Under the pieces are notes generated by a model. That model did no database searches. It had not been told where the DNA came from and saw nothing but the letters and a program-made list of their open reading frames with translations. From Bolinopsis microptera (Eukaryota > Ctenophora > Tentaculata > Lobata > Bolinopsidae), in assembly GCF_026151205.1 (NCBI RefSeq), contig NC_087081.1, positions 10,293,113 to 10,357,112 of the forward strand: a stretch of 64,000 nucleotides of DNA, read 5' to 3'. The translations under genes were made by a program, and so were the position numbers. How positions within the stretch are numbered: position 1 is the stretch's first letter; each line of letters starts with the position of its first letter. Shown piece by piece: positions 1 to 64,000 of the stretch.

Positions 1-1109
1 ATTTTACAATATTATTCATAGCCGATGACCTGAGACTATTTGTTATCACAATTATAATCATCTCTGAAAGTTTCAAGACCATGGAGTAATTATTAATGGA
101 GTTATTGTAAAAATGAGAAAATCGCCCATTTTGGCAGTGAAACAAAACCACCAACCAGGTTTGAACATGTCCATAGTGTATACTGAGTATACTGTGTGTA
201 TACTGTATACTGTATACTGTGGAAGAAGAACACATCGCATTTTAACACTGCTTTTAAAATGTTTTACAAGAAACAACCAATTAAAAAACAAAATCGTACG
301 CCTAACAGTCTTGATGTACACGTTAAGGGAAAAATTTTCTGATTAAAATCATCTGGAAATGAGCAGCTAGTGTCAGCTAGAAATTTGTTGAATTGGTTAT
401 TATGTTTAATCAAGTCGATGGACTTCACAACTTTGGTATGCTTCACTGATTGAACTTGGAGAAGTTGCAAACTTTAATTAGGCCTCGATTAATATTTATA
501 GGCAATTCCATACTTACTTACAGTACAAAATTGGCATTTTCAGTTCCAACATGCTTAGAAAAGTGTCCTATTTAGAGTTTAGTTGTGGACACAACAAGAA
601 AATTGAGAATAATCTTGTGCGAGGGTAGGGACCCAGATGTCGTTTCTAACCCAAATAACTTTAAGGAGGCTTCTCATCAGTAGCCGCACCTCCTTACTCG
701 GTTTCTGAACTGGAAAGAAAAAAACGCCAATTCTGTTCTGATCATGTTACAGGATACTACCGAATTGCCCATAATTTATGCGATAAGTAATAACCATATC
801 AAAATGTACATTCTTATAAGTGGCACAAAATCTCAAAGACACTAAATCAGAAATCTCAATTATCCTGTAATTGAAAGCAGAGTTTTGTTATCTCAAAACA
901 TCAACTCAACAGACATGAACGACCAATCATGATCAAGGTGTCTTAAATTTCCAAACTGTTTTGACTATACTATGAAGACAAAGCTATAATTTACTGCATA
1001 GAAATAACACAACATTAACTTGCTGACTGCCCCAAAACAAGTGAAGCAATCAACTCGTTCATATCACTTAAATATAACATAATACAAATTTGAACGCGCA
1101 TTACATGAG
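1..1109. other. Non-coding DNA downstream of the BET gene
   Basis: No coding sequence is supported here. It lies 3' of the minus-strand BET gene and probably includes its 3' untranslated region. A short imperfect repeat of the motif gtatact occupies about 178-222. The short open frames in this stretch lack domain content, splice logic or composition that would support them. Confidence 0.6.
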
Positions 1110-3887
1110 TCACAGATGATGGCTGGTTTCAAAGGTACGCATTATTTCTGCTTGCATGTTCATGTCAATGGACGGCATCATGCTTTGCCTCTGTCTGCGC
1201 TGCTCCTCTCTAAGTTTCTCTCTTCTTTCCCTTTCTAGTTCCTGTTTTGTCTTCTCCTGCACTACAGGAGGTGGAGGAGGAAGTGGGGGAGGTGTGGGTG
1301 GTTTAACTGGTTTCCTCTCAACTATTGAGTTTAGAGCTTCCTCTTCCTCTCGCTCCCGCTGTTTTTCTTCCTCCTCAAGCTTTCTGTCAGCTTCCTGACG
1401 CTCTTTCTCCATTTTCATGTTTTCCTCCTGCTGCAGTAGAGCCTTTTGTCGTTCTAGCCTTTCTTGGGCCTGCCTCTTAAACTCCTCAAATCGGGAAGTC
1501 TTCAAAACTGGATTGGATGTGATGTTTTCTTGTGCTAAGCTACCCCAGTTGTTTAAAGATGGTTTCTTTTCTAGCTCCAACGATTTGTTCATGTCGAAGG
1601 AGATTTCATGATCATCTTCTTGCTTCTTAAGATTGTAGATCTCCTGCGCTGTTGGGTCAGCAAAGCACTTAACATCACTTTCTGATATTTCTGATGATAA
1701 TAGTTCTGATGAAATATCAGGCGATTTTAAGGGGGATGATTTCAAGGGGGATGATTTCAAGGGGGATGATTTTAAGGAGGCAGCTTTTTGTTCCTTGGTG
1801 GGAATTTCAATAGGTTTGAGCTCAGCTTGTGGTTTTGGGATGTATGGAACGGGAGGAGACAGAACTGGAGAGGGAGCTGCAGGTGGTACTACAGACGGAA
1901 CAGAGGGTGGAGCTGCTGGAGGTTGAACAGCTTTGACGGAACTCACCTCTTCTCCAGAGCTAGATCCTTCTCCAATGGAATCAGAGCTAGAACTTGAGCT
2001 GAGCCGAGACATGTTCTGAGGCTTGGGCTTCTGTTTAGCAACACTCTTTTTTGGTGGTTTTGTTTCCTTAGGACGTTGCTCAACCTCTTGACTCTTTTTC
2101 TTTTTCTCTTTAGTAGTGTGGGTAGCACCTTTTTTGATCGATGGAGCTCTTTTCATCTCTTTTTGGCAGTCAACCACATACTGCTGAAGACCTCGTAATG
2201 TTGCAGGTTTAAGAGTCTCAAAGTCAATTTCAATTTCACCAGGAGTAGCATCCTTACCTTGTAGATTAGGCTCATGAGACTGAATAATCTGGGCTACTTT
2301 GCCCAACATTCCACCTGGAAGTCCATTGATATCCATACTAAGTTGACGTATTTCATCATAGGACATAGCAATAGGTGTAGTAGATGTTACTGTTGGGACA
2401 AGAGTTTCCTGTAGCTTAGCTTTACTGGCTGTTACCTTAGTACCTTTTGGTGTAGAAATGACTTTTTGGGCTTTCTTGGAAACCTTGGGCTCTTTTGGAG
2501 TCCTAGCCTTTTTAGTTTTTGGAGTGGCCATTGAAGGTGTCCTCTTTACTTTTGAAGAGGCTTTATATGATTCCAATTCAGCAAGCTTAGCTTTAATTAC
2601 TTTCATTTGATCTTGCAGTAACTGAATGTTTTTACCATATAAATCGTCATCTGAATCAATGGCATGATCTGAGCTATCTGATGAAGGGAGAACAGGTGTT
2701 TGAAACTTTGGTTTTGCGGGAGGTAATGTAGCCAAACCATTTTTAACTGGAGTGACCTTGATAGAGGAATTGACTTTGGGTTTAGAACTTGAAATATGAT
2801 TTCCAAGAGGAATCTTAGCAAATCTTGTTTCAAATGCAACTTCAAGTTCTTTTGCCATAGCAACAACATCATGATCTGGTGGATTATACTTATAACAATT
2901 ACTGAATATTAATCTGACTTCTCTAGCAAATTCCAAAGCTGAGCTGTACTGTCCGTTTTCCAATTTAAGCTTAAGAGTACCCAAGTCCATTGGCTCTTTG
3001 ATAATAGTTAAGTAATCATGCAAACCCAAACCTTTCACATCCACAGGAGTATAAAATGGCCATGCATAATTTGAATGTTTTCGACCTACCAATTCTTTGA
3101 TTAATGTCATACAGTTCTTTAGTTCATTGTTAGAAGCTGATGAAAAGGGAACAGTGGGTGGGAGTAAAACCTTCTTGGAAGCTTTATTCTTGCCAGCTTT
3201 TGAAATTACAGGAGAATGAGTGGTGGTGCTAACTTGATCGCTGGATTCTGGGGTAGTTGTATCTGCTTTCCTCTTTACACCCTTTTTGAGCTGAGATTTA
3301 GCAGGTTTAACTGATGAAACTGATGTGCGAGCAGGAGTCAAGTCGGATGTTGTAGTTGCAGGAACAACCTTAGTGGTAGGTTTCACTCCAGCAGGAGTTT
3401 TCAAGATGCGATGTTCAGGCTCATGGTCAGGGTAATCCCTCATTTTTGACTCGAAAACAGTTTCAAGGTCCTTTGCCATTGAGTAAATATCATCATCAGG
3501 TTTATTATAAAGAAAACAATTATCAAACACAAGTCTGATATCTGTCAAAGCCTCATCCCCCATCTGATACTCAAAGTTCTCAAGTTTTCGCTTGACAGTA
3601 CCAAGGTCCATGGGATTCTTAACAACATTGTAATAATCAGGAATGCCAAGCTCATCTGCATCAACAGCTTTCTGAAATGGCCAACAGAATCTGTTTTTCC
3701 ACAACACTTTCATGATTTTGTGCTGAATGAATTGTAATCTGTTGGTTGTAAAGTCAAACGTTTTAATCACTGGATGCAGTCTTTGCTCAATTGGAACAAT
3801 GTTCCCTTCAGCAGCTTCATACTTGGATGATGAACGTTTAACACGTTTACCAGCTGCACCACTATTACCAGAGGCTTCCTCACTCAT
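1110..3887 (-). CDS. BRD4: BET-family double bromodomain protein (BRD2/3/4, fs(1)h type)
   Basis: BET proteins bind acetylated histones and recruit P-TEFb and other factors to chromatin in the nucleus. The frame is one uninterrupted 925-residue exon. Bromodomain 1 is about 48-155, with WPF at 69-71 and the acetyl-lysine-binding Asn at 128 (LYNKP). Bromodomain 2 is about 253-360, with WPF at 276-278 and Asn 335 (KYNPP). The NET/ET domain is about 505-580. A Ser/Glu-rich stretch, a Pro-rich segment, a KSSPL tandem repeat (DNA about 1718-1780) and a long charged Glu/Arg coiled coil follow. The C-terminus ([15 protein letters not shown]) resembles the BRD4/BRDT/fs(1)h C-terminal P-TEFb motif, which favours the long BRD4-type form. 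The open frame begins three bases upstream at a GTG; the first ATG is at 3887. A single coding exon is unusual for a BET gene, although an intron in the 5' untranslated region is possible (an acceptor-like tract lies near 3955). Confidence 0.96.
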
Positions 3888-4461
3888 CACAAACCAAGAC
3901 GATGTTGCTTTGCTGCTGTTCAGGACATTTCAACAGGGCATGAGTTTTCAACAAACCTGCAACTGAGACAATTATCTCAATTGTGATGTATCTACTGCAA
4001 AATCATGTGTAAGTACTACCAAGAATTAAAACAATACAATTATATTTTATTATAAGTGACCAGAATTAGATATATTCAAAAATCTTATCTTTAAAATTTC
4101 TATAATCATAATTAATCGAGTTCTAAGACACAATTCACGATTGCAGGGTGTTTTCCGCCCTGTTTTGTTTTGACTTTCTTCACATTTTGTTGATTAAAAA
4201 CTAAAATACAGCCTGAACAATCAAAACAGCCAATGAATACACTAGAAGAGGCTATCTATTGATCCCTTCCCCCAATAGAAGGAATAATCAAAAGCACAAT
4301 CAGTGTACATTTGACCTGAACCTTTATAGGTGTTTCAATAACCTTGTTCTGATTGAGCAATGAAAAGCACTTCAAATTTCAGGATCCCACCTATTAATTA
4401 AGATGGCTTAACTGGGTCCTTTTTTACATCTGACAGAAAAGGTTGAAATCAAACAATATGT

Positions 4462-4612
4462 GGACACGTTCATTTGAGTTTGAGGATAATGGTAAACAAA
4501 AATAATAGCGTTTTCGATGATAGTTGATTTCATAGTGTGACAAAGTCAACTACACCATGCCTTAATAAGGCCACTAATATTTACCAATATCCTCAAACTC
4601 AAATGAACATGC
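4462..4612. repeat. Imperfect inverted repeat (foldback, MITE-like)
   Basis: The arm at about 4462-4497 and the arm at about 4573-4612 are reverse complements over some 35 bases with a few mismatches (core ttcatttgagtttgaggat). They are separated by about 75 bases. The two copies of ctgggtcctt at about 4410 and 4637 may mark wider element ends. No target duplication was found. Confidence 0.5.
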
Positions 4613-6043
4613 CCATATATACATTCAATCAAATCAACCTGGGTCCTTAATGCAAGGCAAACAGTTTCTCCACCCAAACTCTGACCACTGTCATAGAAAG
4701 GAAAAGACTTTGCTGTACTTCCTTGGCCCGAAGTTTGATGGTGGGAAATCTGTTGAGATGTCAAAAGCATTAAAGTTCAGGAGGGTCAGACTGTCTCGTC
4801 AGAGAATGACAGTGCAGGATACCGCAAGACAGATTTAGGACAATTTACATTTCCTATCATAATGATAATAATTCAACTTATGAAATAAATATTAGATTTT
4901 GTTTGTATAGCACGACTCTGCACATTGGGAATAGGAGTCTTGAAGGAGAGCTACCAGGAGGTTTATTACAGGAACCAAGTCGAAGAACTTCATACCCATT
5001 TGGAAGCCCAATGTCGTTAACTATACGGGGAAACTACACGGAGAGAAACATAAACAAATGCTTGAAAATTTATTTCATTGAACGATTTAAGTGAATTTCA
5101 GTATATTCATCCAAATTCAAACCCAGAAACATATTTATTTCAACGTTCAACTCTGAAGAGATACCAAAGAAGGAATTTACTCTCCCTTAATACTGGCAAA
5201 AGCGTCACAAAGGTGGATTTGAAATAAAATCTTCACAGAGATCCTCAAGATTATTACACAATTTGCTGAGTACAACCGCATGGGTGGTTAAAAATGAGAA
5301 AGCTTCCTTCCAATAATTAAAAATTCGGTTAGTTGTGGTCACGTCTGCCATGTGCTGGTGTAAAATTTAAGACGATCTGGTTGGCTGAAATCGAAGAATT
5401 TACTCTAACAACATACTGAAAGCAATTTTAACTTTACAGCTCGCATTCACAACAAAGACTCGTCGGTCACAGTCAATAGTCATCACCCAAGTAGCCACAA
5501 TAGATCGCACTAATACCAAGTGAATAGGTAGAAAAGTATGCGTTTCGAAATAATTATTAAATCGACATGTTTTAAAGCCGATTTCATTGTATATCTAACA
5601 AATAAAAAGAATTCTACTGTCTGGATACCAAATGAAAGTGGATTCTACTGAATTAATGACTATTGGTTCGAATCATTAATCGTCCGATTAATATTATTTG
5701 TAACCGTCAAAATAGAGCCTAGCATGTAGTATGAACACTGCCATTTTAACAGCTATAAACATGAACCACTTCAATATTTTGAAACAAATATTGTTATATG
5801 GTTAAAAATAAAATTATTCAAACAATATACACATAATATAGCAATGACCCTATATAAAATCAAACCTTTAAGAATATAAAAAAGTCCCTAAACACTCAAA
5901 AATATGGTTAAATGCTTGTAGCGCATTGCACAACTGCGATGCACAACTGCGCATGAAAATTTTTAATTCATTATTGAAATCACACCACTAGACTGTGCAA
6001 AAAAATTGGGCCACTATGCATGCATGTAATATATAGATTATAT

Positions 6044-6119
6044 TTGTAAACCTTGTAAACCTTGTAAACCTTGTAAACCTTGTAAACCTTGTAAACCTTG
6101 TAAACCTTGTAAACCTTGC
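6044..6119. repeat. 9-bp tandem repeat (aaaccttgt)n
   Basis: About eight head-to-tail copies of a 9-base unit, nearly perfect. It lies in non-coding DNA beside a repeat that is also found near 49.5 kb. Confidence 0.9.
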
Positions 6120-6132
6120 ATGAACTACGAAA

Positions 6133-6345
6133 GATTGACATCGTCAATCAAATTAAATAAAATGGAATCAAATAAAACGAAAGAAATGCTGTTGATTTAA
6201 TTATTAAACATGTTATGTTTTGATGTTAAAATTAGATTTAACGTTTCATGCATTTGTTGATTGACGATGTCAACCCATCGAGATCGTTGCTCTGCAAAGC
6301 AAAAATGCTAGTTTTCTCGGCGCGTCGAAGCGGCGAAGTCCTCCA
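6133..6345. repeat. Dispersed repeat with an internal inverted repeat, copy 1
   Basis: A 17-base perfect inverted repeat (ttgacatcgtcaatcaa at about 6135 and its complement at about 6256) flanks an AT-rich spacer. The segment from about 6256 to 6345 recurs at about 49455-49580 in the same orientation, sharing agatcgttgctctgc and cggcgcgtcgaagcggcg. It therefore belongs to a dispersed family rather than unique DNA. Confidence 0.65.
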
Positions 6346-7862
6346 AATGCATTTGCATTGCATATACATTGTTGTGAATTAATATACATGTAATTATCAT
6401 CACATATGATCACTGATATCTTTGCCACATGTTGTATACTTACCTCGTGCATGCGATACCGATCAAAAAGTGTTGCAGCGTGTGTCAACTCAATTGAGTG
6501 ACAATAAAAATTCACCCCAAGTTGTTGCTAAAATATTTTTACACTTTTTACACTTCACAGCGAAGCTTGGCAGTTGAATTTTTAAATAGCGCGCGCCACT
6601 TTTTATCGAAATATTGGCCCGCGGCAAAGTGCTGCAAATAATGTCCGTATTAAATAAAACATAAAATAGTAAATGCTATTACGGGCAAAAAATGCATTTA
6701 TATATATCGTCTCGTTTTATATATAGTGAAATGAATTCGAATTTCTATTACATACAAGTTGCAAAAATGGTAATTTCAAATATTCCACATTTCGTGATAA
6801 TTTTAAAATTGAATAAGTTGTTTCATGACAAGTATATCTCAGAACATGTTTGTTTTTAATAAATGGCGAAGACTCACAGTGGCTGCAAAAGCGCAAATTG
6901 CAAACTAAGTATTTTGCGCGTTTTCGCGCGTTTTGACAAGATATATATTATAAGCACTCTTTAAATGCTTTTCATAAATTCAAGAACAATCCTTTTAGTA
7001 TGATTTTTAATACAACACATAATTATTGGTCTAAATATCATTATCTAGCAATTTTGAAATTTCTAGCTTAACTGTAAATAGAGTTAAGTGCATTTTAAAA
7101 CAAGTAAAAGTCCTCCATTTTGTTTTGATCATAACATAGGATTTCAAGGATTTCAAAGGATTTCAAAGGATTTCAAAATAAAATGATCATTACAATAAAC
7201 ATTGTGTCGGATCTAAATTTCAAAAAATAAAGATAAAATGAAAGTCAAAAACGAAAAAACCGAAACCTGTCCTGAAAAATGCACGGTTGACGGTTATAGT
7301 CTAAAGAGTTTAAAAACCGAGCTATTCTAAAAAGGAATGTTCATGACGCGAACAACCAGTCCTTTGTGTCCATGCCTAAGATCCACACATAAATTCCACA
7401 CTAAATCAAAAGTGTGAAACGCACACGAAAAATAACACACTGTCGGATCCACGTTTCGCATGTTGAGTCCGTGAGTCATGTTGTAGGTCCTTCCTATCCT
7501 TTTCGTTTAACATATGAAATAAGTAAAACTAAATGGGCATATTTACACGAAATGATCAGAAATTTTCTAATTAACAATACAGTCAAAGTTTCAAGTATAG
7601 GCAGGAAAATATTCAGAACTAAAACGTTCATCAAAGGTACATACAAATTATACTAGATTGGTAAAATCATTGACTTTAAATTGAACAAAATGCGCGTGAC
7701 GCGCGCAATCTTATATGCGTAGGTACGTGTTTCTAACAATATAACCTACGCAAAGGTAAAGACTACCCATCTCTAAAACAAAGGAAATGTTTTAATAACT
7801 TCTACTGGCCTTAGAGCATAACTGCTCTTTCCACAAGCATGATCAAATAACTCCTTCCGCAG

Positions 7863-8165
7863 GAAACTAACGCTCTCACAGGCTCCAAGTTTCATGATCA
7901 TGTAACCCTAAGTTTTGGTTTTGAATCGGACACTCAAAACAACGATATAAGAAGATCGGTCTACACGCTCACAGGCTACCACGTCTCGTGGGAACCCACG
8001 ATTTAATTTTGGATCGGACAATCAAAATACCGATATATATAAACAATAAAGGAGCGGCTTACACGCTCACAGGCTACCACTGACCACGTTTAGAGTAACC
8101 CAGGATTTGGTTAGGGTTCGGAAACTGAATGCAAGGATATAGGAGCGGTCTGCAGTGACGTTACA
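7863..8165. repeat. Degenerate tandem repeat of about 90-120 bp
   Basis: Three diverged units each contain a phrase like acacgctcacaggctaccac followed by a tract with ggatcggaca or a variant and a gatata tract. Divergence is high. No coding sense is apparent. Confidence 0.45.
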
Positions 8166-8460
8166 TGATTACAGGTATGGAAATATTCAGGAGCAGGACA
8201 TGGACACTGTGTGGTTCGAAATATAAATACTTAAGTGAGGGCCAGAGACAAGTTTCCGCTTATGACAGTACCTAGGCAACTGTGTATCCACTGTTTGATG
8301 ATTCCATTTAGCAGATTTAGAAGTAACACCCACCAGGAACACTGCATACTCCTACGAGTTGCACATAGCATGAGGCCATGATATCTCCTGGAAGTCCCTG
8401 TCTCTCCGTCTTTAACCCGACGGGGTTGCACCAGGGGTGATGGCAACAGAGCTTTCAGAC

Positions 8461-8516
8461 TCTCGGAGTCTGTAGTCGATATCTATGTTTAAAGATATCG
8501 ACTATAGACTCCGAGA
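8461..8516. repeat. Strong 24-bp hairpin just 3' of the RAG1-like stop codon
   Basis: The arm at 8461-8484 and the arm at 8493-8516 are reverse complements at 23 of 24 positions, with an 8-base loop. It begins about 147 bases beyond the RAG1-like stop codon on the transcribed side, so it would lie in that gene's 3' untranslated region. It could be a foldback remnant or an RNA hairpin; the sequence alone does not decide. Confidence 0.7.
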
Positions 8517-8662
8517 AAGAAGAATGTAAAGCCCTAACCCAATTCTTAACTAAAGCATGCAATGAAATATCATATTCTTACAATATCATATCAAATCGTC
8601 GATACAGTTTTTAAAATGTTTAAATTCGAGTGTTGACTGACTTAGCACGTACATCTTCACTT

Positions 8663-11600
8663 TCAGTCATCTTCATCGCTGGATTCTGTAAATCCTCTAA
8701 TGGCCTTTTTCAAGAAATTTAGCCCGCCTAACTCCGAGGAACTTATAACGTCGGCTGGATATAAGGACTTGATCTTTTTAAGTTTACCGTTACTATGCCG
8801 TCCCTATAAAAGAATACAATTATAATCTTTGACTTGTATATAAAAATAAATGTCTATTTACAAGCGCAAAATTGTATCGTCTCAGATTTCTGTTTAGTGC
8901 TTTGGGACTAAATCGATAAATATATTAGAGAGACGCTGGAAGCTATAGATCAAAGAGTCCTTAAATTAGGGTGGAATTTATAGCTAGGTGCAGCATATTG
9001 CAACAGACTCTATGTCTGTAAGAAATTGGATTACCTCTTTTAAACTTGCTCTAGGAATTCCTTCAACAATGTGATTTAGGAACAGATCGCCACGCAAAAT
9101 CGATGTTTCTAGTGTCTGGCCCAGATTTTTGGCGTAGTTTCCAAGCCAAGACCGGGAACTCCTGTAATTTATACTGTTTATCAATTATGTAATAATCTCT
9201 GATCTACGTAATACGAAGAGAAACGAGACTTCAGAGATCTCCTGGATTATGCTGGAGCGTGAAAGAATAAATCTAGCAATTTTGGATCGGACGTACGTTA
9301 TTAAAATTTATTCTGCAATAAACGACGAAAAACGGTGATATTATTATTAATAAAAGTGCTTACCTTATATTTCGGACATCTTTTTGCATATATTCTATTC
9401 CCTCCTCCGACATATTTTTGAGGCCACGACATTTGTTGTTCTTTATAATTTCCCAGCTGTGTGCCAGAACCTGAGACAAAACTCATTTTAATAAGTTACT
9501 TAGTACTGGAAATGTAACTAAGTGTTAATTCTTAACTAAGTTATTCATTATTGGATTAGGACCAGCTACTGCTAGGAGAGCACCTGGGACTACTATGCAA
9601 TCTCCTCTGGTCCACTCAGCTAAATCATTAATAAATGATCGCGAAATCGATTGAATGTTATATGAGGAGTGACCTTGCCGAAAGACCGACGCAATTTAGA
9701 TTACACAGTAAACAAATGAACTGTTCATATCTGACTCACATCATGTAATGTTTCATTCATTCTTGCCCAGGGAAAATGATTTATTACTAGTATACCGATC
9801 GTGTGGCATAAATGTTTATAAACTGTCAGATCTATCTCTTTCCCCGTGTTAAGGACTCTAATGACTACATAGAGGAGCTCCGCGATCTTCCCCACTTTTT
9901 TTCCATCGCCTTCGTCTTTCAAAAGTGGCGGTAGGACGCTATAGGCATAACAAAGGAATTTCTTCGCGTGATTTCCTAAAATAAAATTAATTTTATCAAG
10001 AGGTTAGTGCAGTTTTGTTACATGTTTAGAATCTTAGCTCCCTTATTTCTATTTTATCGTTACATTAATTACTGTACTGCCGTTGTGCTGGTATTGCATG
10101 CTAATTATTAAAAGTAATAGTACAGGATGCTATGAATTTACAACAGCGTTTGTAAAATTAGTAATTACTAATTATGTATCTAGATTTAAACCTGTAAGAC
10201 CACTACCCGTATTCCCATGTCCAACATCCTTTAACGTCAGCCTCTGCGGTCCTTGCTTTAACTGAAGAAAGAAAACGATAACCTATTATATAGGACAAGA
10301 AAACTTATTACTATTAGTTAATGTAGGCACACAAACAAATATATGTTAAGGATGATATGGATTTAGTATGTTATTTTCGGATTGCTTAAAACTTAAAGTT
10401 TGTTAACTAATTTGTATATAATATATTTTAGTTAGCCACATTAGATTTTTATTTAATCATTAACCCGTTAACCGGCGATATAGCTTGCCAAATTAACTCA
10501 CCGCGACAAGAATTTTGTCCTCTTCAATCTTGAACTGAGCTTTTAGAAATTCTCCCCTCATCTCCCACGTTTTAGTTCCTGTATACGACTGAGTCGAATA
10601 ACTGCAAATTGTATTTTTAGCGATCATGAGTTAAGATTCTTGAACAAAACAGTAACAGCAAAATTGATAATTTGCTCGTATATCTTAGACTTAAGACGTT
10701 GTAAATCACAAAACAGTGCAGCGTGCACACACTACGCTCTTAAACATTGTTTATCAGTTATTTTGCTAATAGAAATATAATCAGGATCCAAACATTTTAG
10801 AGACGTCAATTATTTGTACAGTATCAGTGAAAAGTGCGATATAATGAAAGATACGATTAAATTCCTTCAAGCAATATACTTACATGTTTGCTTTTGTAGC
10901 AAGTTGAACCACCCATTTAGCGATATTAAGAGAAGCATGGGTAACGACCACGCCTTCCGGGAGACCATAAGGTATTTGTGTCCAACCGTCCCTTTCACCA
11001 CTTTTTTCGCTTACATCGATTAGTCCATTAGCTGCTAAATACTTTTTGTACTCCCCCATCTTTTCTTTTGTGTTGTATTCAATGAAAGAGTCCTGAAATA
11101 ATAACGACGCCCCGCGTGTGTTATTAAGATAACAGTGCCTCACAGTCACACAGACAAGGTGCCTCACACAGTAAAGGCTGATACATCCTTTGTGTAGTTT
11201 GTCGAACTTTCTTGCTTTGATACCGGACAACCCTCCGGTCACCGGCTACAGCTGCAGTTGGTCAAACTCACTGCAGTTGACTACTCGCCATCCAGATGGT
11301 CTGATATCTGATGACACTTCCGGCTCCACGGATAAACACAGCGAAGTAAGTAAATAATGAATAATTTTAGGGCATCAATAATCAAATCTTAATGATCACA
11401 GCTTAAAGTCAAAGTTTAACAAAAAATCGTACCTCAACCCTCACTCCTGCTGGGGTGTGGTAGTCTTCTATCGTGGTGCTGCAGTGGTAACAGTATGCCC
11501 CCCCTCTACCCATCATAGCCTTCCGCGACTTCCCGTCCACCATGCATGTCGAGTACTCACTGTACACTATCACCTTCCTCTCGCCCATTTTAAACGTATA

Positions 11601-14600
11601 AACTTCCTTTCCGTCGGGGTATCTGCCGATTATCATTAACACGGTTGAAATTACGGTTTGAAATATCGTTATGCCATATATGGCATCTTGGAATTGGAGT
11701 TTCATCGAATATTCAACATGCTTAATATATAAATTAAATATATTAAAATAAATAAGGATATTCAAGATAAACTAAATGACGGACATCAACAAATGTACCG
11801 ATGTACGATTGTACGCTAATGATTAAAGTTAAGTTCCTTAAGTAGATATAGCCACAAATCATATAATTATAAATTTCGATTAGATGTTGTACTAACTTCT
11901 CCATTAGGAATTTTTGGAGATCTGCAGACTCTGCTTCCATGACCAAACTTAACACCTTCATAATTTTATATGAGTTTGGTTTGGTGCATTTGTACAGCTC
12001 TTTCATGGGAGTCGCGTCATTTTTACCGTCGCCCAACTGCAAAGTAGAAACATTTAGCACTCTAGTGTTCTTAGACTTAGAGTTAGTTAGTTTACTGGGC
12101 CGCGCTCTATTTATGAACATGATAGCCTGAGGTCCCCAGGTAATTAGTTAGTATGAAATATTTTTATAGACAAGAACTAAATTCTTTCTCCGGTAATCCA
12201 ATTAAGACGTCCGCAACACTCTAATTCAGAACTTCTCCCTCAATATGCTCCCTGCTCCAAAATAAACAAATAACGCGGCATTCCTCTTCCAACAACTATT
12301 TCAGTGACCCGTAGGCTTAAAGTAAACATGAAACATAACACCTATTTAGACCGCAGGAGAAGAAAACAGGCCTAAGTGGCATAAAACTGGAGAATAAAGG
12401 GCGCCAAAGATGGTCACGTAACTATACAGGTCAACGTGGCACTAGAAGGTAGACTTTGAAATATCATTGAATCAGATTCAGAATCAAATTTAAGGAAATG
12501 ATATTATTGTAAGAATTCCTGAAACAAATAATATCATGTAGCTTACGTCATTTTCTACGGCAGTTGAACAAGTTTTTAGGACTATCGCAAATGTCTGGCA
12601 TGACTTCAGACTATGACCCACTTTTGAGAGTTTTATGGATTCTTGATCAAAAATTTGGGGATGCGAACTGGCACCATCAAATCCTGTAAAGATATCAATA
12701 TTAAAACTACAAATGATAATGATAAACCCCGCCAACCAAAGGATACACCGCCATCACCAACAACTCACTGCTGGAATGGAATTTACAGAAAGATCTGAAC
12801 CAGGAATGAATGGAGGACGTACTAGTTACTGTTGTCCAGAAGCGACCCTGCCAAACCAACCTAAAGTAAGTAAACTATACTCATGGAATGCAGCGGAATA
12901 TTAAACACTTAGAATATTGCGATTTGCAAGTATTAACTTATTAACACAAACATACCCTGATTAAATTGCATGTGAAGGATAAGATTGGTGTCTGGAGGCG
13001 TGTCCCTGACACATATCTTGTTAAGCTCGATGAGCTGTTTAATGGTAAGAAGAACCATATGCCGCCGCTTTACAAAAACCCCAACCGGCAATTTTTCTTC
13101 ATTCCCTGTGTCAATGAACCTGTAGAAATAATAAGTGATTATAAGTTAAATGCGATATTGGAATGAAATGTGATATTCAATTCTATGAGACATGCTCATG
13201 ATCATACGAGCAAAGTGCCACAAACTTTATAAACCTTAAATTAGTTTCATGATTACGGAAGGAATAGAATGTGTAGGTATCAAACGGTGTTAATGTTAGA
13301 TGCGGTCGTAAAAACCGATACTTCCTGGGAAAATTAACTTTAAAACATGTACTGTAAATATACTATAAATTGTAAGTTGACAATCGTGCTTCTATTAACC
13401 TGTCCATATGATAGCCTGGCAGGCGCCTCTTCTTTTCTTTGCGGATAACTCTTTCTCCAGGTACATACAACCCGAACTTCTTTGTAAATTTGGAGATGCC
13501 GTTCGAAGTTCGCTTGGTGGCGTTGAGTTGTACCATGTGAGCCTGTATTAAATCATTGTTTGATTTCAGCTGTGACTAAATATGTAATCCGGTTTCTTGA
13601 ATAAAGTGGGGCTCACTCGTACGACGTTCTCACGCTTATATTGAGGCTGCAAAAAGAGGAAAAAAGGCAGCGATCCTTATAACGGGAAGCATATAATCGA
13701 GTTGACAACGGTGGAACAAATACTTACAAGAGTTTCAATCCCGGATGGACCCTTTTTAATATTTTCACTGCAATACTTCTTTTTCAGCTTGAGGAATATC
13801 GTCTTCCTCACAGATCTAGGCGTTTGCTATGTTAAGAATATTGATATAATTAGTAAATTAAGTCAATGATGACATTAAATGATTGGGTAAAGCGTGACAT
13901 TCTCTTTCCTTAGTTATAAAAAAATTGGACCAACCTGAATTATAGAGTTTTGGATTCGGTCAAAACTTTTTGTTATTCGTTTTCTTTGTCCTTCACGAGT
14001 CATTTCAGAAAATTGACACCTTGGGCCACGGGAGACTACTGGATTTACATTTCCCTTCAGATCAAATACAACGTCATCCAAAGGCGGGTAGTTTTTTTTT
14101 TTTCGTTTTTAAATCACTCAGTTTCTTCCGCTAAAAATTAGGTTAACGTTAAACACAGCTCAAATTGGTGTGAGTAAGAGTCAACCACGATCATATAATT
14201 GGAAATTAGTATGCAGTACCTATAACTAACCTACTTGTCTTGTCATGATTTGGAGCAATATGGTAGCAACAGCCTTATAATTATCTGACAAAATTATCTA
14301 ACAAATGTTATGTTATGATTGTGAAAACTTACATACGCCACAATCCTGTTTTTTGCACATCTTGAGACCCTTTTGTGATCGGAATCCAATAACAAGTTCT
14401 CCTGTTCTATAAAGGCATTCATAATGTGAGTCTCCGTAACTTTCACATTGTGTCCAACTTCTTGTTTACATATTTTAATGATCGAGTTCATTCTGCCGTG
14501 AGTTAGAGCTAGGAGAGGTTTACTTATCTTACGCCTCTTCCCACTTCCATTTTTCGGGGTGCTAGCCATCCTATTCCGATTAGAGCTGCTTCCGCCTAAA

Positions 14601-17600
14601 AATGTTCTGTTATATAGGACGAATCGGCCAAAATAATAAAATACCCGGTACCATCCAATAAATCATTGTTAATTCATTAAAATGAATTTGTATTTGTGAA
14701 ACCTGTGAAATAGCGGCCTTGGTCCGTCGGAACTATAGTAAAATGCAGGGTAATTCGGTAATCTGTCGATGGTCACTTAAGGTACAGTTGGTGTTACGGC
14801 ACGGTTAACGCCGAAATAACGGAGACTCAATGCACGGTGTGTTCACGCTAGAGGCACGTTTAAGTTTTAACGCACAATATCAATATGGTTACTTAAGGAA
14901 AGGACATTTAACCGTGCATTTAATTAAGTGACCATCGATAGAATTCCAAATTGCCCTTACCTGATATCGTTTCCTCATCAGAATCAGATGAACTTTCTTC
15001 TCGATATCCATTCTGACCTAGATTCTTCAGAAATACTGGTTCTGGCGTAACATTTGTCTCAGAATTCATTGACTGACCTGATAAAATCACCAAGCTTTTA
15101 TTATTATATATTATTGAAAATTATTAAATAAATAGAGTTTCTACTAGAGTGACCTCGACTGCAAAGCCATTAATAAACCAATCGGCAGTCGGCAACTTTC
15201 CTCTCACCCGGAGTAAGCTGCAACCCTAGGGACTAGAGGATAGCAAGAAGTACAAACGGAACATTATTTTGATTATTGTACACGGCACAGTGGGCTACCA
15301 TGCTAGCATAGGCCTAAAATCGACTTTCTTAAATTTCTTTGAAAATAAGCTTTCCTTATTGTAAAACGCTAGCCCGATTTCATGCAAAAAACCGTAATTA
15401 AAAACTTTGCAAGATGCCAAAATGGCGTCGCGTGAAAAAATAGCATTTTTCACAGTCAAGAAATTTTGCCTTTTTTAGCCAAAAATTGCCTAATATTTAT
15501 TATTTTGGGCTAAAATGCTTGATCAAGGCAGTTTTTAATAATTGAAATACAGTATAGTACTTCAGAATACTCAGCCATCTAAAAAAAAATGTGTGACTTT
15601 AACATTTTCACCTGATTTTTGACCGCGCCTTTTTTATGGCGTGTATTTTAGGCAATTTTTGGGGTATTTAACGACAGAAATCGTTGTTGGTTTGCAATAG
15701 TTCGGTATAATGCATGGTATCATCAGAAAGCTTAGACAATTCCCTATCAGATGCAATAAGAATCACTTTGGGCAGTTTTGGGCAACTCTGTTTACAAAAT
15801 TAAGAAACTCAAAAATTGGGTAAAATTTGCTTCATTTTTAGATAATTTATGAGCTCAATTTTGCTATAAAATTGACATATTTTAGTTATTCTCCATGTTT
15901 GTGGCATTTTTTGCACCCTAGACCAGATGCATATGGATGAAAAATCAAAATATCACAATTATTATAGTTAAAATTGATAAAAATCCAAAAAATCGTGATT
16001 TTAAACGAAATTTTTGAAAATAACAGGAACAATTTTGGTGTTTCAGAAAATTTTGGTCATATAAATAGGCACAACTTTTGTTCTGATCAATATTTTTTCA
16101 TAATTCAAAAAGATTTGAGTTCCTAAGATAGCTGTCCTTCGTTTACAGTTCATAAAAGAGCTTTAAAATTGATTAAACCTCTAAAAAAACAACTTTTCCT
16201 GGGATCAGCCTCCTATTTTTGTACTACAAGATTGCTCAAAATCGGCCCAAAATTTTTTTCTGAGACATTTTCGGCCCTGTAAATGATTGGAATCGTATTT
16301 TTGTACCCAAATTACCTTAGAAACAAAGTTAGGGGCATGTGTGATGGTCTAAAATACCCTATGCTAGCATGACCCCCACTCACAGCCCACTGTGCACGGG
16401 CAATTCATAATCATTGTATTTTCGTTTCGTGTGTGGGACTGTCATGGGACATCTTTCATATCACGTCCGATGAAAGTGGACTCACTACTAGGCTATCCAT
16501 TATCGGTATGAAATCTTTTATCTAGATAAACAGATAAAAATTTAGGTTTTATCTAGATAAAACCGATAAAACCGATAATTTTTCTGCTGAAGGCCAAAGC
16601 CAAAATGTTTTCCAAATTTCACAAAAACTGATTGTCGACTTTTATTACTGTTTACCAGTAATCTTGCTAAAGTACAATTTCCTTTCTTTTGAAAATATTA
16701 GAGCATCAGTTTTCTTCTCCGGGGAACAATAGTGTACCAGTTCTCTTCAAAACAGTAGACCAACGGTTTGTCTTCTCCTAAGAACAGTCGTGTACCAGTT
16801 CTCTTCAAAACAGTAGATCACCGGTTTCCTTCTCCTAAAAACAGTAGTGTACCAGTTCTCTTCAAAACAGTAGACCAAGGGTTTCCTTCTCCTGAGAACA
16901 GTAACGCACTAGTTCTCTTCAAAACAGTAGACCACCGGTTTCCTTCTCCTGAGAACAGTAACGCACTAGTTCTCTTCAAAACAGTAGACCACCGGTTTCC
17001 TTCTCCTGAAAACAGTAGTGCAACAGTTCTCTTCAAAACAGTAGACCACTGGTATCCTTCTCCTGAGAACAGTAATGCACTAGTTCTCTTCAAAACATTA
17101 GACCACCGGTTTCCTTCTCCTGAGAACAGTAACGCACTAGTTCTCTTCAAAACAGTAGACCACCGGTTTCCTTCTCCTGAGAACAGTAGTGCACCAGTTC
17201 TTTTCAAAACAGTAGACCAAGGGTTTCCTTCTCCTGAGAACAGTAACGCACTAGTTCTCTTCAAAACAGTAGACCACCGGTTTCCTTCTCCTGAGAACAG
17301 TAACGCACTAGTTCTCTTCAAAACAGTAGATCACCGGTTTCCTTCTCCTGAGAACAGTAGTGCACCAGTTCTCTTCAAAACATTAGACCACCGGTTTCCT
17401 TCTCCTGAGAACAGTAGTGCACCAGTTCTCTTCAAAACAGTAGACCACCGGTTTCCTTCTCCTGAGAACAGTAGTGCACCAGTTCTCTTCAAAACATTAG
17501 ACCACCGGTTTCCTTCTCCTGAGAACAGTAGTGCACCAGTTCTCTTCAAAACAGTGGACCACCGGTATCCTTCTCTTGAGAACAGTAGTGCAACAAATAC

Positions 17601-18911
17601 CAATTCTCCTCGAAACAGTAAAACATTTAAAGTGATTCAGTGAACCGTTTCCTTATCCTGTGGATAACTTGGAGCAACAGATTCCTTCTCCTGAAGACAA
17701 TGTTTCACGCCTAGAACACTTACGGAATTTAATTGAGTGCCCTGCCGCCTGCCGGTATTTTTGACTCTTGTTAACAGTAACATGCTCGTTCCTGTCTCCA
17801 GAATGGTTCAAGTAAGGTAGAACGCCAGCACCCTAGCCTCAACTTCAAGATAACAATGTCAATAACTTTCTCTAGACTTCTACAGTTCTACAGTTCTACA
17901 GTTCTACAGTTCCATAGGTATACAAATGTAAATAAACCTCTTAAGCTCACATTTAAGTAAACTACCTCTTCTATCATACTATAAAACGTTTGGGACTGTT
18001 TCTTGGATTACTTGGGAAGGCAAAAAACACTAATATTTCTTTAAAATTTTACGGTATTGTGGCAGTTTTTTCGGTAATTTCTAGTGAATTTTTATACCGA
18101 TAAAAATATGTTTTATCTAGATAAACAGATAACCTTTTTTAACGAATTATCGGAGATAATTATCGGTAACGATTATCGGAGTGGATAGCCTACTCACTAC
18201 GAGACTCTATTTGTGAGAGATTTCACGGATTGAGTTGTCACAGTCTGATCGTACTCCATGCTTAGTATTGCCCGTAATGTTCTGACTTGACCGGTCAATT
18301 ACAAATATCTCTATTAATATTATAATCATACCTTTTGAGATAGACTGAAGTATTATATCTCTATATCCAGCTATATCGTCCACGTTAGTTTCGATTTGAT
18401 CTAGTACATTACTTTCATTAAACTCTGTATCGGATTCGGACCCAGTCGACTCTCTTTCAATATCCATTATTTCTTGTATCTCTTGATTCGCTAAACAAAA
18501 GTAGTTTCAGATGTCTAAAAAATCCATAACTAAAGAGCTTTATTAATCAAATTCGATCGAAATTTTAATTAATACTGTAATACATTGTAATTAATGCAAA
18601 TGGCATAAAAGTTAAACGGGCAACGAAATTTTTACGGCTTTTTAATCTAAAGTACCGCACGCTGGTAAGCATTTGCAGTGTAACTGTAATCCACGACCGA
18701 CCTATAAAATATTATTATTAATATTTGTGCCAAAACATATAAATATATTAAAAATAAACTATAAAGCGTGTTCTATTTACACTTCAACATTTTACTCACA
18801 AAGGATGCGTTGGGCAGTCCTACTCTTGTCTCGTAAGGAGTATTTCCTGATCTCCTTGTGAGAATTAGAAGTAGAAGTTTCTTTGGTAGAAGTCATACTC
18901 GCAGACTCCAT
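8663..18911 (-). CDS. RAG1L: RAG1-like (Transib/RAG1 superfamily) protein, 19 exons
   Basis: Exons in transcript order: 18911-18800, 18490-18332, 15077-14961, 14595-14333, 14130-13935, 13826-13728, 13646-13617, 13542-13400, 13119-12956, 12683-12547, 12036-11897, 11622-11433, 11092-10884, 10601-10502, 10261-10192, 9975-9740, 9470-9364, 9161-9035, 8803-8663. All junctions keep phase and give about 912 residues. RAG1 landmarks recalled from vertebrates: GKRRK then LLALT (about 148-161, nonamer-binding-like), LPGYH (366-370), FDG with Asp430 (D600 position), CYHC (C564/C567) with H787/H792 (LHDVLAH), GNHAKKFL (710-717, like GNFARKLM) and MSEEGIE with Glu814 (E962 position). The D708 position reads THAS, giving Ser637. 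There is no RING region; the N-terminus is acidic and Ser-rich. Exon 5 has a 12-base A run (14091-14102 as T) where 11 would keep frame, so it is either broken or holds a sequencing error. A vertebrate-like V(D)J role is not implied. Confidence 0.88.
9545..9705 (+). mobile_element. Decayed SINE 3' fragment in a RAG1L intron
   Basis: The stretch with ctctggtccactcagctaaat, followed by gcgaaatcg and atgaggag, matches in order the body of the SINE at 41158-41405 (cggtccactcagccaaat, gagaaatcggg, atgaggag). Only the 3' half is recognisable. It lies in the intron between exons 16 and 17 of the transcript. Confidence 0.55.
12085..12145. repeat. Fragment of the cctgaggtccccaggta repeat family
   Basis: The segment tactgggccgcgctc, then gaacatgatagcctgaggtc and cccaggtaa, matches the end of the repeat cluster at 49.1-50.4 kb (for example 50355-50430). 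It lies in the RAG1L intron between the exons ending at 12547 and starting at 12036. Confidence 0.6.
14747..14957. mobile_element. MITE-like inverted-repeat element touching a RAG1L splice donor
   Basis: The left end (agggtaattcggtaatctgt...) and the complement of the right end (agggcaatttggaattctat...) match over about 35 bases, including the shared core cgatggtcactta. The right terminus stops at the fourth intron base of RAG1L exon 3 (donor GT at 14960-14959), so part of the donor context comes from the element. No clear target duplication was found. Confidence 0.55.
15286..16394. mobile_element. Non-autonomous Transib/RAG-type transposon with CACAGTG ends
   Basis: The left end reads CACAGTGGGCT inward and the right end reads the same inward on the other strand. 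The direct repeat CACGG flanks both sides (15281-15285 and 16395-16399). A 5-bp target duplication with CAC-starting ends is typical of Transib and ProtoRAG elements; CACAGTG is the consensus RSS heptamer. Both ends then share the block CATGCTAGCATAGG, after 6 bases on the left (15293-15298) and 16 on the right. The 1,109-bp interior is AT-rich with no credible reading frame. It sits in RAG1L intron 2 (15078-18331). A hAT assignment was considered because the sequence CAGTGGG occurs, but 8-bp flanks do not match. Confidence 0.8.
16489..18192. mobile_element. hAT-like non-autonomous element carrying a 57-bp minisatellite, copy 1
   Basis: Perfect 11-bp terminal inverted repeats (TAGGCTATCCA) are flanked by the 8-bp direct repeat CTCACTAC (16481-16488 and 18193-18200), the hAT signature. 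Subterminal TTATCTAGATAA and ACCGATAA motifs lie at both ends. The centre (about 16700-17640) is about 16 copies of a 57-bp unit. As 57 is divisible by three, the array stays open on both strands: frames of 291 and 167 residues begin at non-ATG codons or within repeats. They are best read as a by-product, not genes. A 10-bp repeat (tctacagttc) lies at about 17878-17915. The copy at 27768-29471 has the same length. Confidence 0.92.
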
Positions 18912-20090
18912 TTTTAACTAAAAAGTACAACTTTACAAGCCGGTAACCACATAAATCAACAGTAAAAAGCGGAATATTTGTGGTTGATAAAGTAATGGTG
19001 TTAACAGGGAATAATAGAAACCTGTGGATAATTGTTAAAATACGTGACTCATAAGTCCGAAAATCCAAGAAGGGGTGTTTTAAAACTTCAGACGAATCTG
19101 AACTATTCTATGGACAAGTCTAAGCGGATGGTCTACAAAACGAAAATTATGCTGACTGCATAAGTATGTGGCCCTAAAGAACAAAGAAGAAAGTAGTATA
19201 ATGTAGCATTTATAAATTCGGAAAACGTACTGTAACAATTTAAAGCAATGCGAAAGCTTTTTATGCATTGACGTGCGACCAACATTGGTTGATCAGGCGT
19301 TGATCGCGCTTTGGAATAGTACGCAAAGAAATGACCCTAGATTGAGCTCTGGAAATCTAATTTTTGAGTGGAGCTCTTGTGGAAGAGGTATTGCAAATTA
19401 AGGCTGCCTGGCATGTGGAACTGTGGAAGAGGCAGAAAAGTTTGCGGAGAACATTGGTCCTAGCTGTTTTTTGTTTTATCAAAAATTGTGTTGAATGTGC
19501 GCGGCGTGATCGCGCATTTTAAAAATATTTGTGCAAATATGGCAAAATCATACGTTCGCGTTGTCAATGATAAATTGACGTATAAGGTCTACTTAGTTCG
19601 ACTGACGGCGGGGCGCCAAATTTGTGTGCTAGTTGCAGCGCAGCCACTGTGAGACTGTATAAAATTGGAAATATTAACAGCTCTGTTAATGTACGAATTA
19701 AAAATAATGTATTTGAAAGTCAATGAAACAAGAAATTTCTATGAAACAATAAATTTAATTTTAGCACATTTTACAGAATAAAAAGATGTAAAACAATTCA
19801 TAAAATAAAATGCCCATTCGGTGTATGATTTTTTGTCCTTGACTGCTAGTTTGGTTTTGGAAGGACAGGTAACTAACGGGGTAAGGAATGCGCGTGGTGA
19901 TGATGTTTATGTTGTTATTCCTGATTTGATTTGTTACCTCAATACACAAGGTTTCAAAAAAAGGCGACTAAGCGATCAATATTTATTACTCAAGAAGTAA
20001 CCCAAAAGTAATTCAATTGGAGAACAAAAACTTCACTCACATGCTTTTCTTAACTTTTAGTTGAATTTGCATTGAATGGCTTACATGTCT
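18912..20090. other. Upstream region of the RAG1-like gene
   Basis: The RAG1L start codon is at 18911 with context ttaaaaATGG, so this interval should hold its promoter. I see no coding sequence and no repeat that I can name. Confidence 0.4.
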
Positions 20091-20094
20091 CCCC

Positions 20095-20660
20095 ATTCAA
20101 CAGCTAGGGTATGCTTACAGCAAGCAAGACTTCAGAGATGCTGTTCATCTCTGGTATGGTTGGGACATCCCTAACACCCCAAGATTATGTGATTGTGGAG
20201 CCAAGAATGATCACAATCACATCCTCAATTCAATAGTATGGAACTACTGTCATAATAACGTGAGATACTCAGTTGCTTAGGCTGGTGATCAAGGATGTAA
20301 GGTTTAACTGAATGCTGACAAGTCTAGGCTCGATTTATCAGCAAGAGGAGTGTGGAGCACATTTGAGAGGACTTACCTTGACGTGCGCATTTTCAATCTC
20401 AAATCGCCAACATATCAAGGAAAGACCATGACATAGCTCTACACTGTGCACGAGAATGATAAAAAGAACCAGTACATGAACCGAGTGCTACAATTGGAGA
20501 AAGGGTCATTATAATGAGGAGTGTGCTAGTAGCAGTTAGATGTGTACCCCGGAAGGCAAAGAAGGCATGGACCGCCCCTATATCCAATGTCTCCTTCAAC
20601 CTGATACCTGAGGAGAAGAGCTACGAGGGATAGATGATATCTACTGCTCAGGATTTATGA
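20095..20660 (+). mobile_element. Decayed non-LTR retroelement, 3' end of the polymerase frame
   Basis: Broken plus-strand frames read LGYAYSKQDFRDAVHLWYGW, then a C-x-C-G-A motif and a following His region, then GVWSTFERTYLDVRIFN and NRVLQLEKGSF. This matches the order in the C-terminal cysteine/histidine and ARGFW...FFDVRVFNP...EHGSFTP segment of many animal retroelement polymerases. Several stops and shifts show that it is dead. Confidence 0.65.
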
Positions 20661-20956
20661 TTGCGCTCTGCCAATTGCATCACTCGATTTAATTTATTGT
20701 ATTTGCATTAAATGTCAAAAGACGCTTCGGAATGCTGGTAATTTATTCGCAATAAAAATACTTATTTTTTATGGGACATTATACAATAAAGTCCATGACG
20801 TGATCTTCAAGGGCAACTCTCCTATCTGTTAGAGGTTCCCTGGGGCCTGGAAACGTCAAGGGAACAAGCAGGCCTTTACATAGAGTGGCCTTCATCCTTA
20901 ATCCTGAGGTAGACGACCATCGGGTCAATATTTTATTACCTTAAAAGGTGTATTTG

Positions 20957-21301
20957 TTAGTTGTTACCAAGGGTCGACTGAGGGCAGGATTTGCGGCCGA
21001 GGTCGAGGAAATTTTGCTTTGATAAAACCAAGGCCAAGGACAACCGAGGTTTCATTTTGTTGGCCGAGGCCAAGGAAAAATCACTATTCCTCAGTAAAAC
21101 CGAGGCAGAGGCCGAAGACTCGGTCGACCCTTGCAACTGGGACAATTTCGCCAAGGCCGAGGAATAGCAACTTAATTTTTAACCGAGGCCAAGGCAAAGC
21201 AAGGAATTGTCCTCCTGACCAAGGCCAAGGCCAAGGAAAAATCGCTATTCCTCGGTAAAGCCGACGCCGTGACCAAGGACTCGGTCGTCCCTTGGTTGTT
21301 A
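20957..21301. mobile_element. GAGGCCAAGG-rich inverted-repeat element upstream of AP2A
   Basis: The ends resemble an imperfect inverted repeat (gttaccaagggtcgac at the left; the right reads as gtaacaaccaagggacgac on the other strand). The inside is built from variants of aaggccgagg and aaaatcnctattcctc. It ends about 230 bases before the AP2A start codon, so it lies in or near that gene's promoter. Confidence 0.55.
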
Positions 21302-21531
21302 CTTACTGATACGTAGAGTAAAAGGTCGGATAACAGCCCAAATAGTACTCTAATGGGAAGTGCTCACTGAGCACCTTAGCCTTGCAGGACATTTGGTCTT
21401 GACTGGTGTGATTTGATACTTCATTGGTGCTGAATGAGGGCTCTCCTTTTTTACTCACAAACAGTTTGAGAACGTTATTTATCGTTGTAACATGACATCT
21501 GAGTAACATAAAATATTCTCTAGCCAGAACC

Positions 21532-24500
21532 ATGCCTCGGACAGGGGACTCCATGCGTGGTTTGGCTGTCTTTATTGCAGATATAAGAAACTGTAAGTGT
21601 GATTTTGTTCTAAAGCAATAGTCGCTTTTGAATTTTGTACAATTCAACAAGAGTTTTGGAGTAACATTGGTACAACTGGTTGATTTTCAAATGGTTATAT
21701 TGTTTTGTAATCGAGTTTACAATCTTGCTGATAGTTTTTCTTCAGGCAAATCTAGGGAGCAAGAGAAAAAGAGAATTAATAAAGAATTGGCTAATATACG
21801 CTCTAAATTTAAAGGTAAATTTAAATCAACACATTATATTGTTTAAGTTCATAATATTTTATTGGTGTGTCTCTATTGCAATTGGTCTATTATTGTTGGC
21901 TTAATTAACCAAACTTAATTTTCCAGGGGATAAACAATTAGATGGGTATCAGAAAAAGAAATACGTTTGTAAACTGTTATTTATATTTTTATTGGGGAAT
22001 GATGTGGATTTTGGACACATGGAAGCAGTAGATCTGTTAGCCTCCAACAAGTACACCGAGAAGCAGATAGTAAGTTGATTTTATTAGGCAGTGAAGATGC
22101 TCATTTCTTATTTGTAGTTCAGTAGTGTTATTTGAGACACCGTTTTTCGCTAGTGTGTAAAATAGAAATAATTTTGCTGGCTAGACTGCAGACTTCATAT
22201 TGCAATTGTTATATATATAATATTGTCAAATTCGGTCAAATTATGGAGTTTTTTGTAGGTATTATGAAAACTCCAATATTTGTTTTCCAATAATTTCACA
22301 TCAATGTTTTATTTTCAGGGCTATTTATTCATATCAGTCATGATGCATCATTCAAACGATCTCTACAAACTTGTAATCCAAGCAATTAAGAATGATCTGT
22401 CAAGCAAGGACCCAGTTCACATTTGCCTTGCTCTCACTTGCATCGCTAACATTGGAACACCCGAAATGGCAGAGGAAATCGGAGATGAAGTCCCCAAAAT
22501 CTTAACGTCCCCGTAAGTTTGCTCATTATTTTTCTACATCAAGTTCTTTATAATCTATTGTTATGATTTGTACTACATTTATAGGCCTTGTTACATCAAT
22601 AACATTCAATTAAATATCTGAGAAATATAAGTTTAAGTCATAACAATTCACTGATGCAGACGGACAAACTCACTAACAAACAAATACACCCGCACACTAA
22701 CAAACAAATACACCAGCACACTAACAAACAAGTACACCTGCACACTAACAAACAAATACACCCGCACACTAACAAACAAATACACCCGCACACTAACAAA
22801 CAAATACGCACTAACAAACAAGTACACCTGCACACTAACAAACAAATACACCCGCACACTAGAGTGGTTCATTTTACCAAAAGTCGTTCAAATAATTAGA
22901 AATCATATCTTATTAGTTGCTCTATAGGATCAGGAACGACCAAAAAATTTTTTTTGACTCTAGTGTTCCGGATATGGTCCGCACATGCCACGCCCATTTT
23001 TAGTATAATAATTTCCTTGTTCCACGAAGATATTCAATTCCTCTGGTAACCAAACCCCTTCTGGCCTACTTCTGAACATATGAAGATTCGAAAACCAAGT
23101 CTACCTAAATCTGAACTTTCTGACTGCGTTGGAGAGTGGAGAACAATCGAGAAATGATAACCAGTCTCAGGATATAATCAAAGTTCAATTTGGAATCTTT
23201 TTGTATTTTTTTATGCTGTGTGTAAGTTTGGTGTGAAGCATTATTTTCTTTTCTAAAGCTAACAGTGTTAAACTAAATTGATATCAGTTAAAGATGATAT
23301 ATTTTAACAGGTAAAATTAATATAATTGACGATTAAGTGATATAAGAATGTGTTCAGGACTCTGAAAGTGTCACACTCCTATAGTAATGGTATGAAATGG
23401 TTAACTTTAGTCAAGGTCTCATGTCTCTACGACGTTCACTTTTGGCGCAGTGAATCCCGCGCTTCAGCGCAATGCGCAAACTCCTGCAGGAACTTCCCGA
23501 CATTGTAGAGACCTGAGACCTCGACTAAAGTTAACCATTTTCTACTGTTTATATTAGAGGAGCACACATTCAGAACTCCTTCCATACTCCTTCATGACTA
23601 AATTGACGATTTAGACAATTTTACCTGTATAAGAAACGCTATAAAAATGGGCGTGGCATGTGCGGACCATATCCGGAACACTAGAGTCAAAAAAAATTTT
23701 TTGGTCGTTCCTGATCCTATAGAGCAACTAATAAGATATGATTTCTAATTATTTGAACAATTTTTGGTAAAATGAACCACTCTACGGCGCACACTAACAA
23801 ACAAATACACCTGCACACTAACAAACAAGTTCACCCGCACACTAACAAACAAATACACCCGCACACTAACAAACAAATACACCCGCACACTAACAAACAA
23901 ATACACCCGCACACTAACAAACAAGTACACCTGCACACTAACAAACAAATACACCCGCACACTAACAAACAAATACACCCGCACACTAACAAACAAATAC
24001 ACCCGCACACTAACAAACAAGTTCACCCGCACACTAACAAACAAATACACCCGCACACTAACAAACAAGTTCACCCGCACACTAACAAACAAGTACACCC
24101 GCACACTAACAAACAAATACACTCGCACACTAACAAACAAGTACACCCGCACACTAACAAACAAATACACCCGCACACTAACAAACAAGTACACCCGCAC
24201 ACTAACAAACAAATACACCCGCACACTAACAAACAAATACACCCGCACACTAACAAACAAGTTCACCCGCACACTAACAAACAAATACACCCGCACACTA
24301 ACAAACAAGTTCACCCGCACACTAACAAACAAGTACACCCGCACATTAACAAACAAATACACCCGCACACTAACAAACAAATACACCCGCACACTAACAA
24401 ACAAATACACCCGCACACTAACAAACAAGTACACCCGCACACTAACAAACAAAAATGTGACACTCACAAACACTCACAAACACACACATACAAACAGACA

Positions 24501-27500
24501 GACAACATTGCACCCCAGGATCCCCGAACTTTATCCACCTCCTGCCAGTGACACGTTACACGGGGTGAAGAAGTGCGCCGCGCTGTGCCTGCTGCGCCTC
24601 TTTGAACTAAAGAGTGACAAGTTTACCCACACAGAGCTGAGTAGCAGACTTATTGCCCTGCTTTCTGATCAACATTTGGTTAGTTTTTTAACCCCATTTT
24701 TTGGGTTTATACAGTTGGTGAAACATAATCAAGTGAATTTATCAGTTTTGTCCAAATTTAATATTATAACCATTATAGCCAAATATTCGCAAGAAACTGA
24801 ACTATTACTACCATTTCAATTACAGTTCATAAAACAGTTAGTCTTGAATCAATATTCGTGTCAAGAGTTAATCATTTTTTATGCTCATTAAAGTACAATT
24901 TCATCATTTTGAAATATGCTACAGTAGAAATATGCTAGAAATATGCTAGAAATATGCTAGAAATGTGTTAAAATATGTTAAAATATGTTATTTAAGCATC
25001 TGATAATTGATAACACAGGGCGTAGTGACGTCAGCCTGCAGTCTAATACAAGCCCTAGTGACATTTACTCCTGGGGATTACAAGGGATGCGTTTCTCTGG
25101 CAGTTTCACGGCTTTCCAGGGTGAGTTCAACGTGTCTTGTGCTTTATCAGTGACCATTATCACAGCTTATCTCGTTACCATTATCCCATCAACGATTTCA
25201 TAGGTTTTGACATTACCTCATTATTTTGCCATTTACTTGCAAATAAAAGATATAAATAATAAATAAAAAGATATAATTACAAGATAATAATAAAAGACTC
25301 GTGGTAACAGACTCGTGGACATATTTTAAAGTAACGAAATTTTCGTTGAATGTTAAACCCAAAAAATTAATTGCAAAAATTATTATCGTGATATATCATC
25401 TCATAGACTAATTAATCAATTTATATTTTTCAGATAGTATCCAGTACGGATCTGAAAGATTACATGTATTATTTCATTGCAGCCCCGTGGCTCAGTGTAA
25501 AATTACTCCGACTACTACAATCTTACAGCCAGCCTGGTAAGTGTATAGTTAGTGTATAGTAACTAGTAAGTGCGTGTATAGTATGTGTGTACCATTAGTG
25601 CGCCACATGTGAAAATTATTGTACTACACAAGTTGTACGCAACTGCGTAATTGCGGGAATTGTCTATCTTACCTACAACTAACTTTAACAGAATATAATG
25701 ATCAATCGATACAAATTCCTTGTTCAATTAATGCCAAACTTAATCAGCTTCTCCCCCAATTATGTCTGATTAACATATTCATTATCTCTAATTGACCTGT
25801 TCTCCACAGAGGATGGTGCCGTTTACGAGCGATTAAAGGAGTCACTAGAAACGATTCTCAACCGTGCAACTGATCCCCCGAAAAGCAAGAAAATCCAGCA
25901 CACTAACGCGAAAAACGCTGTTTTATTCGAGGCTATCAGCCTTATAATTCATTACGACAGGTATTTAATCCCTATAAACCAGCCTTATAATTCATTACGA
26001 CAGGTTTTTAATCGCTCTAAACCAATTAATTGCTATATATCTTCTGGTTAACGATGCTTAACCAATTTGACGTGGTTTTCATCAAGAATGTTCCACGTTT
26101 CACAATAAAGGTTACAGACCAATGAAACGTGTCCTAATTTCATCTATATTTTCAGCGATGCAGCGCTCATGGTCAGATCTTGTAATCTATTAGGAGGCTT
26201 CCTCAACTCTAAAGAAACCAATCTCAGGTAACAAACACTTGTAAAAAGAAGTTATAAATATTGCTGATACTACATCACGTGACGTCACCACTCACCCTCA
26301 CGTGACGTCACCACTCACCCTCGCGTGACGTCACCCTCTTATAATGTTTCTTCAGAAGCAATTATCAAACTCCAATTGTTAACTGTTATTAGTACAACTT
26401 TACAATCTCCGTTGTTCTGTGTTCACTATAATACTACACGGGACTAGAATATTGTATAGCTAATAATAACAATAAATTGAAGTTTAATAACCGTAATAAC
26501 ACCACTATTAAGATAAAACTTATACGCAGCAAAACTTATTAATCTAAACATTCCAGAAATGTACTTTTATAAGTTAAGTAAGGACTGGACACTTTTGCAT
26601 ATAATTTTATCGATACAATACCCCCAGAAGTCAGAACCTGTACCACTTACCCATGCTTTTAGTTTTTATACAATTATATGGTCTACAACTTTCACCCAAC
26701 GTTATGCCTCATGATGTCATGATGTCGATATCAGATATAATATGTATATTCTATGGGACAAGAGAAACCTGAGGAGAGTTCGGACTACATCATTATACCC
26801 TATTTAATAGATAATATTATATTTAATAGATAATATCATATAGTATTAGTAGATGATATTATATAGTAGAAATATCATTATCGCTTATCACTGTAACATG
26901 TTACCTAACAATGTTTAGGTGCTGCAAATTTTCGTGATTTAGTATTATACGCTTTTCACTCAGAAAGTTCTCTCGATCTTTTACTTCTCAATTAATAATT
27001 TTAAAGTTGAGACAGCCTAGCGCTGGTAATCCGAAATACCAATCATATTTTCATGGATTTGATGTATCCGATTTCAGCTTTTTATTTTATAACTTAATAA
27101 AAAATGTGTCAAGTACATCATGCAACATCTACTGTTAATAAAATGTCGAATGCGACGCGTACTACACTCATTTGATGATGACTTATTCAGCATTGGTCAC
27201 ATACGTAACAACTCGTCGTCTATAATACATAAATAGTAAAGGCTTATATTTTAAATCTAGTATATAATTTAGTGGATTCATTTATACTGTTTTAATTGGC
27301 AACGATAAGTTATATTAGTCAACTGAAAACACATGTTCATTTGTTTAGTGTTACATTTTTGTCCATGAGCGAATATTCTGGAATAAACCTTGATACGCCA
27401 TCTTAGATAATTAGAGTTGTGTAGTGCATACACTGTATGTAGTGTATAATCTATAGTATATACACTTTACGTATAGTGTAGTCTGTAGACTACAAGTTGT

Positions 27501-30500
27501 GTAAGTAGGAGCGTTTTACACTGCCTAATGTACAGTCTATAATATGTCAAACATGTCACGTATAATATTCTTTAAATAGAGTGTGGCATTTGAATTTCCT
27601 AATTATTTAAGTGACCTTAAGGGGGGGGGGGGGGGGGGGGGGGCCAATGGGTATTTTTTGTGAAACTTGATTTCGAGATAGCAAGTTGACCAACAAACTA
27701 GGACCAGTGACCGAACTTTTGAGGGGGTCCCGGACCCCAACCGCCAAACGGTGCGCGCAGGGCAGCCTAGGCTATCCATTATCGGTATGAAATCTTTTAT
27801 CTAGATAAACAGATAAAAATTTAGGTTTTATCTAGATAAAACCGATAAAACCGATAATTTTTCTGCTGAAGGCCAAAGCCAAAATGTTTTCCAAATTTCA
27901 CAAAAACTGATTGTCGACTTTTATTACTGTTTACCAGTAATCTTGCTAAAGTACAATTTCCTTTCTTTTGAAAATATTAGAGCATCAGTTTTCTTCTCCG
28001 GGGAACAATAGTGTACCAGTTCTCTTCAAAACAGTAGACCAACGGTTTGTCGTCTCCTAAGAACAGTCGTGTACCAGTTCTCTTCAAAACAGTAGATCAC
28101 CGGTTTCCTTCTCCTAAAAACAGTAGTGTACCAGTTCTCTTCAAAACAGTAGACCAAGGGTTTCCTTCTCCTGAGAACAGTAACGCACTAGTTCTCTTCA
28201 AAACAGTAGACCACCGGTTTCCTTCTCCTGAGAACAGTAACGCACTAGTTCTCTTCAAAACAGTAGACCACCGGTTTCCTTCTCCTGAAAACAGTAGTGC
28301 AACAGTTCTCTTCAAAACAGTAGACCACTGGTATCCTTCTCCTGAGAACAGTAATGCACTAGTTCTCTTCAAAACATTAGACCACCGGTTTCCTTCTCCT
28401 GAGAACAGTAACGCACTAGTTCTCTTCAAAACAGTAGACCACCGGTTTCCTTCTCCTGAGAACAGTAGTGCACCAGTTCTTTTCAAAACAGTAGACCAAG
28501 GGTTTCCTTCTCCTGAGAACAGTAACGCACTAGTTCTCTTCAAAACAGTAGACCACCGGTTTCCTTCTCCTGAGAACAGTAACGCACTAGTTCTCTTCAA
28601 AACAGTAGATCACCGGTTTCCTTCTCCTGAGAACAGTAGTGCACCAGTTCTCTTCAAAACATTAGACCACCGGTTTCCTTCTCCTGAGAACAGTAGTGCA
28701 CCAGTTCTCTTCAAAACAGTAGACCACCGGTTTCCTTCTCCTGAGAACAGTAGTGCACCAGTTCTCTTCAAAACATTAGACCACCGGTTTCCTTCTCCTG
28801 AGAACAGTAGTGCACCAGTTCTCTTCAAAACAGTGGACCACCGGTATCCTTCTCTTGAGAACAGTAGTGCAACAAATACCAATTCTCCTCGAAACAGTAA
28901 AACATTTAAAGTGATTCAGTGAACCGTTTCCTTATCCTGTGGATAACTTGGAGCAACAGATTCCTTCTCCTGAAGACAATGTTTCACGCCTAGAACACTT
29001 ACGGAATTTAATTGAGTGCCCTGCCGCCTGCCGGTATTTTTGACTCTTGTTAACAGTAACATGCTCGTTCCTGTCTCCAGAATGGTTCAAGTAAGGTAGA
29101 ACGCCAGCACCCTAGCCTCAACTTCAAGATAACAATGTCAATAACTTTCTCTAGACTTCTACAGTTCTACAGTTCTACAGTTCTACAGTTCCATAGGTAT
29201 ACAAATGTAAATAAACCTCTTAAGCTCACATTTAAGTAAACTACCTCTTCTATCATACTATAAAACGTTTGGGACTGTTTCTTGGATTACTTGGGAAGGC
29301 AAAAAACACTAATATTTCTTTAAAATTTTACGGTATTGTGGCAGTTTTTTCGGTAATTTCTAGTGAATTTTTATACCGATAAAAATATGTTTTATCTAGA
29401 TAAACAGATAACCTTTTTTAACGAATTATCGGAGATAATTATCGGTAACGATTATCGGAGTGGATAGCCTAGGGCAGCCACGCCCATATTTTGTCCAAAT
29501 TAGGTCCAATTTAGCCAAATACCCTGAACTTGCCCAAAAGCCAGGTTTATAGTGCTCTACTTGTAGCTAGTGCAGTGGTCTCCTGAACTCGTATATGAAA
29601 TTTCATCAAGATTGGACAAAAAATGACTGAGTTATGGGCCAAAAACCATATGCCCATATTTGGGCATACGCACCAAATTTGGTAGATTTTGTCCCATAAA
29701 TTGGTCACTATCAATATAAAATATGAATATCTATATAAAATATGAAAATCAAATAAAATATGAAAATCATATAAAATATGAAAATCAATATAAAATATGA
29801 AAATCATATAAAATATGAAAATCAATATAAAATATGAACCTATGTTAACATTAGATATTTATAAATATTTAATGTTAACATAAATACAAAATATGATGAC
29901 TGTCAGTTATTGTTGTATATTATGTATAATGTATATTAGTATATTGTGATAATCATCTATTAGCCAGTAATATACAGTACGCTCTCTCCCTCACTCTCCT
30001 CTGTACTTATAGAGGGAGGGAAGGTGCCGGGGGAGGGGACCACATAAAGAGGGGACCACAGAGGAGAGGGGACCGCGGGGGGATCGGGAGGAGGGCAGAT
30101 ATTTACCTCGGTGTATTTAAAGTCATTGTTGTTTTACCTGTATCTTGTAACGTAATGATTAAATCACTTTTGTTTCAGATATCTGGCGCTGGAAAGTTTA
30201 ACTAAGTTGGCTGTGTCTGATTTTAGTAGGAAAGCTGTTATGAAACATCAGGAGACCGTTGTGCAAGCTTTGAAGGTACGTTCTCAGGGGGGCTCACGTT
30301 CTCAGGGGGGGGGGGCCGGGGGGCTCACGTTCTCAGAGGGGGAGGGCTCATGTTCTACGGGGGGGGGGGGGGGGGCTCACGTTCTCAACATTGTTCCCTT
30401 TAGTAATGTAACACCCCTGTTCCATGCCCAATGAACGATGAACGAGGATGCACACGAGGATATGATTTCCATAATTTCGTCGAAAATTCATATAGGTATC

Positions 30501-33500
30501 CTCGCGGTGATCCTCGTGCGATCCTTGTGCGATCCTCGTGGGATCCTCGCGATGATACTAGGGGGTGCACGATAAAAATAAACTTGCTCGGATTTTAAAA
30601 ATTGTTGTACCACTGTTTTCTAGAGACTGTTAAAATTTTCACAATACCAAATTTGTCATACCTTTTTGGAAAGATCAGTGATTTATTCGAATTTCATCAT
30701 CGTGCGATGAGGAGAAAACCCTCGCGAGGATAGAAATGTCCAATAATTTCATCGCGAGGAAATCATCCTCGTGGGAAATTGTGCACGATGATGATTTACC
30801 CTCGCGAGGATGGGTATTTGCGCGAGGATTTGGAGGCAATATTCGACGAATTTATGGAACTCGTATCCTCGTGCCCATCCTCGTTCATCGTTCATTGGGC
30901 ATGGAACAGGGGTGTTACACGTGTCAGTTAGATTGCAATTAGATGGTCAATGTAATTATCATGTGGGATATGTGGGATATGTGGGATATGTGGGATATGT
31001 GGGATATGCAATGTAGGATATGTGGGATATGTGGGATATGTGGGATATGTGGGATATGTGGGATATGTGGGATATGTGGGATATGTGGGATATGTGGGAT
31101 ATGAGGGATATGTGGGATATGTGGGATATGTGGGATATGTGGGATATGTGGGATATGTGGGATATGTGGGATATGTGAGATATGTGGGATATGTGGGATA
31201 TGTGGGATATGTGGGATATGTGGGATATGTGGGATATGTGGGATATGTAGGATATGTGGGATATGTGGGATATGTGGGATATGTGGGATATGTGGGATAT
31301 GTGAGATATGTGGGATATGTGGGATATGTGGGATATGTGGGATATGTGGGATATGTGGGATATGTAGGATATGTGGGATATGTGGGATATGTGGGATTGT
31401 TGGGATATGTGGGATATGTGGGATATGTGGGATATGTGGGATATGTGGGATATGTGAGATATGTGGGATATGTGGGATATGTGGGATATGTGGGATATGT
31501 GGGATATGTGGGATATGTGGGATATGTAGCTACTAAGTATAAAATTCTGAGTCTAGCTTGTACTTGATGAAGTCCAGAGAGCCATGTTTAATTTCATGTT
31601 TTATACGGGCATTCAGCTGCTAAATTCACTCAAAACACAATTCTTGACAACCACAATACACTTTAAATGTAAAATGTAAACCACTTAATTACACATAACT
31701 AATTACTCGCCAGAATGAGAGGGACCTGTCGGTGCGGCAGCGCGCGGTAGACCTGCTTTACGCAATGTGTGACAGGGAACAAGCAGAGGAGATTGTTGGA
31801 GAGCTGCTGGCTTATCTGGAGAAAGCAGATTATTCCATCAGAGAGGAACTGGTATGAATACACTTTCATGAGATCGATTAATTAATTTATAAATCGATTA
31901 ATCCATCATTGAGGATTTTTAAGGAACATGTCGTAAATGATACTTATTTTCCAACTCTATTCCAATTTAATGATTTACCACGAAATTTTGGGGAATGGAT
32001 GAGAACCACGGTAAATCGGAGTTTTGTTTTTTTTTGGGCAAAAATTAGTCCAGAATGGTTGACGTGAGTCAGACACGTAGAGTTATTTCTAATAAATATT
32101 TAAAAGGTAAGGTATGTAGTCTAGTGGCAATCAAATAGGTTTTCACTTAATTAATTGCCAATAGATTGTTAAAACAATCGGTAATCACACTGTATATATT
32201 AACATACACTATATATCGATAACCTTATATCTCCATTCGATAAACGGTGTATGTAGATATACGGTGTGATTTGACACTGTATATGGACATGTGATCCTTG
32301 TTATTATCAATATAATGCACCACATGAACTCTTGTCTGTGTAGTGCCTTTGCTCCTCTACCTGTTATCAAGAGGGGATCACATCGACTGTAACAAGCGTG
32401 CTGATACGGTGGATCATCGGCAAAAAGGATCGTATCATCAATAGCCATACAACGTGCGTGTCGATATACAGTGTATGTCGATATACAGTGTGTAAATCAA
32501 AACAATCTGATATCTCTCAACTGAAGCCTGACACTTTTAATTGTATAGCGTCAATTTCAGGACAAGGCTGAAATTATGTTGAATTTGTAATTTGATTTTG
32601 TGTTACAGCAAGCTGATTGCCAAACGCTGTCATGTGTCAAAACAAATACCCCCACTTTCACTAAGTCTAACATCAGAAAACAAACATGACTCTCGTGAAC
32701 TAACCAAGTCAACTTATTAGTCAATTACCAGGTTTTAAAGATAGCGATTTTGGCGGAAAAGTTCGCCCAGGACTACAAGTGGTACGTTGACGTTGTCTTA
32801 AACTTGATAAGGATAGCGGGAGATTACATTGCTGACGAGGTATGTGCCAAATTATACCTTGCACGCTTTATAAGATTGTTGGATTCTACCTTGCTTATTT
32901 ATATTAGGTTTGCGTTAAATTCTGCCTTGCATATTTTATTAGATCGTTGTATTGACAACTCATCGGTAATATATTTTGGTAATAGCAGAGGTTTCGTGAC
33001 TTAACGACCGATGCGCGATTGTTTTTGACTGTCAGCTCTTAAAAGGAATAATAAGTTACCGATGTCATGATAACTATGACCAGAAATTGTCAATTTAGAA
33101 GTGGTTTCGCACTCGTTCATGGATCAATTCTTAGGTGTGGTACCGTGTGACGCAGATTGTGATCAACAGAGACGATATTCAAGCCTACGCTGCTAAGACG
33201 GTATTCGAGGTAAGGCGCTTCCTGCATAACTCAATATAAACAAAGCTCGTTTAGATTCCAGGTCAGATGACAGTATACAATAGGTCATTATGTAGCTATT
33301 GCTAGTTTTTAGAGAGAATATTTGATGAAAGCGCTATAAACCCAGCACTTTAAAAGTGCGCGTTCGCGCGCGCGCACGCCTCAGTTTGATTGGCAAAGAG
33401 GGCGCGACTAAAATAAAATTGAGTAATAGTGGATAAGTGTTGTGATATTGGAGATGATATATTAAACGGTTAAACAATGGAACTTCTGCCATGAGTAGAA

Positions 33501-36500
33501 TTCAGCATTTCAATAAAAAAAATTCAGTAATGGTCCTTTCAGGCACTGCAAGCACCAACGTGTCATGAAAACATGGTCAAAGTTGGGGCGTACATTTTGG
33601 GAGAATTTGGAAATCTGATAGCTGGAGATGAGAGATCAGGGTAATTTAATTTACTTTTAAACGTTCTAAAAAGCTGATAAAATGAAACCTTATCCCTTTA
33701 GCTTGAGTAAAAAACTTTTAAGGTTATTACAAAATGAAATTGATTCTGCCTGCATCAATACGACTATACGTGTATTATTGGACGAATAAGTTCGGCTTTA
33801 TTTCGTCATATGGAGTACAGCTGTGGGCGAATGTACGAATTAAAATGCTTATGAAAATTGCTCAAGTCATAAAGTTCCTTTCTTCACTATTACCGGGGTG
33901 ATTAAGATGAATAAGTTCTTTTGTCGAATGAATTTGTAAAAGTTGTCGTTCAAACCAAGATTTTGTTCTCAGGCCGATAGTACAGTTCAAGCTTCTACAC
34001 TCGATGTTCCATCTTTGCAGTAATCAGACAAAGTATATCCTTCTCTCAACTTACATCAAACTCATTAACCTGTTCCCCGAAATTAAGGGAGATATCGAAG
34101 AGGTCTGTAAAAACTCCACAATCTTAATTTTATTACTACCGTTGTACCTAGTGCATTTCGTACACTGCACAGTGCACACATACCTGTATAAACTTTATCC
34201 TATTCGTCAAGGTCAGAACAAATAATTGAACAAAAATTGATTAAAAAGCATGAGCAATGCAAATTATAAAATTTGACAGGTTCTTGGCAACGATAATCAG
34301 CTGAGGAACTCGGATGCCGAGATCCAACAAAGGGCAATGGAGTACACGAAACTGAGTCAGATTGCCTCTTCTGATCTCCTGGTTAGATCTCTCTCTCTAA
34401 ATAAATTTATACTCTCTTAGTAATTATAGTTAATTAGTAGTTCTTATTCTTGAGCAGAAATCTTCACTCTTTTAAGTGGTATCATCCAAATTTGCGGATC
34501 AATTTTTGATAATATTTACATACCAATTTATAAAACCGATCAATTGATATTAATTTCAATGCACGAATTATATTTATATATGTACTAGATACATTTTCAG
34601 ATTTAAGTATAATTTATACAATTATTGCTTCTAGATGACATGTAATCTGCAAAGTGCACAACTATAACTTTAATAACCATAATAAGTTGCTTTCCAGGCG
34701 ACTGTCCTAGAAGAAATGCCTCAGTTCACAGAACGGGAGAGTAGCCTCCTCGCTAAACTCAAGAGGAAGAGCAACACCATGGTAAAAGAGCGGGAAGTCC
34801 CGGAAGGAGACAACACTTCTACTCAGGTAGGAGTTGTTTCTTGTTTTTTTTTGTGGTTATTAGTGGGGAGGTATGCAAATTTAGCTCATTGCCTCCCCGC
34901 GAGTAACAAAAAGCACGTGTGAAGCCCATATTTGGTTTGTTTAATGTTTTTTTTACACTGTTTCTAAGAGCACTGTTTGTGTTCCGCCTCCACAAATCAC
35001 AAATGACGTCATAGCACCCCTTAATGACGTCATAACACCTCCCATGACGTCATCACTACAACTAATAACACTAGAACGGGATAACCCTGTCTGCTGTGGA
35101 GGAGCCCTGTACAATACCCACTCCGGACGTTAACCTTGTTGAACTGGTACGTTTGTCATCTCAAATACATAATATGCTGCATGCACACATACAATTTGTG
35201 AGAAGGTGTATAACGTAGTTTTTAGCGAGCTGAATCCAGTGAAAAACAAACTGTGACTGAGCAATGAAGTTGGACATTTTATCCGCTGATCAAAAATTGT
35301 ATCCAGATAAAACCTGGAAAACTACATATTACACTTCAACACTGTGCTTTAACACGCTCATAGTGATGTTTAGATACAATATAGTAACATGTCTTAATAT
35401 CAATCTGATAACAAGGTTGCAAGTATAAAATGAATGTTATCGTCGTTACCAAGACGACACATGATATCAAATTGCACACTAGAGCGTTGAATTGTCGTCG
35501 GGCGCAGCTGATAACGGAGGCGCTAGTCTCCTCGATCTAGATTCACCCGGGCCCAACGTTGTGGAACCTTCTCTGGTAAAAGCTACCCCCTTATTTATGT
35601 CAAATACCTGCGCTTTGTATCGATACATGTGCTCGTATCAATATGATGAAGATTACATGTCTACAAATTGATTGCTGCCGAATGATTCAGATCGCTTGTT
35701 AATGCTGAAATTATTTATTAAATACTTGGAAAAGAATTGATTAAAACCAAATATTAGTGATACCAATGACTGATTTACTGGCTGTTATTAATGTTAAAAG
35801 TGATGAGGTACATACATACATACATGAGAGGGAAAGGGGAGGAGGAGGGAGGGGAGGACTGAGGAGGTGGGAGGGGAGGGGGAGGAGAGTAAGAGAGGGA
35901 AAGGGGAGGAGGAGGGATGGGAGGGGGAGGAGGGATGTGAGGGGGAGGGGAGGGGGGAGGAGGGATGTGAGGGGGAGGGGAGGGGAAGGGGAGGAGGAGG
36001 AGGGATGGGGAGGGGGAGGAGGAGGGATGGGAGGGGTAGAAGGAGGGATGGTAGGGGGAGAAGGAGGGATGGGAGGGGGAGGAGGAGGGATGGTAGGGGG
36101 AGGAGGAGGGATGGTAGGGGGAGGAGGATAAGAGAGGGAAGTAAAGACCGGGGGGGGGGGGGTGTAACCCAAAAAAACCCAACTCCTACCCAAGAAAAGG
36201 TAATACTGGGATTGGGTTTTTTTGGGTTTTTTAAACAAAATTTAAACAAAATTTTAGCCATTTCATTAATTGTATTGAATGTGAATTATTTCCCACTGAG
36301 TCTTACCTACGTGTTGTTCTCATGTCTTAACTTAATAGATAGTTTACATAGTATATAAGTGTGTTTATATTGATAGTATGTTATCACGATAGCAAACAGG
36401 ATGTCTCGTTCATCGAGATATAATCCATATGAATGCACAAAGTGGAAATGTGCCAAATGTGGCAAATGTGTTCTCCTGTCATGGAAGGAGGCTATGACGA

Positions 36501-39500
36501 AGGTCAAGGCAAGTCAAAGCACATGACTTAAATTACTCGACTTAAGGCGGCTTCAGAGTCCGACTCTCGATGATGTGTCTCCAAAGCTTTCTGTCCGCCA
36601 TAAGCTCCTTAATCTCTCCAGTGTTCTTGAGTCCAGTGTCACTTATTAGGTTATCGACGAAGGTGAGCGGTGGTCTACCCCTCCCTAGGTTCCCAAAGGA
36701 GAAGTTGGTGTGCTGCCAGGTCATCATGTCGCTGGATGTGCCCAGCCAACCTCATTCTTCTGGCCTGTATCTTCGAAATAACTCTTGGGAGTGATCCAAA
36801 GACCTCCTTGTTGATGCGATGTCCTCTCCAGTCCACGTTTAGGGCCATCCGAAGCATTCTACTGTAACATCCGTCTATTCTTTTCTTCAAAGAGTCTGTT
36901 ATTGTCCACGTTTTCGTTCCATACAGGAAGATTGATTCAACCGTAGCTTGAACAGACGGATCTTTAAATCTCGGCGCAAATTGGACCTCCATATAGCCTA
37001 CATTTTGTGGTAGGCAGCCCATGCCTTGGCCTTGCGTAACCTAAAGTCGTGCTCCGTTGTACTAAAATCCTCAACTTCTTCTAAGGCATGTCCGTCCTTA
37101 GAAATTATTGTGTGTGGCTCCTCTCCTACTAAATTAACTGTAAGATCCTTGGTTTTAGACAAAAGAGATTTCCTGCCTCCTCATCAGATGAGGCTTCTGT
37201 AGGACTGTAGCATGTGATGACAGTGAGCCTGGGCTTTCCATTAAGAGACATGGTGAGGATCCTTGCGCTGTAAGATTTTATAACTTTATAAGACTTATAG
37301 CCTCATATGCTGTCCTCGTCAAGATGATTCCTACTCTCCCATTAGAAGCGCCAGCTGCGTTTCTCCACGCAGATGAGATCACTGGATGAATCCCTTTGTT
37401 CATCTTTTCTATTCTGGTATTCTCAGCAATCAGCATGCACTACCCGATGTGCAGCTTGCTTCGAGAAAATAGTTCTTCAAGTTCGATGCGTTTGTGCTGT
37501 TCTCTGGCTGTTCTTATGTTAAACGTGCCAACCTGAGCAGCCCTTTTACATGATACAATGCAATTGATGTTCATATTTTTTTGATGTTTTCTTGTTTGAC
37601 TTTCCGTAGAAATAGGTTGTCGTGTTGCATTGTGGAGACCGAGTCATCAGCTTCTGTAATAGCAGCGTAATTACCCCGGCAACCACTTCCACTAGAAAAA
37701 TAAGGGGCTTTAACCCTTAAGCTGTTGATAAACTTCATCTTGACTTTTCAGTTGGCTCACAATCCCGTGCAGTCCCCTGCACATTGGCAGTGGATTGTGT
37801 TCTTAACTCTTGCGCCACTAAAAGGTTAAGGGCATCCGCTTGAACAATAGCCATATTTAACTCTCACCATAATGTCTTGGGTATCTTGAGCATGTAATTG
37901 CACGAACATATGCTATACAAGACAAATGTGACACTTCCTTTTTCTACCCAACAGCATCAGTTGTAATCCTTACCCAATCGTCACCTGCTCCAGTGTGGGA
38001 CTTTTTATCCCAAAGCATAAAGAGGTTAGAGTGAGAACAGAGCTACACTTTAGCGGGTACTAACCCTTCCCCTGACTACCTCGTTACCCGGTACCCCGGG
38101 CATAGGAAGCCGTATCCTGACTACCAGAGTGTGGTCCAGTCTAGCTGGGTCATAGTAGACTAGGTTGAACAGGGTAACAGCCAACACCTCTTTAGCTACT
38201 GTGCAATCCACAGTAAAGATTTACGAGTCTCAAAGCCTCTTGTAGACCAAGATTTAAGGAGTCAATAGATCAAATTATTGAACTTCCAGGGCTCAATGTC
38301 TCCCGTCGACCGTCCTGCCTTTAGCTTGGACCCCCTGTCCAGTATCCAGTCTTCACCACGCGGAGGTAGTGGCTTTCATCATGCTGTCCGATGAGTGTCT
38401 GGAAGAGGGCACCAGCAGGATACCCCTTTTCAAAGTTCGGGAGCCTCACATCAGACCAGGCCTTCCACCCAGCTTGAACTATCCAGCGGTGACGCCTTGG
38501 GCCACCTAAGCTTCACACAACCATTGAAAGACCACCTGCCTACGTCTGTAAAAATTTTGATGATGCGATTATTACAGTCGAGGGTCTGATGCTGTACATT
38601 CTCAGTGTAACAGCTGACAACAGTTATCAACACTTTATGCCCTGGCTGTTTACATCCGATGCCTGCGAGCAAACTTTATGCTTTCCTGCGCATAGGCCTC
38701 CATGCAGGCATTAGAACTAATCTGTGTTCTAAGGATATGTTGGTTGGCATGGGCAAATCAAACCGTTCCCTCGAGCTTGATGCACTCTGCAAAAGTTTGA
38801 TCCCTGTAACAGTTGCCCACTCTCGCAACAAGCTTGTTATACCGCATCCGAAAGCAGAGAAACTATTTTGAGGTAAAGATACTTCAATCCCAAGATTGTT
38901 CCAAGCTATGAAGAAGGGAGTCTCAAGGGGTAGAGAACTCATTCAAGAACACTGTAACTTTGAAGGAGAGGCTTTCCAACCATCTTCTGACGGAGCAGAG
39001 AGTGACGAAGCGGAAACAGATGATGACGAAGAGGAAGTGGAGGATATTGACTCATCAGAGGAATGGGCGAAAATAGTAACTGTGTATGGTGATGCTCTGC
39101 ATCATGATACGGCTGTTGAGGTTTGCCTCAATGGAGGGCGGGATCGAATGCCATCCCAGTCAAGATTTTAGCGACTCCAGGGCCATAAACAAGCAAAGAT
39201 ATCACTTAATATCACATGTGATCATGCAGCCGATGGTAACTGCAAGATTCTCTCAGTTGGAGATAGAGCATGGTTTCTCGTTAAGCGGATGATCAGGAAA
39301 ACGGAAACAGAGATCGTGAAGGTGAGAAGAAAGGCTTTATTCCTCTCGTACCGGTTGCGGTCAGGGTTGGGGTCATCACTGAGTTGCGTCCCTACTAACT
39401 CAATTTGCCATGGCCATCGAAGTGAGCATTACAATTTACATATGGCTGATATCATATCTGGATGGCCAACTTCTTCTGAGCACATCAGTGAATAAAATAC

Positions 39501-42500
39501 TGCTTTTGGGTGATATTTAAGCGATTATATCTATTGTGATGTTGTAGTGATGAACCACAACAGTGATGTTGTACTGATAATTGTTTTGCTAGGTGCCTAC
39601 ATGATTTTATTTCCTTCAAATGAAAAATTTGTAAACAACCCAAAAAACCCAACTCCTACCCTGAAAAAGGTCATACTGGGATTGGGTTTTTTTGGGTTTT
39701 TTTGGGTTACACCCCCCCCAAGACCGAGAGGAAACAAAAGACTTTACGTTATGACGCTGAACGGCGGAATACATATAAATTATATATTTGTATCATTTTT
39801 ATCAACCCGGCCCTGCAAGCTTGCACTCCAAGAAAATGTTTATTCTTTTTTGTTAATTATGATTATGAAAAAGCTATGCTGAAAGACCTAATATATTATA
39901 GATGATCTAAATTGTACGAATAGATAAGTGCCAATACCTCTTTAGTTGCAGCAAAGACATCCTGGAAACGTCTTAAATAGAAGCATGTTTTTTGAAAGCC
40001 ATTGACATGTTCATGTTTCTTGTTTACTCGTTGATTAAAAAGCATTTCGTCCTATTGTTTATTAATTTATAATCGATCCCTGAATTATCCTAGATTATCC
40101 TCAGTTACACTCAATTACCTGGTGTTTACACCCCTGGTTCTTAAACCCCCCCCCCCCCCTCCTTACACCCCTGGATCTTACCCCCCCCCCCCCACCCCCC
40201 CCCCTTACACCCCTGGATCTTACCCCCCCCACCCCTTACACCCTTCTCCTCCAGGAAAGTGGAACCCCTGAAGACAGCCCTGTGCTCAACAACCACACGA
40301 CACTCCCTCTAGCTCAACCAGCACCGGTCACTGCCCCTGCTGCTGAGCCATCACTGCTGGACATGTTCGGTGGGGCACCACCCGCTCAGGATCCCACTAA
40401 AGTTCAGGTTTAACCTCAAACACATGGAAATGTTTTATCTAATGTTTTGTTTTAGACACGATGGTGATTATCCTGGACTCATTTCTTTAATCTACTAGAT
40501 GTGTACCAATGACAGACTCAAAAAGTTAAAAGTATAGTACACGTGTTAACATTTTATAAATATTTAGGTGGTAACTGGGTTGATAGAATGTAACGAAGCA
40601 TCTCAACCGAACTTCAACGCGTTCATCTGCTCTCGGAACAACGGGATTCTTTTTGAGAACGATATAATTCAGATCGGAGTAAAATCAGAGTTCACTGGAG
40701 TCCTGGGTATTTTATTATTTTCTTGTCGCGTTATCACGTTTCTATTATCTAAGAATGCTTGGTCAATACGACCAAACGTGTCATTTGAAAGAAAATCACG
40801 AAAAGGAAGGCCAACATATACATAAATGTTGGCCTTCCTTTTATACATAAAAAAGAGCCCTGTACCCCAAAAATTACCAAATTTCCTAACGTTTTACCAG
40901 AATTATACGTCAGGTAAGCTGCAGGTGTTCTACGGTAACAAGTCTCCCCTTCCTCTACAAGGGTTTACTACTACTCTTTACATCTCTGGTTAGTATTTTA
41001 CTATACAATTGTCGAAACAAACGAGAGAATACTGTTGGTTGTTGGTTAATAGTATGTATTCTTGGTATTGTTATCTACAAACAACAAGAGTAAAACCACT
41101 AGAGGAAACTCACTTGGAACACCGGACCTCCCAAGTGTTAAATACGCCCGAAAATCTGACGGCTTAGTGGCTCAGTTGGTTAATCCGCCTGGTATTGCTT
41201 GAGGTACCAGGTTCGATTCCCGACTCTGTCACTAGCCGTGGGGTGAGCGTCGTCGACGCTCAGCTAAGGATCCTGAGTGGTCTATGCAGTATGCAGCCCC
41301 CCGGTCCACTCAGCCAAATACTCGAGAAATCGGGTGTGAGGGTTAAATGAGGAGCTGCCCATTGCAGCTAAGTCTCGGGCGAAGAAAGTCAGCCCTTCAT
41401 TCAAAATATGACGTTAACAGAAGTATGACCTTTTTTATCGATAATCTGAAAGATATTGAACCCACCCCTTTCAGCGGCGGATGAACCCTGCCTGCGACTT
41501 GAAGGACAAAGAGTAGCACAACTCATTGCTGCAGGAGCTCAGATCCCACAAACTATAAAAGCTACTGCTGTGTCAGCCTTCGCTGAGTGTCCTCTCATTC
41601 AGATATCATTCTCGTGAGTTGACCTTTATATTTATATTTTATTACCTATCATACAACTCGCCTAATTAGTAACCAAAAAGTGCCGAAACTAGGTTATAAA
41701 ATCACCTCTCCTCGTTAACAAGTAGTAACCAAGTAATAAAAAAGTAGTACAAATTGTGACCAAGTAGTAACCAAGTAGTATTGGTAACCGTGTAGTTACC
41801 AATTAGTAACCGCCTCTCACCCAGGGCTGCGGGAAGTGCACAAAACATGGTTCTAAGATTACCCCTCCTCGTTAACAAATTCTTCCGGGGAACCAGCATG
41901 GCAGCTGCTGACTTCTTCGTACGCTGGAAAAACCTCAGCTTGTGAGTTTTTGTCACTTTAAAATACATAGTTAACATTGTTCTATGAAAATGCATTGATA
42001 TGATTTTAATGGAATGAGTGAAGTTTAGTTTATTAAGAAATTTAATCAGTAAATTTTCTGCTGCACCAAATTTTACTGTTAGAGGTGTACTATGTATATG
42101 AAATAAGTTTAAATATTAAGATTTAAATAGCTCACCCTGTATCAGACCCGCTCAAGAATGCCAAAAAGTGTTCAAAGCAAGTAAACCCATGGATAACGAC
42201 CTGGTCAAAGGCAAGGTAAACGGGTTTGGTTTCCAAGTGCTGGACGGTGTTGATCCCAAACCTGATAATCTAGTGGGAGCAGGAATAGTTATGTGCGAAG
42301 GATCGCAGATCGGGTGTCTACTCCGACTGGAGCCCAGTAAAGCTGCTCTGGTTAGGAGAATACTGAGTTATTGTTGTCTTTAATACTTCTTAAGAGAGGA
42401 GAGAAAATACCATTAATTGAAATGATCAAGTCTCTAATTATCTTAATTAATAATTATTGTTATCTTAATTTATGCAGAGTCTGATGAAAATATAAATATA

Positions 42501-42622
42501 GTGTATCCACTATCCACCCGATTTCTACTAAAACTAAATTTCAGATGTATAGAATGACAGTTCGGTCGTCAAGGGAAGGAGTACCAGAACTTCTTGTTAA
42601 TCTCCTAGCTCAAGACTTATGA
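21532..42622 (+). CDS. AP2A: AP-2 clathrin adaptor complex, alpha subunit (26 exons)
   Basis: AP-2 alpha links membrane PIP2, cargo and clathrin during endocytosis. Exons: 21532-21592, 21746-21814, 21927-22069, 22319-22512, 24549-24678, 25019-25120, 25434-25536, 25810-25960, 26156-26227, 30179-30275, 31714-31851, 32732-32839, 33135-33209, 33543-33640, 33973-34102, 34280-34381, 34698-34826, 35075-35146, 35483-35575, 40255-40407, 40568-40706, 40914-40988, 41475-41613, 41825-41941, 42146-42350, 42545-42622. Total 2,973 bases: 990 residues plus stop, every phase consistent. The trunk starts [20 protein letters not shown] and is closely colinear with mammalian alpha ([43 protein letters not shown]). 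The hinge (exons 17-20) contains LLDLD and LLDMF, clathrin-box-like. The ear ends at LLAQDL. Exon 15 has a weak donor (GTCTGT). Hinge exons 18-19 are the least certain. Confidence 0.96.
22655..22860. repeat. 24-bp minisatellite in AP2A intron 4, left block
   Basis: About eight copies of a 24-base unit (cacactaacaaacaaatacaccc plus one base), two of them shortened or variant. The unit length makes it open in several frames, which explains HTNKQ-type open frames; these are not genes. It is the same unit as the block at 23785-24452. Confidence 0.92.
22862..23782. mobile_element. Mariner-like foldback element with long inverted ends and a nested hairpin
   Basis: The ends GAGTGGTTCATTTTACC and its complement are flanked by TA on both sides (22860-22861, 23783-23784), as in Tc1/mariner elements. 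The inverted repeats run about 140 bases (to about 23000, and back from about 23640). Inside, arms at about 23398-23434 and 23499-23535 form a second inverted repeat (core ggttaactttagtc). No transposase frame is present. The element splits the 24-bp minisatellite. Confidence 0.8.
23785..24452. repeat. 24-bp minisatellite in AP2A intron 4, right block
   Basis: About 27 copies of the 24-base unit seen at 22655-22860, with two alternating variants (aaatacaccc, aagtacaccc or aagttcaccc). It ends about 100 bases before AP2A exon 5 (acceptor AG at 24547-24548). The long open frames on both strands (243 to 259 codons) are by-products of the unit length. Confidence 0.95.
25937..26022. repeat. 43-bp tandem duplication across the AP2A exon 8 donor
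   Basis: 25937-25979 contains the last 24 bases of exon 8, the GT donor and the first intron bases. The next 43 bases (25980-26022) repeat it with about three changes, so a second donor (cgacag|gttttt) follows 43 bases downstream. Using it would shift the frame, because 43 is not a multiple of three. Confidence 0.88.
26276..26335. repeat. 23-bp repeat with three GTGACGTCAC palindromes in AP2A intron 9
   Basis: Three copies of a unit with a full TGACGTCA (CRE-type) palindrome followed by ccactcaccct. TGACGTCA also recurs in intron 17 (about 35003-35058) and just 3' of the AP2A stop codon (about 42648-42706). Confidence 0.85.
27768..29471. mobile_element. hAT-like non-autonomous element with 57-bp minisatellite, copy 2
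   Basis: Same 1,704-bp length and ends as copy 1, inserted in AP2A intron 9 (26228-30178) and flanked by its own 8-bp direct repeat GGGCAGCC (27760-27767 and 29472-29479). The 291-residue open frame of the minisatellite is identical to that of copy 1. At least one base differs (tcttctcc in copy 1, tcgtctcc in copy 2). A non-coding hitch-hiker. Confidence 0.93.
29705..29840. repeat. AT-rich tandem repeat (ataaaatatgaaaatc-type) in AP2A intron 9
   Basis: Seven or so copies of a roughly 16-19-base unit of the form atataaaatatgaaaatc. It follows a palindromic phrase, tgcccatatttgggca, at about 29650. Confidence 0.8.
30407..30919. mobile_element. Inverted-repeat element rich in CCTCGCGAGG motifs
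   Basis: The ends form a perfect inverted repeat of about 44 bases (TGTAACACCCCTGTTCC... and complement). The interior is dense with variants of atcctcgtg and its complement, including CCTCGCGAGG palindromes. 513 bp long, it is in AP2A intron 10. I found no target duplication, so the superfamily is open. Confidence 0.8.
30961..31527. repeat. 9-bp minisatellite (gggatatgt)n in AP2A intron 10
   Basis: About 60 copies of a 9-base unit with rare substitutions. The unit length keeps it open in frame, giving a GYVGYV open frame of about 180 codons that has no other support as a gene. Confidence 0.97.
35827..36145. repeat. Polypurine (G/A) tract of about 320 bases in AP2A intron 19
   Basis: Almost only G and A on the plus strand, in units like gggatgggagggggaggagga. 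Such tracts can form triplex or G-quadruplex structures. The proline-rich and glycine/arginine-rich open frames on both strands are composition artefacts. Confidence 0.95.
36151..36232. mobile_element. Small palindromic element, copy 1
   Basis: aacccaaaaaaacccaa at 36166-36182 and its complement at 36212-36228 bracket cctaccc and actgggat. A poly-G run and tgt precede it. A second copy lies at 39635-39725 in the same intron. Confidence 0.75.
36545..37560 (-). mobile_element. Decayed RTE-like LINE (endonuclease and reverse transcriptase remnants)
   Basis: On the minus strand, 37560-37300 reads [20 protein letters not shown] and later [19 protein letters not shown], typical of an APE-type LINE endonuclease. 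37160-36545 reads [59 protein letters not shown] and then [13 protein letters not shown], the C-terminal region of RTE-type (CFDP2-like) polymerases. Frames shift several times and the central polymerase is missing. Confidence 0.85.
38380..39345 (+). other. Broken coding-like stretch, unassigned
   Basis: Several plus-strand frames of 60-90 codons have non-repetitive, protein-like composition, for example 38659-38871 and the acidic frame at about 38896-39171, and a later frame reading [20 protein letters not shown] near 39240. They are interrupted by stops and shifts. I recognise no family. It lies in AP2A intron 19 beside a dead LINE, so a decayed mobile element is the likeliest source. Confidence 0.4.
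39635..39725. mobile_element. Small palindromic element, copy 2
   Basis: It has the same arms as copy 1 (aacccaaaaaacccaa... ttgggtttttttgggttt) and the same core phrases ctcctaccc and actgggattgg. Here the poly-C run is on the right side. Confidence 0.75.
40141..40240. repeat. Poly-C / cttacacccctggatc repeat before AP2A exon 20
   Basis: Three units of ttacacccctggatctta alternate with runs of 8-13 C. They end about 15 bases before the exon 20 acceptor (AG at 40253-40254), so they make up its pyrimidine tract. Confidence 0.85.
40801..40842. repeat. Perfect 17-bp hairpin in AP2A intron 21
   Basis: aaaaggaaggccaacat (40801-40817) and its exact complement (40826-40842) are separated by 8 bases. 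It could be a tiny foldback or a structured intron element. Confidence 0.85.
41158..41405 (+). mobile_element. tRNA-derived SINE in AP2A intron 22
   Basis: The head has an A box (tggctcagttgg, 41168-41179) and a B box (ggttcgattcc, 41210-41220) at tRNA-like spacing, the internal RNA polymerase III promoter. A body of about 170 bases unrelated to tRNA follows, and a decayed second copy of that body is at about 9545-9705. The acceptor-stem pairing is imperfect, so a functional tRNA gene is unlikely. Confidence 0.82.
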
Positions 42623-44554
42623 GAGTGTCACGTGCTTAGAAATGAAATGATGTCATAGCATGACGTCATAGCAACCTAGTGACGTCATAGCAGCCTAGTG
42701 ACGTCATCAGATCAGGATAGAAATGCCCTTTTGTAGATGGGACACTCTTCATTGTCGATCCCATTGATTCTGTGCGTCGTTTGAATAAGTAAAATCGACG
42801 TGTTCGTTAATTCGTGATTCTATAATGATTATGTTACGAGAAAAAATGATTGTGTTGTATATTTTAGGGCATGAACACTCCTTGCTATATCGACTTGTTC
42901 TTCAGAATACACATTTTGATGTTCTTGAAAAATTGATATTTTTTTCCGAATGAGAGCGCTTAATTTTAGAGCTTTTAATCGAAAATAAGTTTTAGCTTCG
43001 TGATAGCCTGAGAAGTATAATAATAATGTTTTAGTAAAGTTAACAGGTTTAATTTTACCTAATTCTTTAATGTTTTGTTTAGTTTGTTGCGCGTGGTTTT
43101 GTATTGATTTTTTTATTTCTCACGCATGACTCCTGCGGAGGTCACACGGCAATTTGTTCATAGTCAAACTATTGGTAACCACTTTGTAACCACTTAGTAA
43201 CCATTTAGTAACCATTTAGTAACCATTTGGTTGCTACTTTGTTACCCAAACTGTGCCATTTTACTATTGAGTTTACCTAGTATTAGAAACTTTTCTGTGG
43301 TATGTCAAATTCTAATTTTATTAGCCAACCATTCACACGGCTTCTTGACTGAAACCTGGCATTATAATTAAGCCAATCAGGTGCTTCCAAACTGTCATCT
43401 TATTACTTAATAAGCCAATCAGAAGTTTTTTATCAATCATGTGATTAGAGGTATGTCACTAATAAGCTGTTGATGTTATTGAGACTAAGAGAAAAAATTC
43501 TTTTCAGCCTGCATGAAGTTGTCCATTTATCTACTCCTAAAAATTTCCGAATGTTTAATTTTAACTTAAAGCTGATTATCCGCAGAAAAAGTACCTAGGT
43601 TGTATCATTACTAATTGTATAATAGCGGGACAACGTAGAACGGTAGATGTTGTTAATGAAGGAGATGCCTACTTGTTTTTTTAACAGTAATTACATCTAG
43701 TTAGTTACTTCTAAAAACTTATATTTATGGATAAAGCCCTCATGAAAATATTTCCTTGTGTTTGAATCATGATAAGTATCTGATACATAAAGTTGAGTGG
43801 CTTGTTATCATTAACGACACCTATCGTGTGTAGGGCAGATTGGTTAACGTTATGTTTAGTTAGATCAATTGTCTTCTGTTACATGGCCTGGTGCATTTAT
43901 TAAATGTGTTAAATATGACCGAACATAGCTGTAGAATGTAGATACTGTAATCTACGTAGATGCGAATATTTTCTTTTTTTCAAATATATATGGGACATTC
44001 CTGGGAATGGCCTGATTATGTGAAGCTGGTTGGGCAGCTAATGGCTGTTCAAAACATTGTTAATAATGCTAGTAGCAAGCATCGTTCATTTCACGTGATT
44101 TTAGATTTACCGATTGAAATTTAAGAAATTTCTTAAACTCTGATTGTTTCTCAAACTGAAGATGGTCTATTTACTAATTTCGTCTCTAAGGCTAATTTTT
44201 TGTTTTTAAGTGAATTCTAGAATTGAGATGTTCTACATTGTTCTGGAGTATTCTGGAATATTTATGTAGTTATGTTTTGACTGGGTATAATTGGTCACTT
44301 CTTGAGTCAGAGTTATTACTATATAGATAATTATATTCTTTCACTTACAATACCTCTGTCCCTTCATTTGAGAGTATTGTTAAAAGCTTGTTCCATCCTT
44401 TATCAAATTAAAGAATACGATTACGAAATAAAGTCATAACCATTAATTGGTTGTTATTTTAATTAAAGATGCAACGTCAGATCAGTAATTACATGATACA
44501 TTCCTTGTTATAAATCCTGATTTTGAGAACTAACCTCTAAACTTTATGTTAAGT
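42623..44554. other. AP2A 3' region and intergenic DNA before the H3 variant
   Basis: The start must be AP2A 3' untranslated sequence. TGACGTCA repeats lie at about 42648-42706, and gtaaccattta-type repeats at about 43178-43225. An AATAAA at about 44427 is the one clear candidate polyadenylation signal I noticed, but it is 1.8 kb from the stop and may be unrelated. The rest is unique AT-rich DNA. Confidence 0.45.
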
Positions 44555-45648
44555 ATGGCAAGAACTAAACAGACCGCTCGAAAGAGTACTGGAGGAAAGA
44601 TAGACCGGGCACGGATCTTGGAGGCTAAGAGAGGTAAATATATACACATTGTTTATTTTTTAATTATCTTATTAGTAGGTATCTGATTTTGTCGATATTA
44701 TCGCTCGTGTAGATCTGTATGTGTATGGTGTGCAGCGCTGAGTGTTTATTTATCAAATATTTATTGAATTTGTTAGTACTATCATTAAAAATAACTAGGC
44801 AAGAATGTAGGGACGAAGACCAGAAAAGGAAAGAGCAAGGGGGAGGTAGCCGGAGTCAAGAAGAAGCACAGATGGAGGTGAGTACACCCTTGTAAGGACA
44901 TCATGGCACGTGCTGTGCCCTTATAAGTTATAACACCCTGTTTTATCTTGTTTTTTGGCTTTATTTTGACATTTTACTTAATAGTTGAACGTAAGGAATA
45001 CTTTATGTTTAAACCTACAAAATCATCATTCACTTCCTATCAAAACCACGTGTTTACCGTACTAATATAAGTAAGTGGTTTCACTCATGTCACGTGGTTT
45101 AACCCTGTCACGTGGTTTAACCCTGTCACGTGGTTTAACCCTGTCACGTGGTTTCACCATGTCACGTGTTTTCACCCTGTCACGTGGTTTCACCCTGTCA
45201 CGTGGTTTCAGGCCCGGTACGGTAGCTCTGCGTGAGATCAGAAGGTTCCAGAAGTCTACGGAGCTGTTGATCCCACGATCTCCTTTCTTGAGGCTGATGA
45301 GGGAGGTGATTAACGAGGTGAAGCAGGGTCCCAGTCAGATGAGAGTGCAAGTTGGGGCTGTCGGCGCTCTGCAGGTTATTATTCTTATCATTAATTACTA
45401 ATCTACTGTATGTAAGGTTCCAATGGTTCATCCTGGGAGCTTGTTTTAGTCTAGATCATCAAAAGTTCTAAAAAACAAGAAAATACATTGGATATTTTTC
45501 AAACACAAGGATATGTTTTCAGGAGGCTGCAGAGGCGTATCTGGTGGGACTGTTTGAGGATACCAACCTGTGTGCTATCCATGCTAAACGTGTCACAATC
45601 ATGCCACGTGACATCCATCTTGCTCAACGACTACGAGGCAGAGGTTAA
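44555..45648 (+). CDS. Divergent histone H3 variant, possible centromeric H3 (4 exons)
   Basis: Exons 44555-44633, 44799-44877, 45212-45374 and 45523-45648 splice in phase to 148 residues (canonical H3 has 136 with Met). The first 15 residues are canonical ([15 protein letters not shown], keeping K4, K9 and K14). The rest of the tail is unrelated and about ten residues longer, so the K27/S28 and K36 motifs are gone. The fold starts [20 protein letters not shown]. Loop 1 reads [13 protein letters not shown], three residues longer than H3; long loop 1 is a hallmark of CENP-A-type H3s. The following helices are nearly canonical ([20 protein letters not shown]). Introns also set it apart from replication H3 genes. 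It could be CenH3 or another replacement variant. Confidence 0.92.
45085..45211. repeat. 18-bp CACGTG minisatellite forming the H3-variant intron 3 acceptor
   Basis: Seven to eight copies of tcacgtggtttaaccctg or its caccctg variant. The last copy ends ...cacgtggtttcag, and that AG (45210-45211) is the splice acceptor of exon 3. Each unit carries a CACGTG E-box palindrome. Confidence 0.9.
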
Positions 45649-48050
45649 ATACCTCTAACATAAAACAGAGTGACTGATAACGTACTTGCTCCGGTTACTG
45701 GCGGGAGGGGTGCTATATTTATCTGACACGTGATAGCGAATAACCAATTGGCATGTAGCATCGAGCAATTTAATCCTAGAAACAATGTCACGTGTCAAAT
45801 CAAGTATGGTTCACCTCCCGATCACTATCCGGGCGTATTGTTCCGGAATTTGGTTCCAAATTGAAGGCCAAGAAGACATTTTATTACTTATGTTCTATTT
45901 AATATTCTATGTTAAATATTATGGATAATTAGCAAATTTAGCATGTTTTCGGTTATATTCTGACATTGAAATGCTATTTCGATGAGGAAACTATTTATCT
46001 TTTAATCACATCATTTGGTAGACTACTTGTTATTTGATTGTGATTCCCTGCAACTTTGCCAACCTATTTAGGGATCTACCACATATTGAGTAAGCTAGAT
46101 TATGACCTTTTCAGACTTCTTCACCTAACCCCGTAAGCCAGATTGTGACCTTTTCAGACCCATTCAGCCACTTCACTCATTAGACTTTTCCAAACCATCT
46201 TTCCTAGACTGGCTTTATAATATGTGAAAGATCCCTTTATTAATACGGCTATTATTTCGAGTTGTATTATATTTTCCAGCAGCGTCAGCAGTAACATACA
46301 TTGTTTATTAATGATTAACAAGCTGTTATGTAGTGCGAACAAAACTATTGCAATTTAGTGTTACCTTGTTAAACAGGCTATTTTTACTAAGAACAATATT
46401 TGCTAAACTGTATTTTAATTTAGAGGAATATATATTTACTAGAACAAAAGTTTTGGTAATATTTCATGTTTGAAATATTTTCGTCACGATTTCATAATTC
46501 ATACTGGCGTTTTCCAAGTAACATCTTGCACGTCATTTAACTTAGATTTACCCAACTTTTAAAGACCTAAAATAGTTAAAGTTTATTTCAATCTTCTTTC
46601 TCAGAACTATTTTAATAGTTGAAAAATGTTCACCAGTAATAATTATTTTATCGCTGCTTTATAACATATTATTTTACTTAGTTCCCCAATAATTTGAAGA
46701 CGAAACAGTGCGTATCCAAATTGAAATATATTTGTTTTGAGGCAAGGTATGGTACGTATGGCAGTGATGTTGGGTTCAGATTGGTCAATACGATCAATCA
46801 ATGATGGAAGAGTATTGATTTATACACCTCCCCGACACTAGGAGTATCCATATTTTGTTAGTGAAAACAATATACAATTTCAAATCATGAAATAATTATA
46901 AAATTGCTTTTAAAACAATCACAGAATGAGAAAGTTCATTAATATTATGATAGGGCAAAGTGCTGGGCTGTGGCCCAAACTCAAAGATATTATTTGTAAT
47001 TTTCCATGATAAAACAGCATTTAAAAATGTAAAATAAACAATACGACTATCACATTCGTGTAATAGACATCAGTTGGCGCGGTGCAGCGAGCAATAAAAC
47101 ATGCTCATGCCTATGTCATTGCCATGCTGATCTAGATTTGATTGATTGCTTTTTATGAATGGGTTAACATTCGGTGTTAAGTTCGGTGTTAAGTGCGCGA
47201 ATCTTAATTAAGCTGGATCAGCATGTGCCGTTTGGACTTTGGCGGTTGCTTTATAAATTTAAAATCTAATTTAGACAAGGTGGTAAGAATCGTTGAAACA
47301 AGAATCATTTAAATGTTGACATGTTCTTCACTTGAGTACTGCGAATATTGCACAAAAATCTTGATACGGAACAACAGGATGTAATGCCTGATCAAACCGT
47401 CTCATTTACATTTTTAGTTCATAGTTCGTATACTTCGATATAATATATAAGGGGTCGTTCACATATTACGTAATCAGCTGAGGGGAGGGGGGTTTCCAAA
47501 TGATAACGCTAGTGTAATTTAATTTTTTTTTACACAATAGTATAGCTATCGTGTAAAACTGATTACGGAGGGGGGGGGGTTAAAAATTGTTTAATATTTT
47601 GCATTTTGTTTCCCATATTACATAATGTTCTGATTTGTGCGTATAATTCTGAACGGAAATTAAATAAATCTTCGTTATACTTATAGCTAAAGCTTTAAGT
47701 ATATAGCTAGAAAGTTCTGATCGATATATAATAAAGAGTTGTCAACTGCAGCCGATCAAAGGACCAAACGCAACAAATTTAAGTTAATCTCTCCAGTGAG
47801 CTTGTCTCCCCTTCCAATTTATCAGCTCTAGTTTTTTCCTTTGCATAGTTATTTTTAGCTCTCCTCATCGACCTGTTGGCAATATGATTATTTTAAAACA
47901 ATAGCATTATAAAAAATCACATTTAAAGATTAACTTAATATAAAACAATAAGTAATACATTTTATTATCTTGACAAACGACATATATTGAACAATTTTCT
48001 GGACTCAAAATCGAATTATCCAATATATGATAAACTGTTCCAGCTTGTTC
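45649..48050. other. Intergenic DNA
   Basis: No gene is supported between the H3 variant and the small frame at 48051. The MITE-like repeat at 47453-47582 is listed separately. The remainder is AT-rich and looks unique. Confidence 0.45.
47453..47582. mobile_element. MITE-like repeat (gttcacatattacgtaatcag), copy 1
   Basis: ggggtcgttcacatattacg, then taatcagctgag at one end, and gtgtaaaactgattacggag plus poly-G at the other. The inner ctgattacg pairs with cgtaatcag, giving a short inverted repeat. A second copy is at 49330-49457. Confidence 0.7.
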
Positions 48051-48218
48051 CTACCTGTAAGCTTTGATCCACTTGTAAAAGAAGAAAAGAGTGGTGAAGA
48101 GCAAGAATATAGCTATAGCCGTGCTGACTGCAAACTCAGTTTGGAATCTTCTGACTGATTCGCAGGAAACTGGTTCAACGAACAGTAAAGATAGTGTGGT
48201 TAAACGGGATATTGACAT
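48051..48218 (-). CDS. Possible 55-residue membrane microprotein or exon
   Basis: From the ATG at 48218 the frame reads MSISRLTTLSLLFVEPVSCE at the start and has one strong hydrophobic helix near the C-terminus (FAVSTAIAIFLLFTTLFFFY) followed by the basic WIKAYR and stop. An acceptor-like gttccag lies two bases upstream of the ATG. A donor-like CAG|GTAGGA overlaps the stop codon, so this may instead be an internal exon. I do not recognise a family; support is composition only. Confidence 0.35.
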   Translation of the reverse strand: MSISRLTTLSLLFVEPVSCESVRRFQTEFAVSTAIAIFLLFTTLFFFYKWIKAYR

Positions 48219-48902
48219 GCCTGGAACATATATATGCTTTTACATTAGTTTTATCAAGGATATTAGACATTGTAGCAAAGCCAAATATGTTTTAAATCAA
48301 GGATGGTGGTTAATATTATTATCAGGATCAGCACATTAACCGTGTTCATTCATTTGTCGTTGCAGATTTAGATACTTGAAACATACCAAAGACAAACTTA
48401 TAAAGAAAAATAAGTTTGTATTTTTTATAAGTCTAGTTTCAAACTTTGAACTTTCATTAAGTTAAATACTTTCAAGGTATGATGGTCGGATCTATCAAAC
48501 AACGCTAATATTGGCTGGCAAATAAAACTAAAAGGTAGAGATGAGACAAATTTTAATTTTAAATTGAAACTGAAAAAATGACTGACCATCCACTATACTA
48601 AGCAAATAGGAAAGCTGCTAAAAGTAAAATGATTCACTTTGAAGTTAATCATGCAGAAGTCCTTTACAAAAGTGATGTCAATTATGCAACACTAATACGT
48701 TCTAAAGTATAGTTTGAACCACATGAGATTCGTTCATCAGAATGCACTGTATTAGTATACTGATACATGATAGTGATACAGCACTCAAACGCTACAATCT
48801 ACATTGCTTCTAATTTAATACAGTGCTAATTAGTATAGTGGCTCCGTACTCCGTAGTCATTAGGCTCTGTAGGTTGAAACGCATGGCTCTTACATCCCAC
48901 AC

Positions 48903-49031
48903 CACAGGGGGACTATTATTATTAGTGCAAACAAACTGCTGCTGACTGCTGCTAACAATGCGACAGCAGCAGCAGTCATGTAGGAGCGGCAGCAGTTAGC
49001 AGCAGTTCCTATGTACTATAGTCCCCCTGTG
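48903..49031. mobile_element. 129-bp CACAGGGGG element with a CAG/CTG hairpin
   Basis: The ends CACAGGGGGACTAT and the complement are flanked by ACAC on both sides (48899-48902, 49032-49035), a possible 4-bp target duplication as in Chapaev-type elements. The interior has ctgctgctgactgctgcta and gcagcagcagt tracts that pair with each other, so the whole element folds on itself. Confidence 0.7.
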
Positions 49032-49329
49032 ACACGTAGCTTAGCCTTACTAACACTGAATGTTGAAACTTGAGTTCAGAGCCTTGTTAACAATAACAAT
49101 ATTTACCTGGGGACTTGACGGATGTTACTCGTCTAAATTTCTTCGAAGTAGCGCACGCCGCTTTCTTCTCGACGGCAGGTGCTACGAAGTAGCGCGCGCC
49201 GGGCCAGACCATTAACAATGGTCAACCTGGGGACCCCAGATTTAATAAGTATAATGATCATAAACATAAAGAATAGAGATTCGGTGGAATGACATAACAG
49301 GCTGAGCGCCGCCCAGCTAGTAAAGTAAG

Positions 49330-49457
49330 GGGTTGTTCACATATTACGTAATCAGCTGAGCTAGATCGAGGGAGGCCGGGGTTCCGAATAATTACGCTAG
49401 TATAATTTTGACACAATACTAATAGCTATGTGTAAAACTGATTACGGAGGGGGGGTT
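49330..49457. mobile_element. MITE-like repeat (gttcacatattacgtaatcag), copy 2
   Basis: The same order of blocks as at 47453-47582: ggggttgttcacatattacg, attacgctagtataatt, tgtgtaaaactgattacgg and a poly-G run. It is joined directly to the dispersed repeat copy at 49455-49580. Confidence 0.7.
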
Positions 49458-49585
49458 GATTGACAATGTCAACCCTTCCAGTATGTTGTTGGTAAATGTC
49501 AACCCTTCCAGATCGTTGCTCTGCCATCTGCGAAGCAAGAATGCTAGTTTGCGCGGCGCGTCGAAGCGGCGAAGTCCTCCAAGGG
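49455..49585. repeat. Dispersed repeat, copy 2
   Basis: It matches 6256-6345 in the same orientation: ttgattgacaatgtcaaccc, agatcgttgctctgc, and cggcgcgtcgaagcggcgaa followed by gtcctcca. Here the atgtcaacccttccag phrase is doubled. Confidence 0.75.
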
Positions 49586-50240
49586 GGGGGACCTCAAGCT
49601 ATCATGACCATGTTCATAAACATAGAATAGAGATTAGGCGGAATGACAGGCTGAGCGCGGCTCAGTAAAAGAGGCGAAGACCGGGTTCGATTATCTCAGA
49701 CTCAGTTATTTCACTTACCTGGGGACTTGCTCTAACCAGAGCCCTCTCGCTTGCAGTAGCGCGCGACCGCTTGAAACAAGCGCGTCACGCAGTACGCGTA
49801 GGCACATGGCTATGTGAACCTGGGGACCTCAGGCTATCAATAGAGATTAGGCGGAATGACAGGCTGACAGTAATTATTTCACGAGCTGCGCATATTAATA
49901 TTATATTTATATATGCTTGATTTGATTCACGTATAATTTTACGCTAATTCTAATGTTAAAATCATACTAATATAAATATATAAAGCCGCGCGCAAAAAGA
50001 GGTATTTTGTATTTGAATTTCTACTTTCTAGTGTTTTAAAGTATTTGATTTCCAGAGTAAGTTGTGTTTTTTGGACGATTATAGTTATATTTCCTTGTAT
50101 TGGAACTGTTAGATTTAGTATTTATCACGACATGTACGGCAACAAATGCAATTTTGTCATAATATACGTTTTGCATTTTGACAGTAGAACTAAACCTGCC
50201 GTGCACGAGTGCACGGCTGTTCGTGGCTTTTGGAAGGATA

Positions 50241-50302
50241 CTAGTGACACTTAGTGACACTTAGTGACACTTAGTGACAGTGACACCTAGTGACACTTAG
50301 TG
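50241..50302. repeat. 10-bp tandem repeat (tagtgacact)n
   Basis: About six copies of tagtgacact, one shortened. Confidence 0.85.
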
Positions 50303-50439
50303 TAACGACATTGGGTTTCACGGCGGGATAAAAACAAGTATCTTCGGCCATATCTTACTGGGCCGCGCTCAGCCTGTCATTCCGCCTAATCTGTTTGTAA
50401 ACATGATTAGATAGCCTGAGGTCCCCAGGTAAGCCATAT

Positions 50440-51535
50440 CAGGCTAATAACAAAAAACAGCGGCTGGTCAGCTTAAGGCCACACTAAAACTCAACATGTA
50501 ACTGTAAAGGGTCTCAGAGCAGTGAATACGTTGGCACGTGACCTATACATCTGTCAAAATGATTCATTATCAATTATTCATGACTCACAGCCTCGCTCAA
50601 AGTATGAGTTTCATGAACGGATAATTAGTAAAGGCTCTTACACTTACAGGCAAAAAAGACGTGTTTTCTGCTATGATGTATGAGTTTCAGAGTTTGGAGA
50701 CCTAATTGAACACAGTAGTAACTAGTATGATGTAATTTTATTTCAATTGGAAGGGCCCAGTTCCACGAGCAGTATCAATTTCTTTTCGAACAGAACAACA
50801 AAATAATACTAAGACATAGACAAATTATTAAAAATAAATTCTATATAACATGTACATACTACATAAGAATGTATAAGAATACGTCAAAAGAATGACATAA
50901 ACAATCTATTACAGGGATATATGGATAGCAATAAAGTTAATCAAAGCACAAACAATAATTGACGCTTATCATGAGGGCACTCGCTAAAATGCACAGGTCA
51001 CAGTATCAACACTCTTTAATTACAATACTTTAAAACTGACGTATGTCACAAGAATTACGAGTTTAACTGTGTAATCTGAAGCACTAAAACTTAAAATTAA
51101 GAAGGGTGTCATATTATCATTAATTATGATTGGTGATCAGGTGATTTACATACTACACTACTGGCACTGCATATCAAAAACACGCCATTCCTATCAAGGC
51201 AGCAGATTCAAAGTTTTCTGAGATAAAATTACTATAAACTCTAAAAAAGCACCTTTTATCTGATTGTATTGTGTCCTGAACTGAAACAGTAGACTTAATA
51301 ATTATTATTAAATTATTATGATTAATAAATATAAGATCAAAATGAACAACAATATTAAAAGGGGCAGCGGATGTGTTTGCCATGAACACTGCATGATAAA
51401 ACGATAGATTTCATATTCAAAATTATTGGAATACAGGGATAATGTCTCTTAACGGTGCTCAGTGAAAGCTAAATCCTCTTTATCATTTATCAAAGAACCT
51501 TGTAAATCTGTAAATCTTCGTAAATCTATAACGGT
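50440..51535. other. 3' flank of the receptor gene
   Basis: No coding sequence seen. It lies downstream of the minus-strand receptor stop at 51536-51538 and probably includes its 3' untranslated region. Confidence 0.45.
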
Positions 51536-54500
51536 CTAAATTAGCGTTTCCGTGATAATCCCGTCGGTGGGCGACATTCCCTCGCCAATATCGCCTCTCA
51601 TTTCTTCATTGATAACTTGCGTGTGTGCTGCTTGAGTAACTCGAAGCGCTCTTAAATAGCTGACACCATTTAAAAATCCAACAGCAAAACTTTGGACAAT
51701 CTTACTAAAAAATTCTATCAAAGTGTTGTCATACAGTAAAGGGTTGATGACAGAATTCAGTGGTAAAACTATCATTGCGAATGTTACGTACCAATCTGTA
51801 GCATCGATTGACCCGAGATTGTGGAGCCCGCTTATAATTATAAATGGTACCCAACAGGCAAAATCTGTTGCAATGATGATAGCAATCCTGTTTTGCATTG
51901 CCCGGCTTTTACGAAGAGCTTGTGGATTGTTGTTTAGTCCAGAACTCCTGGATGATTTCTGAGTTTTTATATTGATCAACAAGTAAGACAAAGTAATCAC
52001 CACAAAGCAAAATAGGTTGACACCCAGCATGAGCCATACTATCATATCTCCTTTCACGTCAATCATGTCCACTTCCACATCCGATGTTGTTCGGCTTCTT
52101 CTAGGATCGTCACTTCGAACAAAGTACTTAAAAAGGCACACGCCATCATTGCCGTAAAAGTGGACGGTACTTTTATTTAAGCTTCCATAACTTTGGCTGA
52201 ACATGCCATCAACCTTTTCACCGATCTCAGCCCAAGATGTATCAGCGGAGAAATTCTCATTTTTGTAGTATGCGTCAAGAATCTTTATGTGCTTTATTTT
52301 GTTCGGAAAACCGATAAATAACTTGTAGTCTGGATCATAGAACATGCCTTGCACAAAGTAGTCTTCTAAGGCGGGGATCAAGGGTACAATCGCTAATGAT
52401 AGCGAGGCAGTAACGATTCCGATCACAATCACGGCAGCTTTTGTTACTGCTCTTTTATTGACGCGGGTAGGAGCGATCATAGAACTATTCATGATTCCCC
52501 ACATCCTGATCAAACTCAACGCGGTCATCGAAAATAGCGATAGTTGTGATCCTGTAGTGCTGATCACTCCCAAAACAGAACAAGCAGTGCCTGATAACCA
52601 CTCTGCTTGCTTTGCACAGTAATCCTTTCCTAAAATGATACTGTCGAATACAGACAATATGATCAAGTAGACTCCTATAAGGAAATCCCCTAATCCGATT
52701 ATACAGACAAGCACTCTAGTGCAAAGCATACTACCTGATTCAGATTCTCTTACGGAACTTCCAACTTTGGTCACCATGATGACATTAAAAATGGCGGCCA
52801 AAAGGCCCAGCAGCCAGCAATTAAATTTCAATGCCCAATTGGCTAAGATTTCCTTACCACACGACAGGTTACATTCATCTGATAAATCAAAGCAGTCAAA
52901 TCTGCCATCGCACTTCTGGGAATGAGATATTAAGTGGTCTTTTACATCTGTCCGATTTTTCGTATCCTCACAAACTATATGGTTTGTACAAATTCGTTCA
53001 TCTGACAAGTCGCCGCAGTCATCAACCAGATTACATACTTGACTGTATTCAATACAATTATTGTTTTCACATTGGAAGTATGCATTTTCATACTCACCCT
53101 CATCGGACATTGTGACAAAAGTGAGAGCTTTGTTGTTCGCGAGAGTGTAGACTCGGTCAGGATACTGACCAGGGCATGAATCATAGTCTAGGGAAGTGTT
53201 CTGAAGAGGACAAGTAGCATTTAGACATAAACCCATGCAACTCAAGAAGACATAATATTCACCAAACTGATAACTGCAGTTAACGTTTGATGTTGGGACG
53301 TTCATTTCCATTTTGACACCAAACGCATTTCCTGCTGAACTCTCAAATTCCTGAATATGACAATTAGAATCTTCAGATTCCTCCATTGATTCGCACAAAT
53401 CTCGTACAGCACAGCTCTTGATTATAGCAGATGTATTGATGCTCGGGAAATCTCTTGAAATCATACAGATCTCGTTTTCAACTTCACAAGAATTTATACC
53501 ATCACAAAGAAAGTGAAACTCAACATAGCCGTTTTCAGACTCTCCAGGACACAGTAAAACATCCTGGCAGGTTTTGTTTCCTAAATATATTCTCTTAGTA
53601 CCTTCATCTATCTCTCCACAGTGTGTCAACTCAAAGTTCCCTTTTACATCTTCTCCATTTAAACAATCTCTTTGATTATCCAGTAACCATGCGACAGGAA
53701 TTGGCATGTTTTTATCGGCATTAAAGCTTCGACTGCAATTCAAATAACCCAACGTTGTGGAGTGACATATATCAAGAGTCTCATCACTACCATCAACACA
53801 GTCACTAAATCCATCGCAGAGTTTGTGTTTGTGAACAAGACAGTCAGCACTTAACCCAGGTGGTGAATTACATTCATTTTCTAGGTTATCATCACAAAGA
53901 TTAACTGGCTCATTGGCCAGCTTAAATTCATTACCGCAGACCACGTACTTTGAGACACTAGACATATAACCACTGATCAAGCAGTGTCCTCCCACTCTGG
54001 TCACATCAGTGCAGTTTGTCTGGTCTAGATAATTGTAACAGTACGGATATTTATCACCTGAACTGAGATCAAACACAGCACACCTAGTGTAATTAAGTAT
54101 GGGGGCTAGAATGTCGTGTCCATACGTCACTTTACTGAAGTAATGAATACAGGTGTGTATTGTGGTGTTCTCAACATCACAGTCCTTCTCATCCTCCCCG
54201 GCAGTACACTTAAATAAACCTATTCCATTACGAACCCGGGATAGAGGTACATAATACCCACTAACGCAGTTAACTCCGTACGTGTGACCACCACAGTGAC
54301 TCTCATCTTCACACCTTTTAATGTCACATTTGTCATCGCACTCAATATTTGTGCTGCTGTCCGTATAAGTGCTTAATGATGTGTTCTCACCAGAATAATT
54401 CCCACAATCCAAGTTACACGTTACAAAACTATTCACTCCTAACCCACGGAAATAACCTCCACAGAGGAAATAACTTTGTTTTGTCGGTTTTGTATTAAAA

Positions 54501-54717
54501 CCACACGCCTGATAAACATACGGATCATTTTCACACACAGAGGAGACATTTGAGAGCGTGTTACGCTCACTACCCATTACATAGCTAACATTCGAATAGG
54601 CACACATGTGAAAGTACTCTTTTCTACTCTCATCAAAACAAAGTTTCTTCAAAAATCCACCAATGTTTGTTATAGCGCAATTTTTGTGTGATACGTCCCG
54701 ATTTTCCTTTGCACATC
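51536..54717 (-). CDS. LDLa-repeat seven-helix receptor, large 3' exon
   Basis: One 3,182-bp exon with about 1,060 codons. The acceptor ttttccag is at 54721-54718 and takes phase 1, matching the SRCR exon upstream, so this is the end of a longer gene. The extracellular part is Cys-rich and has many N-x-S/T sites. Clear LDLa units read CLVHKHKLCDGFSDCVDGSDE, CIEYSQVCNLVDDCGDLSDE and CDGRFDCFDLSDEC. Seven hydrophobic helices start about two thirds along (from NCWLLGLLAAIFNVIMV) and end with the class A motif NPLLY; the usual DRY position reads IRMW. LDLa plus rhodopsin-like helices recalls the GRL101 and relaxin-receptor (LGR type C) families, but I see no leucine-rich repeats. There is no signal peptide in this exon. 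The ligand is unknown. Confidence 0.88.
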
Positions 54718-54895
54718 CTGGAAAATTGCTGGGTAAAAATTGCTATTCAAAAAATTCCAATAGAACTACAAAGTTTTGAGAACTATCTGTTGCACCTTAA
54801 ATTTTTCCCTACTGATCGACAATATGAATATGACTTTTCTGTCCTGATTAATCAAAATAAAATGTTGGTGTATTACATATTAATTTACATCAAAC

Positions 54896-57823
54896 CTGTA
54901 TTACTAAAGCAGCGGAGCCAAATGCTGTCCCGGTATTTACAGTTGTGTCTCTTAATCCTAGAATCGCAATCTGATATGGCAGTGTCATTATTTTTACAGC
55001 TTACTTCACCCAATGTTACTGGTACGTCTGTTTGGTTACGCCAATCCCTGAAAGATTTAAGAATTAAGTGCAAAATGTTCAAATGTTTAGAGTTAAAATA
55101 TGCTAATTAATTTCATAACAAGTGCAAAGAGTTGATAAACAAATTAAAACTTACTCAGGAACGTATTTCAAGTTTCTCGGGTAACTCCCCCAGTCTGAGA
55201 AGTGATGTCCGATTGACCGGCAAAAAAGTTGTGCTGAATACCAGTTAAACTCGTCCTTACAAACGATACCATTCTTTTCGTTCCCGGTCTGCTTGTTGAC
55301 AACTGTTGCTATCAGAAGACCTTCCTTATCGTTTATTCTCTTTGTTCACTCTACCAAGTTAATTAAAGTTGCTCTTTCGAATTCCCAAAGACGCTCTGAA
55401 ACGATTACGGAAAATGTTAGTAGCGACAATTGGTATTCTTAAAAATATCAAATCAAAACTACAAAACTACTTTGTACTAAGGCATTACATGACCTCCATG
55501 ATTATCCCTAGAATCTCCCGTCAAATAATAAATAAACACGAGCATGCAATGTACTATACGATAATTTATTTTACACCCTCAGCTGTATCCACTTATCAAG
55601 TATCAGACCAAACATTGCCGGGTTTTAAAATACTTCATAGTGCACCTCTTAAACCGTTTTTCTAGTCTCAGATAACTTATTAACTGCCTAATAACCAACC
55701 TATGTTAAACGAGTGAGATGCAGTGTCATGCACTGAGAACTTGATACTGTCCACATCTCGTCTCCAAATAGTGTCCCAGAGATCAGCTGGGTAGTCAGGA
55801 TTATCACACGTGTCAGATGACACTGTTGTGTTAAGTACCAGCTCTCCGTTACAGAATATTACAGTTCTATAACCATGCTTCTGTATCACCCAGTGTTTGA
55901 TATCTTTTACTGGTAGACTAGTTGGGAAGGGAGTGGAATATCGCTGGCAGTACGGCAGTGCATACTTTACAGGGGAGGAGAAATATATTTCAATACCTCC
56001 TGCAGTTGCCTTATCTTCATCATAGTACCATACCAATATATCGTTACCGCTACCCTCAGTACTGTACGTTCTTACGTGTAGATAAGACGTCTCTATATCA
56101 GCAGGGATATATGTGTCTCGTACAACAGGATTCCACATATCTGCTGAGTTGTTAGTTATTTTGAGATAAATTAAGATGAATGTATTTTGAGCTACACAAC
56201 AGACTATTAACATGTTATAACAAGGTGTTATAATATTCATTATTTCAAATGCGGACGAATCACCAAGATAAATTCAATTTTATCCTGAATCGATAATGGT
56301 ATAGTAAAAATCCATCACCTGTTCCGTTGTTGCAATTTAGCCACACGCTGTTAGTGTTACTGCAAGTGTCTGCTAGTATATTGATATTACATCCAGCTTT
56401 TTCATCTTCATTCTTGTCTTCGCAGCTCATAATACCCAATAACATAGATCCATTCTGTTGTAACAACGTTCTGGAATGTATTGTTGATGAATACAATTGT
56501 CAGAGTATTCCTCTCAGCACAACGTGTTTGAATCAATTATGTTCAACGAAAAATAGAAATAAAAGACTCACTCGGAGATGAGTTTAAAGTTGTTTGGTCT
56601 GCTGTCCCACATTCCCTGTTTGTTTCCAAAGTAGCGACAAAGGGTATTTGCTGAGCACCAGTTGAAGTTATCAGGACAAACGGTCACATTCCTCATTTCT
56701 CTGCTTTGGTTGTTTGCAAAATTTACCATAAGCAGACCATCGTTTATTGTACGAATAACTGTACCGTTCACCTCTTGAATTAGGGCCGCTTCGTAAAACT
56801 GCCAGTCTGAGGTAGTGAGCAGTATTTGAAGTGTTTCGTTTTCTTTTTTTACATAAAACAATTACGGTTGCATGAAACAATTCAATAAGCTAATATGAAA
56901 AGTAGATTTATGAAGACTCTATATTGCTAAATCACTAGATTTTATTGTTAGACACTTAAAGTTGATAACGATTAACAGTCTGATTAAAATGCTTGAGAAA
57001 ATTCTAAAGTGATTATTGATTAAACCATTAACAATTTAAAAACATTTGAAAGCTCCTTGAAACACCCTGTATGAAGACTTTTTTATTGAAGATGTATGAT
57101 TTAAACCTGACAATTGACATGTCATAGCAAGGTCGAGTCTCGAACGCTTCCCCAACACAATCAGCACCACCCTGTAACGGAAGAGGTTCGGTACAAGTTC
57201 TCATTCGAGTTTGGTTGCCTCTTCCACAAGTTACTGAACATTCTGACCAATCTCCAAATTCACTATACCCTCCATCACCTGACAAATAGAACATTATGTT
57301 GGTATCACTAGCTTCGTAGTCAAAGTAAGTAAGAATATGGTGAACCTAATTTTTGGTTTGGTTCATAAAGTCTCCATAAAAATCGTGATAAAACTAGGAA
57401 ATGATTACTTCCGTGTAGCCACGACTATGTTTGACAAAACCTTTATACAATTTAAGTAATCATCATCAGTCTATGTAAAAAGTTTACCTTCGCCACAAGT
57501 TAGGAAGACATCCTCGTAATGATCACAGTCATGAGTTTCACTGTAACTACAAGATGACCACTCATGATCATCAAGGCATTGCACATTATCCAGTTTGATG
57601 TTCAAATTATCCTGTAAGCTAAAATAGTATCCATTTTCCCAACTTTGTGCGCCAGGAGATCCTATTTCTTTACAAATCGTATGTGCAGCATTATAATCAA
57701 AATCATCGTCACACACTGTTCCACCCTTGTAAAGCAACAGACCTTTTTCATCCTCCGGAAGATCTTTTCCATTTTCATCAACGATTCGGAACAAGATACC
57801 AGTTCCAGTAGTTGGTGCAACAT
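54896..57823 (-). CDS. Upstream SRCR and TSP1 exons of the same receptor gene, with lesions
   Basis: Exons in order: 57823-57488 (SRCR, one exon), 57278-57107 (TSP1: WSECSVTCGRG), 56806-56572 plus 56470-56319 (second SRCR), 56140-55700 (unassigned beta-rich extracellular module), 55395-55155 plus 55047-54896 (third SRCR). Junctions are mostly phase 1, as in shuffled extracellular modules; both split SRCRs have a 152-bp second exon. The last exon joins the seven-helix exon in phase. Two problems: an in-frame TGA at 55348-55346 in the third SRCR, where its sister SRCR reads through, and a phase clash between the TSP1 donor (phase 2) and the next acceptor (needs phase 1). The 5' end and signal peptide were not found. 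It is either a decaying gene or allele, or one with unrecognised alternative splicing. Confidence 0.72.
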
Positions 57824-58140
57824 CTGAGTTGGATATATTGTCAGATTTATTAGAAGTTTTGTTGCTCAGAACCATTGGTTATTGTATAGTCCAATTCGGA
57901 GTTACTAAATCTACACTGAAATGCAGGACCGAGGTAGTCTACCAAAAAAAATGGATTTTTTAAATCGGGTATCACTGATGCTTTAAGCATGAAATATTAA
58001 ATGCAGGATAACCCATTTGACGAAAATGACCTTTGATATGCTCATCAAATCCGGTCATATTTCGTATCTATTGTATTTAAACAACTTTCATAATCATAGA
58101 CAATCTCCGAATTCACTATACCCTCCATCAACTGAGAAAC
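57824..58140 (-). pseudogene. Truncated duplicate of the TSP1 exon in the receptor 5' region
   Basis: At about 58098-58138 the minus strand reads ctcag, then ttgatggagggtatagtgaa and ttcggagattg. This is nearly the same as the acceptor and first 30 or so bases of the TSP1 exon at 57278, and then stops matching. A broken copy like this shows past exon duplication. The rest of the interval shows no coding sequence. Confidence 0.75.
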
Positions 58141-59455
58141 AAAGTTTACAGTGATTTTAAATTATAAACTATTAACAAAGATAATAAAGACTGCATTTTT
58201 GATAATTTCTCTGAGATAACAGCTGATGAACTCAAAGACCTGGTCTCAAAGATGTCCAACAATTTCTGCTGCTTGAAATTGGGATCCAATCCCAGCATTT
58301 CTCTTAAAAACTGTGTTGCTAAACTGACACCTTTTCTACTCCACGTTTTAAACTCATCCCAGAAGACTGGAATCTTTCCCTCAGATATGAATACAGCAGT
58401 CATCAAGCCGACTTTAAAGAAGAAAATGCTGATGTTGTTATTCTCAGTAACTATCGACCTAACATCTCTGCCTTCTCCAAGATCCTAAAGAGAATTTTAC
58501 TAAACCAGCCAAATGTCCATCTCACGAATCATAGCCTTTACTCAGTATTCTGACTCAGAAGTCCAATCTTGACATAACCGCCCTAATCACAGCTGTGAAA
58601 CATTACTTGTAAGAATGTGTGATGATCTTAACAGTTAACAAAGAAATTGAAGCTGGGAATGTTGTTATAGCTGTACTTCTCGACTTGAGTGCAGCGTATG
58701 ATACGATACCATTGACCACACAGTCGTACTGGAAAAGCTTATGAAAGACTATGGAATTACTGGAATTGGACTGCAATGGAAAAGGTCCTACCTTGAGAAA
58801 AGACATTTATGTGTTAAGATTGATGATACTCTTTCTTCTTTCTTGGAGCTTTTGTAACTGTACATCTCGTTTCAACCAAACCGTGTGGTACAGTTCACTG
58901 ATGTCTGAGACAGAAAAAACAAATGTCTCCCAGAGATAAAAGCATGGATGGTGAACAACTACATGAAACTAAACGAAACAAAGACAGAACTACTGGTGTT
59001 AGGAAAGAGCCATGTTCTAAAGAAGTGTGAACTCAATATCAGACTGCAATTTGGAAGCACCGAAATTCTACCTACGGAGTGCAAAGAAGACAGTTGGAAG
59101 CACCGCTTGAAGAGTCTAGGTGTAAAATTTGATGAAACTTTAAGTATGGAAAGACAGCTATCAATAATGTGAAAAGGAAATGTAGGAAATGTAGCTAGAT
59201 CTATCCTTAATGGGGCAGTTCGTTTAATCTATAAAATTGAAGACAGAACCACGGACTTGGTTCCCTTCTATACGACTATGCCCACATACTCCCTAGCCTA
59301 TAGACCAGCGAATCGTCTTCAAAGTTTGTCTTATATTAACCTACAGATCAGTTCACGGTACATGGTTTCAGACGGAACCGCTCATGTATTGATCAGATTT
59401 ATTCCATCCGCACCATTATTCATAACTGTATTGAGTTTAACATTCCACTTTATGT
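58140..59455 (+). mobile_element. Decayed CR1/L2-like LINE reverse transcriptase
   Basis: Plus-strand frames read in order: ITADELKDLVSKMSNNFCCL, KTGIFPSDMNTAVIKPTLKK, SNYRPNISAFSKILKRILL, AVLLDLSAAYDTI, WMVNNYMKLNETKTELLVLG and LKSLGVKFDETLSMERQLS, then a C-terminal ARSILNGAVRLIYKIEDRTT region. These are the standard reverse-transcriptase blocks of CR1/L2/jockey-type LINEs. Stops, frameshifts and a missing YxDD segment show that it is dead. Confidence 0.88.
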
Positions 59456-59519
59456 AAATTTCATTAATTTTAAGGTGCGTTTGATTCCATCATAAGAAAG
59501 TTTATCTGGTCAAGCATGA

Positions 59520-60045
59520 GACACTATGGAGTATGGACTTCCTGAGAAATATGTTAGAATCTTTCAGGCATTTTTCAACGGAACCATGAGTGCTGTTATG
59601 TCAGGGTTAATGGTGAAATGTCTGATTGGTTCTCTGTCAATTCAGGCACTGGACAGGGTGATATCCAGGGCCCTCCTCTATTTAAGTTTTGTCAGAACTT
59701 TGGAATCTTTTTGGCTGAGGTTCACAAGGCAATCAGTCATGGTACTGTACTGCAAAAGGAACTGAAGGGTGCAGATTTAAAAGTTATCATGGATATTGAC
59801 TACGCTGATGATCTGGCAGTGATGGACAATACTGAAAAAGGGATGCAGGAGTCCACTGATATTATCGCTTATTACACCTCTTATGCTGGGTTAAAGATCA
59901 ACGCTATAAAAACACAGTGCATGGCAATCAGCAAGTGTGTGTCCCAGCGACCTTACACCGAAAGAGACAGTATAAAGCTAACAGTGGATGGAGAACCTGT
60001 TGAATAGGTCAGTAACTTTGTTTCTCTTGGTGTCATGCGACAAAA
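59520..60045 (+). mobile_element. Second LINE reverse-transcriptase fragment
   Basis: EYGLPEKYVRIFQAFFNGTM, then after a frameshift WFSVNSGTGQGDIQGPPLF and MDIDYADDLAVMDNTEKGMQ (the YADD polymerase box), ending near EPVEQVSNFVSLGV. It has no overlap in sequence with the CR1-like piece before it, so it is a separate element. It breaks off at about 60045. Confidence 0.88.
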
Positions 60046-60741
60046 ATTACCCCTTTTTACTGTTCAGCGGTTTATGGAACTAGCGTATCGCTAGCGCTTA
60101 AAATTATCATGTTTTCATGATGCAACATTTTATTTTATAATTATATGCCCCTTTTTTTGGTTTAGCGGCCCAGATCAAGCCCATTGCCGGTGCTTCAACA
60201 ATGAACATATATGGAGTTACAATTTGTAATATCCGTATTTATCCAAGTTTTTATTAGTATGAAACGTGTTGATCTAAAATCATAACAAATGAGCATAACA
60301 CTTAATTAATTAGTTTAATACTTATTCTACGCCGCTTCAGTGGCTGTAAGAAAAATATTACTCTGTGCCTACCGCAAGGGGCTTCTGAGTGTTTAGTTTG
60401 CCATCGACCATTTGTGTTCAAAATTGTCCAAATTTTAACATTGTTTCATTGTATTTTACAACAAATGAATTATTCGACCCGATAAATAGGATAAAAAGGA
60501 TTTTTAAAAGGTTCCATTGTTTTGTAATCATGACCCGTTAGTTATAAAACAGATGAAATTAAAAGTGTAGATTTTTGAATACTTTTATCTACCTTATCGG
60601 ACTTTATTTGAATGGAAATTAATTGGACGCTGGATGCCCTAACATTCATTTTAGTGTCCGTTCAAATAAATTCCGATAAGTTTATTAAACTAAATACTGA
60701 TAATAAATGCCCTCTAGTGTTCATTTTAAATTCTGTTCAAA
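60046..60741. other. Non-coding DNA with an inverted repeat
   Basis: No gene seen. cttatcggactttatttgaa at about 60593 and its near complement ttcaaataaattccgataag at about 60661 form a 23-bp inverted repeat. They resemble the 50-bp direct repeats at 60742 and 63313. Confidence 0.5.
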
Positions 60742-60791
60742 ATTGTGTCCGTTCACGCAATGTCCGGTCAAATAACGTCTGATAAGGTAAT
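60742..60791 (+). repeat. 50-bp direct repeat, left copy
   Basis: Starts attgtgtccgttcacgcaat and ends gtctgataaggtaat. The same 50 bases, with two changes, occur at 63313-63362. Together they bracket the two long palindromes. Confidence 0.85.
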
Positions 60792-61213
60792 TACAATGCT
60801 GGCAAGCATTACCGTCGCCCTTATATTCACAATACTATTTGCCCCCTATACTATTATATCCCCTTTATTGTTTTCCAGGCATTAAGACTCATCGAAAGTA
60901 GTTCAGCAAGTATATTTAAGTTCAAAACATTCTAATTCAATGTTAAAGATGGCAGGAATAAGAAATATTTATATGGAGGTTTTTAAGAAATTTGCGCAAA
61001 ATACGCGCCAGCATGTTATACGAAATTAGGTAAAAAACCCAAAATCGCCATATTCAGGTGCCTTAAAAACCATGATAAAATTGAGTTAGAGATCTGAAAC
61101 TTTGCAGGGCGTCTAGACCTTGTCCAAATCGACTGTAAACAAAATTTCATGTTTCAGCAGTATCGGCAAGTGGGTTTTCTGGAACCCCTGTTTTACAACA
61201 GATTGTCGGAAGT

Positions 61214-61988
61214 ATCAACTTAATAACACCAGAATGTGTGTGTGTCTGTGTGTCTGTGTGTCTGTGTGTGTGTAATTTCCGAACGGTTATACAAAAAAAA
61301 CGGTAATAGTTACGGAACTGGTTTTTTCGGTATAGTGCTGACAAAACTCTGACGAAGCCCATAAGCAAATTTTATAAAAATCGGCCGTTGGTAAGTGGTT
61401 TAATTGATGATTTTGTTCCAGAAATGTGACATAAATGGATGGGAGAGAGAACGAGGAGGATAACATGTACCGTAATTAGTTTAGCCCCACGTAATACTAT
61501 AAGCTTAGAGCTCACTCTTGCGGCCGCTTTGTTTCAACTGTAGGGAGATTTCATACTTTCATAAGACATAAACAATGTAAAAGTATACAACCGCATAATA
61601 TATTTGATATCATATCACATATGTCTTATGAAAGTATGAAATCTCCCTACAGTTGAAACAAAGCGGCCGCAAGAGTGAGCTCTAAGCTTATAGTATTACG
61701 TGGGGCTAAACTAATTACGGTACATGTTATCCTCCTCGTTCTCTCTCCCATCCATTTATGTCACATTTCTGGAACAAAATCATCAATTAAACCACTTACC
61801 AACGGCCGATTTTTATAAAATTTGCTTATGGGCTTCGTCAGAGTTTTGTCAGCACTATACCGAAAAAACCAGTTCCGTAACTATTACCGTTTTTTTTGTA
61901 TAACCGTTCGGAAATTACACACACACAGACACACACACACAGACACACAGACACACAGACACACACATTCTGGTGTTATTAAGTTGAT
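61214..61988. repeat. Long near-perfect palindrome with 357- and 369-base arms
   Basis: The arm 61214-61570 is the reverse complement of 61620-61988, with a 49-base spacer. Differences are mainly in the (TG)n/(CA)n tract, plus very few other sites. The same 40-residue open frame is therefore seen on both strands. The arms share restriction-like phrases such as gcggccgc. A transcript through it would fold into a dsRNA hairpin. Confidence 0.95.
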
Positions 61989-63012
61989 ATATATGTATAG
62001 ACGCTTTGCCAGTCAATTGTAGCCTACATTTAAGTGTCCGTAGATTCAAAAGTATAAACGATACAGTCACCTCGAACCACAGGTTTTAAAGATAATCGTT
62101 TAAAATTTAGTTTATACTGTATTGAAAAATAATTTAACGTCATCATCATCACTTGATGACGTCATCAAGTTAAGTGTTTTTAAAACTTGATTTTTGACAA
62201 AGTAAGAAATCTTCAAATCGATTTTAAACCATTAAGGAGTAATTTTATTCAAAATCTGAGGACATTTTTAACTTAGATAATTGTTCAAGCATTCTGAAAA
62301 TCTACCGGAAAAGTTTCCTACCTTGCTCCTTCATAAAGATATTCGCTATTGAAGTTAGTGCTTTTTTGAAGAATAATTTTATTAAAACACAAAAGTTGTG
62401 AATTAGTATTCTCTGGTGTTGGGCCATCCCTTGGGGTGTGGAGCTCAATTGTGCTTTCTAAAGGTCTAAATTGTGTTATAAACTAGTTTTAAAGTTGAAA
62501 ATCAAAAAGTTGCACACGTGGGGACACGCCCAAATTGATTTAAAATAGCTAAAATCACTGAAAATTGTTATTTTCACGATTTTTATCAACTTTGGAGTCC
62601 CGTTGTGATCCAAGTTATTTTTGAAATCTTCTGAAACTTTGCATGCTTATCAAACTATATATTAAATACCACTATGCAAAAATTTACAGTGATTCAATAT
62701 TGTATGCGCATGCAACGTCCACTCAAAGTTTGCACGTGCGAAAGGTGAGAATTTTGCTCATTCGTGATTTCGAATATATTCTGCTTTCCACGATATTTAA
62801 ATGGCATTATATATGAATTTAATGCCAACTGGAATGAGTAAAAAGTGCCATATTCAGTCGGTTATCGACAGATATACCTACCTAAACACAAGGAAACGTT
62901 TTCAAAGGCAGAATTTCGAAATCGTCGAAATTACCTCCTTATTAATGAAGTTTCGACTGTGTAAATTATCCTGACATTATAATCAAAAAGAGATGATATT
63001 TGACCAAAACCC
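61989..63012. other. Non-coding DNA between two palindromes
   Basis: Unique-looking AT-rich DNA with one TGACGTCA inside the palindrome aacttgatgacgtcatcaagtt-like phrase at about 62148-62170. No gene seen. Confidence 0.45.
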
Positions 63013-63315
63013 ATAATCATGGGTAGAGTGAACCGCTGCCAGTGTCTCTGATTTTTTCCAAACAAAAGGAAATGATATTAATTTGAGGAACCTTCCGCAA
63101 ATGCAAATTGATACCGAGAATGAAATCGGTCGCTCGCTTTTCCCATTTAATAAGCTTTATTACAATTCGTAAGCCGTGAATGAATGGGAAAAGCGAGCGA
63201 CCGATTTCATTCTCGGTATCAATTTGCATTTGCGGACGGTTCCTTAAATTAATATCATTTCCTTTTGGTTGGAAAAGAGAGACACTGGCAGCGGTTCACT
63301 CTACCCATGATTATT
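63013..63315. repeat. Second long palindrome with arms of about 133 bases
   Basis: 63013-63147 and 63183-63315 are reverse complements with a handful of mismatches and a short indel, around a 35-base spacer. It ends where the right 50-bp direct repeat begins (63313). Confidence 0.93.
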
Positions 63316-63362
63316 GTGTCCATTCACGCAATGTCCAGTCAAATAACGTCTGATAAGGTAAT
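63313..63362 (+). repeat. 50-bp direct repeat, right copy
   Basis: Matches 60742-60791 at 48 of 50 positions by eye. It overlaps the last three bases of the second palindrome. Confidence 0.85.
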
Positions 63363-63603
63363 ATACTAAATTACAAGACTTTATATTGCTAAATCAATAT
63401 TTTATTATAAGAGAACTGTTGATAATGATTAATAGTTTGAATAAGATACTCTAGAAAGCATTGAGGACGTTACAACAGGAATTAATTTAATGTAGTCCAA
63501 TGAGTGGCATCGCTCTCCTCCCGTCCTAAGATGGCGTTTCTCTTGTCGCATATATGAGAGGCTATAGATTAAGATATTGGGGATACTGTCTTAGTCTAAA
63601 TAA

Positions 63604-64000
63604 CTGTATCTAGACACATTACAGTAACAGTGTCCTGTATTAAATACATCTACTACACTAACAGTATAGTTAGTGTAGTATTACAGTAACAATGTCCTGT
63701 AGTTAGTGTAGTATTACAGTAACAATGTCCTGTCTTTAATACATCTACTACACTTGCACGGTATCTAAACATATTATAATAAAAGTGTCCTGTCTTCAAT
63801 ACGTCTACTACACTTACAGTATCTAAACACATTACAGTAACATTGTCCTGTCTTAAAGACATCTACTACACTTACAGTATCTAGAAGTATTACAGTAACA
63901 GTGTCCTGTCTTCAATACATCTACTACACTAACAGTATCTAGACACATTACAGTAACAGTGTCCTGTCTTAAATACATCTACTACACTTACAGTATCTAG
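63604..64000. repeat. 58-bp tandem repeat running off the window end
   Basis: About six units of a 58-base repeat with phrases acagtatctagacacattac, agtaacagtgtcctgtctt and catctactacact. Some units are partly deleted or locally inverted (gttagtgtagtattacag at about 63669-63716). It continues past 64000. Confidence 0.92.

Follow-up and report, generated by a model that had tools for sequence, protein, structure and literature searches.

An intron-rich RAG1-family gene in a ctenophore very probably belongs to a complete Transib-superfamily transposon

The RAG1-like gene in the window (the whole 64,000-nucleotide stretch of ctenophore DNA that was analysed) very probably lies in a full-length Transib-superfamily DNA transposon of the cut-and-paste type, in which the sole recognised gene encodes a DDE transposase, predicted from the spliced model to have ~960 residues in ~20 exons. 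Transib is the superfamily from which RAG1 arose, and heptamer-like ends with a 5-bp target site duplication (TSD) are expected for Transib, HzTransib itself included. We found the element to span 12,777 bp including nested insertions (6875..19651, minus strand), with boundaries common to its derivative copies. Both ends start with CACAGTGGCTGC, as a left terminal inverted repeat (TIR) at 6875..6886 (plus strand) and a right one at 19640..19651 (minus strand), whose first seven bases are the RSS heptamer (CACAGTG) and conform to CACxxTG. Reading outward from these ends, the element is flanked by the 5-bp TSD AGACT at 6870..6874 and 19652..19656. With at most one mismatch, a longer right-end word occurred at 17 places genome-wide and a longer left-end word at 15, versus 0 places for the reversed-pattern control. 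The initial annotation had seen no terminal repeats around the gene, and these TIRs, which lie outside it by 1.8 kb on the 6875 side and 0.7 kb on the 19651 side, overturn that statement. Given such sharp ends and the recently copied relatives described below, we most likely face a jumping gene with many introns, not a tamed host gene.

The gene runs on the minus strand from an ATG at 18911 to a stop at 8663 (window coordinates), and the predicted model comprises 20 exons (2,881 nt), with GT-AG borders at 19 of 19 introns. The multi-exon structure first described is thus retained, but its count (19 exons, 912 aa) is not, and neither is the claim that all exons join in phase: an A12 run in exon 6 (13935..14130) carries one surplus base that breaks the frame. 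The same region is in frame in a diverged relative, L027. The break may be either a sequencing error or a real frameshift, and on sequence grounds the production of a full-length protein from the window copy depends on it. In the model, all of it on the minus strand, exon 1 with the ATG occupies 18800..18911 and exon 2, coding for an acidic N-terminal region, 18332..18490. Exons 3 (14961..15077) and 4 (14333..14595) are present in L027 too, and the basic region of exon 4 is a candidate nonamer-binding-like domain, which we treat as a lead only. Exon 5 (14235..14273, weak acceptor) and exon 7 (13728..13826) flank exon 6, followed by a 30-nt micro-exon 8 with an uncertain donor (13617..13646), exon 9 with LPGYH (13400..13542), and exon 10 (12956..13119), to which fragments in L028 and L029 are related. 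Splice sites are weak around two introns, number 4 between exons 4 and 5 and number 12 between exons 12 and 13, and other placements of these are conceivable.

The first catalytic Asp (GFDGASSH) falls in exon 11 (12547..12683), the KPNS block in exon 12 (11893..12036), the second catalytic Asp (MVDGK) together with the zinc CxxC in exon 13 (11433..11720, weak acceptor), and a conserved His (VTHASL) in exon 14 (10884..11092). Exon 15 (10502..10601) is followed by exon 16 with GNTGSGLTG (10192..10261), exon 17 with the first zinc His (9740..9975), exon 18 with the second zinc His and the catalytic Glu (SEEGIE; 9364..9470), exon 19 (9035..9161), and exon 20 with the stop (8663..8803), which encodes an acidic tail, FTESSDEDD. 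In an alignment of nine sequences over the C-terminal half, the second Asp, the CxxC, the His, the zinc H....H and the last Glu were invariant in all nine, and the GNxA block kept its G in 9/9 and its A in 8/9. The first Asp was located by BLASTP in one comparison each, as GFDG against L021 (E 0.002) and as an identical GFDGAS against HzTransib (E 0.003). The RAG1-core catalytic and zinc motifs named at the outset were accordingly recovered.

Membership of the RAG1/Transib superfamily is supported by these alignments and by sequence searches. The spliced C part (722 aa) matched HzTransib (PDB 6pqn), which we take to be the Transib transposase of Helicoverpa zea, over the C-terminal part only (phmmer E 9.5e-7); this was the best PDB match, at 30.8 bits versus 13.8 for RAG1L. 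The same 722 residues matched intron-poor Transib frames elsewhere in the genome (C3 locus, E 1.5e-14; C2 locus, E 7.2e-10). HzTransib shares GFDGAS, CxxC, H....H and SEE..E with the window protein, whereas its solved chain has 497 residues against ~960 in ~20 exons with an acidic tail. These matches confirm a multi-exon RAG1/Transib-superfamily gene at 8663-18911. Pfam RAG1 (PF12940) matched neither the spliced protein nor the window locus, so that the kinship is drawn from HzTransib, from the own-genome Transibs and from alignment; in the genome, this model matched at two other loci only. The spliced protein gave just TMEM70 (0.023) and DUF5677 (0.058) in Pfam, each below its own cut-off, and translations of the element on both strands (X at stops) gave a single match, CGLA_C (0.053), under cut-off as well. 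No relatives were found in prokaryote genome contigs or viral contigs.

A tree from this alignment, which covers the C-terminal half of the protein, placed it on the Transib side, not on the RAG1/RAG1L side: BbRAG1L and two vertebrate RAG1s split at 100/100 from six other rows, which include the window protein and Transibs. In this 9-row tree (midpoint root, few references; the order among Transib lineages is not resolved), the window protein fell outside the RAG1L clade and grouped, on a long branch, with a second family of the same genome, family D, at 100/99. L027-L032 (short or partial) and L025 and L026 (same family as L024) were omitted. Both the split and the PDB scores argue against the locus being a RAGL (RAG1L-RAG2L) transposon minus its RAG2L, a reading that we regard as very unlikely even though the long N-terminal part, the many exons and the acidic C-terminal tail would suit it, and even though PMC7204232 gives heptamer-like TIRs and 5-bp TSDs for RAGL transposons too. 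ProtoRAG/RAGL (BbRAG1L, PDB 6b40) has in common with the window element the superfamily, the zinc and catalytic residues, the heptamer-like ends, the 5-bp TSD and the possibility of introns. It differs in its separate branch and in two features that we looked for at the window. RAG2, kelch and PHD models of Pfam matched nowhere in a six-frame translation of the element, by an exon-wise search that is weak and misses the transposase itself too, and the RAG2 model had no match in the whole genome and was silent in control genomes as well. The Cx2Cx3GHx4C motif, given as the RAG1L tail motif by Martin 2020, was absent from all six frames of the element, exon 20 included, and was present in L022 of the same genome.

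The Transib transposon favoured here resembles the subgroup I Transibs of Tao et al. 2022 (PMC9435367) in its side of the tree and its ctenophore host; six ctenophore proteins are reported in that paper, with Mnemiopsis and Pleurobrachia named, and the marks of the subgroup are a CTT1 tail and TIRs that are asymmetric and carry a second conserved element. Testing the CTT1 tail as the Cx2Cx3GHx4C motif, we found subgroup I traits in a family nested within the element (ends asymmetric by one turn) and in its relative L022 (the tail). The window protein, in contrast, lacks the motif, and the asymmetry of the element's own ends was not significant: CAAATT follows after 12 and 20 bases, but 247 of 2000 shuffles gave an equally good result.

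The copies in the genome point to recent movement. Of 63 own-genome matches, ten copies and twelve further regions were retrieved for comparison. Exact 5-bp TSDs flanked 13 of 13 copies for which both ends were found (9 and 4, in two readings); at C6:14.81 Mb, the ends alone of a copy were read, with 11.6 kb between them. Six of the ten shortened derivatives compared were 99.1-99.9% alike, so the transposon family moved recently. One derivative, L001, sits inside a repeat of which the window holds an empty copy; there, at ~36689-36693, the target word GTTCC is present a single time. Over the outermost 60 columns, the window element was 95-98% identical to five derivative copies at the right end and 97-98% identical to four at the left; further inward, identity mostly dropped on the right side and showed no clear drop on the left. 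Internal stretches were 70-88% identical to the window copy (82-83% for most of the six), which indicates that this copy is not their direct parent. A stretch at 7138..7507 is missing from the derivatives, by insertion here or deletion there. The copy L007 has a variant left end and no right end among the right-end places listed.

By analogy with HzTransib and RAG, of which nick-and-hairpin cleavage is the chemistry, the transposase would bind the CACAGTG ends, cut them by this chemistry, and insert the element with a 5-bp stagger that would give rise to the 5-bp duplications. The shortened derivatives may be mobilised in trans, either by the window protein or by a close relative that is lost or unassembled, and introns would travel with the element since its movement is at the DNA level.

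The initial annotation had instead suggested a host-like gene, domesticated or long-resident. Loss of mobility in a domesticated gene would mean neither TIRs nor TSDs and a single locus, and the window element shows the opposite: it keeps both ends intact with a perfect 5-bp TSD, the derivatives are recent, and the protein groups with Transibs. We therefore abandon that suggestion and consider it most improbable that a host gene was domesticated from a Transib or RAG-like transposon, with the flanking ends as remnants. The richness in introns would fit such a gene, as would the finding of no second full coding-exon set among the own-genome matches listed (a lower bound), and introns of sea urchin RAGL genes have been interpreted as perhaps pointing to a role in the host (PMC8355894); the exon 6 frame problem and intron positions common to another family speak against it.

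That other family, D (C3:21.05 and 21.07 Mb, C5:19.25 Mb), is 35% identical to the window protein over 278 columns. Read by eye, at least two introns (16/17 and 17/18) coincide in position and phase between the two, and the acceptor of intron 13/14 is likewise common; family D differs in an end that starts with CACGATGGGACC and in lacking intron 18/19. Some introns may thus be older than the split between the two families. Intron-poor Transibs coexist with the window gene in this genome, and its many introns are the unusual feature of the transposon. Tentatively, and with less than even confidence, we propose an old, intron-rich, RAG2-free Transib lineage outside subgroups I and II, without the known tail motif and still jumping in a ctenophore, which would have kept introns while transposing ever since families that are now ~35% identical diverged. 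In that case, a large number of introns in a RAG1-like gene would be no mark of domestication; a ~20-exon RAG1-family gene within a transposon whose ends are intact and whose relatives are recent already means that intron richness alone is not proof of it.

Against the partial relative L027, dN/dS was 0.77-0.81 over 190 codons of exons 3-6 (exon 7, gapped and stop codons dropped), which gives no strong sign of recent constraint. Introns 4-6 were 87-98% identical to those of L027, and exons 85-93%, with 47 and 57% for introns 3 and 7; since introns 4-6 are about as alike as exons, exon conservation at such range is no argument.

Intron 2 harbors two nested insertions: a hAT-like element with a minisatellite and the 8-bp TSD CTCACTAC (16489..18192), as read from the sequence, and a non-autonomous Transib of another family with CACAGTGGGCT ends and the TSD CACGG (15286..16394), the first 499 bp of which are 98.4% identical to the end of L022. 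Several Transib lineages lie side by side in this genome, two with exact CACAGTG heptamers, which makes it useful for studying RSS-like ends without RAG2.

The window gene is a real member of the RAG1 superfamily, and it belongs to a many-intron Transib transposon with recent relatives. The multi-exon RAG1-like gene of the initial annotation is indeed present, on the minus strand, with its ATG at 18911 and its stop at 8663. That annotation had counted 19 exons, all in phase; we modeled 20 exons (2,881 nt) and 19 introns, all 19 with GT-AG borders, although the sites at introns 4 and 12 are weak and could be placed otherwise. Phase is kept in every exon except exon 6 (196 nt), where one extra base falls within a run of 12 A. 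At the corresponding A run, L027 (C3:18.49 Mb), a partial, damaged and diverged relative that aligns with parts of window exons 1 and 3-7 and has a 17-letter gap within exon 7, is in frame.

Searching the same genome with the window protein gave exon-sized matches at many sites, several of them in near-equal-scoring sets of six and four, and ten matching copies (L001-L010) were retrieved with their flanks. Nine of these share the outer ends of the window element, at 6875 and 19651, and L007 shows the left end alone. Terminal repeats, reported earlier as not visible around the gene, were found: CACAGTGGCTGC opens both ends, and AGACT immediately flanks each. At one mismatch or fewer, the right-end word occurs 17 times in the genome and the left-end word 15 times (0 for the reversed-pattern control); among the listed sites, four right and two left ends are unpaired. 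An exact 5-bp target site duplication (TSD) borders all 13 two-ended copies, namely the window element, L001-L006, L008, L009, and those at C6:14.81, C2:20.19, C5:15.09, and C1:15.77 Mb (the last being L010). L001 is inserted in a repeat whose uninterrupted copy within the window has GTTCC once. With these duplications and recent relatives, the gene is that of a Transib transposon and not the domesticated or host-like gene first proposed.

The profile check suggested for the spliced protein came out in part: HzTransib, a known Transib transposase, was matched by phmmer against PDB (E = 9.5e-7; lancelet RAG1L, 0.13; both in the C-terminal part), and the Pfam RAG1 model gave no match. A profile combining the window protein with three other Transibs of this genome reached HzTransib at 2.9e-28, RAG1L at 1e-18, and RAG1 at 3.6e-11, where the RAG1 matches may stem from the added rows, because one such row by itself reaches RAG1L (1.9e-16) and RAG1 (6.5e-10). 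No variation was seen among the nine aligned proteins at the CxxC, the second catalytic Asp, a conserved His, the two zinc His residues, or the last Glu; the GNxA block keeps its G in nine and its A in eight. We take the last Glu to correspond to mouse RAG1 E962 and the middle conserved His to H795. The first-Asp motif, GFDGASSH, aligned in single BLASTP comparisons with GFDGASNQ of HzTransib (E = 0.003) and GFDGSGGH of L021, another Transib of this genome (E = 0.002). The tail of the window protein is acidic and lacks the Cx2Cx3GHx4C motif found in that of L022, also a Transib of this genome. In weak tests, RAG2, kelch, and PHD families had no match in six frames of the window element, where exon-sized pieces are hard to hit, nor did RAG2 across the genome, with a model that matched no control genome either.

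In a maximum likelihood tree of nine rows, built on the C-terminal half of the protein, RAG1 and RAG1L split from the other six rows at 100/100, and the window protein groups with family D (L024-L026), an intron-sharing family of this genome, at 100/99; the only further Transib branching that is settled joins L021 to L022. Family D is 35% identical to the window protein over 278 columns (24 to 53% in individual stretches) and has CACGATGGGACC as its terminus. Read by eye, its introns match window introns 16/17 and 17/18 in position and phase and the acceptor of intron 13/14 agrees, while intron 18/19 is absent; L021, L022, and L023 have an open frame across the positions compared. Two family D copies, L024 and L025 (C3:21.05-21.07 Mb), are 99.8-100% identical in long shared stretches and lie in opposite orientation, with matches ~12 kb apart, ~0.2 Mb from the contig end.

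Six Transib-like proteins are reported from ctenophores, with Mnemiopsis and Pleurobrachia named in a figure legend, by Tao et al. 2022 (PMC9435367), who also define Transib subgroups I and II. Martin et al. 2020 (PMC7204232) set out RAGL hallmarks, and Kapitonov and Koonin 2015 (PMC4411706) give three exons for bat star RAG1L and RAG2L and typically one or few copies for autonomous Transibs. Introns are tied to possible function by Yakovenko et al. 2021 (PMC8355894). No intron-rich Transib is described in the titles and abstract openings of the matches listed, which leaves absence unproven.

The shortened derivatives are closely alike, with identities of 99.1-99.9% across ~5.3 kb for L001-L006 (4.9 kb for L002) and 96.8-98.9% for L007-L010. 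Against the window element, they are 70-88% identical in internal stretches (~82-83% over a long stretch of L001-L006) but 93-97% in the first 263-274 bp at left (nine copies with the left end in the retrieved piece) and 95-98% in the last 60 columns at right (five copies compared). This contrast in sequence identity points to descent of the derivatives from a close sister of the window element, rather than from the window copy itself, whose recognition ends they share. The protein search, a lower bound by nature, revealed no second complete set of coding exons in this genome. Pieces of exon 10 and of a stretch near window 10016-10107, carrying in-frame stops, occur in L029, on the 19.6-kb contig C152, and in L028, at C8:1.60 Mb; these may be more decayed copies or a rearranged derivative.

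Two insertions enlarge intron 2 of the window gene. One, at 15286-16394 with TSD CACGG, is a non-autonomous Transib from a different family; the other, at 16489-18192 with an 8-bp TSD, is a hAT-like element. The first 499 bp of the nested Transib are 98.4% identical to the end of L022, a coding member of this second family (1164-5090 in L022), whose terminal inverted repeats match at 11 of 12 positions with TSD TATCT, in a search that demanded a 5-bp TSD. The family has CACAGTGGGCT ends, and a genome-wide count of its end word gave 40, against 0 for the control. Within the nested copy, the 14-bp word CATGCTAGCATAGG follows the heptamer at a distance of 6 bases on one side of the element but 16 bases on the opposite side. 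None of 2000 simple shuffles equaled this spacing, and such an asymmetry of one helical turn is reminiscent of 12/23 RSSs. The hAT-like element has a second copy at 27768-29471; each spans 1,704 bp, with one base different and separate exact 8-bp TSDs (CTCACTAC and GGGCAGCC), and the pair is very recent. Both hold the same minisatellite, which opens a spurious 294-aa frame. Elsewhere in the window, two long minus-strand frames resemble, by eye, a bromodomain protein (1110-3929) and a receptor with LDL-A-like repeats (51536-54742).
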